Shown: positions 1 to 44,613 of the stretch, in pieces | Layout: the number at the start of each line of letters is the position of its first letter | Position numbering within the stretch: position 1 is the first letter of the stretch | NCBI GenBank assembly: GCA_017592775.1 | Contig: JAGFNJ010000044.1 | Coordinates: 1-44,613 of the forward strand | Direction: 5' to 3' | Length of the DNA: 44,613 nt | Origin: Candidatus Accumulibacter conexus | Lineage (GTDB): Bacteria; Pseudomonadota; Gammaproteobacteria; Burkholderiales; Rhodocyclaceae | Made by a program: the position numbers and the translations under genes | The notes under the pieces: generated by a model | The model's input: only the letters and a program-made list of their open reading frames with translations | Told to the model about the DNA's origin: nothing | The model's database searches: none

Positions 1-96
1 TACGAAGAACAACAGCGCCAACGAAATATCGCCGCACTCAAGCGCCGCGCCGCCGCGCTCGGCTTCCAGATTAACCCGTTGCAGGCAGCCGCATGA
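1..96 (+). CDS. C-terminal tail of a gene entering from the left, possibly a transposase
   Basis: The first frame is open from base 1 to a TGA at 94-96 and gives 31 residues that are rich in Arg, Gln and Ala and end in 'ALGFQINPLQAAA'. The basic helix followed by 'LGFQ' recalls the tails of several transposase families, but too little remains to name one. An 8-bp inverted repeat (100-107 with 139-146) follows directly and could belong to an element end. The reading frame is certain only as an open frame; the transposase idea is inference. Confidence 0.35.
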   Translation, partial: YEEQQRQRNIAALKRRAAALGFQINPLQAAA

Positions 97-403
97 AAAC
101 GGTCGCCTTCAGTTCTGTTTCTTGAGAGCCGTTCGATCGGCGACCGGCCATCATGCTGCAGTCGACGGCATCGCGAATCGGTAGCCGTCAATGGCATGCA
201 GAACAATGAAGGACCATTTTTGCCGGCATTCGAGTCGATAGAGCAAGGCCATGCACTGCACATCCCAAGGCGAACCCGTCAGCCACCTGCAGGCCACCGC
301 GGCGAAGCTGCTGACGGGGCCGTCCGAACGATGCCAACCCCGGCTCATCACACGGAGCGGCGAAGCCAGGGTTCTCCTGGCCCATTTCCCAGCGGTTGAG
401 CGA
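97..403. other. Gap without a recognised gene
   Basis: These 307 bases hold the inverted repeat CGGTCGCC / GGCGACCG (100-107, 139-146; 31-nt spacer) and a small CCAGG...CCTGG hairpin near 366-380. The frame of the next gene is open back to 251, but that upstream part does not look like protein. I see no convincing promoter. Confidence 0.4.
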
Positions 404-1558
404 ATGACCTCCGGTTTGCGTCGCTTTCTCCTGGCAAGGAAGAGGATCGCCATCGTTGCCTTTGCCTGGCTCGCCAGCACAGCCCTCGCCAACGACGGAG
501 TCGGCGCCGTCGGCGTCGGCGGCGTCATGACGCTGGGCCGGACCGACGCGGTGGCCATGCGCAGCGAGGTCCTCGAGATCAGCACGCGCCGGATCGACGT
601 CGACTACGAATTCGTCAACGAGACCGGGAATCCGGTCACGCTGCCGGTGTTGTTTCCCCTGCCCGAGTATGGCGGCCTGAGCGAGCCGGACGATGACTGG
701 CGCGGCGGACAACCGGCGAACTTCAGCGTGCTGATCGACGGCGTCGCTTCCCCCTTCACCACCCATGTCAGCGCGCTGTTGGCCACCGAAGATGCGAGCG
801 CGCCACGCGACGTGACGGCCGTTCTGCGGCAGATCGGGCTTGACGACAGGCAGATCGCCCTGCTGCCTGGTGCGTTCACGATTGCCGGCCAGGACATCTC
901 CACCTTCGATCCCGCGACGTCGCGCCGGGCGCCTGCCGTAACCCGCTCGCAGCTCAAGGCGTTGCGCACGCGCGGACTGTTGCGCGAAGACCCGCATCTG
1001 CGCGAACCCGACACGCCCAACCATCCGGCCTGGAAAATCCCGATCGTCTACGCGTGGACGGTCACGTTCCCGCCGGGCAAGCCCGTGTCGGTCCGGCACG
1101 CGTACGCACCCTTCTTCGGTTCCGGGATCACGCAGAGCTGGCTCGCCGATGACGGCGGCGCCTCCGCCAAGGCATTGCGCGACGAATTCTGCGCCGACCC
1201 TGGTCTGATCCGCCGGCTCGAGCGATCGACGTCGCCGGCTGCGACGCCGATCTGGGGCGCCACGGTGGGCTACATTCTCACGACCGCGAACACCTGGGCG
1301 GGGCCGATCCGGGACTTCACCCTGCGCCTGAAGAAGTCGTCAGAGGATGAAACCATCTCGCTCTGTTTCCCCGGACAGTTCAAGAAACTCGATGCCTTGA
1401 CGCTGGAGTCGCGCATCGCGAACTTCGTTCCGGCGGCGGACTTGCGGGTACGCTTCCTGGCTACCGGCCGCCAAGGCGCGCGCCTGCCCTATACGAATCC
1501 GGATGCCCCGCGCTTTGGCGGCGCTGCACCGCTGGGACTTGGGCCTACGACAAGATGA
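404..1558 (+). CDS. DUF4424 family exported protein
   Basis: A 384-residue protein. The ATG at 404 is chosen because it starts a clear signal peptide: Arg/Lys-rich start, hydrophobic stretch 'IAIVAFAWLASTALA', cleavage before 'NDGVG'. The frame is open upstream to 251 but that part is low-complexity and not protein-like. The mature protein starts with the pattern typical of DUF4424 (Asn-Asp-Gly, then a Gly-rich turn, a 'DAVAMRSEVLEIS' strand and 'VDYEFVNETGNPV'), as expected for a secreted beta-rich protein. Biochemical role is unknown for the family. It stands alone: the next genes are on the other strand, and its 3' end overlaps a doubtful antisense frame. The ribosome binding site is weak. 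The family call rests on my recollection of the DUF4424 pattern. Confidence 0.75.
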   Translation: MTSGLRRFLLARKRIAIVAFAWLASTALANDGVGAVGVGGVMTLGRTDAVAMRSEVLEISTRRIDVDYEFVNETGNPVTLPVLFPLPEYGGLSEPDDDWRGGQPANFSVLIDGVASPFTTHVSALLATEDASAPRDVTAVLRQIGLDDRQIALLPGAFTIAGQDISTFDPATSRRAPAVTRSQLKALRTRGLLREDPHLREPDTPNHPAWKIPIVYAWTVTFPPGKPVSVRHAYAPFFGSGITQSWLADDGGASAKALRDEFCADPGLIRRLERSTSPAATPIWGATVGYILTTANTWAGPIRDFTLRLKKSSEDETISLCFPGQFKKLDALTLESRIANFVPAADLRVRFLATGRQGARLPYTNPDAPRFGGAAPLGLGPTTR

Positions 1559-1790
1559 ACCGGCATGGGGCCAGCGGTGCGACCAAGGCATTGAACGCGC
1601 TTGACTGCGCGCGATCGTCGTTGTGGAAGCGCTGCCACATGCGTGTCGCCGAGTCGTAAAAAAGGGTGCTGCCGTCGATGTCGATCGAGCGCCCCGCCAG
1701 TTCGAGAACGAAGCGCCCAGCGCCCTGATGCAGCGTGCCCTTGCGCAGGCCGGCCGACTGCTCCAGATAGGAGTTCAGCGCGGCGTCCAC
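1545..1790 (-). CDS. Doubtful small hypothetical gene
   Basis: An 81-residue frame with a GTG start and 'AGGT' nine bases upstream. The sequence reads as ordinary protein ('GRFVLELAGRSIDIDGSTLF', then 'YDSATRMWQRF'). The frame is open further upstream, back to a TGA near 1853, and continues with 'GSGFDRDGRYP'. So it may be the C-terminal part of a gene broken by a frameshift near the end of the exported hypothetical at 1828-2208. Its 3' end overlaps the DUF4424 gene tail to tail by 14 bases. No family recognised. Confidence 0.35.
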   Translation of the reverse strand: MDAALNSYLEQSAGLRKGTLHQGAGRFVLELAGRSIDIDGSTLFYDSATRMWQRFHNDDRAQSSAFNALVAPLAPCRFILS

Positions 1791-1827
1791 CGGATACCTG
1801 CCGTCGCGGTCGAATCCGCTACCGGAT

Positions 1828-2208
1828 TCACTTCCATGTGCCCCGTTCCGTCAGCAGGACCTGGCGATCGGTGCGGACTTCCAGCGTGCCTTTCTCGCCG
1901 TCCCCCTCTTCCCAGACGAAGTAGTGGGTCTTGCCATTGCGGAAGCGGTAGCCGAGAAAGCGACAAGGCGTCACGCCGTCGGCACAGGTGCTATGCATCG
2001 TTTCGCCGCGCAACTCGAGCGCCGCGCCGGTCTTCTTGTTGACGCCCCGGTAACCGACCCGCTCACAGCTCACATCGCCCTCCGGACAACGAACGGTGAT
2101 CTCGACCAGGTAGTGCTCGGTCTCCAGGATGTGCTTGCGAGAGGCATCCGCGGCCTGCAGGGCCGTGCCGAGGAGAAACAACGTGACGAAGCTGGACAGG
2201 GTTTTCAT
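1828..2208 (-). CDS. Small exported hypothetical protein
   Basis: A 126-residue protein. I chose the ATG at 2208 because AAGGA lies eight bases upstream; an ATG at 2217 is also in frame. The N-terminus is a signal peptide (Lys, then 'LSSFVTLFLLGTALQA', cleavage near 'ADA'). The mature part has four cysteines that could form two disulfides ('VRCPEGDVSCERVGY' and 'STCADGVTPCRFLGY'), and a repeated 'C..(R)(V/F)(G/L)GYR' pattern suggests two related beta hairpins. This size and make-up fit a small periplasmic or secreted beta protein. It is divergent from the AraC-type gene at 2533. No family name is claimed. Confidence 0.7.
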   Translation of the reverse strand: MKTLSSFVTLFLLGTALQAADASRKHILETEHYLVEITVRCPEGDVSCERVGYRGVNKKTGAALELRGETMHSTCADGVTPCRFLGYRFRNGKTHYFVWEEGDGEKGTLEVRTDRQVLLTERGTWK

Positions 2209-2365
2209 CGCAGTCATCCTTGAGTCGTGGTTCGGGCGAGGCGTTCGGGCTCCGTCGGCGCCCTTTCCCCGCATCACGACTTCCCTCGGGACCTGCCGGA
2301 TCCGGGAACGGTTGCGGAGGTCGCGTCGCGCGATCTCCAGACGCTTTTCTACCACTTTTCATCAC

Positions 2366-2447
2366 CGCACGGCCAGCCCCCGCCCGCGAAGATCGCGGCT
2401 GCCGGCGGCCCTGCGGCACCCAGGCAGTTGGCGATTCGCCTTGCATT
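2366..2447. repeat. 82-bp dispersed hairpin repeat, copy 1
   Basis: This segment aligns without gaps to 6394-6475 at roughly 80 % identity. Both copies contain a perfect 6-bp hairpin CCGCGA-nnn-TCGCGG (here 2384-2398) whose 3-nt loop differs (AGA here, CGA in the other copy), so the stem is better conserved than its surroundings. Both end in ATTCGCCTTGCA and both lie shortly upstream of a plus-strand gene start. The copy sits in the 324-bp divergent gap 2209-2532, which otherwise shows nothing I can name. Confidence 0.7.
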
Positions 2448-2532
2448 CGCCGTTCGTTGCCCGTCACCAGCACAGGTGCACCGGTATCCGGGCCGGGTGT
2501 GATCTTCCCAGTTGTCGGCTCTTCCTTCGATA

Positions 2533-3567
2533 ATGGCGGCAATGATTTCGCTTGCCTTGATTCTCATAGGGTTTTCGGTTGTCAGCGCCCTGCTGCTGAC
2601 CGTCACCCATTTTCGGGCTGCCAACTACAGTGAGCAGCCCTTTGCGCGGAGTATGGGTCTGCTGTTGCTCGCCGCATTGGCCGGTCTGCAGATTGCCCAT
2701 TGGGGCTGGTTGTACATCGACCAGCCGTGGATCGATACTGCCCTCTACCGCATGCTGCTGTTTACGGTCGCTCCGGCATTCTGGGCCTTCAGCCAGCCGC
2801 TGCTCAAGGTGCAGGCGTTTGCCGGCTTTCATTCACGCCCGCTGCTGCATGCGCTGCCGATTGCCTTCGCTCCGTGGCTTGTGGGTGACGTCGCCATGCC
2901 ACTCGCCTTCGTGGTCGGTGCTGGCTATCTGGTCTCCCTGGGGCGGGACATTCACCATCTGCGCATGCAGCGGGCCGAATACGCAAAGGAGATCGCCTTG
3001 CTGGGTACGATCTTTGTCATCGCCGTCGGGGTGGCGCTCCTGGGCATCCTGCAGACGCAACTGCCGGACAAGCTGTTCTTCATCCTCTACGCCATCGCCA
3101 TCGGTCTGTCCTTCCTGCTGGTGCAGGCGGCCCTCGGCTTGCGGCCGCAACTGTCGGTCGAGGTGACGGAGGCGGCGAAGGCAGCCTACGGGAATTCGAC
3201 GCTGACGCGCGTCGACTGCCCGACCATGCTCGACCGCCTGGCTACCCTGATCGATGCCGAACGGATCTACGAGAATCCTGACCTCAGCCTCGCCGGGCTG
3301 GCACAACGTCTCGGCCTGACCCCTCACCAACTGTCCGAACTGGTCAATGTCCATCTCGGCAAGGGCTTTTCGCGGTATTTGCGGGAGATTCGGGTGGCCG
3401 CCGCCGGCAGGATGCTGTGCGCCGAACCGTCTGCTTCGGTGCTTTCGATCGGCCTGAGCGTCGGCTTCAGTGCCCAGTCCAACTTCTATGAGGCCTTCCG
3501 GGAAATCGAAGGCATGACTCCGGGACAGTACCGCAAGCTCCGACTCAACGGCGGGCTTCGCCCGTAG
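2533..3567 (+). CDS. AraC-family regulator with membrane-embedded N-terminal domain
   Basis: A 344-residue protein. The N-terminal two thirds carries about six to seven hydrophobic helices (for example 'MISLALILIGFSVVSALLL', then 'LLLLAALAGLQIAHWGWLY' and 'IALLGTIFVIAVGVALLGIL'). The last ~110 residues are an AraC-type double helix-turn-helix: 'LAGLAQRLGLTPHQLSELVN' and the second helix pair around 'SIGLSVGFSAQSNFYEAFR', ending 'GMTPGQYRK'. Such proteins are membrane-bound regulators that presumably sense a membrane or envelope signal. ATG 2533 is preferred; ATG 2542 and a TTG at 2512 are in frame and no start has a strong ribosome binding site. It lies 136 bp upstream of a membrane-protein/epimerase operon on the same strand, its most likely target. 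Confidence 0.85.
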   Translation: MAAMISLALILIGFSVVSALLLTVTHFRAANYSEQPFARSMGLLLLAALAGLQIAHWGWLYIDQPWIDTALYRMLLFTVAPAFWAFSQPLLKVQAFAGFHSRPLLHALPIAFAPWLVGDVAMPLAFVVGAGYLVSLGRDIHHLRMQRAEYAKEIALLGTIFVIAVGVALLGILQTQLPDKLFFILYAIAIGLSFLLVQAALGLRPQLSVEVTEAAKAAYGNSTLTRVDCPTMLDRLATLIDAERIYENPDLSLAGLAQRLGLTPHQLSELVNVHLGKGFSRYLREIRVAAAGRMLCAEPSASVLSIGLSVGFSAQSNFYEAFREIEGMTPGQYRKLRLNGGLRP

Positions 3568-3589
3568 CGGTCGCTCAACTGCCTCTTTT

Positions 3590-3645
3590 CGTTCCGAAAC
3601 GATCATTCCGGAACGGAAAGCACCTCCGGTTTGGCCATTCCGGAG
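3590..3645 (+). promoter_or_regulatory. TTCCGGAA-type inverted repeats upstream of the epimerase operon
   Basis: The gap between the regulator and the operon holds CGTTCCG (3590-3596) and its inverse CGGAACG (3609-3615). A perfect TTCCGGAA lies at 3606-3613 and another ATTCCGGA near 3637-3645. The TTCCGGAACG word recurs near 4019 inside the first gene of the operon. Inference: binding sites for the adjacent AraC-type regulator, or a short hairpin ending its transcript; there is no T-run, so I favour operators. Confidence 0.4.
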
Positions 3646-3703
3646 GATTTCCTCCCCGCAATAACCAAAGCTGTGGGCTCCATTCACTGCCAAGGAGTCC
3701 GAC

Positions 3704-4048
3704 ATGAACACCTACCTGTTGTTGCTGCTGGAGTTGCTGATCAGCGTTGCGGCCAGCCCGCTTGTCCTGCGCATCCTGGCCAATCCGTTGATCCGGACTC
3801 TCGGGCGAATCTGCCCGGACGAGGAATCTGCCGGCTTCTGGCTCAGCTACACCCAGGTGATGCTGGTCATCGCCCCGCTGATTCTCGTTCTGCTGATGGA
3901 CATCTTCTCCCGCTACGGCACACCGCAGGACAGCCTGCGTCTGGCCCTGCTCGCCACCCTCAGCGGATTGCTGGCCGGACTGCACCTGATCGGTTCCCGC
4001 CTCGGACGGTTCGTCACCCTTCCGGAACGAAAGGATGCGGGACAATGA
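3704..4048 (+). CDS. Small membrane protein, first gene of the epimerase operon
   Basis: A 114-residue protein with three predicted membrane helices (residues ~4-25, ~48-66 and ~80-97) and a short basic C-terminus. ATG 3704 has a good AAGGAG site seven to eight bases upstream. Its stop overlaps the next start in ATGA. It heads a four-gene operon with an epimerase-like protein, DUF2269 and DUF4166 proteins, which suggests a membrane or lipid-linked process. No family recognised. Confidence 0.8.
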   Translation: MNTYLLLLLELLISVAASPLVLRILANPLIRTLGRICPDEESAGFWLSYTQVMLVIAPLILVLLMDIFSRYGTPQDSLRLALLATLSGLLAGLHLIGSRLGRFVTLPERKDAGQ

Positions 4049-4923
4049 ACATCCTGCTCACCGGTGCCAGCGGCTTCATCGGCCAGAACCTTGCCGACGC
4101 ATTGACGGCGGCGGGGCATCACGTAGTGCCGATTTCGCGTCGCGACGGCGTTGATTTTTCGACCATGCAGACGGCAGACCGATGGCTGCCCCGGTTGCGT
4201 GATGTCGATGCCGTGATCAACGCAGTCGGCATCATCGGCGAAACCGGCAGCCAACGCTTCAGGGTGCTCCATGCTGCCGCGCCGACTGCTCTTTTCGATG
4301 CCTGCCTCGGCGCAGGGGTAGCGCGGGTGATCCAGATTTCGGCACTCGGTGCCGACGACTCCGCCTTCTCGTCCTATCACCAGAGCAAGAAAGCAGCGGA
4401 CGACCACCTGCGCCAGCTCGAACTCGACTGGTTCGTCCTCCGGCCGTCGCTGATCTTCGGCCGGGGCGGTACCAGCGCCGCGACGCTCCTTCGGCTCGCC
4501 CGCTTGCCGGTGCTGCCGGTGATCGGTGACGGTCGCCAGATGCTGCAGCCAGTGCATGTAGGCGACGTGGTTGCGACGGTGATGGCCTGTCTCACAGCCC
4601 AGGATACCCGACGAACGCTGGACATCGTCGGCAACGAAACGGTCGCGTACGTGGAATGGCTGCAGCGCTTGCGATTGGCCCAGGGACGAAACCGGGCCCT
4701 GGTTCTGCGCACGCCCGTCCGGCTGGCGATGCTCGGGGCCTGGCTGGGCCAGGCGCTGAACCCGATGCTGCGACCAGAAAACATCCGCATGCTGGTCAAG
4801 GGCTATCACGGCGACGGCACGGCATGGAACGAGTTCCTCGGACGGCCGGCGATTGCATTCTCTCCGGCTCTGTTGGATGCGGATGCGCAGCAGGCCCTGG
4901 CGCTGATCGGAGGGCAATCATGA
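4045..4923 (+). CDS. NAD(P)-binding epimerase/dehydratase-like protein (extended SDR)
   Basis: A 292-residue Rossmann protein. It starts 'MNILLTGASGFIGQNLADAL' with the extended-SDR GxxGxxG motif and has an active-site-like Tyr-x-x-x-Lys in 'SSYHQSKKAAD' (about residues 111-121). Next come 'LRPSLIFGRGG' and 'QPVHVGDVV', both typical of the NDUFA9/epimerase-like branch that often acts on sugars or quinone-linked substrates. The C-terminal part beyond residue 200 is the variable substrate domain. Start and stop both overlap the neighbours by four bases, so it is translated with them. The substrate cannot be read from sequence. Confidence 0.85.
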   Translation: MNILLTGASGFIGQNLADALTAAGHHVVPISRRDGVDFSTMQTADRWLPRLRDVDAVINAVGIIGETGSQRFRVLHAAAPTALFDACLGAGVARVIQISALGADDSAFSSYHQSKKAADDHLRQLELDWFVLRPSLIFGRGGTSAATLLRLARLPVLPVIGDGRQMLQPVHVGDVVATVMACLTAQDTRRTLDIVGNETVAYVEWLQRLRLAQGRNRALVLRTPVRLAMLGAWLGQALNPMLRPENIRMLVKGYHGDGTAWNEFLGRPAIAFSPALLDADAQQALALIGGQS

Positions 4924-5399
4924 GCTACCTGACACTGAAGACCCTGCACATCCTCAGCATGGTGCTGCTGTTCGGCACTGGCCTGGGCAGTGCCTATTAC
5001 AAGTGGATGGCGGATCGCAGCCGGCAGTTGGCGCATATCGCGGTGACGAACCGGCATGTGGTTCTGGCGGACTGGTGCTTCACGATGCCGACCGTGATCT
5101 TCCAGCCGATCAGCGGCGTGGCCATGGCTTACCTGGCGGACATTCCCTTGGCGACGCCCTGGATCGCGATCAGCCTTGGTCTGTATTGCCTTGCTGGCAT
5201 CTGCTGGCTGCCCGTGGTGTGGCTGCAGGTACGGATGCAGAACCTCGCTGCAGCAGCACGGGAGTCGGAAAGTCCGCTGCCCCAAACCTACTGGCAAATG
5301 GCACGCTGGTGGTTCTGGCTCGGCGTGCCGGCATTCACGTCGATGGTGGCAGTGGTCGCACTGATGGTGTTCAAACACGTTCCAGGAGTCGCGCCATGA
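4920..5399 (+). CDS. DUF2269 family integral membrane protein
   Basis: A 159-residue protein with four hydrophobic helices: residues ~8-25 ('LHILSMVLLFGTGLGSAYY'), ~50-68, ~79-99 and ~132-153. The opening 'LKTLHILSMVLLFGTGLGSA' with its conserved His and the pattern 'ADWCFTMPTVIFQPISG' match DUF2269. The members are uncharacterised membrane proteins with conserved His residues. Translationally coupled (ATGA) to the epimerase-like gene before it and to the DUF4166 gene after it. Confidence 0.85.
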   Translation: MSYLTLKTLHILSMVLLFGTGLGSAYYKWMADRSRQLAHIAVTNRHVVLADWCFTMPTVIFQPISGVAMAYLADIPLATPWIAISLGLYCLAGICWLPVVWLQVRMQNLAAAARESESPLPQTYWQMARWWFWLGVPAFTSMVAVVALMVFKHVPGVAP

Positions 5400-6013
5400 A
5401 CAGTCTCATGCAACGCGTGCTGCGCAACGACTGGGATCGGCTTCCCGCCTCGCTGCAGGCGCATCACCAGTTCGGCCCCAACGTCGATGTCGCGCACATG
5501 GATATCGAGTTTCCGGTCTGGATGAAGCCGTATCTATGGCTGCTGCATCGATTCGGAGCGCTCCTGCCGCGCTCCGGCAAGCAGTTGCCGACACGGGTCG
5601 AGAAAGATGTGGTGGACGATCGCCAGTGCTGGCGGAGAACGATGCAGTTTCCGGACGGCAAGCGATTCACCTTCAACAGCTTCTGGGTTCCCTCCGACGG
5701 AAATCGCCTGATCGAGTTTGTGAATCCGCTGCTGGGGCTGGAAATGGCGGTTCGGGTGGAGCGAGATCGCCTGCACTACGATGGCGTACGCTTCGTATTG
5801 AAGCTGGGGCGCCTGGTCGTCGGGCTCCCCGAATGGAGGATCCTTGGTCACACCACCATCGTCGAATGCAGCCTGCCAGGAAACGCGTTTGCCATGGACT
5901 TTCGGCTGACGCACCCCATCTTCGGGCAGGTCTTTCGCTACGCCGGAACATTCACGACGCAGATCCGTCCGCCTTGGAACGGCCTGTGCGATCGTCCGGC
6001 TGGTCGCGCCTGA
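5396..6013 (+). CDS. DUF4166 domain protein
   Basis: A 205-residue soluble protein. It begins 'MNSLMQRVLRNDWDRLPASL' and continues with 'WRRTMQFPDGKRFTFNS' and repeated beta strands ('LEMAVRVERDRLHYDG'), matching DUF4166. That domain is often found fused to or beside NAD(P)-binding epimerase-like proteins, as here. Start overlaps the preceding stop. It is the last gene of the operon; a decayed transposase follows. The role is unknown, and the genomic link suggests it acts on the product of the epimerase-like protein. Confidence 0.8.
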   Translation: MNSLMQRVLRNDWDRLPASLQAHHQFGPNVDVAHMDIEFPVWMKPYLWLLHRFGALLPRSGKQLPTRVEKDVVDDRQCWRRTMQFPDGKRFTFNSFWVPSDGNRLIEFVNPLLGLEMAVRVERDRLHYDGVRFVLKLGRLVVGLPEWRILGHTTIVECSLPGNAFAMDFRLTHPIFGQVFRYAGTFTTQIRPPWNGLCDRPAGRA

Positions 6014-6035
6014 ATTCCCATTGCCTGGCGACACG

Positions 6036-6161
6036 GACAGCGGCGGAACTGGCGTTTGACATCGGCTGGACCGGCGGCGTCTGGCCGCTGTCACGGGAGA
6101 GTTCGAGCCAGGTGGCAAGGTGCGTCTGCACGGTACGTTTGGACCGGCGACGGCGATGGAC
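6036..6161 (-). pseudogene. IS91-family transposase remnant (N-terminal region)
   Basis: Read on the minus strand, 6161 downward gives 'RTVQTHLATWLELSRDSGQT', then after a frameshift 'ADVKRQFRRC'. These match the N-terminal pattern of IS91-type transposases (ERTVLY...HLATWLELSRD...VKREFRRYLECGIL). The stretch aligns to 21295-21477, a second remnant of the same region, with a deletion of about 16 bases here. No intact transposase or ends are seen. The gap 6162-6393 holds no other recognisable feature. Confidence 0.6.
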
Positions 6162-6393
6162 GGCAGTGCACGCGGGCGCGCAGCGGGCAGACACAGGGAT
6201 ACGGGTCGGGCAAACTGGAATCCTGCCCGGCCCGGGCTTGCCGCCTTTGTCCGGGATGTGCGCAGCCGCGAGGTGCTGCAGGCCGCATCGCTGCCCGGCT
6301 GCACCGGCTCGTGGCATTGACGGCGCGACGGTGTCTGCCGCCACCGCTGTTCGTCGCGGCGCGGCGGTCGCCGTCAGGCGACGAAGCCAGGGC

Positions 6394-6475
6394 CGCACAG
6401 CCAGCCCCGGGCCGCGACGATCGCGGGTATCGGCGGCGCTGCAGCAACCCGGCAGTCGGCAATTCGCCTTGCAAT
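6394..6475. repeat. 82-bp dispersed hairpin repeat, copy 2
   Basis: The gap-free partner of 2366-2447. The conserved hairpin CCGCGA-CGA-TCGCGG is at 6412-6426. Its right end (CCTTGCAA) supplies the -35 element of the promoter of the antitoxin gene that follows, so here the repeat is part of a working-looking promoter. It is next to the IS91 remnant; copy 1 is not. Confidence 0.7.
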
Positions 6476-6496
6476 CACGCAAACGGAGTGTAAACT
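6469..6496 (+). promoter_or_regulatory. Sigma70-type promoter of the Xre/RES operon
   Basis: TTGCAA (6469-6474), a 16-bp spacer and TAAACT (6491-6496) make a good -35/-10 pair. The expected start near 6503 leaves a very short leader that holds AGGAG at 6506-6510, seven bases before the ATG at 6518. No obvious operator palindrome overlaps it. Confidence 0.55.
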
Positions 6497-6517
6497 ATCC
6501 GGAAAAGGAGCAACCTG

Positions 6518-6955
6518 ATGAACCTTGCCTATGCTTACCCCGCCAGCCGCTTCGAACCGGCGGCTCTCGTCGATCTCAATGCGCGTGCCGAGCGCGAGCG
6601 TCTGTCGAAGTCGGCGCTGCAGGGCTTCTTCAATCTGGCCGCTGCCTGGCGGCTGCGCGACGAAGACGCGCGCGAGCTGCTCGGCGGTCTGTCGAGCAGC
6701 GCCTTCTACGAGTGGAAGAAGAACCCCGACCGGCTGCTCGAAGTCGATCGGATTACGCGCATCTCCTACCTGATCGGCATCTACAAGGCCCTGCACATCC
6801 TGTACGGCGACAAGCTGGCCGACGAGTGGGTCAGCCTGCCGAACGGCAACCGGATTTTTGCCGGCCGCTCGCCGCTCGCTTTCATGCTTGGCGGCGGTCT
6901 GCTGGCGATGCAGACCGTTCGCAAACTGCTCGAGGCGCGGCGCGGCGGCATATGA
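6518..6955 (+). CDS. Xre/MbcA/ParS-type antitoxin (RES-Xre system)
   Basis: A 145-residue antitoxin. Residues ~30-90 form a helix-turn-helix ('FFNLAAAWRLRDEDARELLG' then 'SSAFYEWKKNP'), and the C-terminal ~55 residues carry the DUF2384-type toxin-binding helices ('SYLIGIYKALHILYG', 'EWVSLPNGNRIFAG', 'PLAFMLGG'). This is the usual build of antitoxins paired with RES toxins: it neutralises the toxin and represses the operon. AGGAG precedes ATG 6518; the stop overlaps the toxin start in ATGA. Confidence 0.9.
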   Translation: MNLAYAYPASRFEPAALVDLNARAERERLSKSALQGFFNLAAAWRLRDEDARELLGGLSSSAFYEWKKNPDRLLEVDRITRISYLIGIYKALHILYGDKLADEWVSLPNGNRIFAGRSPLAFMLGGGLLAMQTVRKLLEARRGGI

Positions 6956-7692
6956 GCCCGCCCGAGCCGCGCCTGTCGCGCCTGCGCCGGATCGATACGG
7001 TACGGCTGATTCCTTCGCGCTTTGCCGAGCGCGAGGATTCGGTGCTGAGCGCAATCGCCGACAACCTCGACCACCTGCGCGACCTGTTCGAACTCGACAA
7101 CGCCACCAACGAGAGACTGATCGGCGAGCGTGGCGGGCTGCCGGGAATCGGCGTCGACGAACTGGTTTTCGGCGTGCCGAACTTCCGCATCGTCAATGCC
7201 GCCTTCACCTACCCGCGCCCGGAAGGCAGCCGCTTCAACGACGGCGATCGGGGCGCCTGGTATTGCGCTTTCGAACTGGAAACGGCACTCGCCGAGATCA
7301 TTTTCCACAAGACCGTCGAGTACGAGGAAATCGGCCGCTTCGACGACAGCGTCAACTATCAGGAACTGCTCGCGGACTTCAGCAGCGAGTTCCACGACTT
7401 GCGCGACGCGCCGACCTTTTCCGCCTGCCTCGACCCCGGCAGCTATGTCGCTGCGCAGGGACTCGCGGCACACCTCCTCGACGCCGGCTCGCTGGGAATC
7501 ATCTACCCCAGCGTGCGCCGCGCCGGTGGTACCAACCTCGCCTGCTTCCGGCCGGCGCTGGTCGGCAATCCCCGCCGCGCCGCGTCGTTTCGCCTGACCT
7601 GGGCGGGCAGCCGGCAACCCCAGGTGGAGAGACTGGACGGCCAGGAAACAGCAGGCGACGCACTGATCGAATTCGCACCCAGGGCCGAATGA
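6952..7692 (+). CDS. RES-domain toxin
   Basis: A 246-residue toxin translated by a 4-base overlap with its antitoxin gene. RES-family toxins degrade NAD+. Seen here: an Arg-rich N-terminus ('LRRIDTVRLIPSRFAE'), a core with 'GSRFNDGDRGAWYCAFELET' (the conserved Arg, Tyr and Glu region) and a late conserved Ser in 'IIYPSVRRAGGTNLACFRP'. At 246 residues it is longer than the commonest ~150-residue members because of an N-terminal helical extension before the RES core. No frameshift is seen and the conserved polar residues are present, so it is probably active when free. Confidence 0.88.
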   Translation: MSPPEPRLSRLRRIDTVRLIPSRFAEREDSVLSAIADNLDHLRDLFELDNATNERLIGERGGLPGIGVDELVFGVPNFRIVNAAFTYPRPEGSRFNDGDRGAWYCAFELETALAEIIFHKTVEYEEIGRFDDSVNYQELLADFSSEFHDLRDAPTFSACLDPGSYVAAQGLAAHLLDAGSLGIIYPSVRRAGGTNLACFRPALVGNPRRAASFRLTWAGSRQPQVERLDGQETAGDALIEFAPRAE

Positions 7693-7709
7693 GCCTGCGG
7701 ATCGTCCTC

Positions 7710-7761
7710 GCCCAAGGTGATGCCCTGCATCTCGCCGAGCGGCGGTGCATGGGCTCTCATC
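7710..7761. repeat. Short dispersed similarity to 13142-13193
   Basis: This stretch in the gap after the RES toxin aligns with 13142-13193, sharing GCCCA.GGTG..GCC.TGCATCTC and, on the minus strand, the reading 'LM.A.APP..EM.G.TLG'. The other copy sits at the end of an IS91 transposase remnant, so both may be scraps of one element. The rest of the gap 7693-7910 shows nothing else. Confidence 0.45.
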
Positions 7762-7910
7762 AGACTTGGCGGCACGGTCGGTGCACCCGGAAGGAAATGG
7801 CAGGCAACGCACCGCGGTGAAGCATCCCGTTCCTCATGGACGCTGTCGACTTGGTGACAGCCTTGCCATGGGCGCTTCAAACCCGCCACGTCAGGTCGCG
7901 CCAAAGGCAC

Positions 7911-10900
7911 TCAGGGCCGGGAAAACATCGGCTTGAGCTGGGCGTGGAGGCGCATCATCGGCGGGTCGAGTTGGCAGCCGGCGGAGATGAGTTCATCGAG
8001 CACGCCGTAGCATCCGGCGAGGTATTTCGCTGCCAGATCCTCCTGCCCGGCGGCCTGTGCGCGTTGGGAAGTGAGCAAGAACGACACCGCCGCCGCTCTG
8101 CCGTGGAAGACCGACTGCGGATTGCGCTCGCGCAGCTTCAACGCGAGGCCCAGCGCCCGCGTCTGCAACTCCAGCGCCTTCGCCTCCCTGCCTGCCCACC
8201 CGCCCTCACACACAGCCAGCCGCTGCAGGCCCACGGACACGTCGCGCGCCGCCTGCGCCGACTCCGGGTTGGCCACGAGCAGCCGTTCACAGAATTCCAG
8301 ACTGCGCCGGTAATGTCCCAAGGACTCCTCCGCGTCGCCGGGCAAGCCCCGACTCGCCAGAAAGTCCGCCAGCTTGCTCAAGCTCACCGACACGTCGCGC
8401 GCCGCCTGCGCTGACTCCGGGTTGGCGACGAGCAACCGTTCGCCAACTTCCAGACTGCGCCGGCAATGCCCCAAGGCAGCCTCCGCGTCGCCGGGCAACC
8501 CCCGACTCGCCAGAAAGGCCGCCAGCTTGTTCAAGCTTACCGACACGTCGCGCGCCGCTTGCGCCGACTCCGGGTTGGCCGCGAGCAACCGTTCGCCAAC
8601 TCCCAGACTGCGCCGGTAATGCCCGAATGCAGCCTCCGCGTCGCCGGGCAAGCCCCGACTCGCCAGAAAGCCACCGAACTGAATCAAGCTCACCACCACG
8701 TCGCGCGCCGCCTGCGCCGACTCCGGGTTGGCCACGAGCAACCGTTCGCCAACTTCCAGACTGCGCCGGTAATGTCCCAAGGCAGCCTCCGCGTCGCCGG
8801 GCAACCCCCGACTCGCCAGAAATTCCGCCAGCTTGTTCAAGCTCGCCGACACGTCACGCGCCGCCTGCGCCGACTCGGGGTTGGCGACGAGCAACCGTTC
8901 GCCAGCTTCCAGGCTGCGCCGGTAATGCCCCAATGCCTCCTCCGCGTCGCCGGGCAACCCCCGACTCGCCAGAAAGCCGCCCAACTGAATCAAGCTCACC
9001 GATACGTCGCGCGCCGCCTGCGCCGACTCCGGGTTGGCCAGAAGCAGCCGTTCGCCAACTTCCAGACTGCGCCGGTAATGCCCCAACGCCTCCTCTGCGT
9101 CGCCAGGCAAGCCCCGACTCGCCAGAAAGTCGCCCAACTGAATGAAGCTCACCAACACGTCGCGCGCCGCCTGCGCCGATTCCGGGTTGGCGACGAGCAA
9201 CCGTTCGCCGACTTCCAGACTGCGCCGGTAGTGCCCCAAGGCCTCCTCCGCGTCGCCGGGCAACCCCCGACTCGCCAGAAAGCGGCCCAGCCGCTCCAAG
9301 CTCCCCGACACGTCGCGCGCCGCCAGCGCCGACTCCGGGTTGGCCACGAGCAGCCGTTCGCGGAGTTCCAGACTGCGTCGGTAATGCCCGAAGGCCTCCT
9401 CCGCGTCGCCGGGCAACCCCCGACGCGCCAGAAAGTCCGCCAGCTTGGTCAACCTCACCGACGCGTCACGCGCCGCCTGCGCCGACTGCGGGTTGGCCAC
9501 GAGCAGCCGTTCGCAGAGTTTCAGACTGCGCCGGTAATGCCCTACGGACTCCTCCGCGTCGCCGGGCAACCCCCGACTCGCCAGAAAGTCCGCCAGCCGC
9601 TCCAAGCTCACCGACACGTCGCGCGCCGCCTGTGCCGACTCCGGGTTGGCCACGAGCAAGGGTTCGCCGAGTTCCAGACTGCGCCGGTAGTGCCCCAAGG
9701 CAGCCTCCGCGTCGCCGGGCAAGCCCCGACTCGCCAGAAAGCCGCCCAACCGAATCAAGCTTACCGACACGTCGCGCGCCGCCTGTGCCGACTCCGGGTT
9801 GGCCACGAGCAACCGTTCGCCAAGTTCCAGACTGCGCCGGTAGTGCCCCAAGGCAGCCTCCGCGTCGCCCGGCAAGCCCCGACTCGCCAGAAAGCCGCCC
9901 AACTGAATCAAGCTCACCAACACGTCGCGCGCCGCCAGCGCCGACTCCGGGTTGGCCACAAGCAACCGTTCGCCAACTTCCAGACTCCGCCGGTAATGCC
10001 CCAAGGCAGCCTCCGCGTCGCCGGGCAACCCCCGACTCGCCAGGAAGTCCGCCAGCTTGTTCAAACTCACCGACACGTCACGCGCCGCCTGCGCCGACTC
10101 CGGGTTGGCCACGAGCAGCCGTTCGCAGAATTCCAGACTGCGCCGGTAATGTCCCAAGGCCTCCTCCGCGTCGCCGGGCAACCCTCGACTCGCCAGAAAG
10201 TCCGCCAGGTTAGTCAGGCTCACCGACACGTCGCGCGCCGCCTGCGCCGACTCCGGGCTGGCGACGAGCAACCGTTCGCCCACTTCCAGACTGCGCCGGT
10301 AATGCCCCAAGGCAGCCTCCGCGTCGCCGGGCAAGCCCCGACTCGCCAGCAAGCCACCCAACTGAATCAACCTCACCGACATGTCGCGCGCCGCCTGCGC
10401 CGATTCCGGGTTGGCCACGAGCAGCCGTTCGCCCACTTCCAGACTGCGCCGGTAATGCCGCAAAGCAACCTCCGCGTCTCCGGGCAAGCCCCGGCTCGCC
10501 AGAAAGTCCGCCAGCTTGCTCAAGCTCACCGACACGTCGCGCGCCGCCTGCGCCGACTCCGGGTTGGCCACGAGCAGCCGTTCGCGAACTTCCAGACTGC
10601 GCCGGTAATGCCCCAAGGCCTCCTCCGCGTCGCCGGGCAACCCCCGACTCGCCAGAAAGCCCGCCAACTGGGTCAAGCTCACCGACACGTCGCGCGCCGC
10701 CTGCGCCGACTCCGGGTTGGCCACGAGCAGCCGCTCGCGGACTTCCAGACTGCGCCGGCAATGCCCCAAGGCCTTGTCATGGTCGCCCGGTTTGCCCTGT
10801 TCGAACAGGACATCGGCGACCAAGAGAGCGGCGGTGGCGCTGGCGTAGTCGGACGCGGCTGCGTCGGCGCATTGCAGCGCGCGACACGCCAACGCCAGCC

Positions 10901-11525
10901 GCTTGCCGATCTCCAGATACGGCGCCTCGACCACGCCAACCGCCCAACACGCCCAACACTGAACCAATGGAGGAAGCGCCGTATCCGCGACGTATTCATG
11001 GAACGTAGCGGCCAGCGCCAGCCCGTCTTCGACCTTGTGCCGGAGGTCGTATTCCAACTGGCGAATCTCGGGCCCGGCTTGCTCTGGATCGAGCCTGAGG
11101 CGATGGAATAACCGCTCGATGCGTCCGACCACCGAGTCGTCGGCGGTGAAGTGCGTCTCGGCACGGCTGGAGAGCGTGCGGAACAGGCTGGCCTGTTGCG
11201 AAGCCAGGGCTTTCCGTAGGGCCAGGCGCGCCGCCTCGTGGACGTTGATCGCCGTGCTGCCGCGCGCCCGAAAGGGCTCGACCACCGTCAGCCCGCGCAA
11301 TTGCGCAAGCCGGGCGGCGCTTTCCTGCGGCGAGATGGCCAGCAGGGCGGAGAGGATGGTCTCGTCGCACCAGTGCGGGATGGCGGCGGCTTCGAGGCTG
11401 GCTTTGAGGGTGGCACGCGCCGCCGCGGGCAGTTCCGCATACTTGAGGTCCACCGTCGCCAGCGCAAGCATCGCCGGGTTGCCCTGGGCAGCCTGCAGAG
11501 TCCGGAGTTGTCCAGCGAGGTCCAT
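7911..11525 (-). CDS. Giant TPR-like repeat protein, partner of the SEFIR NTPase
   Basis: A 1204-residue protein. ATG 11525 is one base after the stop of the SEFIR-NTPase gene, so the two are coupled. Residues 1-~250 are helical and non-repetitive. Then come 16 units of exactly 51 residues (10772 down to 8325), a 17th partial unit and a unique C-terminal ~85 residues. The unit consensus is 'ALGHYRRSLEVGERLLVANP' followed by 'ESAQAARDVSVSL' and 'LASRGLPGDAE', a helix-turn-helix pattern close to tetratricopeptide repeats of the kinesin-light-chain/ALGHY type. Variable positions cluster at two spots: after 'SLE' (V/L/F/A then G/C/R) and in the segment after 'VSL' (TQLAG, NKLAD, IQLGG, ERLAD). 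Such solenoids bind ligands or partners. Inference: the sensor or scaffold arm of a two-gene system whose enzymatic part is the SEFIR protein. Confidence 0.85.
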   Translation of the reverse strand: MDLAGQLRTLQAAQGNPAMLALATVDLKYAELPAAARATLKASLEAAAIPHWCDETILSALLAISPQESAARLAQLRGLTVVEPFRARGSTAINVHEAARLALRKALASQQASLFRTLSSRAETHFTADDSVVGRIERLFHRLRLDPEQAGPEIRQLEYDLRHKVEDGLALAATFHEYVADTALPPLVQCWACWAVGVVEAPYLEIGKRLALACRALQCADAAASDYASATAALLVADVLFEQGKPGDHDKALGHCRRSLEVRERLLVANPESAQAARDVSVSLTQLAGFLASRGLPGDAEEALGHYRRSLEVRERLLVANPESAQAARDVSVSLSKLADFLASRGLPGDAEVALRHYRRSLEVGERLLVANPESAQAARDMSVRLIQLGGLLASRGLPGDAEAALGHYRRSLEVGERLLVASPESAQAARDVSVSLTNLADFLASRGLPGDAEEALGHYRRSLEFCERLLVANPESAQAARDVSVSLNKLADFLASRGLPGDAEAALGHYRRSLEVGERLLVANPESALAARDVLVSLIQLGGFLASRGLPGDAEAALGHYRRSLELGERLLVANPESAQAARDVSVSLIRLGGFLASRGLPGDAEAALGHYRRSLELGEPLLVANPESAQAARDVSVSLERLADFLASRGLPGDAEESVGHYRRSLKLCERLLVANPQSAQAARDASVRLTKLADFLARRGLPGDAEEAFGHYRRSLELRERLLVANPESALAARDVSGSLERLGRFLASRGLPGDAEEALGHYRRSLEVGERLLVANPESAQAARDVLVSFIQLGDFLASRGLPGDAEEALGHYRRSLEVGERLLLANPESAQAARDVSVSLIQLGGFLASRGLPGDAEEALGHYRRSLEAGERLLVANPESAQAARDVSASLNKLAEFLASRGLPGDAEAALGHYRRSLEVGERLLVANPESAQAARDVVVSLIQFGGFLASRGLPGDAEAAFGHYRRSLGVGERLLAANPESAQAARDVSVSLNKLAAFLASRGLPGDAEAALGHCRRSLEVGERLLVANPESAQAARDVSVSLSKLADFLASRGLPGDAEESLGHYRRSLEFCERLLVANPESAQAARDVSVGLQRLAVCEGGWAGREAKALELQTRALGLALKLRERNPQSVFHGRAAAVSFLLTSQRAQAAGQEDLAAKYLAGCYGVLDELISAGCQLDPPMMRLHAQLKPMFSRP
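8325..10772. repeat. Tandem array of 16 x 153-bp units inside the TPR-like gene
   Basis: The array runs in frame in the minus-strand gene. Each unit is 153 bp with no insertions, and the units are nearly identical in DNA (for example GCCGACTCCGGGTTGGCC and CGCGCCGCCTGCGCCGACTC recur almost unchanged), with differences confined to a few codons. Such homogeneity points to recent expansion or gene conversion, and copy number is likely to vary between strains. Short-read assemblies could collapse the array. Confidence 0.92.
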
Positions 11526-11526
11526 G

Positions 11527-12678
11527 CTATGTCGTCGGGCCAAGCAACTGGGCCAATAGGGCGGCACTGCCGTTGCAGCAATCATGCGCCTGCCGGACGA
11601 ACTCGAGCGTAAGGCCCGGCTTGTGCGGTTGGCTGAATCGGAACCAGTCCTCCGGTTTCGGGGCTGTCAATTGGAGGGTTGGCGCGGTGCCCGCCGCCCA
11701 CGGGGCGCCAGCACGATTCGGTACCCGTTGCCCGGCGATGACGACGCGGAGGAAAGGCGCGCGGAGAACCGCCGGCAAGAGTTGCTTCTCGATCCAGTCC
11801 TGCGCCTCGCCAGCCTGCTCGTACGTGTCGAATATGAGAAGGACAGGTCGGGCGCGCTGTTTGAGGCCGGCAAGCAAGTGTGCCAGACGCTCGCTGAGCG
11901 TACCGTCCGCAGGCGGTGCCACCTCCAGGTACATCGCGAACGATTGAAGCTCCAGTGTGACAGAGGTCGTGCCCTTGAAATCGAAGCGGCCACAGGCCAG
12001 ACCGGAGAGGTTGAGTGCGCTACCCAGCATGAGGCGGGTGAGGTGGGTCTTGCCGGTTTCGCTGTCGCCGCGAACCAGGAGGCATCCCCATGGCGAACTC
12101 CTGGTGAGCAACTGGCCGAACGCGTCCCGAACCGGCCCGTGATCGGCGACCGGCCAGTCGAGCGCGGGCCCATTCTCCGGCCATTCGGTGGCTGCGCCAG
12201 GCGGCGGAAGCGCCGGCGCCACTCCGGTCAGCCAGTGGACGAGGTCGCCGAAATCCACAGGATCAGCGAAACGATGATAGCGCTGGAGGTCGGTAGGAAC
12301 CTCCGCCTGGGTGAGTGCCGAGAAGGTGACGATGCGGATATCCGCATTCACGCCAGCGACGTTGTAGAGGCGCTGCTCGATGACACCCGTCTCCGCCGAG
12401 GCGCCGAGCCCTTGGCCAGGAACCTCCTTGCCCTCGTAGCAGCGGAACCAGCCCGTGCTGGCGACAACGAGGATCTTGTGGCTTCTGTTGTCAGCCTGGT
12501 TCTTGCTCCAGCGGGGCCAGCCTTCGTTCGGTCCGCCGCCGTGGAAATCGCGTTCTTGCGCGAATTGGTCGAACACCACCGCCAGGCCAGCCTTTTCCAG
12601 CCGCGCCGCCAGGTCGCGCACCCGCGCGCGATGGTCATCGCTTTCGTGGCGGTAGCTGAGGAAGACGCTCGTCGGCAT
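11527..12678 (-). CDS. SEFIR/TIR-like domain protein with P-loop NTPase domain
   Basis: A 383-residue two-domain protein. Residues 1-~155 are a SEFIR-type fold: 'SVFLSYRHESDDHRARVRDL' with the Ser-Tyr box, then 'WPRWSKNQ' and 'GKEVPGQGLG', patterns usual for bacterial SEFIR domains. Residues ~175-383 are a STAND/AAA-like NTPase with Walker A 'GDSETGKT' (204-211) and Walker B 'VLLIFD' (279-284), and a sensor-like stretch 'VVIAGQR' after it. SEFIR and TIR domains assemble on signalling and in bacteria serve as effectors of antiphage systems. The NTPase without a long C-terminal repeat domain ends one base before the giant repeat gene, as if a single STAND protein had been split in two. ATG 12678 directly starts the SEFIR fold. 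Confidence 0.82.
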   Translation of the reverse strand: MPTSVFLSYRHESDDHRARVRDLAARLEKAGLAVVFDQFAQERDFHGGGPNEGWPRWSKNQADNRSHKILVVASTGWFRCYEGKEVPGQGLGASAETGVIEQRLYNVAGVNADIRIVTFSALTQAEVPTDLQRYHRFADPVDFGDLVHWLTGVAPALPPPGAATEWPENGPALDWPVADHGPVRDAFGQLLTRSSPWGCLLVRGDSETGKTHLTRLMLGSALNLSGLACGRFDFKGTTSVTLELQSFAMYLEVAPPADGTLSERLAHLLAGLKQRARPVLLIFDTYEQAGEAQDWIEKQLLPAVLRAPFLRVVIAGQRVPNRAGAPWAAGTAPTLQLTAPKPEDWFRFSQPHKPGLTLEFVRQAHDCCNGSAALLAQLLGPTT

Positions 12679-12816
12679 GGGCAGTGTTCAGGAGGCCTCG
12701 GGAGGGCCGGAATCAATACAGCGGCAGACCGGCTGGCCGGCAACAGCCACGGCCCCGTGAGCGAGGCTTTGGCAAGTTTCTCTGCTTGAGCGAAGGACAA
12801 TGTCAATGGCGGCCAA

Positions 12817-13019
12817 AAACCGCGGAAATCTGGCGCCGCCAAAAAATCGGGCACGAAAATTGCCGGCCTGGAGCCGGGTCAAGGGCGGGCGACAGCCCGG
12901 CGCAGCGAACCCTTGACGCGGCGGAGGGACGGATACGCTGGGGCATGGCTGTAAGCGCGGCATTTCCGCGCTTACAGCCATGCTGACCTGCGCTTTTCGC
13001 CGCCAGATTTCCACGGTTT
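12817..13019. repeat. 203-bp element of nested inverted repeats
   Basis: The outer arms are 12817-12835 (AAACCGCGGAAATCTGGCG) and 13001-13019, inverse-matching at 18 of 19 positions. Inside are a GTCAAGGG / CCCTTGAC pair enclosing CGGGC-GACA-GCCCG, and a perfect 17-bp hairpin (12944-12960 with 12966-12982, 5-nt loop CATTT; one more G-C pair outside). There is no coding frame. It lies 140 bp upstream of the SEFIR operon start. It resembles a MITE-like mobile element or a strongly folded RNA. A TTGACA box on the minus strand (12806-12801) beside its left end could be part of the SEFIR promoter, though no good -10 follows. Confidence 0.75.
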
Positions 13020-13075
13020 CTCACCGCTGAAGACAGACAAGGAATCCAATGGCAGCGACCAGAGTATATGAGCCT

Positions 13076-13411
13076 TCATCGAGCAGCGTCAATGTCGAAT
13101 CTGGACCCGCGAGCCCGTGGAAAGCCCTCTGGTTTCGGCCCGCCCAGGGTGGCGCCGTGCATCTCCCAGAACGGGGGCGCACGCGCTTGCATCAACCGGC
13201 AATCCAGGTGGACATTCAGGTGGGCGGTCGACCCGAAGCGCTGGATCAGGCTGAGCGCGCCGGTGTTGGCCCGCTGCGACGGCGGCCGGGCCTGTCGAAG
13301 CTAGTTGCGCGCGATGACTCGCTGAACGACCGGCAACACCGGCGCCACCAGCTTCGCCTGTGACGCGAGCAGCAGGCAAAGCGGGATCGGCTGCGCCGGC
13401 ACCCACTGGCG
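13076..13411 (-). pseudogene. IS91-family transposase remnant (middle region)
   Basis: Translating the minus strand from 13411 gives 'RQWVPAQPIPLCLLLASQAK', then 'LVAPVLPVVQRVIARN', an in-frame TAG, then 'TGALSLIQRFGSTAHLNVHL'. This follows the IS91/Y2 transposase pattern (RQWVLS.P..LR.LLA...L..AVL..F.RAV, then TGAV..IQRFGSALNLNVHFH). The HFH catalytic region is decayed to 'VHLDC', and the frame then runs into unrelated sequence ending at 13076. The flanking gap 13412-13523 holds nothing recognisable. Confidence 0.65.
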
Positions 13412-13523
13412 CACCGAGATAAGCTACGTCTCTACGTTCGAGGCGAGCACCGGATCGCGACCCATTTACCTACAACGCAAGCCAGGCTACGATGAAATCC
13501 GTTCGTCTGGTTTGGGAACCAAC

Positions 13524-13787
13524 ATGTCGACACTCCTGGTCTCGTCAAAAGGCCAGATCGTCTTGCCCGCCGCATTGCGGCGCCGGCTCGGTATGGGTCC
13601 AGGCGCCAGGATCGAGGTACTCGAAGAAGCCGACGGACTGAAGCTGCGCGTCGTCCGTTCGGTCGCGACAACCGACGTGACTGGCATGGCGGGTATGGTC
13701 AAGGCGCCAGCACGCGGCGTCCCACGTCGCCTGGAGGATTTCGACCCTGCCACGCTGCTGACCCGGTCGCGGCGCGGCAAGCCATGA
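13524..13787 (+). CDS. vapB: AbrB/MazE-type antitoxin
   Basis: An 87-residue DNA-binding antitoxin. Residues ~2-47 form a swapped-hairpin AbrB domain ('TLLVSSKGQIVLPAALRRRL', 'GMGPGARIEVLEEADG'). The C-terminal tail ('RGVPRRLEDFDPATLLTRSR') is the flexible toxin-wrapping region. It neutralises the PIN toxin encoded next and probably represses the operon. ATG 13524 is preferred over the in-frame TTG at 13512 because the AbrB fold begins right there. Its stop overlaps the toxin start in ATGA. Confidence 0.85.
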   Translation: MSTLLVSSKGQIVLPAALRRRLGMGPGARIEVLEEADGLKLRVVRSVATTDVTGMAGMVKAPARGVPRRLEDFDPATLLTRSRRGKP

Positions 13788-14191
13788 GGGCCCTGGATAC
13801 GAACGTCCTGGCGCGGTTCCTCGTCGACGCTACCGACGATGCACAGGCCGCAGAACGGCGGCCCGCGGCCGTCGCAGCGCTCAGCGAACGATCGTTCGTC
13901 TCGGTGACTGTGCTGCTGGAATTGGAATGGGTCCTGCGTGGGTTCTATGAACTGCCAAAGAGAGACGTTTCTCGCGTGTTGCGGGCGCTGGCGAGCATCG
14001 AGCACATGACGCTGGAAGACCGCGACGCGGTCCTGGTGGCAGTCGATGCGTTCGACAAGGGTCTCGACTTTGCCGATGCGCTGCACCTGGCGCGCAGTTC
14101 GCGTGCCTCCCGATTTACGACATTCGATCAACGACTGGCGAAGCGGTCAAGGGGTCTCGCGCTGGCGCCGCCATTGGAGTTGCTGGTCTGA
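13784..14191 (+). CDS. vapC: VapC-type PIN-domain ribonuclease toxin
   Basis: A 135-residue PIN toxin. The acidic residues expected for Mg-dependent RNA cleavage are visible: Asp5 in 'MRALDTNVLARFLVD', the Glu in 'TVLLELEWVLR', Asp in 'DFADALHLA' and Asp in 'TFDQRLAKR'. Length and order fit VapC. It is coupled to the AbrB-type antitoxin gene. Its stop at 14189-14191 runs straight into an acyl-CoA synthetase fragment, so the pair may have inserted into or beside that decayed gene. Confidence 0.88.
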   Translation: MRALDTNVLARFLVDATDDAQAAERRPAAVAALSERSFVSVTVLLELEWVLRGFYELPKRDVSRVLRALASIEHMTLEDRDAVLVAVDAFDKGLDFADALHLARSSRASRFTTFDQRLAKRSRGLALAPPLELLV

Positions 14192-14375
14192 CCAGTGGCA
14201 CCACCGGCCGGCCGAACGGGTCGGTCGCTCACCATCGCGGCGCGCGCCTGCTGCCGCGGGGCGCCGTGCTGGCAGCGGAACTGCCGAAGCAGCCAGACTA
14301 TCTGCGGACGCTGCCGATGTTCCACTGCAACGGCTGCTGCTTGCACCGGACCATCGCCGCACTGAGGTGTTCGAC
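14188..14375 (+). pseudogene. Fragment of an AMP-forming acyl-CoA synthetase
   Basis: From 14188 the frame reads 'LTSGTTGRPNGSVAHHRGAR', then 'LAAELPKQPDYLRTLPMFHC' and 'NGCC'. This is the P-loop-like AMP-binding motif (TSGTTGRPKG...HHRGA) and the following TLPMFHCNGW segment of medium/long-chain acyl-CoA ligases. There is no start and no continuation; the frame is lost after about 60 residues. The motif Lys is replaced by Asn (GRPNG). Clearly a non-functional scrap. Confidence 0.75.
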
Positions 14376-14854
14376 GATTGGCGCGTCGAGCATGACGCTG
14401 AGCCGCAACTTGCCGGCGCGTCGTGGCCGGGTACGCTCGAAGTCCTCTGGCGTGAGCTTTGGCACGTCATCCGCGACTTCCAGAGTGCGCCTCGCGCCTG
14501 CACCGAAGGGACGCTGACCGGCTCGGAAGACTCCCAGTACTCGGAAGCGAAGCTCCGGCAGATCAGGCAGGTCGTCGAGCGACTGCGCGGCCGCTAGGGA
14601 CTATCCGAACTGGACCGCCGTTGGGCCGCCAAGCTCACCGCCGTGCGCCAACTGGTTCGTCTTCACCGCGTGCGTGCCAGCCGCCACTGCTGGCGTGGCT
14701 GGCGACGAGCCCGCTGCGTGCGCGCGAACTGGCGGCGCAAGGCGCCCGGCTGCTCGGCATCGTCGGCGGGCTGCAGGCGCATCCACCCCCGGGCGAGTGC
14801 AATACCGCAGCAACCGCTCCAGGCCCGCCCCGCCGGCGCCTGCCGCGCCGGTAC
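14376..14854. other. Decayed DNA between the acyl-CoA ligase scrap and the permease copy
   Basis: Several plus-strand stretches look protein-derived but sit in different frames: 'TEVFDDWRVEHDAEPQ' running to 'QIRQVVERLRGR' with a stop at 14595-14597, then 'LSELDRRWAAKLTAVRQLVR' and 'LLAWLATSPLRARELAAQGA'. No family is recognised. I read this as remnants of one or more broken genes. Confidence 0.4.
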
Positions 14855-16204
14855 ACCCGCCGTGGCGTGCCCGCGCCGCAGGACGCCGACACTATGGCGA
14901 ACCGGGAGCACGCTGGCGGGCGACGCGGTCGTGCAGCAGCAGCCCGCCGAGGACGACGAAACCGGCCAGCATCAGCAGCAGCGAGACGTGCGCCGCCGCC
15001 TTGCTCGCGGCGTAGCTGACGCTCGACCATGCCAGCCCGGCGCAGGCGGCGCAGAACACCAGCGGCGTCAGCGGGTAGAGCGGTACGCGGAACGGGCGCG
15101 CAATACCGGGGTGGCACCGGCGCAGCCGGAAGACGGCCAGCCCGACCATGAACAGGAAGGTCCAGAAGACCGGCGCCGTGAACTCCACCATCGCCTCGAA
15201 GCCGTCGGCCTGGAAGGCACCGAAGACGACCAGCGCGAGGCTGATCGCCGTCTGCAGAACATGGCCATTCACCGGTGCACCCCGTCCGGCCTGCCAGCGG
15301 CCGAGGCGGCGCAGCGGCGCCCAGTCGCGGCCGAGCGCGTAGTTGCTGCGGGCGCCGACGATCATCGTCGAATGGATGCTGGTCAGCGCGGCGAGCGCGA
15401 CGAGCACGCCGAGCAGGCGTTCGCCCCACACGCCGAAATGCAGGCCGAGCACCTCGGCGCCGGCGGCCTTGCTGGTGGCAAGTCCGGCCAGGCCGAGGCC
15501 ATGCAGCAACGCAAGATTGGCGAGCAGGTAGAGGGCGGTGATGAAGCCCAGGCTGACGATCAGCACACGCGCGACGGCGCGCGGACCGCCGCGTAACTCG
15601 GCAGAGAGGTAGGCAGCCTCGTTCCAGCCGCCGAAGGTGAGCAGCACGAAGACCATCGCCAGCCCGAGCATGCCGGCCGACGGCGTGCTGGCGAACCAGG
15701 TCGGCGCCGGATGCGACGCCAGTCCGGCGGCTGGCGCGGCAAAGCCGGCCACGACGACGGCCGCCAGCCCGCCGACGAGCAGCAGCACCATCGCCGTCTG
15801 CAGGCGGGCGGCGACGGTCAGCCCGACGATGTTGGTGGCGGTGAGCACGATGATGATGGCGACCGCCCAGAACGCCGAAGAATGTGCGCCGAGATCGACG
15901 ACGCGCGTCATGTAGTCACCGAAGACGTAGGCGAGCAGGGCGATCGAGCCGGTGTTGATCACCATCGCCTTCGACCATGCGTAGAGGAAGGCCACGTGCT
16001 TGCCCCAGGCACGGCTGAGGAAGTGGTACTCACCGCCGGCATGCGGGTGCGCCGCGCACAGTTCGGCATAGCACAGCGCGCCGGCGAGCGAGACGAGCGC
16101 ACCGGCCAGCCAGGCGGCGATCAGCCAGCCGTGGTCCTGCGTCATGCCGGCGACCATGGCCGGTGTCTTGAAGATGCCGGCACCGACGACGATGCCGACG
16201 ACGT
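14855..16204. repeat. Left copy of a ~1.35-kb direct repeat (permease gene)
   Basis: This segment matches 21804-23153 base for base at a constant offset of 6,949, with no indels in the coding part and about 95 % identity. The right edge is sharp: after GATGCCGACGACG (16193-16205) the copies diverge completely. At the left edge similarity fades over 14855-14880. Both copies have the same orientation and flank the TIR/kinase operon. Confidence 0.88.
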
Positions 16205-16229
16205 TGGGCGCTCCCGGGGGAAAGCGCAT
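14892..16229 (-). CDS. APC-type amino-acid permease, N-terminally altered copy
   Basis: From ATG 16229 this gives 445 residues, with about 12 hydrophobic helices of the APC superfamily: 'VGIVVGAGIFKTPAMVAGMT' in helix 1 and 'CYAELCAAHPHAGGEYHFLS' in helix 3. Compared with the second copy (21841-23211), the first ~20 residues are replaced at the duplication edge by 'MRFPPGAPN'; the helix 1 core remains. An AGAGAAG site a few bases upstream could support translation, so it may be expressed, though helix 1 is shortened. Family members move amino acids by proton symport or exchange; the substrate is not determinable. It could also be a silent pseudogene. Confidence 0.65.
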   Translation of the reverse strand: MRFPPGAPNVVGIVVGAGIFKTPAMVAGMTQDHGWLIAAWLAGALVSLAGALCYAELCAAHPHAGGEYHFLSRAWGKHVAFLYAWSKAMVINTGSIALLAYVFGDYMTRVVDLGAHSSAFWAVAIIIVLTATNIVGLTVAARLQTAMVLLLVGGLAAVVVAGFAAPAAGLASHPAPTWFASTPSAGMLGLAMVFVLLTFGGWNEAAYLSAELRGGPRAVARVLIVSLGFITALYLLANLALLHGLGLAGLATSKAAGAEVLGLHFGVWGERLLGVLVALAALTSIHSTMIVGARSNYALGRDWAPLRRLGRWQAGRGAPVNGHVLQTAISLALVVFGAFQADGFEAMVEFTAPVFWTFLFMVGLAVFRLRRCHPGIARPFRVPLYPLTPLVFCAACAGLAWSSVSYAASKAAAHVSLLLMLAGFVVLGGLLLHDRVARQRAPGSP

Positions 16230-16607
16230 GACTTCTCTTGGTAGTCGCAACCGTCGGCCTCGTCTTCGCATGAAGCCGCGGCTGTCGCCTGAGCTTTCGC
16301 GATGGCGAGCGCGCCGCTCTTGTGCGGCAGGCGGCGGGGCTCGTCGGCGCGGCGGCGTCGCCATGCTGGCCGAGGATTGATCGGCAACACGTAGGGCATT
16401 TCCCATTCTCGCGACCATGGTAGTATGCTGTGGAAGGTCAAGAGGGGCGAAATGCGATCGGCGAACTCGCCAAAGGCCAGACTGGGGGGCCGACTCGTCG
16501 GGCGACGCTCGATGTCGTATCGCTGGCTCGAGCCGGCTCATTTCTCTTGACTCAAGACGTAGGAACTCGCTGCAGTTTCTCGCTGGTCTTTCGTCGCGGA
16601 GTGTCCG
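16230..16607. other. Gap upstream of the TIR/kinase operon
   Basis: These 378 bases contain no convincing gene. A weak promoter-like pair TTCCCA / TAGTAT is near 16403-16428. GGAG lies eight bases before the TIR gene ATG. The minus-strand frame of the permease stays open here, but the residues are low-complexity and unlike the permease family. Confidence 0.35.
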
Positions 16608-17579
16608 ATGACCAAGAAAGAAACGCTGTACATCAGCTATGCTGATCCGGACCGCGCCTTCGTTCGGCGCTTGGCTTCAAACCTCGAGGAAGCAGGGATA
16701 CGGGTTTCCTTCGACGAGCTATTGACGCCTGGCGACTCCTGGGCGGCGACGCTCCGCGAAGCGATCGAGTCGGCGCCGACGTTTCTTGCCGTGTTGTCAC
16801 CCGGCTACCTGAACTCCCGCTGGGCCAAGGAGGAGCTGATCGTCGCGCGGCAGCAAGAAATCGAAGGTCGAACCCGGGTGATCCTGCTGATGAGTCAGAA
16901 CTGCGACTTGCCGGGTGCCTTGGCCCGCGAAACCTACGTAGACTTCACCCAGGACTATCACTCGGGCCTTCAGCGACTCGTCGCGCAGTTGGCCTGCCCG
17001 CCCCATGCTCCGGTCGGCAGTCGACAGTCTCCCGCGTCCGGAACACGGAAGGTGCGCGCGGCGGTGGCGGATGGCCAATCGAATCTCGACGACCACGAGA
17101 AGCTCAACTTCTTCCGGCCGGTCCCGCCAAGACAGCCATCATCGAAGCCACCCCTGCGAGCGGCTGGCGACACGTCCAAAGCTTGTTTTGTCGTGATGCC
17201 GTTTGACAATGCCGATCTCGATGTGGTGTACGAGGACTTCATCCGTCCGATTCTGGCGGAGCAGTGCGGGTTGACCTGCCGGCGGGGCGACAGCGTCTTC
17301 GGTTCGAACGTCATCATGCAGGATGTCCTGAACCAGATCGGCGAGTCCGATTTCATTCTCGCGGATTTGACCGGCTGCAACCCCAATGTGCTCTATGAGG
17401 TGGGCATCTGCGACACGCTGAATAAACCCGTTCTCCTGCTCACTCAATCCAAGGACAGCATTCCGTTTGACCTCGGCCATCGTCGGGTTCTCATCTACGA
17501 CTACTCACCGCGCGGCTGCAAGACACTCGAACGAAGCTTGCCGGGCAACGTCGCTGCGGTGCTGGGGAGTCAGCGATGA
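16608..17579 (+). CDS. TIR domain fused to a deoxyribosyltransferase-like domain
   Basis: A 323-residue protein. Residues 1-~130 form a TIR domain: 'LYISYADPDRAFVRRLASNL', then 'LSPGYLNSRWAKEELIVARQ' with the WxxxE glutamate (W72, E76) used by NAD-cleaving TIR enzymes. After a Pro-rich linker (~133-185), residues ~190-300 form a second Rossmann-like domain of the nucleoside 2-deoxyribosyltransferase/TIR-like type: 'CFVVMPF' and 'ADLTGCNPNVLYEVGICDTL' with the catalytic-type Glu264. Two nucleotide-processing folds in one chain suggest an effector that consumes or senses NAD or a nucleotide. GGAG precedes the ATG, and the stop overlaps the histidine-kinase start (ATGA), so the three genes form one operon. 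Confidence 0.82.
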   Translation: MTKKETLYISYADPDRAFVRRLASNLEEAGIRVSFDELLTPGDSWAATLREAIESAPTFLAVLSPGYLNSRWAKEELIVARQQEIEGRTRVILLMSQNCDLPGALARETYVDFTQDYHSGLQRLVAQLACPPHAPVGSRQSPASGTRKVRAAVADGQSNLDDHEKLNFFRPVPPRQPSSKPPLRAAGDTSKACFVVMPFDNADLDVVYEDFIRPILAEQCGLTCRRGDSVFGSNVIMQDVLNQIGESDFILADLTGCNPNVLYEVGICDTLNKPVLLLTQSKDSIPFDLGHRRVLIYDYSPRGCKTLERSLPGNVAAVLGSQR

Positions 17580-20500
17580 AATCCAAGCGGCCAGAGCCTC
17601 GGGCGGAACTGCCGCCCAGCCCATGGGTGGGAAGCGATGACGTCGTCAGATGGCTCGAAATCGCGCTCGTACAAGACCTCGACAAGCTGCTCGACGCCAT
17701 CATTGTCGAGGTTCCCAAGACGGTCGGCGCGCGCGACTGTTCGGTTTACCTGCTGCCTCAGTTTGTCCAGCAGTTCAACGGGAAGCTGACGACTGGCGCG
17801 AACCAGTTGATCCCTTATACCGAAGTGGAAAAGAACTTTATCGTCAGCGCCCGTTCGACACAGGAAAACCCGAAGCGAACCTACGGGCAGGCCTACTACT
17901 GTGCGGGGGAGGGGTTGACCGGATGGGTATTCGAACAGCGCCGTCCTTTGCTGCTGCGCAACATGTGGGACGAAGACGAACGGAGACAACTCGTCCCGCC
18001 CGCCTACCACAGTGACAAGTACGGCCTGGGCAAGGAACTTGGGCGGGAACACGCACAACCCTTCCTGGCCATGCCGCTGACCACCGCTGCCGCTGAGTCG
18101 CTAGGCGTACTCAAACTGACCGGCACTCTCGACTCGGCGCCCTTTCCTCCGGAAGTGCAGGACTTTCTGCAGCCCGTCGTCCGTGCTTTGGCGGATTTGA
18201 TCCAACGCACGGCGAACCTTGAGCGCACGAAAGGCTTGAAGAAGCTGATGGCTAGCCTAGCCGCGAGATCGTCTTTGCGCGAGGTATTGGATACGGCAGC
18301 CAAGGAATTGCCGGATCTGGTCGACGGTTCCGACGCTGCGGTGTTCTTGCTCGACGAGAAGACCGGATACTACGTACTCCGAGCGACGACGAGCGACGTG
18401 TTGAAAGACAAGGTCGACAAGGCCTACTACCAGGCCGGCGAAGGACTGACAGGTTGGGTCGCCAGTCAGAAGCGACCGCTACGGGTAAAGAACCTGACCG
18501 ATCCGGCCGAACTGAAGGCTATTGACCCGGAGCTGAAATGGCTGGACAAGGACCAGGAGTACGGGCACCGCCCGACGCGCCAGTATCTCGCGGTCCCTTT
18601 GCTGTCTACGAAGGAGAGCGAGCCTGCCCTCGGCGTGATCCGCTTCCCGGTCCACCGCTACAACCAGAGCTTCACCAGTGACGACGAGCAACTGCTCGTC
18701 GATTTCGCTTCCAGCTTTGTTCAGATCCTCGAGACCGTCCGAGTCAGAGAGCTCTCCGGGCAGATCTCTGCCATCAAGGACTTGTTCCTGGCGTCGACCT
18801 TGAACCGGGAGCGTCTGTTGGAGGAGGCGACCCGAAGCACTGACCGTGTGCTTGGCGGCGACGGCTGCTCCCTCTTTCTCAGGGACGAGCGATCTGGACT
18901 CTATGAGCTGAGAGCCACCAGTTCACCGAGTCTTGCCAGGGAGATAGGGCACTTGGCCTACGCCGAGGGCGAAGGCAAGACCGGGCGAGTCATCAAGGAA
19001 CGGCGATCGCTGCGCCTCAACCCGGTCGAAGAACCTGAGATCTCCGTCAAGGACTCAGTGGAAGCGGACATCCAACACGGCGCGAAGTTTCTGGCGGCGC
19101 CGCTCCTCGCCGACAGCGGCGAACCGATAGGTGTCATTCGTCTTACCCGTCAGCAGAACAAGCCGGACTTCGTACAGGTGGACGAAAACCTGCTGAGTTC
19201 CATTGCTTCCATGCTAAGCCTTTCCTTGCAGACCCTCGCCGCGCATGAAACCAATCAAGAAATCGTCAGAGCGCTGCTGAGCATCGCCGAAACCAACGTC
19301 CGTCTGGTCCGCGACCAGCACCGCCTGCCGCTCAACGACCGCCGCGAGCAGTCGAGGTGGCTTGCCCTGACCACCGTCACCAGCCATGACGGTCTTCGCT
19401 TCAACCGAGCGGCGCTTTTCACCTGCGACCCCAAGCAACGGACGATTACCGGTATCTGTGCCGTCGGGCCGAAGACGCGCGAGGGCGCGCATACGCTCTG
19501 GAACCATGCGAAACGGATGTCTTTCGACGACCTCCTGGAACTCAATATCAAGGAGAGTAGCAAGCAAGGCTTCCATGAAACCATAGCGGGTCAGTGCCTG
19601 ACCTTGGGTGGCGAAGAAGATCCGGGTGCGACCCTCCCTTGGGCCGCCTGTGCCGAACCCGCGGCAGCATACCGCGTGCAGGGCGGCAAAGCCGAGATCA
19701 TGACTTCAGACGGTTTCCTCCCCTCTCCCTGTTCGATTCCGCAAAGCTTCCTCGATCTGGTCGATTGCGACTGCTTCGCGCTGATCCCGTTTTCCGGACT
19801 GGATGCCCTGCCGAGCGTCCTCTACGTCGACAACCGCTTCAACCAGAGGGCGATATCGATCGACCAACTGAGGCCGTTGACCGTATTTGCCGACTTTTTC
19901 GGAACCAGCATGAGTCTGGCGGAGGCTCAGGATCGGCTCCTTCTCCGCTCCGAGCGCTTGGCGACCCTCGGCGAGTTCGCAACGTCCTTCAGCCACCAAG
20001 CGCGGCAGCCGTTGCAGATCATCAGCAACTCGGTAAGGCTCCTGGAAGATGAGTCGGATGTCCAAAAGTCGGCTTCGCTTCGACAACGCTTGATCGAATT
20101 GCGCGAAGGCCTCGGCCGGCTGGAAGTCGCGCTGAGATACCTCAACGGCTTTGCACGACAGGACTGCCTGCCCGAGGGCGAGCTGATAGACCTTGGGCAG
20201 ACACTCCGAGGTGCGACGGATTTTGTCGCTGCGCAATTGAAGAATCACGGCATTTCCGTGTCCACGGACATCGCCCCGGACCTGCCGAGGATCCCGATCA
20301 ATCCGGCAGATCTCCAGGACATCCTGCTCAACCTCATCGCGAACGCGCGTGACGCCATGGAGGACGGAGGCGAGCTGAGCTTGCGGGCGTCCATGCGATC
20401 GGATTGGGTCGTTGTGGAGGTCAGCGATACCGGGAGGGGAATTCCGGAAAAGGACCGCGAAGCCATTTTCGAACCGCTGTTCACCACCAAACCGACCGAG

Positions 20501-20641
20501 AAGGGCATGGGCATGGGTCTGGCGCTATCGCGAAGACTCGCCGAGCGCATCGGGGGTTCCCTCAAACTGGCTTTGCCATCCGGGCAGCGCAACGGAGAAA
20601 GCTTCGTGCTCAGCCTACCTACCAAAGGTCAGACGCGATGA
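17576..20641 (+). CDS. Multi-GAF sensor histidine kinase
   Basis: A 1021-residue cytosolic kinase without membrane helices. Three related GAF domains occupy about residues 25-210, 220-390 and 400-560; each contains a 'YYQAGEGLTGWV'-like motif (YYCAGEGLTGWVFEQ, YYQAGEGLTGWVASQ, YAEGEGKTGRVIKE). A fourth, diverged GAF-like region follows to ~780. The transmitter has the H-box 'EFATSFSHQARQPLQI' with His807, an N-box 'NLIANARDAMEDGG', and G boxes 'DTGRGIPEKD', 'LFTTKPTEKGMGMGL'. All ATP-binding motifs look intact. GAF domains bind small ligands such as cyclic nucleotides. The gene is coupled upstream to a TIR/deoxyribosyltransferase-like protein and downstream to a receiver protein, so the kinase may sense the status on which the TIR protein acts, or gate it. 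Confidence 0.88.
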   Translation: MKSKRPEPRAELPPSPWVGSDDVVRWLEIALVQDLDKLLDAIIVEVPKTVGARDCSVYLLPQFVQQFNGKLTTGANQLIPYTEVEKNFIVSARSTQENPKRTYGQAYYCAGEGLTGWVFEQRRPLLLRNMWDEDERRQLVPPAYHSDKYGLGKELGREHAQPFLAMPLTTAAAESLGVLKLTGTLDSAPFPPEVQDFLQPVVRALADLIQRTANLERTKGLKKLMASLAARSSLREVLDTAAKELPDLVDGSDAAVFLLDEKTGYYVLRATTSDVLKDKVDKAYYQAGEGLTGWVASQKRPLRVKNLTDPAELKAIDPELKWLDKDQEYGHRPTRQYLAVPLLSTKESEPALGVIRFPVHRYNQSFTSDDEQLLVDFASSFVQILETVRVRELSGQISAIKDLFLASTLNRERLLEEATRSTDRVLGGDGCSLFLRDERSGLYELRATSSPSLAREIGHLAYAEGEGKTGRVIKERRSLRLNPVEEPEISVKDSVEADIQHGAKFLAAPLLADSGEPIGVIRLTRQQNKPDFVQVDENLLSSIASMLSLSLQTLAAHETNQEIVRALLSIAETNVRLVRDQHRLPLNDRREQSRWLALTTVTSHDGLRFNRAALFTCDPKQRTITGICAVGPKTREGAHTLWNHAKRMSFDDLLELNIKESSKQGFHETIAGQCLTLGGEEDPGATLPWAACAEPAAAYRVQGGKAEIMTSDGFLPSPCSIPQSFLDLVDCDCFALIPFSGLDALPSVLYVDNRFNQRAISIDQLRPLTVFADFFGTSMSLAEAQDRLLLRSERLATLGEFATSFSHQARQPLQIISNSVRLLEDESDVQKSASLRQRLIELREGLGRLEVALRYLNGFARQDCLPEGELIDLGQTLRGATDFVAAQLKNHGISVSTDIAPDLPRIPINPADLQDILLNLIANARDAMEDGGELSLRASMRSDWVVVEVSDTGRGIPEKDREAIFEPLFTTKPTEKGMGMGLALSRRLAERIGGSLKLALPSGQRNGESFVLSLPTKGQTR

Positions 20642-21060
20642 GCCAAGTATTGATAGTCGACGACGAGGCCACCATTCGAAACCAGTTCCGCGACTTTCTT
20701 GCCAACTGGAACGTCGAGGTACTGGTTGCCGGTAGCCTCCCGGAAGCCGAACACTTGATCGCTGGCCATGATGTTGGCGTGATCATCCAAGACCTTTTCC
20801 TGGATGCGCCTGTAACCCAAGTGTACGAGTTTATCGAGAAGCACTGCGGGCCGGACCTCGGGCGCGAAGCCATCGTCATCACCGGCTACCTCGCGAAGGC
20901 CGATTTCCGACGAATGGTCGACATAGGTGCCTATTGCTTCTTTGAGAAACCCGTCAGCCTGGACGAACTGCTGATCGCCACATGGGCGGCCGAGGGACGA
21001 GCCGATCGGATGGCACTCGTAAACGGGCGACGTGGTAGGGCGACGTTATCCGGTTCTTGA
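20638..21060 (+). CDS. Single-domain response regulator (receiver)
   Basis: A 140-residue CheY-like receiver with no output domain. Acidic pocket Asp8/Asp9 ('VLIVDDEATIRNQF'), phosphoacceptor Asp52 ('VIIQDLFLD'), Thr82 ('ITG') and Lys104 ('FFEKPV') are all present. The start overlaps the kinase stop in ATGA. Without a DNA-binding domain it must act by protein contact, possibly on the TIR protein, or as a phosphate sink. The last ~20 residues are basic and probably disordered. Confidence 0.88.
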   Translation: MSQVLIVDDEATIRNQFRDFLANWNVEVLVAGSLPEAEHLIAGHDVGVIIQDLFLDAPVTQVYEFIEKHCGPDLGREAIVITGYLAKADFRRMVDIGAYCFFEKPVSLDELLIATWAAEGRADRMALVNGRRGRATLSGS

Positions 21061-21294
21061 CACACACGCCCGTTTCGCACCACCCAGGTTCGTCAATGTC
21101 GAGACGGGTGGCCTGCGCCGGCTGGCCGGAATCGGGGAGTTTGCTGGCAGCCTATCGTGCGCGAACGATCATGGTTTCCGTACCGCTCAGGTCAAGAAGC
21201 TGGTGAATCTCAGCCACGGCAAGTTCTACCGCGCCCGGCTCGGCGACGCCGACCGGCCGCTGTTTTCGCTCGTTCGCCGCGGCGACGAGGCGCA
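21061..21294. other. Gap after the receiver gene; possible gene scrap
   Basis: Plus-strand reading gives 'AQVKKLVNLSHGKFYRARLG', which resembles the 'GKFYRARL...DRLLF' segment of small toxin-like or helicase-associated proteins, with no start and no intact frame. No terminator hairpin with a T-run is visible. Confidence 0.3.
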
Positions 21295-21477
21295 TCAAGC
21301 GCGAGCAAAGCCATGCCCAAGAATGCCGCATTCGAGATAGCGGCGGAACCGGCGTTCGACATGTCCTCGGCCGGTAACACCCTGGCGGCTGTCACACCAG
21401 AGTGCGAGCCTAGTGGCGAGTTGCATCTGCATGGTGCGATAGAGCACGGTACGTTCGGGCAGCCGAGGGCGATGAAC
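21295..21477 (-). pseudogene. IS91-family transposase remnant (N-terminal region)
   Basis: The minus strand from 21477 reads 'VHRPRLPERTVLYRTMQMQL', then 'ATRLALWCDSRQGVTGRGHV' and 'ERRFRRYLECGILGHGFARA' before a TGA. This is the characteristic start of IS91-type transposases (RPRxPERTVLY...HLATFL...VEREFRRYLECGILAHGFAR). Only ~60 residues remain and the zinc-binding Cys cluster that should follow is missing. It aligns with the remnant at 6036-6161. Confidence 0.72.
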
Positions 21478-21497
21478 GGCCGTGCGCGCGTGTGAGG

Positions 21498-21790
21498 CCC
21501 ACCTCCCTGAGATACACGCCGGATCCCAGTACGCTGCCGCCGCATGCCCTGGGCGTCGTGGAACAAGCCTTGCACCGCGCCTGCCCGACGGCGGTTCTGG
21601 ATTCGCTGATCGGCGCGGGGGCCTTCATTCACGCCTTCCTGGCGCGCTGCTCAAACCGCATCAGCACTTCCACGGCCTCGTCATCTAGGCCATCTTCGAA
21701 GCTGACACGGCCGGCACCGTGGCGCTTTACGAAAGCCGTTCGCGCGAGCGGAAGTTCCTCGACGAAGTGCAGGCCACGATCCGTCGACCC
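21498..21790 (+). pseudogene. Unidentified decayed gene
   Basis: Protein-like stretches occur in successive frames: 'RYTPDPSTLPPHALGVVEQA' through 'VLDSLIGAGAFIHAF' (from 21513), then 'LLKPHQHFHGLVI' with a stop, then 'AIFEADTAGTVALYESRSRE' through 'RKFLDEVQATIRRPLL'. This looks like a frameshifted C-terminal gene piece ending at the edge of the permease repeat. No family recognised. Confidence 0.35.
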
Positions 21791-21803
21791 CTGCTGCGCG
21801 CGC

Positions 21804-23153
21804 ACACGCCGTGCGGCGCTCGCGCCGGAAGACGCCGACACTATGGCGAACCGGGAGCACGCTGGCGGGCGACGCGCTCGTGCAGCAGCAGCCCGCCGAG
21901 CACGACGAAACCGGCCAGCATCACCAGCAGCGAGACGTGCACCGCCGCCTTGCTCGCGGCGTAGCTGACGCTCGACCATGCCAGCCAGGCGCACGCGGCG
22001 CAGAACACCAGCGGCGTCAGCGGGTAGAGCGGTACGCGGAACGGCCGCGCGATGCCGGGGTGGCGCCGGCGCAACCGGAAGACGGCCAGCCCGACCATGA
22101 ACAGGAAGGTCCAGAACACCGGCGCCGTGAACTCCACCGTCGCCTCGAAGCCATCGGCCTGAAAGGCGCCGAAGACGACCAGCGCGAGGCTGATCGCCGT
22201 CTGCAGGACATGGCCATTCATCGGCCCGGCCCGTCCGGCCTGCCAGCGGCCGAGGCGGCGCAGCGGCGCCCAGTCGCGGCCGAGCGCGTAGTTGCTGCGG
22301 GCGCCGACGATCATCGTCGAATGGATGCTGGTCAGCGCGGCGAGCGCGACGAGCACGCCAAGCAGGCGTTCGCCCCAGGCGCCGAAATGCAGGCCGAGCA
22401 CCTCCGCGCCGGCAGCCTTGCTGGTGGCAAGTCCGGCAAGGCCGAGGCCGTGCAGCAACGCGAGATTGGCGAGCAGGTAGAGGGCGGTGATGAGGCTCAG
22501 GCTGAGCATCAGCACGCGGGCGACGGCGCGCGGACCGCCGTGTACCTCGGCAGAGAGGTAGGCTGCCTCGTTCCAGCCGCCGAAGGTGAGCAGCACGAAG
22601 ACCATCGCCAGCCCGAGCATGCCGGCCGACGGCGTGCTGGCGAACCAGGTCGGCGCCGGATGCGACGTCAGGCCAGCGGCTGGCGCGGCGAAGCCGGCGA
22701 CGACGACGGCCGCCAACCCGCCGACGAGCAGCAGCACCATCGCCGTCTGCAGGCGGGCGGCGACGGTCAGTCCGAGGATGTTGGTGACGGTGAGCACGAT
22801 GATGATGGCGACCGCCCAGAGCGCCGAAGAATGCGCGCCGAGATCGACGACGCGCGTCATGTAGTCACCGAAGACGTAGGCAAGCAGGGCGATCGAGCCG
22901 GTGTTGATCACCATCGCCTTCGACCATGCGTAGAGGAAAGCCACGTGCTTGCCCCAGGCACCGCTGAGGAAGTGGTACTCACCACCGGCATGCGGGTGCG
23001 CCGCGCACAGTTCGGCATAGCACAGCGCGCCGGCGAGCGAGACGAGCGCACCGGCCAGCCAGGCGGCGATCAGCCAGCCGTGGTCCTGCGTCATGCTGGC
23101 GACCATGGCCGGTGTCTTGAAGATGCCGGCACCGACGACGATGCCGACGACGA
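21804..23153. repeat. Right copy of the ~1.35-kb direct repeat (permease gene)
   Basis: Partner of 14855-16204 at a constant offset of 6,949. Here the permease gene continues past the repeat edge into a normal N-terminus and an upstream co-transcribed gene, so this copy is probably the source of the duplication. Confidence 0.88.
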
Positions 23154-23211
23154 TGGCGACCGCACCCGTCGTGTGCAGCAAGTGGCGGGGGTCGTCGGCG
23201 CCGGCGTCCAT
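21841..23211 (-). CDS. APC-type amino-acid permease, complete copy
   Basis: A 456-residue transporter with about 12 hydrophobic helices. Helix 1 is 'AIVVGIVVGAGIFKTPAM', with the unwound GxGIF motif that binds the substrate amino and carboxyl groups in the APC superfamily. ATG 23211 gives a short polar N-terminus ('MDAGADDPRHLLHTTG'). It starts 10 bp after the stop of the exported methyltransferase gene, so the two are probably one operon. Differences from the left copy are about 18 substitutions scattered over the loops and helices. The substrate is unknown. Confidence 0.87.
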   Translation of the reverse strand: MDAGADDPRHLLHTTGAVAIVVGIVVGAGIFKTPAMVASMTQDHGWLIAAWLAGALVSLAGALCYAELCAAHPHAGGEYHFLSGAWGKHVAFLYAWSKAMVINTGSIALLAYVFGDYMTRVVDLGAHSSALWAVAIIIVLTVTNILGLTVAARLQTAMVLLLVGGLAAVVVAGFAAPAAGLTSHPAPTWFASTPSAGMLGLAMVFVLLTFGGWNEAAYLSAEVHGGPRAVARVLMLSLSLITALYLLANLALLHGLGLAGLATSKAAGAEVLGLHFGAWGERLLGVLVALAALTSIHSTMIVGARSNYALGRDWAPLRRLGRWQAGRAGPMNGHVLQTAISLALVVFGAFQADGFEATVEFTAPVFWTFLFMVGLAVFRLRRRHPGIARPFRVPLYPLTPLVFCAACAWLAWSSVSYAASKAAVHVSLLVMLAGFVVLGGLLLHERVARQRAPGSP

Positions 23212-23221
23212 GGTGGGCGTT

Positions 23222-24067
23222 TCAGCGGCGCTCGCCGCGGACGCTGCCGGTGGCCTGCGGGTGCTTCTGCTGGCCGACGAAGCGCCGGCCGTCGGCGGTG
23301 GCGGTGACGGTTGCCGTCGTGCCGTCCGGCCGGAGGTAGTCGAAATGCAGCGTCGCACCCTGTAGCCGGCCCTGGACGGCAACGATCCGCTCGCCGACCG
23401 TGAGGATGCCGGAGACCTGCTGGTAGGCCTGTGTCAATTGCAGGCGGGTCGGCGCGGCCTCGCCCGGCAGGCGCAACGACCATTCGCCAGCCACCTGCGC
23501 CGGCACGATCCAGAAGAAGGCCTCCGCGTTCTCCGTCGCGATCGTCACATCGGGTTGCCAGTCGCCCATGTCGAAAGCGTGCGAGACGATGCGCGTGCCC
23601 GGCTTCATCTGCAGCAGCAGCGGCCGCAGCTTGCGGTTGAGGACAGGCGTCAGGAACATCGTCACCACCGTCGCCGCGGAAAAATCCTCGACGAGGATGT
23701 CGCCGACAACGATCTTCACCCGCCCCTCGAGGCCGGCGCGGTTGACGTTGCGCCGCGCCAGTGCGGCGATTTCCGGCGAGTACTCGATGCCGACCGCGCG
23801 GGCGCCGAACGCTCGTGCCGCGGCGATCGGAATCCGTCCCTCGCCGGCGCCGAGGTCATAGACGATGTCCGCCGGCGTCACCTTTGCCGTCTGCAGCATC
23901 CGCGTCACCATGGCATCCGGCGTCGGCGCCCAGAAGACATCCTTGCCGTCGTGCCCGTGTTCGAGGCGGAACTGCTCGTCGCCGTAGTTCCTGGCGGAAT
24001 GGACGGGGTGCGCCAGCCCAAGGACCAGGGCGCAGGTGGCAAGAACGCGGAGGAACTGTGCTGGCAT
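23222..24067 (-). CDS. Exported class I SAM-dependent methyltransferase-like protein
   Basis: A 281-residue protein. ATG 24067 is chosen because it begins a signal peptide ('MPAQFLRVLATCALVLGLAH', cleavage near 'VHSA'). The body is a class I methyltransferase fold: motif I 'DIVYDLGAGEGRIPIAAARA', acidic end of strand 2 'AVGIEYSPE' and motif II region 'VKIVVGDILVEDFSAATVV'. The C-terminal ~100 residues form a beta-rich extension ('LQGATLHFDYLRPDGTTATV'). A methyltransferase with an export signal is odd because SAM is cytosolic: it may be membrane-anchored with the enzyme kept inside, or the domain may no longer methylate. It is the first gene before the permease. Confidence 0.8.
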   Translation of the reverse strand: MPAQFLRVLATCALVLGLAHPVHSARNYGDEQFRLEHGHDGKDVFWAPTPDAMVTRMLQTAKVTPADIVYDLGAGEGRIPIAAARAFGARAVGIEYSPEIAALARRNVNRAGLEGRVKIVVGDILVEDFSAATVVTMFLTPVLNRKLRPLLLQMKPGTRIVSHAFDMGDWQPDVTIATENAEAFFWIVPAQVAGEWSLRLPGEAAPTRLQLTQAYQQVSGILTVGERIVAVQGRLQGATLHFDYLRPDGTTATVTATADGRRFVGQQKHPQATGSVRGERR

Positions 24068-24222
24068 GGACGGCAGGCGTGTCGGATACGGCAGGGGGCG
24101 CAGGATTCGCTGGAGTATAGCCGCAGGCGCCGCCGGTCCGCCTGCGTATGGATCAATGAACGCCCCATGGACCATCGGGCGCTCTCGCCTGAACTGGCAG
24201 CTTCTGCGATGGATTCCGATTT

Positions 24223-24239
24223 GTACCGAAATAAGGTAC
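24223..24239 (+). promoter_or_regulatory. Palindromic operator candidate of the nucleotidyltransferase/HEPN pair
   Basis: GTACC-gaaataa-GGTAC is a perfect 5-bp inverted repeat centred 44 bases upstream of the start. A possible -10 (TACGAT, 24237-24242) overlaps its right arm. A repressor bound here would block the promoter, and the first gene product has an N-terminal winged-helix domain, so autoregulation is plausible. Confidence 0.45.
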
Positions 24240-24274
24240 GATCGTGCCGAATTCAGGTTCGTTTGGAGTGCTGC

Positions 24275-24877
24275 GTGAATCTTCCGTCATCCTCCGGAGT
24301 GGCCCGGGCACTGTTCAGCAAGACGCTGGGCGGGGTGCTGGCGCTCCTCTTCGGGCAGCCCGGAAAAGCCTTCTATACACGCGAAATCGTCAAGCGGGTG
24401 GGTACCGGCGGCAGCCAGGTCGGCAAGGATCTGGAACGGCTGACTGGCGCTGGCCTCATCCTGCGCGAGCAGCGCGGCAACTTGGTGTTCTACCGTGCGA
24501 ATCCGGACGCCGCCGTCCATCACGAGTTGGTCGGCCTTGTTGCCAAGTCGTTCGGCATCGCTGAGCAACTGCGCGGTTTCATCGAGCCGTTGGCCGATCG
24601 TATCCAGTACGCGGCCGTTCATGGCTCGGTGGCGCGGGGAGAGCACCGCGCCGACAGCGACGTCGACCTGCTGCTCGTCGGCGACGTGCGCCTGTCCGAA
24701 CTGGCGATTCCGCTGCACGATGCAGAAGCCGCGCTCGGCATGAAAGTGTCGCCTACCGTCGTGACGCTTGCGGAGTTCCGCAAGCGTCACGAAAGCGGCG
24801 ACCATTTCCTCAAGAAGGTGCTGGCCGGTGATCTCGTCACGCTGTGGAGCTCCATCGAGCACGAGGATGCCGCATGA
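24275..24877 (+). CDS. Winged-helix plus minimal nucleotidyltransferase (MNT-type antitoxin-like) protein
   Basis: A 200-residue protein with a GTG start at 24275, preceded by GGAG six bases upstream. Residues ~12-80 form a winged helix ('FYTREIVKRVGTGGSQVGKD', 'LERLTGAGLILREQRGN'). Residues ~108-195 form a DNA polymerase beta-type nucleotidyltransferase with 'HGSVARGEHRADSDVDLLLV' (Gly117-Ser118, Asp129 and Asp131). In HEPN-MNT systems such a protein modifies the HEPN toxin and silences it. It overlaps the HEPN-like gene by ATGA. The winged helix is an addition to the minimal MNT antitoxin and fits DNA binding at the palindrome upstream. Confidence 0.85.
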   Translation: MNLPSSSGVARALFSKTLGGVLALLFGQPGKAFYTREIVKRVGTGGSQVGKDLERLTGAGLILREQRGNLVFYRANPDAAVHHELVGLVAKSFGIAEQLRGFIEPLADRIQYAAVHGSVARGEHRADSDVDLLLVGDVRLSELAIPLHDAEAALGMKVSPTVVTLAEFRKRHESGDHFLKKVLAGDLVTLWSSIEHEDAA

Positions 24878-25320
24878 GCAGTCTCGAAAATCTCGTCCGC
24901 ATCGGCCAGCTCAAGCTGGAGCCTTCATCCGACGGCGAAATCGTCACCAGCCTGCGCCGAGCCGCCCTCTATCTCGTGGATGCGGCACTCCCTTCGCTGA
25001 GTCCGCCCAGCCGCTTCATGCTCGCCTACGATGCCGCGCACGCGCTCGCCTTTGCGGCGCTACGCGCCAACGGCTACCGCCCTGACGCCGGGCGTGACCA
25101 TCGGGCTGTGGTCTTCCAGACACTCGGGGTGACGATCGGCGCCTCGCAGCAACTATGGCTGACGCTCGACCGCTATCACACGCGTCGCAATGCTTCAGAA
25201 TATGGCGACATGGTCGAGGCCAGCGCATCAGAGGCCGAGGACCTGCTGATGGCGACGCAGGAGCTGCAGGCGTTGTTCCGTCATTGGTTGGTGAGGAATC
25301 GGCCTGCGGTGTTGGTCTGA
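24874..25320 (+). CDS. HEPN-like toxin candidate
   Basis: A 148-residue all-helical protein coupled to the nucleotidyltransferase gene. Helices: residues ~22-38, 46-68 ('RFMLAYDAAHALAFAALRAN'), 75-100 and 110-140. The motif 'YHTRRNASEYGD' (101-112) corresponds to the RNxxxY/H region of HEPN ribonucleases, here with Tyr in place of the usual His. The pairing with an MNT-type partner and the 4-base overlap support a HEPN/MNT toxin-antitoxin pair. RNA cleavage is inferred from family knowledge. Confidence 0.75.
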   Translation: MSSLENLVRIGQLKLEPSSDGEIVTSLRRAALYLVDAALPSLSPPSRFMLAYDAAHALAFAALRANGYRPDAGRDHRAVVFQTLGVTIGASQQLWLTLDRYHTRRNASEYGDMVEASASEAEDLLMATQELQALFRHWLVRNRPAVLV

Positions 25321-25656
25321 AGGGTCGGCTCGGTACCTCTGGCCCTGCCATCGAAGCTGATCCCTGTGGTCAATTGCCCGCTCCGGGAGATGGCCGTCCT
25401 GCTCGAGAACGCCCCGGCGGCGCGCCTCTTCGACGAGATGCTGAAGCTCCTGACCCCAGGGCACGCCGTTCCCGGCGAGCCAGGCGATGCCGACCGAACA
25501 ATCGACGACACACAGCACTGCAGCCACCAGCGGCATCGTTCAGCAACCCTTCCCCGATATCGACAGGCCCGATCCACGGTTGACGCCCACGGATCGGGCG
25601 CCAAACCCCTCCTGGCCGACGTTGGATCTCCCATCCTTCGGTTCCCCAGGAACACC
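25321..25656. other. Gap with possible gene scraps
   Basis: No intact gene. The minus strand reads 'CVVDCSVGIAWLAG' near 25510, which resembles the N-terminal strand of PIN-domain toxins, followed out of order by unrelated helices. This may be a decayed vapC, but the evidence is thin. Confidence 0.3.
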
Positions 25657-25816
25657 ACGCCAACGATCAGCCAGTCCTTCGGAATCGTCATACTTGCCCA
25701 AGCGTGCGTTCAACCTCACCATCGAGTGGGCCATCGAACACCGCGCGGAACTCATCGAGGATTGGAACCCATGCCAGGCCAAACAGCAGCCAAAGAAGAT
25801 CCAGCCGTTGGAGTGA
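25657..25816 (+). pseudogene. Broken DUF4160 gene
   Basis: The start reads 'TPTISQSFGIVI' with ACG where the family has ATG. About 35 residues are then missing, and the C-terminal part resumes in another frame as 'LPKRAFNLTIEWAIEHRAEL' and 'IEDWNPCQAKQQPKKIQPLE', ending at TGA 25814-25816. These are the two ends of DUF4160 (MPTIS.F.GIVI ... EWA..HR.EL..DW), with the conserved middle (the HFHA region) deleted. It overlaps the intact DUF2442 gene, its usual partner. Confidence 0.7.
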
Positions 25817-26091
25817 TCCCGGCAGCACCTTGGCGAATTCAGGCAGTCTCTCTCCTTCCCGAGTACAAGCTGGCTGTGGTCTTTTGCGATGGCAGCAACG
25901 GCATCGTCGACTGCTCCAATATCCTTGCCAGCACCAATCCGGGCGTTCATGCACCCCTGGCCTCGCCGGAGTTCTTCGCGCAGGTCAGGCTGGAACTCGG
26001 TGCGCTGACCTGGCCGAATGGTGTGGATCTCGACCCTGGGTGGCTGCATGCCGAATTGGTGGACAAGAAAACGTGGTCTGTTCCCTTCTGA
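25771..26091 (+). CDS. DUF2442 family protein
   Basis: A 106-residue protein matching DUF2442: 'IQAVSLLPEYKLAVVFCDGS', 'HAPLASPEFFAQVRLELGAL' and 'TWPNGVDLDPGWLHAEL'. The family commonly sits next to DUF4160 genes, as here, in a toxin-antitoxin-like layout; the function is unknown. The ATG at 25771 lies within the broken DUF4160 reading frame, so translation probably depended on it. The first ~20 residues ('MPGQTAAKEDPAVG') are polar and variable. With its partner broken, this may be an orphan on the way to loss. Confidence 0.8.
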   Translation: MPGQTAAKEDPAVGVIPAAPWRIQAVSLLPEYKLAVVFCDGSNGIVDCSNILASTNPGVHAPLASPEFFAQVRLELGALTWPNGVDLDPGWLHAELVDKKTWSVPF

Positions 26092-26126
26092 CTGCTTTTT
26101 ACCCGCCCCATTGACGCCAGCGGAGT

Positions 26127-26543
26127 TCACTCCTCGAGGCGCAGTCCGGTGGGGTCCTGCAATACCGGACCGGGTCTCCGCACCGCGGCAGGATGCGTCG
26201 AAGCCATCTCGGGACGGAGCACGATTCGCCCGGCGACCGCGACGCGGCGATCGTTGAGCCGAACGATCTCCTCGCTCGACCGCGCTTCCATGCCGAGTCC
26301 GATGCGTGCCGGCATGTCGCCGGCAGCCGGATCGTACGCCGAAGCACTGCCATCGATCTGAATGACGACCTCGCCCAGGTCCACGTACTCGGGCGGCCGG
26401 CCCGGACGGGGCATCTTCTTCAGGCTGGGCACGGACAGGTAGGTCCCCACGAGGCGGACCCGCTGGCCATCGAACTGCCTCAGTTGCTCCGCCCGATCAA
26501 GGCGCGGCGGCAACTCGTGGCGCACTGCTTCCGCTTTGGTCAC
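26127..26543 (-). CDS. Hypothetical protein translationally coupled to the DUF4157 gene
   Basis: A 138-residue cytosolic protein. GTG 26543 overlaps the TGA of the DUF4157 gene in GTGA, so it is translated with it. It reads as a compact beta-rich domain: 'QFDGQRVRLVGTYLSVPSLK', 'VDLGEVVIQIDGSASAYD', 'VRLNDRRVAVAGRIVLRPEM'. The 'GQRVRLVGTY ... RRVAVAGRI' pattern is OB-fold-like. Its position directly behind a probable effector suggests an immunity, chaperone or accessory protein. No family recognised. Confidence 0.65.
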   Translation of the reverse strand: MTKAEAVRHELPPRLDRAEQLRQFDGQRVRLVGTYLSVPSLKKMPRPGRPPEYVDLGEVVIQIDGSASAYDPAAGDMPARIGLGMEARSSEEIVRLNDRRVAVAGRIVLRPEMASTHPAAVRRPGPVLQDPTGLRLEE

Positions 26544-28252
26544 TGGTCGGTCCTGACCGCTATGGACGTCGCGTGCGAACCATGGGTCTTGCTGGCCAGG
26601 TGCTCCTGGTGGAACGTCTGGCTCTGATCCACTGTCCCGTACATGGCGAAATTCCACTGGCGGTCGATGAAATCATATTGGTCGACCCCCTTGCTGGCCG
26701 CGTACTTCTCGGTGACGGCATAGTTTTCGAGCGTGATGTTGTCGGCACCATCCTTCATCACGACGCCGGCCCAATGGTAGTTCCATGTGTCCTCGCCAGG
26801 ATAGGACTTGAAACCCGGCATGTCGCCCTCGGTCGCCATCGAGTAGGACTCGCCGATCTCCGGATTGGCATGGAAGTTGATTCCCGCCTCCTTGTCGAAC
26901 TTGTCCATGCCGGCGTTGCCCAGAGCCAGGTACATCGCCTTGGCTTCGGCAATGGTGGCGGGCTTGCGAAAGACCTTGCTCCGGGACTGCGAACCGGCGA
27001 TCGCGCCGCCGATTGCGCCGGCCACGCCGCCGAGGACTGCCCCGGGAGCCGCGCCCAGGCCGCCAACGAAACTGCCGAACAGCGCACCGAGCCCGGCACC
27101 GGCGGCGGCACCCGCCAGGGCGCCCGATGCCGTGTTGCTCTGCCAATCGTAGTGCACACCCTCGACGACGAATGCCGCGTTGTCCGAGCGCTCGATGAAG
27201 CGTGGCATCAGATCCATGTAGACCTGGTTCGCCATCTGGTTCGACTCGCCCTTGAGCCAGTCCGAAACCGTCGAGTCATCGACGCCCTTGCCGAGCTTGG
27301 CGACGCCGTTGTCGAAATAGACCACACTGCGGTCGCCACCGCCGGAAGAACCGGTCACCGCCGCCGACGAGCGGCCGCAATCGGTCCACAGTGCCATGGG
27401 GCCATTGGCCGTTCCTTCGGTGTCCATGCCACCCGGCGCATTGGCCTTTTCCACGCCCGAGTGTGCGCTCCCCGGCTTGGCGAGGAATTCCGGCTGCACA
27501 CCGGTCAGCGAGTTGCCATCGACGCTGACCGAGCCGCCGGCCGCTTTCAGCTCGATGTACGAGCCCTTTTTCCCCGCTGTCTGCAGCTTGGAGTTCGCGC
27601 CGCTGATGAGTCCGGGTGTCGCATAAAGCGTCTGCGACCCGAACAGGGCCGTCTGCTTGGTCTCGCCAACCTGCGCACGTCCTGCTCCGAGCGTCTCGAT
27701 CGTGTAGCGCTGGACGGCGCCGCCTGCACCGCCGGCGGCCCGCCCCTCACCGCGCGGCAGCAGATCCCTGGCGGACTTCCCGGCCACCACCCGATCGGCC
27801 ACTGCGCTCGCCTCGCGCTCGTGGCGGTCACCTGGCGAGTCGAGCCCGGCGGGCGGCCCCTCTCCATGGCGCTGCTGGATCACGTGCGCCGCCTCGTGCG
27901 CAGCCAACCACAGGTCGGGGTCGGAACGAAACGCGATCGATGAGCCGGTCGCAAACGCGGCAGCTCCGAGCCGCTCGCAGGCTTCGCTCGAGGTCCTGCC
28001 GACGTGCATCCGCACCGAGGACAGATCATGCCGCGGTCCGAACGAATTCTGGATGCGCTCGCCGTGCGGCAGCGCCCGGCCGGGGCCTCGTGTGCCGTCG
28101 CGCGCGACATCGTTCGCCGATTGCCGCGCCGAGCCGATCCCCAAAAACCTCGGCATTCCCTGCAGTGAAGGCATGGCACCCCGCTCGGAGACCTTCGGGG
28201 TCATGCGAGATTCCTCTTGGCGCCGCTGCAACGCCGTCCTCGTATGGACCAT
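26540..28252 (-). CDS. DUF4157 (eCIS core-type) protein with glycine-zipper region and cysteine-protease-like C-terminal part
   Basis: A 570-residue protein. Residues ~66-130 are the DUF4157 domain ('NSFGPRHDLSSVRMHVGRTS' and 'LWLAAHEAAHVIQQRHG') with the zinc-type HEAAH at 119-123. The middle (~180-370) contains 'LWTDCGRSSAAVTGS' with Cys292. Residues ~378-420 are a Gly/Ala-rich membrane-insertion-type zipper ('GALAGAAAGAGLGALFGSFV'). The C-terminal ~150 residues hold 'NYHWAGVVMKDGADNITLEN' with His493 and Asn510, which with Cys292 suggest a papain-like triad. DUF4157 marks proteins carried by extracellular contractile injection systems or other toxin carriers. ATG 28252 has GGGGAG upstream but in a strong hairpin; ATG 28204 with AGAGGA is an alternative. 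Confidence 0.78.
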   Translation of the reverse strand: MVHTRTALQRRQEESRMTPKVSERGAMPSLQGMPRFLGIGSARQSANDVARDGTRGPGRALPHGERIQNSFGPRHDLSSVRMHVGRTSSEACERLGAAAFATGSSIAFRSDPDLWLAAHEAAHVIQQRHGEGPPAGLDSPGDRHEREASAVADRVVAGKSARDLLPRGEGRAAGGAGGAVQRYTIETLGAGRAQVGETKQTALFGSQTLYATPGLISGANSKLQTAGKKGSYIELKAAGGSVSVDGNSLTGVQPEFLAKPGSAHSGVEKANAPGGMDTEGTANGPMALWTDCGRSSAAVTGSSGGGDRSVVYFDNGVAKLGKGVDDSTVSDWLKGESNQMANQVYMDLMPRFIERSDNAAFVVEGVHYDWQSNTASGALAGAAAGAGLGALFGSFVGGLGAAPGAVLGGVAGAIGGAIAGSQSRSKVFRKPATIAEAKAMYLALGNAGMDKFDKEAGINFHANPEIGESYSMATEGDMPGFKSYPGEDTWNYHWAGVVMKDGADNITLENYAVTEKYAASKGVDQYDFIDRQWNFAMYGTVDQSQTFHQEHLASKTHGSHATSIAVRTDQ

Positions 28253-28290
28253 GACGCTTCTCCCCGGACGCCGGGCTTCCGGGAAGCGTC
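28253..28290 (-). promoter_or_regulatory. Hairpin covering the ribosome binding site of the DUF4157 gene
   Basis: Directly before ATG 28252 the message would fold: GACGCTTC (28290-28283) pairs perfectly with GAAGCGTC (28260-28253), and inside CCGGA pairs with TCCGG around a 9-nt loop. The GGGGAG ribosome binding site lies in the closing strand. Translation from 28252 would then be low unless the hairpin is opened. The other reading is that the real start is ATG 28204, with the hairpin in the leader. Confidence 0.5.
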
Positions 28291-28431
28291 AAGACCATCC
28301 TTCCCAGCCGGCAAGAAACTCAGGATAGAGGACCGGACACCACTTCCGCAAGCATTGACCACTTGCACATTCCAGCAACAGGGCGCGGCAGCGTCGCGCG
28401 GGCGACGGCGGCGATCCGCACGGGCGCGTGC

Positions 28432-28437
28432 TATCCT
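28432..28437 (+). promoter_or_regulatory. Extended -10 element of the cbiA promoter
   Basis: TG-C-TATCCT (28429-28437) is an extended -10 box; no clear -35 is seen, as is usual with extended -10 promoters. It precedes the leader peptide frame at 28484 and cbiA at 28552. cbiA is upstream of the riboswitch and so needs its own promoter. Confidence 0.4.
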
Positions 28438-28483
28438 CACCGCCTGTCATCGGTCGGCCCGCCCCGCATCTCCGAGGGAAACC

Positions 28484-28552
28484 ATGCCGCCCGCCAGCGC
28501 TCGCGCACGCCGCGGAAAGGAAGCAACCATGCCCGACGAGGATTCCTCGTAA
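28484..28552 (+). CDS. Possible 22-residue leader peptide before cbiA
   Basis: ATG 28484 with GAGGG five bases upstream opens a 22-codon frame ('MPPASARARRGKEATMPDED' then SS) whose TAA shares its last base with the cbiA ATG (TAATG at 28550-28554). This close stop-start joint favours translational coupling of cbiA to the leader. It could also be chance in a GC-rich leader. Confidence 0.28.
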   Translation: MPPASARARRGKEATMPDEDSS

Positions 28553-29838
28553 TGCCGCACTGCCCGGTGATGCTGGTTGCCGCTGCCGCTTCCGGCCAGG
28601 GCAAGACGACGGTGACGGCCGCCCTGGCCCGCCTGCACGCGCGCCAGGGACAACGCGTCACCGTCTTCAAGTGCGGCCCCGACTTCCTCGACCCGCAGAT
28701 CCACGCCGTCGCCAGCGGGCGCCCGTGCTACAACCTCGACCTCGGCATGTGCGGCGAGGATGACGCACGCATCCGCCTGGCGCGCGCCGCTGCCGATTCC
28801 GACCTGATCCTGATCGAAGGGGTCATGGGGCTGTTCGACGGCAAGCCGTCGGCGGCCGACATCGCCTGCCTGTTCGGCATTCCGGTGCTGGCACTGATCG
28901 ACGCGCGGGCGATGGCGCAGACCTTCGGCGCCGTCGCGCACGGCCTCGCGACCTACCGGCCCGGGCTGCCGTTTGCCGGCGTGCTGGCGAACCGCAGCGG
29001 CAGCAGCCGCCACACCGAGCTGCTGCGCGACAGCCTGCCAGCGGGAATGGTCTGGTTCGGCGCCGTCCCGCGCAGCGACGACAGCCTGCCGGAGCGTCAT
29101 CTCGGGCTGTTGCAGGCGGCAGAGATCACCAACCTGACGGACCGCCTCGACCGCATTGCCGACGCGCTGGCGGCGACGGCGAGCATCGGCCTGCCACCGC
29201 CGGTACATTTCGCAGCGGCGCCGGCAGCACCGCTGCCGGCCCTGCTCGCCGGCCGCCGCATCGCCATCGCGCGCGACGCCGCCTATGGCTTCATCTACCC
29301 GGCCAACGTCGACACGCTGCGCGAACTGGGCGCCGAGATCCGCTTCTTCTCGCCACTCGCCGGCGACGCGCTGCCCGCCTGCGATGCGCTCTGGCTGCCC
29401 GGCGGCTACCCCGAGCTGCACGCGACGGCGCTGGCAGAACGGCGCGACCTGTGGCAGGCGCTGGCCGACCACGTCGCCGCCGGCCGACCGCTGCTCGCCG
29501 AGTGCGGCGGCATGATGAGCCTGTTCGCGGAGGTGGTCGACCGCGCAGGGGAGCGGCACGCGCTGGCCGGCCTGCTGCCGGGCCGCGCGGTGATGCAGCG
29601 GCGCCTTGCGGCGCTCGGCATGCAGGTCGCCGACCTGCCCGAGGGAACACTGTCCGGCCACACCTTCCATTACTCGCAGAGCGACACGCCGCTGGCACCG
29701 CTGTGTCGTGCGCGGCGACCGACGGGGGGCGACGGCGAGGCGATCTACCGCCACGGCTCGATCACCGCTTCCTACGTCCATTTCTACTTCCCAAGCAATC
29801 CACCGGCAGTCGCCCGCCTCTTCGGCGCCGGCTGCTGA
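28552..29838 (+). CDS. cbiA: Cobyrinic acid a,c-diamide synthase
   Basis: A 428-residue enzyme that amidates the a and c side chains of (cobalt-containing) cobyrinic acid using ATP and glutamine. The N-terminal dethiobiotin-synthetase-like ATPase domain (1-~195) has P-loop 'AAAASGQGKTTVTAALARL', 'CGPDFLDPQIH' and 'LILIEGVMGLFDG'. The C-terminal glutaminase domain (~235-428) has the nucleophilic Cys in 'LLAECGGMMSLF' and the late His in 'SYVHFYFPSN'. ATG 28552 follows GAGGA at nine bases. The length is normal. It lies just upstream of, and outside, the riboswitch-controlled operon. The product is CbiA-type because the cluster is of the anaerobic pathway. Confidence 0.93.
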   Translation: MPHCPVMLVAAAASGQGKTTVTAALARLHARQGQRVTVFKCGPDFLDPQIHAVASGRPCYNLDLGMCGEDDARIRLARAAADSDLILIEGVMGLFDGKPSAADIACLFGIPVLALIDARAMAQTFGAVAHGLATYRPGLPFAGVLANRSGSSRHTELLRDSLPAGMVWFGAVPRSDDSLPERHLGLLQAAEITNLTDRLDRIADALAATASIGLPPPVHFAAAPAAPLPALLAGRRIAIARDAAYGFIYPANVDTLRELGAEIRFFSPLAGDALPACDALWLPGGYPELHATALAERRDLWQALADHVAAGRPLLAECGGMMSLFAEVVDRAGERHALAGLLPGRAVMQRRLAALGMQVADLPEGTLSGHTFHYSQSDTPLAPLCRARRPTGGDGEAIYRHGSITASYVHFYFPSNPPAVARLFGAGC

Positions 29839-29873
29839 TCGTTGCAGTCGCTTTCCGGCACCCTCTTTCGACG

Positions 29874-29879
29874 TATAAT
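29874..29879 (+). promoter_or_regulatory. -10 box of the riboswitch-controlled cob operon
   Basis: A perfect TATAAT at 29874-29879 with a poor -35 (TTTCCG, 29852-29857, 16-bp spacer). Transcription would start around 29886, at the first bases of the cobalamin riboswitch. Confidence 0.6.
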
Positions 29880-29884
29880 CAACC

Positions 29885-30085
29885 CCGTTTCGGGTGCCTT
29901 GCCTCGTGGTCACGGGGCGGGTGAAACGGGAAGCCGGTGCACGGCGGCGTCGCCAACGACGCCAGCCCATTCCGGCGCAGCCCCCGCTGCTGTAAGCCTG
30001 ACGACTCCGCAAACCGCCACTGTGCCCAGGCACGGGAAGGCGCGGGGAAGGTCGAGGGCGAGCCAGAAGACCGGCCCGAAACCGG
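29885..30085 (+). ncRNA. Cobalamin (B12) riboswitch
   Basis: The conserved order of the adenosylcobalamin riboswitch is visible: GGGTGCC (from ~29892), GGGAAGCCGGTGC near 29938-29950, CGCAGCCCCCGCTGCTGTAA (about 29978-29997), GCCACTGTGCCC..GGCACGGGAAGG, and the B12 box GAGCCAGAAGACC near 30059-30071. It precedes cbiM by ~125 bases, within which no classical terminator is obvious, so control of translation of cbiM (GGGAGG site at 30197-30202) is as likely as attenuation. High cobalamin should shut off cobalt uptake and corrin synthesis. Confidence 0.93.
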
Positions 30086-30208
30086 ATTGCACCATTCCCC
30101 GGGGTGACGGGAAGGCGTCTCTGGTCGCGCGCCGTTCGAGTCCAGGCCACCTTCCTCCTGCGGGATTTTTCTGCTGACGGGTCGTCAGTCGCCGAAGGGA
30201 GGATCGCT

Positions 30209-30886
30209 GTGCACATCATGGAAGGCTTCCTGCCGCTCGAGCATGCCGTCGGCTGGACGCTGGCGTCAGCGCCCTTCGTCGTCGGCGGCCTGCGATCGCT
30301 GCGCCGCCGGCTGCAGCAGCAGCCGGAGCAGCGCATGCTGCTCGGCGTCGCCGCCGCCTTTTCCTTCGTCCTCTCCGCGCTCAAGTTGCCGTCGGTGACC
30401 GGCAGTTGCTCGCACCCGACCGGCGTCGGTCTCGGCGCGCTGCTCTTCGGGCCGACGGCGATGGTGCCGGTCGGCCTCGTCGTCCTCCTCTTCCAGGCGC
30501 TGCTGCTGGCGCACGGCGGGCTGACGACGCTCGGCGCCAACCTGTTCTCGATGGCCATCGTCGGTTCCTTCGTCGCCGCCGGGCTGTTCCGCTTCGGCCG
30601 CCTGCTGCACCTGCCGCTGGCCGCCTGCGTTTTCGCCGCCACCTGCTGCGCCGACCTCGCCACCTACCTGACGACCTCGCTGCAGCTCGCCTGGGCCTTT
30701 CCCGATCCGGTCGGCGGTTTCGCCGCCTCGTTCGCCAAGTTCGCCGGCATCTTCGCCATCACCCAGGTTCCGCTGGCGATCAGCGAGGGACTGCTGAGCG
30801 TGCTGGTGGTCAACGCGCTGCTGCGCTTCAACGGCGACGAGCTGAAGGGCATGCCGCTCCTTGCCGGTCGCGAGGTGCGCGCATGA
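30209..30886 (+). CDS. cbiM: Cobalt ECF transporter substrate-capture protein CbiM
   Basis: A 225-residue membrane protein, S-component of the CbiMNQO cobalt transporter. GTG 30209 is the right start: it gives the invariant N-terminus 'VHIMEGFLPLEHAVGWTL', whose second residue His is a metal ligand after Met removal, and GGGAGG lies at 30197-30202. 'SCSHPTGVGLGALLFGP' holds the second conserved His region. About seven hydrophobic helices. First gene under the riboswitch; the stop overlaps cbiN (ATGA). Confidence 0.93.
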   Translation: MHIMEGFLPLEHAVGWTLASAPFVVGGLRSLRRRLQQQPEQRMLLGVAAAFSFVLSALKLPSVTGSCSHPTGVGLGALLFGPTAMVPVGLVVLLFQALLLAHGGLTTLGANLFSMAIVGSFVAAGLFRFGRLLHLPLAACVFAATCCADLATYLTTSLQLAWAFPDPVGGFAASFAKFAGIFAITQVPLAISEGLLSVLVVNALLRFNGDELKGMPLLAGREVRA

Positions 30887-31221
30887 AACGCACGAACTGG
30901 TTGCTGATCGCCGCCGTGCTGCTGCTGACGGCGTTGCCGCTGTGGCTGGTGCCGCGACCCGCCGGCCCGGACGGCCAGCCGGGCGAGATTTTCGCCGGCA
31001 CCGACAACCAGGCTCAGAAGGCGATCGCCGAGATCGCCCCCGACTACCGACCGTGGTTCGCGCCGCTGTTCGAGCCGGCGAGCGGCGAGATCGCCTCGCT
31101 CCTCTTCGCCCTGCAGGCGGCCATCGGCGCCGGCATCATCGGTTACTGGCTGGGGGCGGCGGTCACCCGCGACAAAATGCGCCGGGGGGCCGGCAACGAA
31201 GGGCGCGACGATGCTGATTGA
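30883..31221 (+). CDS. cbiN: Cobalt transporter small subunit CbiN
   Basis: A 112-residue protein with two membrane helices (residues ~5-23 and ~76-96) around a periplasmic loop with 'EIFAGTDNQAQKAIAEIAPD' and 'YRPWFAPLFEPASGEIASL', the family signature. CbiN helps load cobalt onto CbiM. The C-terminus is slightly longer and charged ('DKMRRGAGNEGRDDAD'). It overlaps cbiM by 4 bases and cbiQ by 11. Confidence 0.93.
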   Translation: MKRTNWLLIAAVLLLTALPLWLVPRPAGPDGQPGEIFAGTDNQAQKAIAEIAPDYRPWFAPLFEPASGEIASLLFALQAAIGAGIIGYWLGAAVTRDKMRRGAGNEGRDDAD

Positions 31222-31951
31222 GCAGGCGGCCTACGGCAACCGCTGGCGACGCGTCAGCCCGGCGGCCAAGGCCAGCCTGGCGCTGGCCGGACTGCTGGCG
31301 GCATTCGTCGCCGCGACGCCGGCGGCGGCCGCTGGCGTCGCCCTGCTGCTGGCGCTGACGACGGTCGTCGGTGCCGGCGTCGCGGCTGGCGTCTACCTGC
31401 GGGTGGCGGCGCCGGCAGTCGCCTTTCTCGCCCTCGGCAGCCTGTCGCTGCTCGTCGCCGTCGGCACCGATGCCGCCGGCCACCTCTCGTGGGGGCTGGC
31501 GCCCGACGCCGCGCCACGCATCGCCGCCGTCGCCGGCCGCTCGCTGGCCTCGCTGGCAGCGTTGCTGCTGTTGGTGTTGACGACGCCGCTGCCCGACCTG
31601 ATCGGGCTGCTGCGCCGCCTGCGCGTGCCGGAAGTCCTGCTCGACCTGATGGTTCTCTGTTACCGCATGCTCTTCGTCCTCGCGACCGCCGTCCGCGACA
31701 CGCTGACCGCGCAGTCGGCCCGCCTCGGCTACGCTTCGCTGCGCCACGGCTGGCGCTCTCTCGGCCTGCTGGTCGCCAACCTCGCCGTGCAGATCTGGCA
31801 GCGGGCGCAGGCGCTGCACCTGGCGGCCATGGCGCGCAATGGCGGTGGGCCGCTGCGTTTCCTGTCGCCGGCTTTCGCCAACGCCGGCCGCGACACGCTG
31901 CTCGCCGCCGTCGCCGGCACGGCGCTGGTCGTGCTGGCGGGCCTCGCCTGA
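31211..31951 (+). CDS. cbiQ: Energy-coupling membrane protein CbiQ (T-component)
   Basis: A 246-residue membrane protein that links CbiM/CbiN to the ATPase. It has five to six hydrophobic helices and a conserved coupling region 'RMLFVLATAVRDTLTAQSAR' / 'QRAQALHLAAMARNG', in which the Ala-Arg-Gly-type motif (here 'AMARNG') contacts the ATPase groove. The start lies inside cbiN and the stop overlaps the cbiO ATG (TGATG). Confidence 0.9.
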   Translation: MLIEQAAYGNRWRRVSPAAKASLALAGLLAAFVAATPAAAAGVALLLALTTVVGAGVAAGVYLRVAAPAVAFLALGSLSLLVAVGTDAAGHLSWGLAPDAAPRIAAVAGRSLASLAALLLLVLTTPLPDLIGLLRRLRVPEVLLDLMVLCYRMLFVLATAVRDTLTAQSARLGYASLRHGWRSLGLLVANLAVQIWQRAQALHLAAMARNGGGPLRFLSPAFANAGRDTLLAAVAGTALVVLAGLA

Positions 31952-32844
31952 TGGCGAACGACCTGCTGCTCGAGGTGCAGGCCGTCGGCCACGTCTACGC
32001 CGATGGCAGCCACGGACTCGCCGACTGTTCGCTGGCCATCCGCCGCGGCAGCCGCAATGCGCTGCTCGGCGCCAACGGCTCCGGCAAGACGACGCTGCTG
32101 CTGCACCTCAACGGCCTGCTGCAGCCATCGTCGGGCTGCATCCGCATCGACGGCCAACCGCTCGACTACAGCCGCGGCGGGCTGGTTGCCCTGCGCCGGC
32201 GGGTCGGTCTGGTGTTCCAGAACCCGGACCGGCAGCTCTTCTCGGCCAACGTCTTCGAGGACGTGTCGTTCGGCCCGCTCAACCTCGGCCTCGACGAGGC
32301 CAACGTGCGCGCACGGGTGGCGCAGGCGCTGGCGGCGGTCGGCATGACCGGGCAGGCGGAGCGGCCGGTGCATCACCTGAGCTTCGGCCAGAAGAAGCGC
32401 GTCTGCATTGCCGGCGTGCTCGCCATGCAGCCCGAGCTGCTGCTGCTCGACGAGCCGATGGCCGGCCTCGACCCCGGCATGCAGGACGATCTGCTGCGTG
32501 TTCTCGACGACCTCGCGGCGCGCGGAATCAGCATCGTCCTCGCCACGCACGACGTCGATTTCGCCTACCGCTGGGCCGACGACATCCACCTGCTGGCCGC
32601 CGGCCGCTGCACCGCGTCCTTCGCTGCGGCCGAACTGCCGCAGCAGGCGGCGGCGCTGCGCGCGGCCGGACAGCCGCTGCCGACGGTCGTCGCCCTGCAC
32701 CAGGCGCTGGTCGCCCGCGGCGTGCTGCCGGCACGGCCCGTCCCCTGCGGCCTGCCGCAGTTGCTTGCCTTGCTGGCAGCGCCAGCGGCCGAGGAAGACC
32801 CCATGAACGACAGCGCACGCGTCCGGCAACGGAGTGCCGCCTGA
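31951..32844 (+). CDS. cbiO: Cobalt transporter ATPase CbiO
   Basis: A 297-residue ABC ATPase that powers the cobalt transporter. Walker A 'LLGANGSGKTTLLLHLNGLL', Q-loop 'VGLVFQNPDRQLFSANVFED', signature 'HLSFGQKKRVCIAG', Walker B 'LLLLDEPMAGLDP' and the switch His in 'LATHDVDFA' are all intact. The ~60 residues after the ABC core are typical of ECF ATPases. The start overlaps the cbiQ stop and the stop overlaps cbiF (TGATG). Confidence 0.94.
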   Translation: MANDLLLEVQAVGHVYADGSHGLADCSLAIRRGSRNALLGANGSGKTTLLLHLNGLLQPSSGCIRIDGQPLDYSRGGLVALRRRVGLVFQNPDRQLFSANVFEDVSFGPLNLGLDEANVRARVAQALAAVGMTGQAERPVHHLSFGQKKRVCIAGVLAMQPELLLLDEPMAGLDPGMQDDLLRVLDDLAARGISIVLATHDVDFAYRWADDIHLLAAGRCTASFAAAELPQQAAALRAAGQPLPTVVALHQALVARGVLPARPVPCGLPQLLALLAAPAAEEDPMNDSARVRQRSAA

Positions 32845-33632
32845 TGGCCGGCAAGGTCTGGTTCGTCGGCGCCGGCCCGGGCGACCCCGACCTGATCACC
32901 GTCAAGGGCCGCAAGCTGCTCGAGGGAGCCGGCGCCATCCTCTACGCCGGCTCGCTGGTCGACCAGGCGGCGACGTTCTTCGCCCCGGCCGGCTGCACGA
33001 TCCGCGATTCGAAGGACATGACGCTGGCCGAGATGACCGACTGGCTGCTCGACCAGGCGGCACGGCACGCCACCGTCGTCCGCCTGCAGACCGGCGACCC
33101 CGGCCTCTACGGCGCACTGATCGAGATGACGCGGCCGCTGACCGCCGCCGGCATCGACTGGGCGGTGGTTCCCGGCGTGTCGTCGGCGCTGGCTGCAGCC
33201 GCCGCCGCCGGCGAGACGCTGACCCTGCCCGAGGTGACGCAGACGGTGATCCTCACCCGCGTCGCCGGGCGCACGCCAATGCCGGCCGGCGAAGAGCTCG
33301 AGGCGCTCGCCGCGCACCGCACGACGCTCTGCATCTTCCTCTCGATCACCCTGCTGCACCGTGTGCAGGAGGCGCTGCGCGCCGCCGGCTGGGCCGAGGA
33401 CGCACCGATCCTGGTGGTGCAGAAGGCGAGCTGGCCGGGCGCGGAACGGATCGTCCGCGGCACCCTCGCCGACATCAAGCAGAAGTGCCAGGCACAACGG
33501 ATCGCCGCGCAGGCGATGATCATCGCCTCGCCGACGCTGGGTGCCGCCGACTGGCCCGACCTCGCCCGTTCCAAGCTCTACGACCCCGCCTTCTCCCACC
33601 GCTTCCGCAAAGCCAGCGAGCCCCAGCCATGA
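32844..33632 (+). CDS. cbiF: Cobalt-precorrin-4 C11-methyltransferase
   Basis: A 262-residue SAM-dependent tetrapyrrole methylase that methylates C11 of cobalt-precorrin-4 (CbiF/CobM). 'KVWFVGAGPGDPDLITVKGR' carries the GxGxGD SAM loop; 'ILYAGSLVDQ', 'RLQTGDPGLYGALIEM' and 'VVPGVSSALAAAAA' are diagnostic for this branch. The length is normal. The stop overlaps the cbiX start (ATGA). Confidence 0.93.
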   Translation: MAGKVWFVGAGPGDPDLITVKGRKLLEGAGAILYAGSLVDQAATFFAPAGCTIRDSKDMTLAEMTDWLLDQAARHATVVRLQTGDPGLYGALIEMTRPLTAAGIDWAVVPGVSSALAAAAAAGETLTLPEVTQTVILTRVAGRTPMPAGEELEALAAHRTTLCIFLSITLLHRVQEALRAAGWAEDAPILVVQKASWPGAERIVRGTLADIKQKCQAQRIAAQAMIIASPTLGAADWPDLARSKLYDPAFSHRFRKASEPQP

Positions 33633-34558
33633 TATCGGACACCAGCATCCTCCTCGTCGGCCACGGTTCGCGCAACCGTGACGGCAACCGCGAAACCCTG
33701 CATTTCGCCGCCCAGTGGCGCGAGCAGCATCCCGACTGGCGCATCGAGGTGTGCTTCATCGAGCACGCCGAAGTGCTGCTCGATGAGGGACTCGATCGCG
33801 CCGCCCGCGACACGCGGCGCGTCCTACTCATCCCCTTCATCCTCAATGCCGCCGGCCACGTCAAGATGGAGCTGCCGGCGGCGCTCAACCGCGCCCGCCT
33901 GCGCCACCCAGGTGTCGAGTTCGCCGTCACGCCGCACCTCGGCATGGGACGCCCGATCTTCTCTGTCCTGCAGGCGCAGCTCGAGCGGCTGATGAAGCAG
34001 CTGGCGGTGCCCGATCCACGGAGCACCGGCGTCATCCTGCTCGGCCGCGGCTCGTCGGACGCCGGCGCCAACGGCGAACTGGCGAAGATGGCGCGCTGGA
34101 TCTTCGAGGCCAGCGAGCACGACCTCGTCGACCTGGCGTTCACCGGCATCACCTGGCCGCGACTGGAAACCGCGGTGCAGCGGCAGGCGCGGCTGGGAAT
34201 GACGCAGATCTGCATCGTTCCGGTGTATCTGTTCACCGGCGTCCTGATCGAGCGCATCAAGCTGCAGGTCGAGCGCCTGCAGCGGCAGTACCCGCAGATC
34301 GCCTTCGCCCTCGGTACGCATTTCGGTTTCGAGCGCGGCATCTTCGCGCTGCTCGACGCCAAGGTCGAAGGACAGGGACTGCCCGAATGCCGCATGCTCG
34401 AGTGCGACGGCTGCAAGTATCGCGAACTCGCCGAGGACGGACACCTGCCCGACCACAGCCATACCGCGACCGGTGGCGGGCAGCACGACCATGATCGGGA
34501 TCATGGACAGCCGGCGGCGCACGCGCATCATCACGGCTGTTCGCACAAACCCGCCTGA
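33629..34558 (+). CDS. cbiX: Sirohydrochlorin cobaltochelatase, long form with His-rich tail
   Basis: A 309-residue enzyme that inserts Co2+ into sirohydrochlorin, the first committed step of the anaerobic route. Two CbiX half-domains are visible: residues 1-~125 ('ILLVGHGSRNRDGNRETLHF', ending 'PFILNAAGHVKMELP' with the metal His) and ~135-260 ('GVILLGRGSSDAGANGELAK', 'VPVYLFTGVLIERIK'). Then come 'CRMLECDGCKYRE', a Cys triplet that can bind metal or an Fe-S centre, and a His/Asp-rich tail ('DHSHTATGGGQHDHDRDHG' and 'AHAHHHGCSH') for cobalt storage or handling. 'CbiX-long' is known from other bacteria; the tail here is rich. Confidence 0.93.
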   Translation: MISDTSILLVGHGSRNRDGNRETLHFAAQWREQHPDWRIEVCFIEHAEVLLDEGLDRAARDTRRVLLIPFILNAAGHVKMELPAALNRARLRHPGVEFAVTPHLGMGRPIFSVLQAQLERLMKQLAVPDPRSTGVILLGRGSSDAGANGELAKMARWIFEASEHDLVDLAFTGITWPRLETAVQRQARLGMTQICIVPVYLFTGVLIERIKLQVERLQRQYPQIAFALGTHFGFERGIFALLDAKVEGQGLPECRMLECDGCKYRELAEDGHLPDHSHTATGGGQHDHDRDHGQPAAHAHHHGCSHKPA

Positions 34559-34575
34559 AGACCCGGAGACACGCC

Positions 34576-35253
34576 ATGACCAGCAACGCCATCACCGAAC
34601 AGCTCACCGCCGCCGGCCGAGCCATCGAGCACGATTCCTTCGCCATCATCGACGCCGAAGTCGGCCCGCACGGCTACAGCGAGGAGCAGTGGCCGCTCGT
34701 GCGGCGAATGATCCACGCCAACGCCGATTTCGAGTTCAACGGCCTCGCCGCCTTCCACCCCGATGCCATGCGCGCCGGCCTCGCTGCCGTCCTCAGCGGT
34801 CCGCGAGGGATCGTCGCCGACGTCGAGATGATCTGCGTCGGCCTCTCGGCGCCCCGGCTGCAGCACTTCGGACTGAGCCCGCGGCACTACATTTCCGACG
34901 CCGACGTCATCGAGCGGGCGCGCGCCGAGAACACGACCCGCGCCGTGCAGGCGATGCGCAAGGCGTGGCGGCGGGGCGAACTCGACGGCGCGATCGTCGG
35001 CATCGGCAACGCGCCGACGGCGCTGATCGAGATCGTGCGACTGATCCGCGAGCACGACGTGCGGCCGGCTCTGGTCATCGGCATGCCGGTTGGTTTCGTC
35101 TCGGCGGCCGAGTCGAAGGATCTGCTGCGCACGCTCGGCGAAGTGCCGTGGATCACGGTCAAGGGACGCAAGGGTGGTTCGACGCTGGTCGTCGCCGCCA
35201 TCCATGCGCTGCTGTCGCTCGCCGAGGCGACGCAGAAACAACGGGCGGCATGA
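34576..35253 (+). CDS. cbiC: Precorrin-8X / cobalt-precorrin-8 methylmutase
   Basis: A 225-residue enzyme that moves the C11 methyl group to C12, giving (cobalt-)hydrogenobyrinic acid. The catalytic His is in 'RRMIHANADFEFNGLAAFHP' (His47); 'GPRGIVADVEMICVGLS', 'ENTTRAVQAM' and 'IGMPVGFVSAAESKDLL' are family motifs. ATG 34576 follows GGAG at 34564-34567, eight bases upstream. The stop overlaps cbiD (ATGA). Confidence 0.94.
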   Translation: MTSNAITEQLTAAGRAIEHDSFAIIDAEVGPHGYSEEQWPLVRRMIHANADFEFNGLAAFHPDAMRAGLAAVLSGPRGIVADVEMICVGLSAPRLQHFGLSPRHYISDADVIERARAENTTRAVQAMRKAWRRGELDGAIVGIGNAPTALIEIVRLIREHDVRPALVIGMPVGFVSAAESKDLLRTLGEVPWITVKGRKGGSTLVVAAIHALLSLAEATQKQRAA

Positions 35254-36392
35254 GCGAGAAGGTCCGCAAGGGCGACACCCGGCGCACGCGCGGCAACCGG
35301 ACCGGCTTCACCACCGGCGCCTGCTCGGCGGCGGCGGCGCGCGCAGCGACCTGCGGGCTGCTCGGCGGCGCCGTGCCGGCGAGCGTCGTCTGCCGGCTGC
35401 CGAACGGTCGTGAGGTCATTTTCGCCGTCATCGACGGCCGCGTCGACGGCGAAGGCAGCGACCGTGTCGCCCATGCGGCCGTCGTCAAGGACGCGGGCGA
35501 CGACCCCGACGCGACGCACGGCGCCCACCTCACCGCCGACGTCCGCCGGCTGCCGCAGCGCGCCGGCGAGATCAGCCTGTGCGGCGGGCCCGGCGTCGGC
35601 GTCGTCACGCGCGAGGGGCTCGGTCTGGCGGTCGGCGGGCCGGCGATCAACCCGGTGCCGCAGCGGAACATCCGCGACAACGTGCGCGCCGTCGCCGCCG
35701 ACATCCTGGCGGTCGATGGCATCGAGGTGCGCATCTCGGTGCCCGGCGGCGAGCAGATGGCGAAGAAGACGCTGAACGCCCGCCTCGGGATCCTCGACGG
35801 CATCTCGATCCTCGGCACCACCGGCATCGTCCGGCCCTACTCGACCGCCGCCTTTCGCGCCAGCGTCGTGCAGGCGATCGACGTCGCCGCCGCGCAGGGG
35901 CAGAGCAGCGTCGTCCTCACCACCGGCGGCCGCAGCGAGAAGTTCGCCATGCGCCAGTTGCCGGCGCTCGACGAGGCCTGCTTCGTGCAGATGGGCGACT
36001 TCGTCAAGGCCGCCTTCACCGCCGCCATCAAGCGCCGGATGCGCGCGGTCCATGTCGGCGCGATGGTCGGCAAGCTGACCAAGATGAGCCAGGGGCTGGC
36101 GGTCACCCATGCCTGGCGGGCCGAGGTGGACCGCGAGATCCTCGCCGACGCGGCGCGCGCCGTCGCCGCCCCGGCCGACCTGATCGCCGACATCCGGGCC
36201 GCCGAAACGGCCCGCTTCGCCGCCGAGAAGCTCGCCGTCCTCGGACTGACGGTTCCCTTCCACCGTGAGCTGGCGAGTCGGGCGATCCGCAGCCTCAAGC
36301 GCCAGTACCCCGGCGACTATCGGCTGTCGATACTGGTCTGCGACTTCGAGGGTCGCTTCATCTGCCGCGTCGATGAACATGAAGCACTCTGA
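35250..36392 (+). CDS. cbiD: Cobalt-precorrin-5B C1-methyltransferase
   Basis: A 380-residue enzyme specific to the anaerobic pathway. The N-terminus 'RTGFTTGACSAAAARAA' is the hallmark of CbiD; 'GGPGVGVVTREGLGLAVGGP' and 'INPVPQRNIRDNV', 'GTTGIVRPYS' and 'GAMVGKLTKMSQG' follow in the usual order. Its presence, with cbiX and cbiG, fixes the cluster as cobalt-early. The 3' end overlaps cbiET by 20 bases. Confidence 0.94.
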   Translation: MSEKVRKGDTRRTRGNRTGFTTGACSAAAARAATCGLLGGAVPASVVCRLPNGREVIFAVIDGRVDGEGSDRVAHAAVVKDAGDDPDATHGAHLTADVRRLPQRAGEISLCGGPGVGVVTREGLGLAVGGPAINPVPQRNIRDNVRAVAADILAVDGIEVRISVPGGEQMAKKTLNARLGILDGISILGTTGIVRPYSTAAFRASVVQAIDVAAAQGQSSVVLTTGGRSEKFAMRQLPALDEACFVQMGDFVKAAFTAAIKRRMRAVHVGAMVGKLTKMSQGLAVTHAWRAEVDREILADAARAVAAPADLIADIRAAETARFAAEKLAVLGLTVPFHRELASRAIRSLKRQYPGDYRLSILVCDFEGRFICRVDEHEAL

Positions 36393-37689
36393 GCCGGCAC
36401 CGCGGCCGACCTGTACCGTCGTCGGCATCCTCGACGACGGCTGGCGCGGCCTCTCCGGCAGCGCGCGTGACTGCCTGCGCGCCGCCGCGCTGGTGATCGG
36501 CGTCGAGCGGACGCTGCAGCTCGTGCGGCATGAACTGGCAGCGCGCAGCGAACTGCGCGCGCTCGACGGCGCCCTGGTGCTGTGCCCGGGCTGGATTCGC
36601 GACGCCCTCGCCGCCGGCCGCAGCGTCGCCGTGCTGGCGACCGGCGACCCGCTCTGCCACGGAATCGGCAGCACCCTGATCGACCGCCTGCCTGGATTGC
36701 CGGTCGCCGTGCTGCCGGCGCCATCGACGCTGCAGATCGCCTGCGCGCGCTTCGGCAAGGCCTGGCAGGAGGTGAAGATCGCTTCCTGCCACACCTTAGA
36801 TGCCGGCGAATGGACCGTCGGCGCGACCCCGGAGCACGGCCTCTACCCGGTGCTGCGGGCGATCGCGCTGCACCGCCGCGTCTTCGTCTTCACCAGTCCG
36901 GCCAACGACCCGGCGCGGCTGGCGCGCGCGCTGCTCGCCGCCGGCCATGGCGACGGGCTGCGCCTGTCGGTCGCCAGCCGCCTGCTGCTGCCGGACGAGA
37001 CGCTGCACGCGCAACTGTCGGCGGCAACAGCGGCGACGATGGACTTTGCCGAGCCGAGCGTCGTCCTCGTCGAACGCGATGAACTGCCGGCCGGTCCGGC
37101 GTTCGGCCGCGAGGACGACGAGTACCTGCAGCGCACGCCGGCCAACGGGCTGATCACCAAGCTCGAGGCGCGTGCCGTGTCGCTCGCCAAGCTGCGCCTG
37201 ACGGCGGCGGCAACCGTCTGGGACATCGGCGCCGGCTCCGGAGCGGTCGGTCTCGAATGCGCGCGACTGGCGCCGCACGGCCACGTCTGGGCAATCGAGA
37301 AGAATGCCGCCGACGCCGCCATCGCGCGCGCCAACGCCGCCCGCCTGCGCGTCGGCAACTACACCCTGATCGAGGGCCGGGCGCCTGCCGGCCTTGCCGG
37401 CTGGCCCGACCCGGACGCCGTCTTCATCGGCGGCTCCGGCGGCGAACTCGGCGAGCTGATCCGCCTCATCCTCGACCGCCTGCGACCGGGCGGCCGGCTG
37501 GTGATGAACTTCGTCACCCTCGAGAACCTGGCCACCGCGACCAGCACCCTGCAGGCTGCCAGCGCCGCCTGGGAGGTCGTCCAGCTGCAGGCCAGCCGCA
37601 GCCAGCCGATTCTCGACCTGCACCGGCTGGCGGCGCAGAACCCGGTCTGGATCGTCACCGCCCGCCACTCTGAAAAGGAACCTGCATGA
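36373..37689 (+). CDS. cbiET: Fused C5/C15-methyltransferase and decarboxylase CbiE-CbiT
   Basis: A 438-residue fusion (CobL-like). Residues ~10-225 are the CbiE tetrapyrrole methylase: 'GILDDGWRGLSGSARDCLRA', 'VAVLATGDPLCHGIGSTLID' and 'VLPAPSTLQIACARFGKAWQ'. Residues ~250-438 are CbiT: 'TKLEARAVSLAKLRL', SAM motif I 'VWDIGAGSGAVGLECARL', 'FIGGSGGELGELI'. It methylates C5 and C15 and removes the C12 acetate carboxyl. ATG 36373 lies inside cbiD (ATG 36379 is also possible); the stop overlaps cbiL (ATGA). Confidence 0.92.
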   Translation: MNMKHSEPAPRPTCTVVGILDDGWRGLSGSARDCLRAAALVIGVERTLQLVRHELAARSELRALDGALVLCPGWIRDALAAGRSVAVLATGDPLCHGIGSTLIDRLPGLPVAVLPAPSTLQIACARFGKAWQEVKIASCHTLDAGEWTVGATPEHGLYPVLRAIALHRRVFVFTSPANDPARLARALLAAGHGDGLRLSVASRLLLPDETLHAQLSAATAATMDFAEPSVVLVERDELPAGPAFGREDDEYLQRTPANGLITKLEARAVSLAKLRLTAAATVWDIGAGSGAVGLECARLAPHGHVWAIEKNAADAAIARANAARLRVGNYTLIEGRAPAGLAGWPDPDAVFIGGSGGELGELIRLILDRLRPGGRLVMNFVTLENLATATSTLQAASAAWEVVQLQASRSQPILDLHRLAAQNPVWIVTARHSEKEPA

Positions 37690-38483
37690 GCGCCCCCCCC
37701 CGTTACGGCAAGCTGATCGGCGCCTCGCTCGGCCCCGGCGACCCGCAGATGATCACCCGCCGCGCCTGGACGGCGCTGCAGTCCGGCGCCCGCTGGCTGT
37801 ACCCGGTGAAGAAGGCCGAGGAGTCGTCGTACGCGCTGGCGATCGTCGAGCGCGGCGGCCTCGCCATTCCGGCCGACGCCGAGCAGCTCGTCTTCCCGAT
37901 GACGCGCGACCCGGAGATCCTCGGCAAGGCCTGGGCACGCGCCGCAGTGCGTACCGTCGAACTGCTCGCCGAGGGCCGCGACCTGCTGTTCCTCGTCGAG
38001 GGCGACGCGTCGACCTTCTCGACCTTCGGCCACCTCGCCCGCGTCGTCCGCGAACTGGCGCCGCAGGTCGAGGTGGAGACGATTCCCGGCGTCTCCTCGT
38101 TCGCCGCCGCCGCCGCAGCGACCGGCACGACGCTCGCCGAGGAGGACGAGACCTTCGCCATCATTCCCGCCGCCTACGGCGTCGCGGTCATCGACCAGTT
38201 GCTCGACGAGTTCGACACGCTGGCGCTGCTGAAGGTCAAGCCGCTGCTCGACGAGATCATCGAACTGCTCGCGCGCCGCGACCTGCTGGCCACCTCGTGC
38301 TTCATCGAGAAGGTCGGTGCGCCCGACGAGCGGGTCGTGCGCGACCTCGACAGCCTCCGCGGCAGCAAGGCCAACTACCTGTCGCTGCTGCTGGTACAGA
38401 ACCCAAAGCGGCAGCGCGGCGAACTGCGACGCGGCTGCCGCAGCCGCCAGGAAGCGGCGGCCGCCGCCGCTGCCGGCGACTGA
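37686..38483 (+). CDS. cbiL: Cobalt-precorrin-2 C20-methyltransferase
   Basis: A 265-residue SAM-dependent methylase (CbiL/CobI). 'GKLIGASLGPGDPQMITRRA' holds the SAM loop; 'RWLYPVKK', 'LLFLVEGDASTFSTFGHLAR' and 'TIPGVSSFAAAAAATGTTLA' are typical. The C-terminal ~25 residues are Arg/Ala-rich ('RGELRRGCRSRQEAAAAA') and probably disordered. A 25-bp gap separates it from cbiG. Confidence 0.92.
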   Translation: MSAPPRYGKLIGASLGPGDPQMITRRAWTALQSGARWLYPVKKAEESSYALAIVERGGLAIPADAEQLVFPMTRDPEILGKAWARAAVRTVELLAEGRDLLFLVEGDASTFSTFGHLARVVRELAPQVEVETIPGVSSFAAAAAATGTTLAEEDETFAIIPAAYGVAVIDQLLDEFDTLALLKVKPLLDEIIELLARRDLLATSCFIEKVGAPDERVVRDLDSLRGSKANYLSLLLVQNPKRQRGELRRGCRSRQEAAAAAAAGD

Positions 38484-38508
38484 TGGCCGCCAGCCGGAGC
38501 ATGCGGCG

Positions 38509-39663
38509 ATGAGGATCGCCGTCGTCGCCATCACGCGCCACGGCATCGCGCTCGCCGGCCGCGTCGTCGCCGCCCTGCCCGGCGCCCAGCTCTTCGCCCC
38601 CGACAAGTTCCGCGCCGCGGCCGAGAACGCCGCCGCCGGCGCCGCGCACTGCTATGCGGGCAAGGTCGGCGACCAAGTGCCGGCGCTCTTCGCCGGCTTC
38701 GACGGCATCGTCGCCATCGTCTCGCTCGGCGCCGTCGTCCGCCTGATCGCGCCGCACCTGCGGAGCAAGGAGAGCGACCCGGCGGTGGTCGTCATCGACG
38801 AGGCCGGCCGCTTCGCGATTCCCGTGCTCTCCGGCCACCTCGGCGGCGCCAACGCACTCGCCGGACACCTGGCGACGGCGCTCGCCGCGACACCGGTGCT
38901 GACCACCGCGTCGGACGCCCGCGCGACGATCGCCGTCGATCTGCTCGGACGCGAACTCGGCTGGGAGTTTCTGGCGAGCCATGCCGAACTGGTCCACTGC
39001 AGCGCGGCGATGGTCAACGACGAGCCGGTGGCGCTGGTCCAGGAAGCCGGCGGCACGGACTGGTGGACCAGGCATGCCAACGGGCGCAGCGGTCCGCTGC
39101 CGGCGAACGTGCAGCGCTTCGCCCGGGTTGAGGACGTCGCCATCGACGATTTCGCCGCCGTCCTCTGGATCAGCCGCCGCGCCATGCCCGCCGACCTCGC
39201 CGCCCGCCTGGCCGGCCGCTGCGTCCGCTACCGGCCGCCGCCGCAGCCCGCCGGCGCCGTGCCGGCAACAGCGCTGGCGATCGGCATCGGCTGCGACCGC
39301 GGCACTCCGGCCAGCACCATCGCGCAGGCGATCAACGAAGCGCTCGCCGCCTGCGGCGGCACGATCATGGATGTGCGCGCGGTCGCCTCGATCGACCTCA
39401 AGGCCGACGAGCCGGGACTCGCCGAAGTGGCGCGCGCGAACTGCTGGACCGTCGCCTTCTATCCGGCAGCCGAACTGGCGATGATCGCCGTGCCCAATCC
39501 CTCGCCAACCGTGCAGCGCCACACCGGCACGCCGTCGGTCTCGGAGGCGGCGGCCCTGCTCGCCGCCGGCACCGACAGCCACAACCTGCTCATCGAAAAA
39601 CACCGGCTGCGCGGCCCCGACGGGCGCAACGCCACCGTCTCCATCGCCAGGATCCCTGCATGA
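38509..39663 (+). CDS. cbiG: Cobalt-precorrin-5A hydrolase CbiG
   Basis: A 384-residue enzyme that opens the delta-lactone of cobalt-precorrin-5A and releases acetaldehyde. The N-terminal domain has 'RIAVVAITRHGIALAGRVVA' and 'FDGIVAIVSLGAVVRLIAPH', then 'SDPAVVVIDEAGRFAIPVLS' and 'GHLGGANALA'. The C-terminal domain has 'ALAIGIGCDRGTPASTIAQA' and 'SIDLKADEPGLAEVA'. Both halves needed for function are present. ATG 38509 is chosen for the conserved N-terminus; the ribosome binding site is modest. Overlaps cbiH (ATGA). Confidence 0.92.
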   Translation: MRIAVVAITRHGIALAGRVVAALPGAQLFAPDKFRAAAENAAAGAAHCYAGKVGDQVPALFAGFDGIVAIVSLGAVVRLIAPHLRSKESDPAVVVIDEAGRFAIPVLSGHLGGANALAGHLATALAATPVLTTASDARATIAVDLLGRELGWEFLASHAELVHCSAAMVNDEPVALVQEAGGTDWWTRHANGRSGPLPANVQRFARVEDVAIDDFAAVLWISRRAMPADLAARLAGRCVRYRPPPQPAGAVPATALAIGIGCDRGTPASTIAQAINEALAACGGTIMDVRAVASIDLKADEPGLAEVARANCWTVAFYPAAELAMIAVPNPSPTVQRHTGTPSVSEAAALLAAGTDSHNLLIEKHRLRGPDGRNATVSIARIPA

Positions 39664-40637
39664 CGCCAGATACCCGCACCGCACCCGCCACGCCGACCGG
39701 CAAGATCATGCTCGTCGGCCTCGGACCCGGCAGCCTCGGCCACCTGACCGGGCGTGCGCGCGCGGCGATCGCCGAGGCCGACACGGTGATCGGCTACGCC
39801 ACCTACATCCGCCTCGTCGCCGACCTGCTGGTCGGCAAGGAGGTGATCAGGAAGTCGATGACCGAGGAACTCGACCGCGCCGTCGAGGCGCTCGCCCGCG
39901 CCCGCCAAGGCCGCAAGGTGGCGATCGTCTCCTCCGGCGACGCCGGCGTCTACGGCATGGCCGGGCCGACCTTCGAGGTGCTCTTCGACGCCGGCTGGAC
40001 CCCCGAATCGGCGATCGAGGTCGAGATCGTCCCCGGCGCCTCGGCCCTCAACACCTGCGCGGCGCTCGTCGGCGCGCCGCTGACGCACGATTTCTGCGCC
40101 ATCTCGCTGTCCGACCTGCTCACCCCCTGGCCGACGATCGCCCGCCGTCTCGACGCCGTCGCCTACGCCGATTTCGTCGTTGCCCTGTACAACCCGAAGA
40201 GCGGCCGGCGGACGCGGCAGATCGCCGAGGCGCAGCGCATCTTCCTGCGCCACCGCGATCCGCAGACGCCGGTGGCGATCGTCAAGTCGGCCTACCGGCC
40301 GAAGCAGCGGGTCGAGTTCAGAACCCTCGAGACCATGGGCGACGCCGACATCGGCATGCTGACGACGGTGCTGATCGGCAACTCGAGCACCTTCGTCCGC
40401 GACGGACTGATGGTCACGCCGCGCGGCTACAGCAACAAGTACGCGGTCGCGGATGGCGAGCGCGCCACCCGCGGCGGCGAGCAGGCCGGCCGATCGCTGT
40501 CGACCGGACTCGACGGCTGGATCGCCACCATCCAGCAGAGCGGCCGCTCGGCCGCCGAACTGGCACGCGAATACCGCCTGCCGGCCGACTACATCCAGTC
40601 GGTGCTCGACACGCCGCTGGCGGCAGCGGTAGACTGA
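39660..40637 (+). CDS. cbiH: Cobalt-precorrin-3 C17-methyltransferase with C-terminal extension
   Basis: A 325-residue ring-contracting C17 methylase (CbiH/CobJ). 'GKIMLVGLGPGSLGHLTGRA', 'VIGYATYIRLVADLL', 'KVAIVSSGDAGVYGMAGPTF' and 'EIVPGASALNTCAALVGAPL' are diagnostic, as is 'ALYNPKSGRRTRQI'. The core ends near residue 265 at 'MVTPRGYSNKYA'; about 60 more residues follow ('STGLDGWIATIQQSGRSAAE' and on), not part of the usual fold. Last gene of the operon. Confidence 0.92.
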   Translation: MTPDTRTAPATPTGKIMLVGLGPGSLGHLTGRARAAIAEADTVIGYATYIRLVADLLVGKEVIRKSMTEELDRAVEALARARQGRKVAIVSSGDAGVYGMAGPTFEVLFDAGWTPESAIEVEIVPGASALNTCAALVGAPLTHDFCAISLSDLLTPWPTIARRLDAVAYADFVVALYNPKSGRRTRQIAEAQRIFLRHRDPQTPVAIVKSAYRPKQRVEFRTLETMGDADIGMLTTVLIGNSSTFVRDGLMVTPRGYSNKYAVADGERATRGGEQAGRSLSTGLDGWIATIQQSGRSAAELAREYRLPADYIQSVLDTPLAAAVD

Positions 40638-40791
40638 GATCACCGGCGCCGGCCAGTCGTCGGCCACCACCAGCACCGCAAGTCGCGCCGGCTTCCGCCG
40701 CGCGGCGGTCGATGAAATCGGGAGATGTCGATCACCAGTGCAGCGCCCCCGATGCGCCGCGTCGTCCTGCACAGACGGAGGAATACAAAGG

Positions 40792-42984
40792 ATGCGACCG
40801 ACGCAACCGACGCGCAAACGCCTGCTGGCAGGGCTGGCGGTATTCCTGTTCATGCTCGCGGTGGTAGCTTGCGCAGTTGCCCTGCTGCTCGCCGGCGAGC
40901 CCACCGGCGGGGCTTTCGCGGACCGATTGGTCAAGCTGATACCGGTGGTCCTCGTGGCCTCGGGAACGGCGTGCTGGGTGTTGTTCAGACTCGATGCGCT
41001 TTATGTTCAGGCGACGTTGCGCATGGCCGAACAACTTGCCGCAGCACTGGCGCACAGCGACCTGAGAGTTGGCCGCTATCAGGCTCCCGAACTCGAGCAG
41101 TTGGCAAAGACGGCCAATCAACTGCTCGCCCAGCGCGAAGCGGACCGTGACGATGTCGCCGAGCGCTTCCGCGCAACACAGGCATCGCTCGAGGAAGAAC
41201 GCAGCCGATTGAGCGCGTTGATGGCTGACCTGAGCCAGAGTGTCGTCGTCTGCAACCTGGATGGTCGTGTGCTGCTCTACAACCAACGGGCAAAGCAGGA
41301 ACTCTCGACGGGGCCGAACGGCGAGAAGACCGAGTTGCTTGGCCTTGGCCGTTCGATCTATGCGGTCCTGGATCGCGCAGTCATCGGCTACGCGATTGCC
41401 CGCCTGCAGCAAGCCAGTGCTGCAGCGGGTTCCCGGCACGCAGGGAGAGTCGTCGGCTCCACCGACTTTGTCACCGGAACTGCCACCGGTCGTTTGCTGC
41501 GTGCGCACATGTCGCCGGTCCTGAGCGATGCGGGTCGGCGTCATTCCGAGGGCGAAGCGACATCGATTACCGGTTTCGTCCTCGTTCTCGATGACGTGAC
41601 GACAACCAGCGAGCGCCACACGCGGCGGGACGCGGTGATCCAGTCACTGATCGAAGGATGCCGCGGGCCGCTGGGCAGTGTTCGCGCGGCAGCCGAGATG
41701 CTCTGCGATTTCCCGGACATGTTGAGCGAAGAGAAGGACCGTTTCATGCACGTGATTCGCGACGAAGCAACCGCGCTGTCGTCGCAGTTCGAGAAGGCTG
41801 CGCGCGCGTTTTCGAGTGACCTGCGCGAGCGCTGGGTGCTCGAGGAGATCAGTGGTGCGGAAATCCTGCTGGCGACGGCAGGCGGCATTCAAGAGAAACG
41901 CGGCGGCGGGCGGCCTCCACTAGCCGTCAAGACCGAGCATGTGGAAAAGGGTCTGTGGCTGCGCGTGGACAGTTTCGCCTTGCTGCAGGCACTGCGTTAT
42001 CTGGCCCTTCGCCTGCAGGACGAGTACCGGATCCCTGAAGTGCGCCTGTCGCTGACGCGCAGCGGACACCTGGCGCAACTCGACCTGTCGTGGCCCGGCA
42101 CCTTCATGAACAACGAAACGGCGATGAGCTGGTTGCAGGATCCGATGAACGTCCCCGGCAAGTCAGCTTCGTTGAGTGTGACCGATGTCATCGAGCGCTG
42201 CAACGGCGACATCTGGTTCCAGCGCGAACGGGTGTCCCATCGTGCCTTTTTCAGGACCGTGTTGCCACTGACCGCGGCACCCGGGAATCTGCCCATGCCG
42301 ATGATCGCAGCAACGGCGGGAGAGCGTCCGGAGTTCTACGATTTCGATCTGTTTGATTGGTCGGCAGGCAGTCACGAACTCGATGATCTGCCACTCAGCG
42401 AACTCGCCTACACGGTTTTCGATACCGAGACGACCGGTCTGCAACCGTCGCAAGGCGACGAGATCATCCAGATCGGAGCGACGCGCGTCGTCAACAGTCG
42501 CCTCCTGCGGCACGAGTGCTTCGATCAGCTGGTCAAGCCACAGGTACGCCTGTCACCGGGATCGATCGCGGTGCACGGCCTTACGCGCGAACTGCTGGCT
42601 GGCCAGCCGAGCATCGATGCCGTCTTGCCGAGGTTCCACGCCTTTTGTGCCGATACCGTACTGGTCGGCCACAACGCGGCTTTCGACCTGCGCTTCATGC
42701 AACTCCAGGAGAAGCGAACCGGGGTGCGTTTCGAGCAACCGGTGCTCGATACCCTGTTGCTCTCCTCCGTCCTTCACCCGAATCAGGCAACGCACCAACT
42801 CGAAGCGATCGCCGAACGGATGGGGGTGCCGGTGATGGGACGGCACACGGCGCTCGGCGACGCGTTGGTGACCGCCGAGATCTTCCTCAAGATGCTGCCG
42901 CTACTCGCCGAGATGGGAGTCAAGACACTGCGTCAGGCGCGCGAGGCAAGCCAGAGAAGCTACCTGGCACGGGTCAGGTACTGA
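40792..42984 (+). CDS. Membrane protein joining a degenerate histidine-kinase-like core to a DEDDh 3'-5' exonuclease
   Basis: A 730-residue protein. Two membrane helices (~11-33 and ~47-65) are followed by a HAMP/coiled-coil stretch (to ~140), a PAS-like domain (~142-270: 'LMADLSQSVVVCNLDGRVLL') and a kinase-like core. In the core the H-box reads 'EGCRGPLGSVRAAAEML' with Glu288 where the phosphorylated His should be, and no clear ATP-binding boxes remain. Residues ~538-715 are a polymerase III epsilon-type exonuclease: 'TVFDTETTGLQPSQGDEIIQ' (Asp544, Glu546), 'GHNAAFDLRFM', 'HTALGDALVTAEIF'. ATG 40792 has GGAGG about ten bases upstream. Probably a signal-gated nuclease; it stands alone. Confidence 0.85.
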   Translation: MRPTQPTRKRLLAGLAVFLFMLAVVACAVALLLAGEPTGGAFADRLVKLIPVVLVASGTACWVLFRLDALYVQATLRMAEQLAAALAHSDLRVGRYQAPELEQLAKTANQLLAQREADRDDVAERFRATQASLEEERSRLSALMADLSQSVVVCNLDGRVLLYNQRAKQELSTGPNGEKTELLGLGRSIYAVLDRAVIGYAIARLQQASAAAGSRHAGRVVGSTDFVTGTATGRLLRAHMSPVLSDAGRRHSEGEATSITGFVLVLDDVTTTSERHTRRDAVIQSLIEGCRGPLGSVRAAAEMLCDFPDMLSEEKDRFMHVIRDEATALSSQFEKAARAFSSDLRERWVLEEISGAEILLATAGGIQEKRGGGRPPLAVKTEHVEKGLWLRVDSFALLQALRYLALRLQDEYRIPEVRLSLTRSGHLAQLDLSWPGTFMNNETAMSWLQDPMNVPGKSASLSVTDVIERCNGDIWFQRERVSHRAFFRTVLPLTAAPGNLPMPMIAATAGERPEFYDFDLFDWSAGSHELDDLPLSELAYTVFDTETTGLQPSQGDEIIQIGATRVVNSRLLRHECFDQLVKPQVRLSPGSIAVHGLTRELLAGQPSIDAVLPRFHAFCADTVLVGHNAAFDLRFMQLQEKRTGVRFEQPVLDTLLLSSVLHPNQATHQLEAIAERMGVPVMGRHTALGDALVTAEIFLKMLPLLAEMGVKTLRQAREASQRSYLARVRY

Positions 42985-43335
42985 GACCCTGACCGCTGTC
43001 GACGCCGTCGGTGGGCCCCGACGATGCCCTCGGGGTGAAGAACGATGATCACGTCAATCCGGAGCGGCAGCACGCCAGGAATCTCCGGGAGGAACGGCCC
43101 GCCGTGCCGGCCACGACGGCATCACCATTGCGGGCGCCAATGCCGGGCAGGGCAAGGAACATCTGGCACATCGGCTAGAATGGTCCAGGCATGAGCCGTG
43201 GAATCCTCCTGCGCAGCGTCGCCGGAATGGAGGCAAACCACGAGCGAAAATGCCGGGCAGGTGGATTTCCGACCACAGGGACAGCCGACAGCCAACCGCC
43301 CCTTTGGGGCTTGGCGCAACGGAGTGCGCGACGGC
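42985..43335. other. Gap upstream of the LysR gene
   Basis: 351 bases without a gene. A TAGAAT box at 43176-43181 may be a -10 element with a poor -35. ATGCCGGGCAGG occurs twice (around 43140 and 43252) and a small GCCCC-TTT-GGGGC hairpin is at 43298-43310. The repeated 12-mer could be a regulator site. Confidence 0.35.
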
Positions 43336-44235
43336 ATGGACAGACTTCATCACATGCAGGTACTGGTGGCCGTGGTTGATGCCAACGGCTTCGCCGGCGC
43401 GGCGCGCAAGCTGAACCTGTCACCATCGGCGGTGACGCGAGCCATCAACGAACTCGAGCGGCAACTGGGCGTTCGTCTGCTGGCGCGCAGCACGCGCATC
43501 GTCCGGGTGACTGACGCCGGCGCACGCTATGCCGATGACTGTCGGCGCATTCTGGCGGACGTCGCCGAGGCGGACGAGTCGGTCGGCGGCACGCACAGGG
43601 CACTGCGCGGGCGCCTGACTCTGACTGCCCCGGTACTGTTCGGTGCCCAGTTCGTCACCCCCATCGTCAGCGAATACCTGTTGCGCTATCCCGAGGTCAG
43701 CGCCGTCTGTCTGTTTCTCGATCGTGTGATCAACATGCTCGACGAAGGTGTCGATGTCGCGGTGCGCATCGGCGAACTGGCCGACTCCTCGCTGCAAGCC
43801 TTGCCGGTTGGACGCGTGCGCCGGGTCATTTGCGCGGCCCCGGCCTATCTTCACCAGTGCGGCGAGCCGCGGACGCCTGATGATCTGTTCGGCCACCGGA
43901 TCGTCTCGGCGGCGGGCGTCACGCCGACGCCGGAATGGCGGCTGATCGAGGACGGTTCACCACGCGTGGTCAAGCTGCAGGCGCGCATGACCACCACCAG
44001 CAACGACTCGGCGGTGGCGGCCGCCTTGGGCGGTTTGGGCCTGACCCGTCTGCTCTCCTACCAGGTCGCTGAACACCTGCGCAGTGGCCGGCTGCGGGCC
44101 GTGCTCAGCGACTTCGAGCCACCCGCGCTGCCCGTGCACGTGCTGCACCGCGAGGGGCGGCATGCCTCAAAGAGGGTCCGCGCGTTTCTTGATCTGGCGG
44201 TCGAACGTTTGCGGGCGGATCCGGCGCTGAACTGA
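43336..44235 (+). CDS. LysR-family transcriptional regulator
   Basis: A 299-residue regulator. ATG 43336 begins the standard LysR winged helix ('MDRLHHMQVLVAVVDANGFA', 'AARKLNLSPSAVTRAINELE'). The coiled linker and a periplasmic-binding-like effector domain follow from ~90 ('LRGRLTLTAPVLFGAQFVTP', 'DVAVRIGELADSSLQALPVG'). This subgroup (CrgA/DhcR-like) often controls a neighbouring oxidoreductase or efflux gene. The nearest gene on the right is a convergent flavoprotein; the target cannot be read. The frame is open upstream to 43198 but without the LysR fold. Confidence 0.92.
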   Translation: MDRLHHMQVLVAVVDANGFAGAARKLNLSPSAVTRAINELERQLGVRLLARSTRIVRVTDAGARYADDCRRILADVAEADESVGGTHRALRGRLTLTAPVLFGAQFVTPIVSEYLLRYPEVSAVCLFLDRVINMLDEGVDVAVRIGELADSSLQALPVGRVRRVICAAPAYLHQCGEPRTPDDLFGHRIVSAAGVTPTPEWRLIEDGSPRVVKLQARMTTTSNDSAVAAALGGLGLTRLLSYQVAEHLRSGRLRAVLSDFEPPALPVHVLHREGRHASKRVRAFLDLAVERLRADPALN

Positions 44236-44347
44236 GTCGGCGTTCGCTCGCGGCCTGAACCCAGTCGGTGAGCCGACGGTTTGCGGCTGCCCGGCGTGGC
44301 ACCAGCACGAGCGTCCACTGCAGAACCAGGGCGCCCGGGGCAAAGGT

Positions 44348-44613
44348 TCACGCGCCGGGACCACAGTCCAGGCAGTGCTCGACGGGCGGCGGCCCCATGC
44401 GCAAGGCGCGCTGCAGCCCGCGCAGCGCCGTTCGCAGACCCTCTTCGATGACCGGGTGGTAGAAGGGACTGTCGAGCATCTCCTGTACGCTGTCGCCTCG
44501 CTGCACCGACCAGGCGAGCAGATGCCCCAGATGCTCCGCCGCCGGACCGAGCATTTCGGCACCCAGCAGGCGACCACTGCGCCGCTCGGCGTAGAGATGC
44601 AGGGCCCCCCGAT
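44348..44613 (-). CDS. Dihydrolipoamide-dehydrogenase-family flavoprotein, C-terminal end
   Basis: The last 87 residues of a gene that begins beyond the right edge. It reads '[20 protein letters not shown]' then '[20 protein letters not shown]' and '[20 protein letters not shown]', the dimerisation domain of pyridine nucleotide-disulfide oxidoreductases. The conserved His in 'FYHPVIEE' corresponds to the catalytic His of the class. The tail ends in 'HCLDCGPGA', a CxxC that is unusual for the family. The exact enzyme cannot be decided without the N-terminal half. Confidence 0.8.

Follow-up and report, generated by a model that had tools for sequence, protein, structure and literature searches.

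A mobile three-gene unit of Candidatus Accumulibacter joins a TIR-DrHyd protein to a multi-GAF histidine kinase and a lone receiver: a possible Detocs-like module

The window, that is, the whole 44,613-nucleotide stretch analysed (contig JAGFNJ010000044.1 of Candidatus Accumulibacter conexus), carries a real three-gene operon on the forward strand. A sequence-only reading of this DNA had proposed three genes with ATGA joints, and the open reading frames bear this out: P0001 (16608-17579, 323 aa), P0002 (17576-20641, 1021 aa) and P0003 (20638-21060, 140 aa) are linked by two ATGA overlaps of four bases each, at P0001/P0002 and P0002/P0003. The region contains the following features.

14820..16207, minus strand: amino-acid permease segment, copy A, in direct repeat with copy B at 94.7% identity (Pfam, sequence comparison)
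16339..21134 (ends approximate), plus strand: unit common to the window and Accumulibacter Bin45 (L039/L059), 92.1% identical in DNA across 4799 aligned bases, with unrelated flanks
16608..17579, plus strand: gene 1, P0001, TIR domain, variable linker and DrHyd/nucleoside-hydrolase-like domain (ORF, Pfam, profile match, dN/dS)
16608..16997, plus strand: TIR domain of P0001, about residues 1-130 (Pfam, alignment)
16833..16835, plus strand: codon of E76, putative TIR catalytic glutamate (position check, alignment)
17163..17564, plus strand: DrHyd/deoxyribosyltransferase-like domain of P0001, about residues 186-319 (Pfam, alignment, profile match)
17397..17399, plus strand: codon of E264, a residue conserved in all 27 aligned sequences
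17576..20641, plus strand: gene 2, P0002, soluble multi-GAF histidine kinase, overlapping gene 1 by ATGA (ORF, Pfam, hydrophobicity)
17630..19240, plus strand: three GAF domains of P0002, about 17630-18214, 18290-18740 and 18788-19240 (Pfam)
19256..19930, plus strand: P0002 residues about 561-785, the fourth GAF of the earlier reading, matching no Pfam family (Pfam, profile comparison)
19967..20623, plus strand: HisKA (H807 codon 19994-19996) and HATPase_c kinase core of P0002, FixL/ZraS-like (Pfam, sequence matches)
20638..21060, plus strand: gene 3, P0003, lone receiver with D8, D9, D52, T82 and K104 (ORF, Pfam, residue check)
21770..23156, minus strand: amino-acid permease segment, copy B (sequence comparison)

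The first half of P0001 is a TIR_2 domain (PF13676, E=1.5e-27). Its nearest solved sequences are bacterial TIR proteins, including the AbTIR NAD hydrolase and PDB 3h16, which we take to be PdTIR. E76 is the WxxxE glutamate, within WAKEE, and both W72 and E76 belong to the nine columns invariant in ten aligned TIR domains (P0001 and its copy included). The second half matched Nuc_deoxyrib_tr (PF05014) with E=1e-4 and 22.8 bits, under the curated cut-off of 28.8 bits. A DrHyd profile of 27 sequences (P0001, its Bin45 copy and 25 relatives) matched the solved 2'-deoxynucleoside 5'-phosphate N-hydrolase Rcl/DNPH1 with E=1.5e-6. In this match E264, invariant in 27/27 sequences, aligned with the glutamate of the Rcl/DNPH1 YELG motif, the P0001 motif being LYEVG. 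Duplicates, decayed pieces from the G405 genome, one fragment and some distant rows were omitted from the alignments (DrHyd, 9 of 36 rows; TIR, 2 of 12 rows). The positions of E76 and E264 given by the sequence-only reading were correct, and its deoxyribosyltransferase-like fold, below the cut-off in Pfam, was upheld by the Rcl/DNPH1 match. The domain differs from the DrHyd/nucleoside 2-deoxyribosyltransferase/Rcl-DNPH1 family in its fusion to TIR and in the sub-cut-off PF05014 match. With the Rcl/DNPH1 match, it is better supported as nucleoside-hydrolase-like than Pfam alone indicates. P0001 thus carries the profile and catalytic-type glutamate of TIR proteins together with the profile and YE(L/V)G glutamate of DrHyd proteins, and the putative effector holds two conserved glycosidase-type glutamates. 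The two domains are also alike, since MAFFT placed TIR domains onto the DrHyd half. Pfam recognised TIR and DrHyd in P0001 and no sensor domain.

P0002 matched GAF in three stretches (E=1.7e-34), HATPase_c (E=1.8e-21) and, under the cut-off, HisKA (E=0.0036; 17.7 vs 26.9 bits). Of the four GAF-type domains proposed earlier, three are thereby supported; the fourth, at residues about 561-785, gave zero Pfam matches and, when compared as a profile with the other three, a probability of 0.1%, the alignments being very shallow. The G1, F and G2 boxes of the kinase are complete, and the N-box was read by eye. H807 lies where the earlier reading had placed it; the next residue is Gln, where Glu or Asp is usual. 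Of the 43 HisKA matches of this genome 30 were examined, and the motif was located in 29 other kinases, 2 of which also have Gln after the His. No transmembrane-like hydrophobic stretch was detected in the 1021 residues (best 19-residue mean 1.57), which agrees with the cytosolic kinase proposed from the sequence.

P0003 is a receiver (Response_reg, E=1.1e-11) with a complete active site (D8, D9, D52, T82, K104) and a tail of about 20 residues past the fold. Pfam found no output domain, so that the receiver without output, with its Asp52, was confirmed. The orthodox two-component residues are therefore intact in both proteins (H, N and G in P0002; D/D/D/T/K in P0003), Gln being the H+1 residue. 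Since P0001 is without a sensor and P0003 without an output domain, each seems to need a partner. The PADLOC (2023) models gave no match for the kinase or the receiver.

The search of genomes for the three-gene order, suggested by the sequence-only reading, yielded one more intact copy, in Accumulibacter Bin45, which belongs to another species. This copy is about 4.8 kb long and 92% identical in DNA, with the same gene order and ATGA overlaps and no homology beyond the unit; gene-order conservation is thus one comparison between two intact copies. The dN/dS values between window and Bin45 are 0.26 for P0001, 0.12 for P0002 and 0.28 for P0003; chance is unlikely, because the second copy stays below 0.3 in all three genes. 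Within P0001 the ratio is 0.20 for TIR, 0.90 for the linker and 0.13 for DrHyd; both folded domains are constrained, whereas the linker is not. In four genomes of the genus (G411, G406, G418, G401) the host locus lacks the module and holds one permease copy flanked left and right by sequence resembling the window; a fifth (G403) matched the window on the right-hand side only. An intact copy between unrelated flanks, together with a host locus lacking the module in four genomes, argues that the genes travel as one unit; a physical and evolutionary unit of three genes that have moved together is thereby supported. In the window, the two permease copies flank the unit, one on each side; five related genomes gave a single long match to copy B, and the stretch examined in each contained no unit. 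The permease may plausibly have been duplicated when the unit inserted. Open reading frames that we take to be transposase-like lie on both sides of the Bin45 copy. A simple transposon with terminal repeats is not supported: near the approximate ends of the unit, neither copy showed a shared inverted word of at least 8 bases, and a direct word of 8 bases occurred once, in the window only.

The distribution of the kinase and receiver was then evaluated in overlapping genome draws, all within one phylum. The sensor part of P0002 (residues 1-789) was detected in 2/28 genomes of the genus (E<=1e-10). The genome's own copy was the single hit for whole P0002 in the class (1/369, E<=1e-40, two candidates scored per genome), for GAF1 in the phylum (1/398, E<=1e-6) and for P0003 in the order (1/240, E<=1e-12, at most 17 candidates scored per genome). 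GAF2-3 gave the own genome and a 31% partial match (2/250 in the order, E<=1e-12), and the kinase core gave the own genome and a PAS-type FixL-like kinase (2/240 in the order, E<=1e-30, at most 11 candidates scored). Among 72,556 plasmid records, one matched P0002, by the kinase core only (E<=1e-20), and none matched GAF2-3, P0003 or the unit DNA. Neither the kinase sensor nor the receiver was thus found beyond the two copies in these samples of one phylum or in the plasmid records. P0001 matched 70 of the plasmid records and 40 of 50,697 phage records, none reaching 80% coverage. P0002 matched 39 phage records, the kinase core being matched in all of the best 20 of the 39. Pattern scans of IMG/VR, able to detect close relatives only, gave none for P0001 or P0002.

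Across the genus and order, TIR and DrHyd domains are both common and modular. In 152 loci, open reading frames matching both profiles occurred only in those carrying the two unit copies. A third genome (G405) holds a decayed, diverged two-domain relative without adjoining kinase or receiver, so that other regulators may have served the two-domain protein. As to whether TIR homologues regularly occur without the kinase and receiver, this decayed relative is one two-domain case and not a regular pattern; single-domain TIR or DrHyd relatives are common and were mostly found with neither nearby. Forty neighbourhoods were collected, of which one was the Bin45 unit and the other 39 were compared. 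A single-sequence search of the 39, which found no receiver and one weak kinase, was too weak, since an ordinary receiver of the OmpR type close to the Bin45 unit escaped it. Iterated profiles, which recover that receiver, detected receivers in 2/39 (L075, L091) and kinases in 3/39 (L091, L068, L097), and in 0/39 a lone receiver together with a kinase. By Pfam, L075 is a receiver-GAF-PAS-GGDEF-EAL protein upstream of a DrHyd gene, L091 a hybrid kinase with CHASE and PAS domains, encoded on the strand opposite to the TIR gene, and L068 a HATPase protein 3.4 kb off. Around the unit itself, within about 11 kb, the window encodes RES, SEFIR, PIN and nucleotidyltransferase domains. The nucleotidyltransferase domain (23438-24877) lies outside the unit and was not identified as a CD-NTase.

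The unit was compared with known systems. With bacterial TIR NAD hydrolases and Thoeris ThsB it shares a TIR domain with the WxxxE glutamate, with PDB matches to 3h16 and AbTIR; the PADLOC ThsB matches are weak (best E=1.3e-4). It differs from Thoeris in having no SIR2/SLOG partner, the ThsA-type NADase domain being found by Pfam in neither P0002 nor P0003, and in its additional DrHyd domain and kinase-receiver pair. The likeness to TIR-type CBASS/Pycsar effectors (PADLOC 'Effector TIR'; Pfam CAP12-PCTIR_TIR) lies in PADLOC model PDLC00733, whose 'Effector TIR' label presumably denotes CBASS and which hits the DrHyd half both in P0001 (E=8.7e-9) and in 10/10 DrHyd relatives scanned. In contrast to these systems, Pfam found in the unit no cyclase, SAVED or cyclic-nucleotide-binding domain and no cyclic-oligonucleotide synthase gene.

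In Detocs, DtcB is a lone receiver, and DtcC's own receiver links the effector to the kinase. The available excerpts describe Detocs as a defensive two-component system of three genes, DtcA/DtcB/DtcC, with a nucleotide-destroying effector (PMC11249213, PMC11728103, PMC9966839), which is PNP-type and cleaves ATP (PMC11249213), DtcC being a response regulator (PMC11728103). On these excerpts, the earlier suggestion that a nucleotide effector coupled to a phosphorelay is not known is unsupported, Detocs being a precedent (PMC11249213, PMC11728103, PMC9966839). By description, the unit shares the Detocs logic: three genes, a histidine kinase, a phosphate-absorbing protein and a nucleotide-destroying effector. 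The three-gene operon with kinase and lone receiver is present here; the receiver on the effector and the PNP-type domain are both absent, Pfam giving neither Response_reg nor PNP in P0001 at E<=0.01. In the excerpted accounts, the best-described Detocs effector combines a response regulator with an ATP nucleosidase of the PNP type, whereas here the effector is TIR plus DrHyd without receiver, and the sensor is a GAF array. At the published E. coli hotspot Detocs was not encountered in four of the five half-covered rows, those examined, which were all Avs4. Among the literature matches listed, and as far as their excerpts extend, no TIR gene with kinase and receiver in this arrangement is described.

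We propose, with a probability of roughly 0.45, that the unit is a mobile, Detocs-like conflict or stress module in which a phosphorelay gates the TIR-DrHyd effector. The soluble GAF kinase would sense a signal inside the cell, probably a nucleotide or another small molecule, autophosphorylate on H807 and pass the phosphate to D52 of P0003. The receiver would then act in trans on P0001 and release its activity, and P0001 would cleave N-glycosidic bonds, those of NAD by TIR and those of nucleotides or deoxynucleotides by DrHyd. This may stop the growth of the stressed or infected cell; a stress or anti-phage response is probably what the unit serves. We counted for gating the overlaps, the Bin45 copy, the dN/dS values, the intact receiver and kinase boxes, the solved relatives, the partnerless P0001 and P0003, the neighbours and Detocs, and against it the finding of two copies only, the missing receiver on P0001, the H+1 Gln, the lack of a PADLOC match, G405 and the 0/39 neighbourhoods.

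The order of events might also be reversed, P0001 being sensor and signal maker: its TIR domain, its DrHyd domain or both would make a small messenger from NAD or a nucleotide, which would bind to the GAFs of P0002, and the activated kinase would drive the receiver to act on another target in the cell. Excerpts of two papers list GAF among the nucleotide-binding sensors of conflict systems and TIR/DrHyd among the signal-generating enzymes (PMC7159879, PMC9503650), the P0001 gene comes first in the operon, and Pfam recognised in P0002 no sensor other than its three GAFs. However, P0001 consists of TIR and DrHyd, with no recognised trigger-sensing part, and no other receiver output was found within the unit; we consider this order unlikely. 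Slightly less credit is due to an ordinary stress kinase-receiver pair that co-travels with a TIR-DrHyd toxin, much like accessory genes beside a toxin, without direct phosphate control. The G405 relative, the modularity of TIR and DrHyd in genus and order and the 0/39 neighbourhoods speak for it, but the ATGA overlaps in both copies, the movement of three genes as a unit, the constraint on all of them and a receiver lacking an output domain for a separate regulon speak against it. That P0003 is a phosphate sink, the part played by DtcB in Detocs, with P0002 controlling P0001 either by touching it or via a different receiver, is improbable: P0003 is a bare receiver like DtcB, but P0001 has no recognised receiver, so that in this scheme the phosphate could not reach the effector. 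Least probable of all is a non-enzymatic, TIR-TIR-like scaffold of two related Rossmann-like domains for assembly or ligand binding, for although related SLOG and TIR domains can be non-catalytic sensors in some systems in the excerpted account (PMC9503650) and MAFFT aligned TIR domains with the DrHyd half, the catalytic-type glutamates are kept (E76 in 10/10 TIR rows, E264 in 27/27 DrHyd rows) and both domains are under purifying selection.

Phosphorelay gating of a TIR-DrHyd effector thus remains our preferred reading. A stronger form of it, which we put forward tentatively and hold to be rather doubtful, is that the unit represents a new type of immune module. In it a phosphorelay would switch, via a free receiver, an effector with two different N-glycosidase-type sites, a TIR site acting on NAD and a DrHyd site acting on nucleotides or deoxynucleotides. 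Such a module would be a second solution to the Detocs design, arrived at independently and travelling in one mobile unit. If true, Detocs with its ATP nucleosidase would not be alone in placing an immune effector under a phosphorelay. TIR biology would be tied to histidine kinases with testable inputs, the trigger could be sought through ligand binding by the GAF domains, and the dual effector would let one ask whether the loss of NAD and of nucleotides act jointly.

Three plus-strand genes are joined by ATGA overlaps, and their coordinates bear out the three-gene layout that had been proposed by the sequence-only reading:

16608-17579, plus strand: P0001, TIR-DrHyd protein (ORF call)
17576-20641, plus strand: P0002, multi-GAF histidine kinase (ORF call)
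20638-21060, plus strand: P0003, lone receiver (ORF call)

The genome measures 4.87 Mb, and the window corresponds to its contig 42. The four residues singled out by the same reading (E76 and E264 of P0001, H807 of P0002, D52 of P0003) were all found at the positions assigned to them.

The TIR domain of P0001 was recognised by Pfam (PF13676, E=1.5e-27). This half matches bacterial TIR structures, among them the AbTIR NAD hydrolase, and E76 is invariant across 10 aligned TIR rows. The second domain matches PF05014 at E=1e-4, under the Pfam cut-off. A DrHyd profile built from 27 sequences (P0001, its Bin45 copy and 25 further DrHyd domains) matched the 2′-deoxynucleoside 5′-phosphate N-hydrolase Rcl/DNPH1 at E=1.5e-6 and aligned E264 with the glutamate of its YELG motif, a residue that is catalytic in Rcl. 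E264 is the sole invariant column of the 27-sequence alignment. In a joint MAFFT alignment of TIR and DrHyd domains, the former were placed on the DrHyd half, their glutamate under E264, in agreement with the TIR-DrHyd-SLOG clade described in PMC9503650. No sensor domain was recognised in P0001. Across the 4.87-Mb genome 16 TIR_2 matches were counted, 14 above the curated cut-off.

Four GAF domains had been attributed to P0002; three were recognised, while profile comparison gave no support for the fourth (residues ~561-785), a stretch without domain assignment. The kinase core is FixL/ZraS-like; the G1, F and G2 motifs were found and an N-box-like NLIANARDA is readable. H807 is followed by Gln. 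Of the 43 HisKA matches in this genome 30 were scanned, and among the 29 other kinases whose motif could be read two likewise have Gln there. No transmembrane-like stretches were seen in P0002. The receiver P0003 carries D8, D9, D52, T82 and K104, extends ~20 residues past the domain, has NtrC-type receivers as its best solved matches and shows no output domain by Pfam. Since P0001 is without a recognised sensor and P0003 without an output, the most economical scheme is that the kinase would pass its signal to the receiver, which would in turn act on P0001. The reverse order, in which a product of P0001 would be sensed by the GAF domains and relayed through the kinase to the receiver, is nearly as natural biochemically.

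The sequence-only reading knew of no defence effector coupled to a phosphorelay. Detocs is such a case: this defensive two-component system comprises three genes, and in its best-described form ATP is degraded by a PNP effector (PMC11249213). It is also named in PMC9966839 and is composed of the kinase DtcA, the phosphate-absorbing DtcB and the response regulator DtcC (PMC11728103). The present unit shares this common logic; however, its effector P0001 has neither receiver nor PNP, and the unit is therefore not classed as Detocs. In a survey of related conflict systems, the effectors of one class included receivers and no histidine kinases (PMC7159879). Free receivers have been proposed as nucleotide-responsive switches (PMC8195603).

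In the order, P0001 had some match at E<=1e-8 in 38 of 399 genomes; beyond the window genome, the matches listed covered one domain each, some with the linker. Within the genus 22 of 28 genomes gave some match, the full-length protein being restricted to the window genome and Accumulibacter sp. Bin45. Another genus member, G405, carries a decayed two-domain TIR-DrHyd relative (L060:8894-11671) in three pieces of 35%, 40% and 69% identity, with stops and frame changes; the 19-kb stretch that contains it gave no kinase or receiver match at E<=0.1, and the next long ORF downstream encodes 521 aa with an AAA-TIR architecture. The kinase sensor and receiver were not found in our samples beyond the two carriers, except for a partial GAF match of 31%; phage matches of P0002, among the 20 matches listed, fell on the kinase core. 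The unit is rare within the samples searched, namely one phylum and plasmid, phage and viral collections. With sensitive profiles, 39 other TIR or DrHyd neighbourhoods contained receivers in two cases, kinases in three, and a lone receiver together with a kinase in none. At L075:6689-11262 (minus strand), one of these neighbourhoods, a DrHyd gene lies directly downstream of a receiver-GAF-PAS-GGDEF-EAL-receiver protein, perhaps by chance or through a cyclic-di-GMP link.

The surroundings in the window contain the following features:

5536-7692, plus strand: RES-domain ORF (E=5.7e-32)
7911-11585, minus strand: TPR ORF (domain scan), overlapping the next
11527-12678, minus strand: SEFIR-AAA ORF (domain scan)
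13784-14191: PIN-domain ORF (domain scan)
23438-24877: nucleotidyltransferase-domain ORF (domain scan)
26540-28252, minus strand: eCIS_core ORF (E=6.5e-14)
29875-30093, plus strand: cobalamin riboswitch (121.5 bits)

RES domains are known from NAD-degrading toxins; the DNA of this ORF also has matches in four related genomes, at the corresponding locus. The TPR ORF holds a 153-bp tandem unit (8232-10774, 16.6 copies, 88% matches), and together with the SEFIR-AAA ORF perhaps represents one SEFIR-NTPase-TPR conflict protein split in two. The RES, SEFIR, PIN and nucleotidyltransferase neighbours are compatible with a conflict-gene hotspot. The eCIS_core ORF may mark contractile injection system cargo, and ORFs downstream of the riboswitch carry CbiD and tetrapyrrole methylase domains.

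The only second full-length P0001 relative found in the 28 genus genomes belongs to the Bin45 MAG. BLASTN aligned the window with the Bin45 locus over window positions 16339-21134 only, at 92.1% identity, and a second fetched Bin45 stretch reproduced this alignment. About 1.3 kb past its unit, Bin45 encodes an ordinary receiver, of the OmpR type, paired with a kinase. In four other genus genomes the host locus matches on both sides of a single permease gene and is without the unit; the window has two permease copies, one flanking the unit on each side. Terminal repeats were looked for at the unit and none was found. Near the permease locus of another genus genome, a candidate ORF (L141:14080-15711) matches the DrHyd profile in two stretches; a longer ORF overlaps it on the other strand. 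Between window and Bin45, dN/dS (NG86) was 0.256 for P0001 (TIR 0.197, linker 0.899, DrHyd 0.130), 0.124 for P0002 and 0.284 for P0003. The faster divergence of P0003 and P0001 (dN 0.081 and 0.069) than of P0002 (0.021) might fit a co-varying receiver-effector pair, in a single comparison in which dS differs too (0.28, 0.27 and 0.17, respectively). The three-gene unit is real, conserved as a unit and mobile, with two intact copies found.
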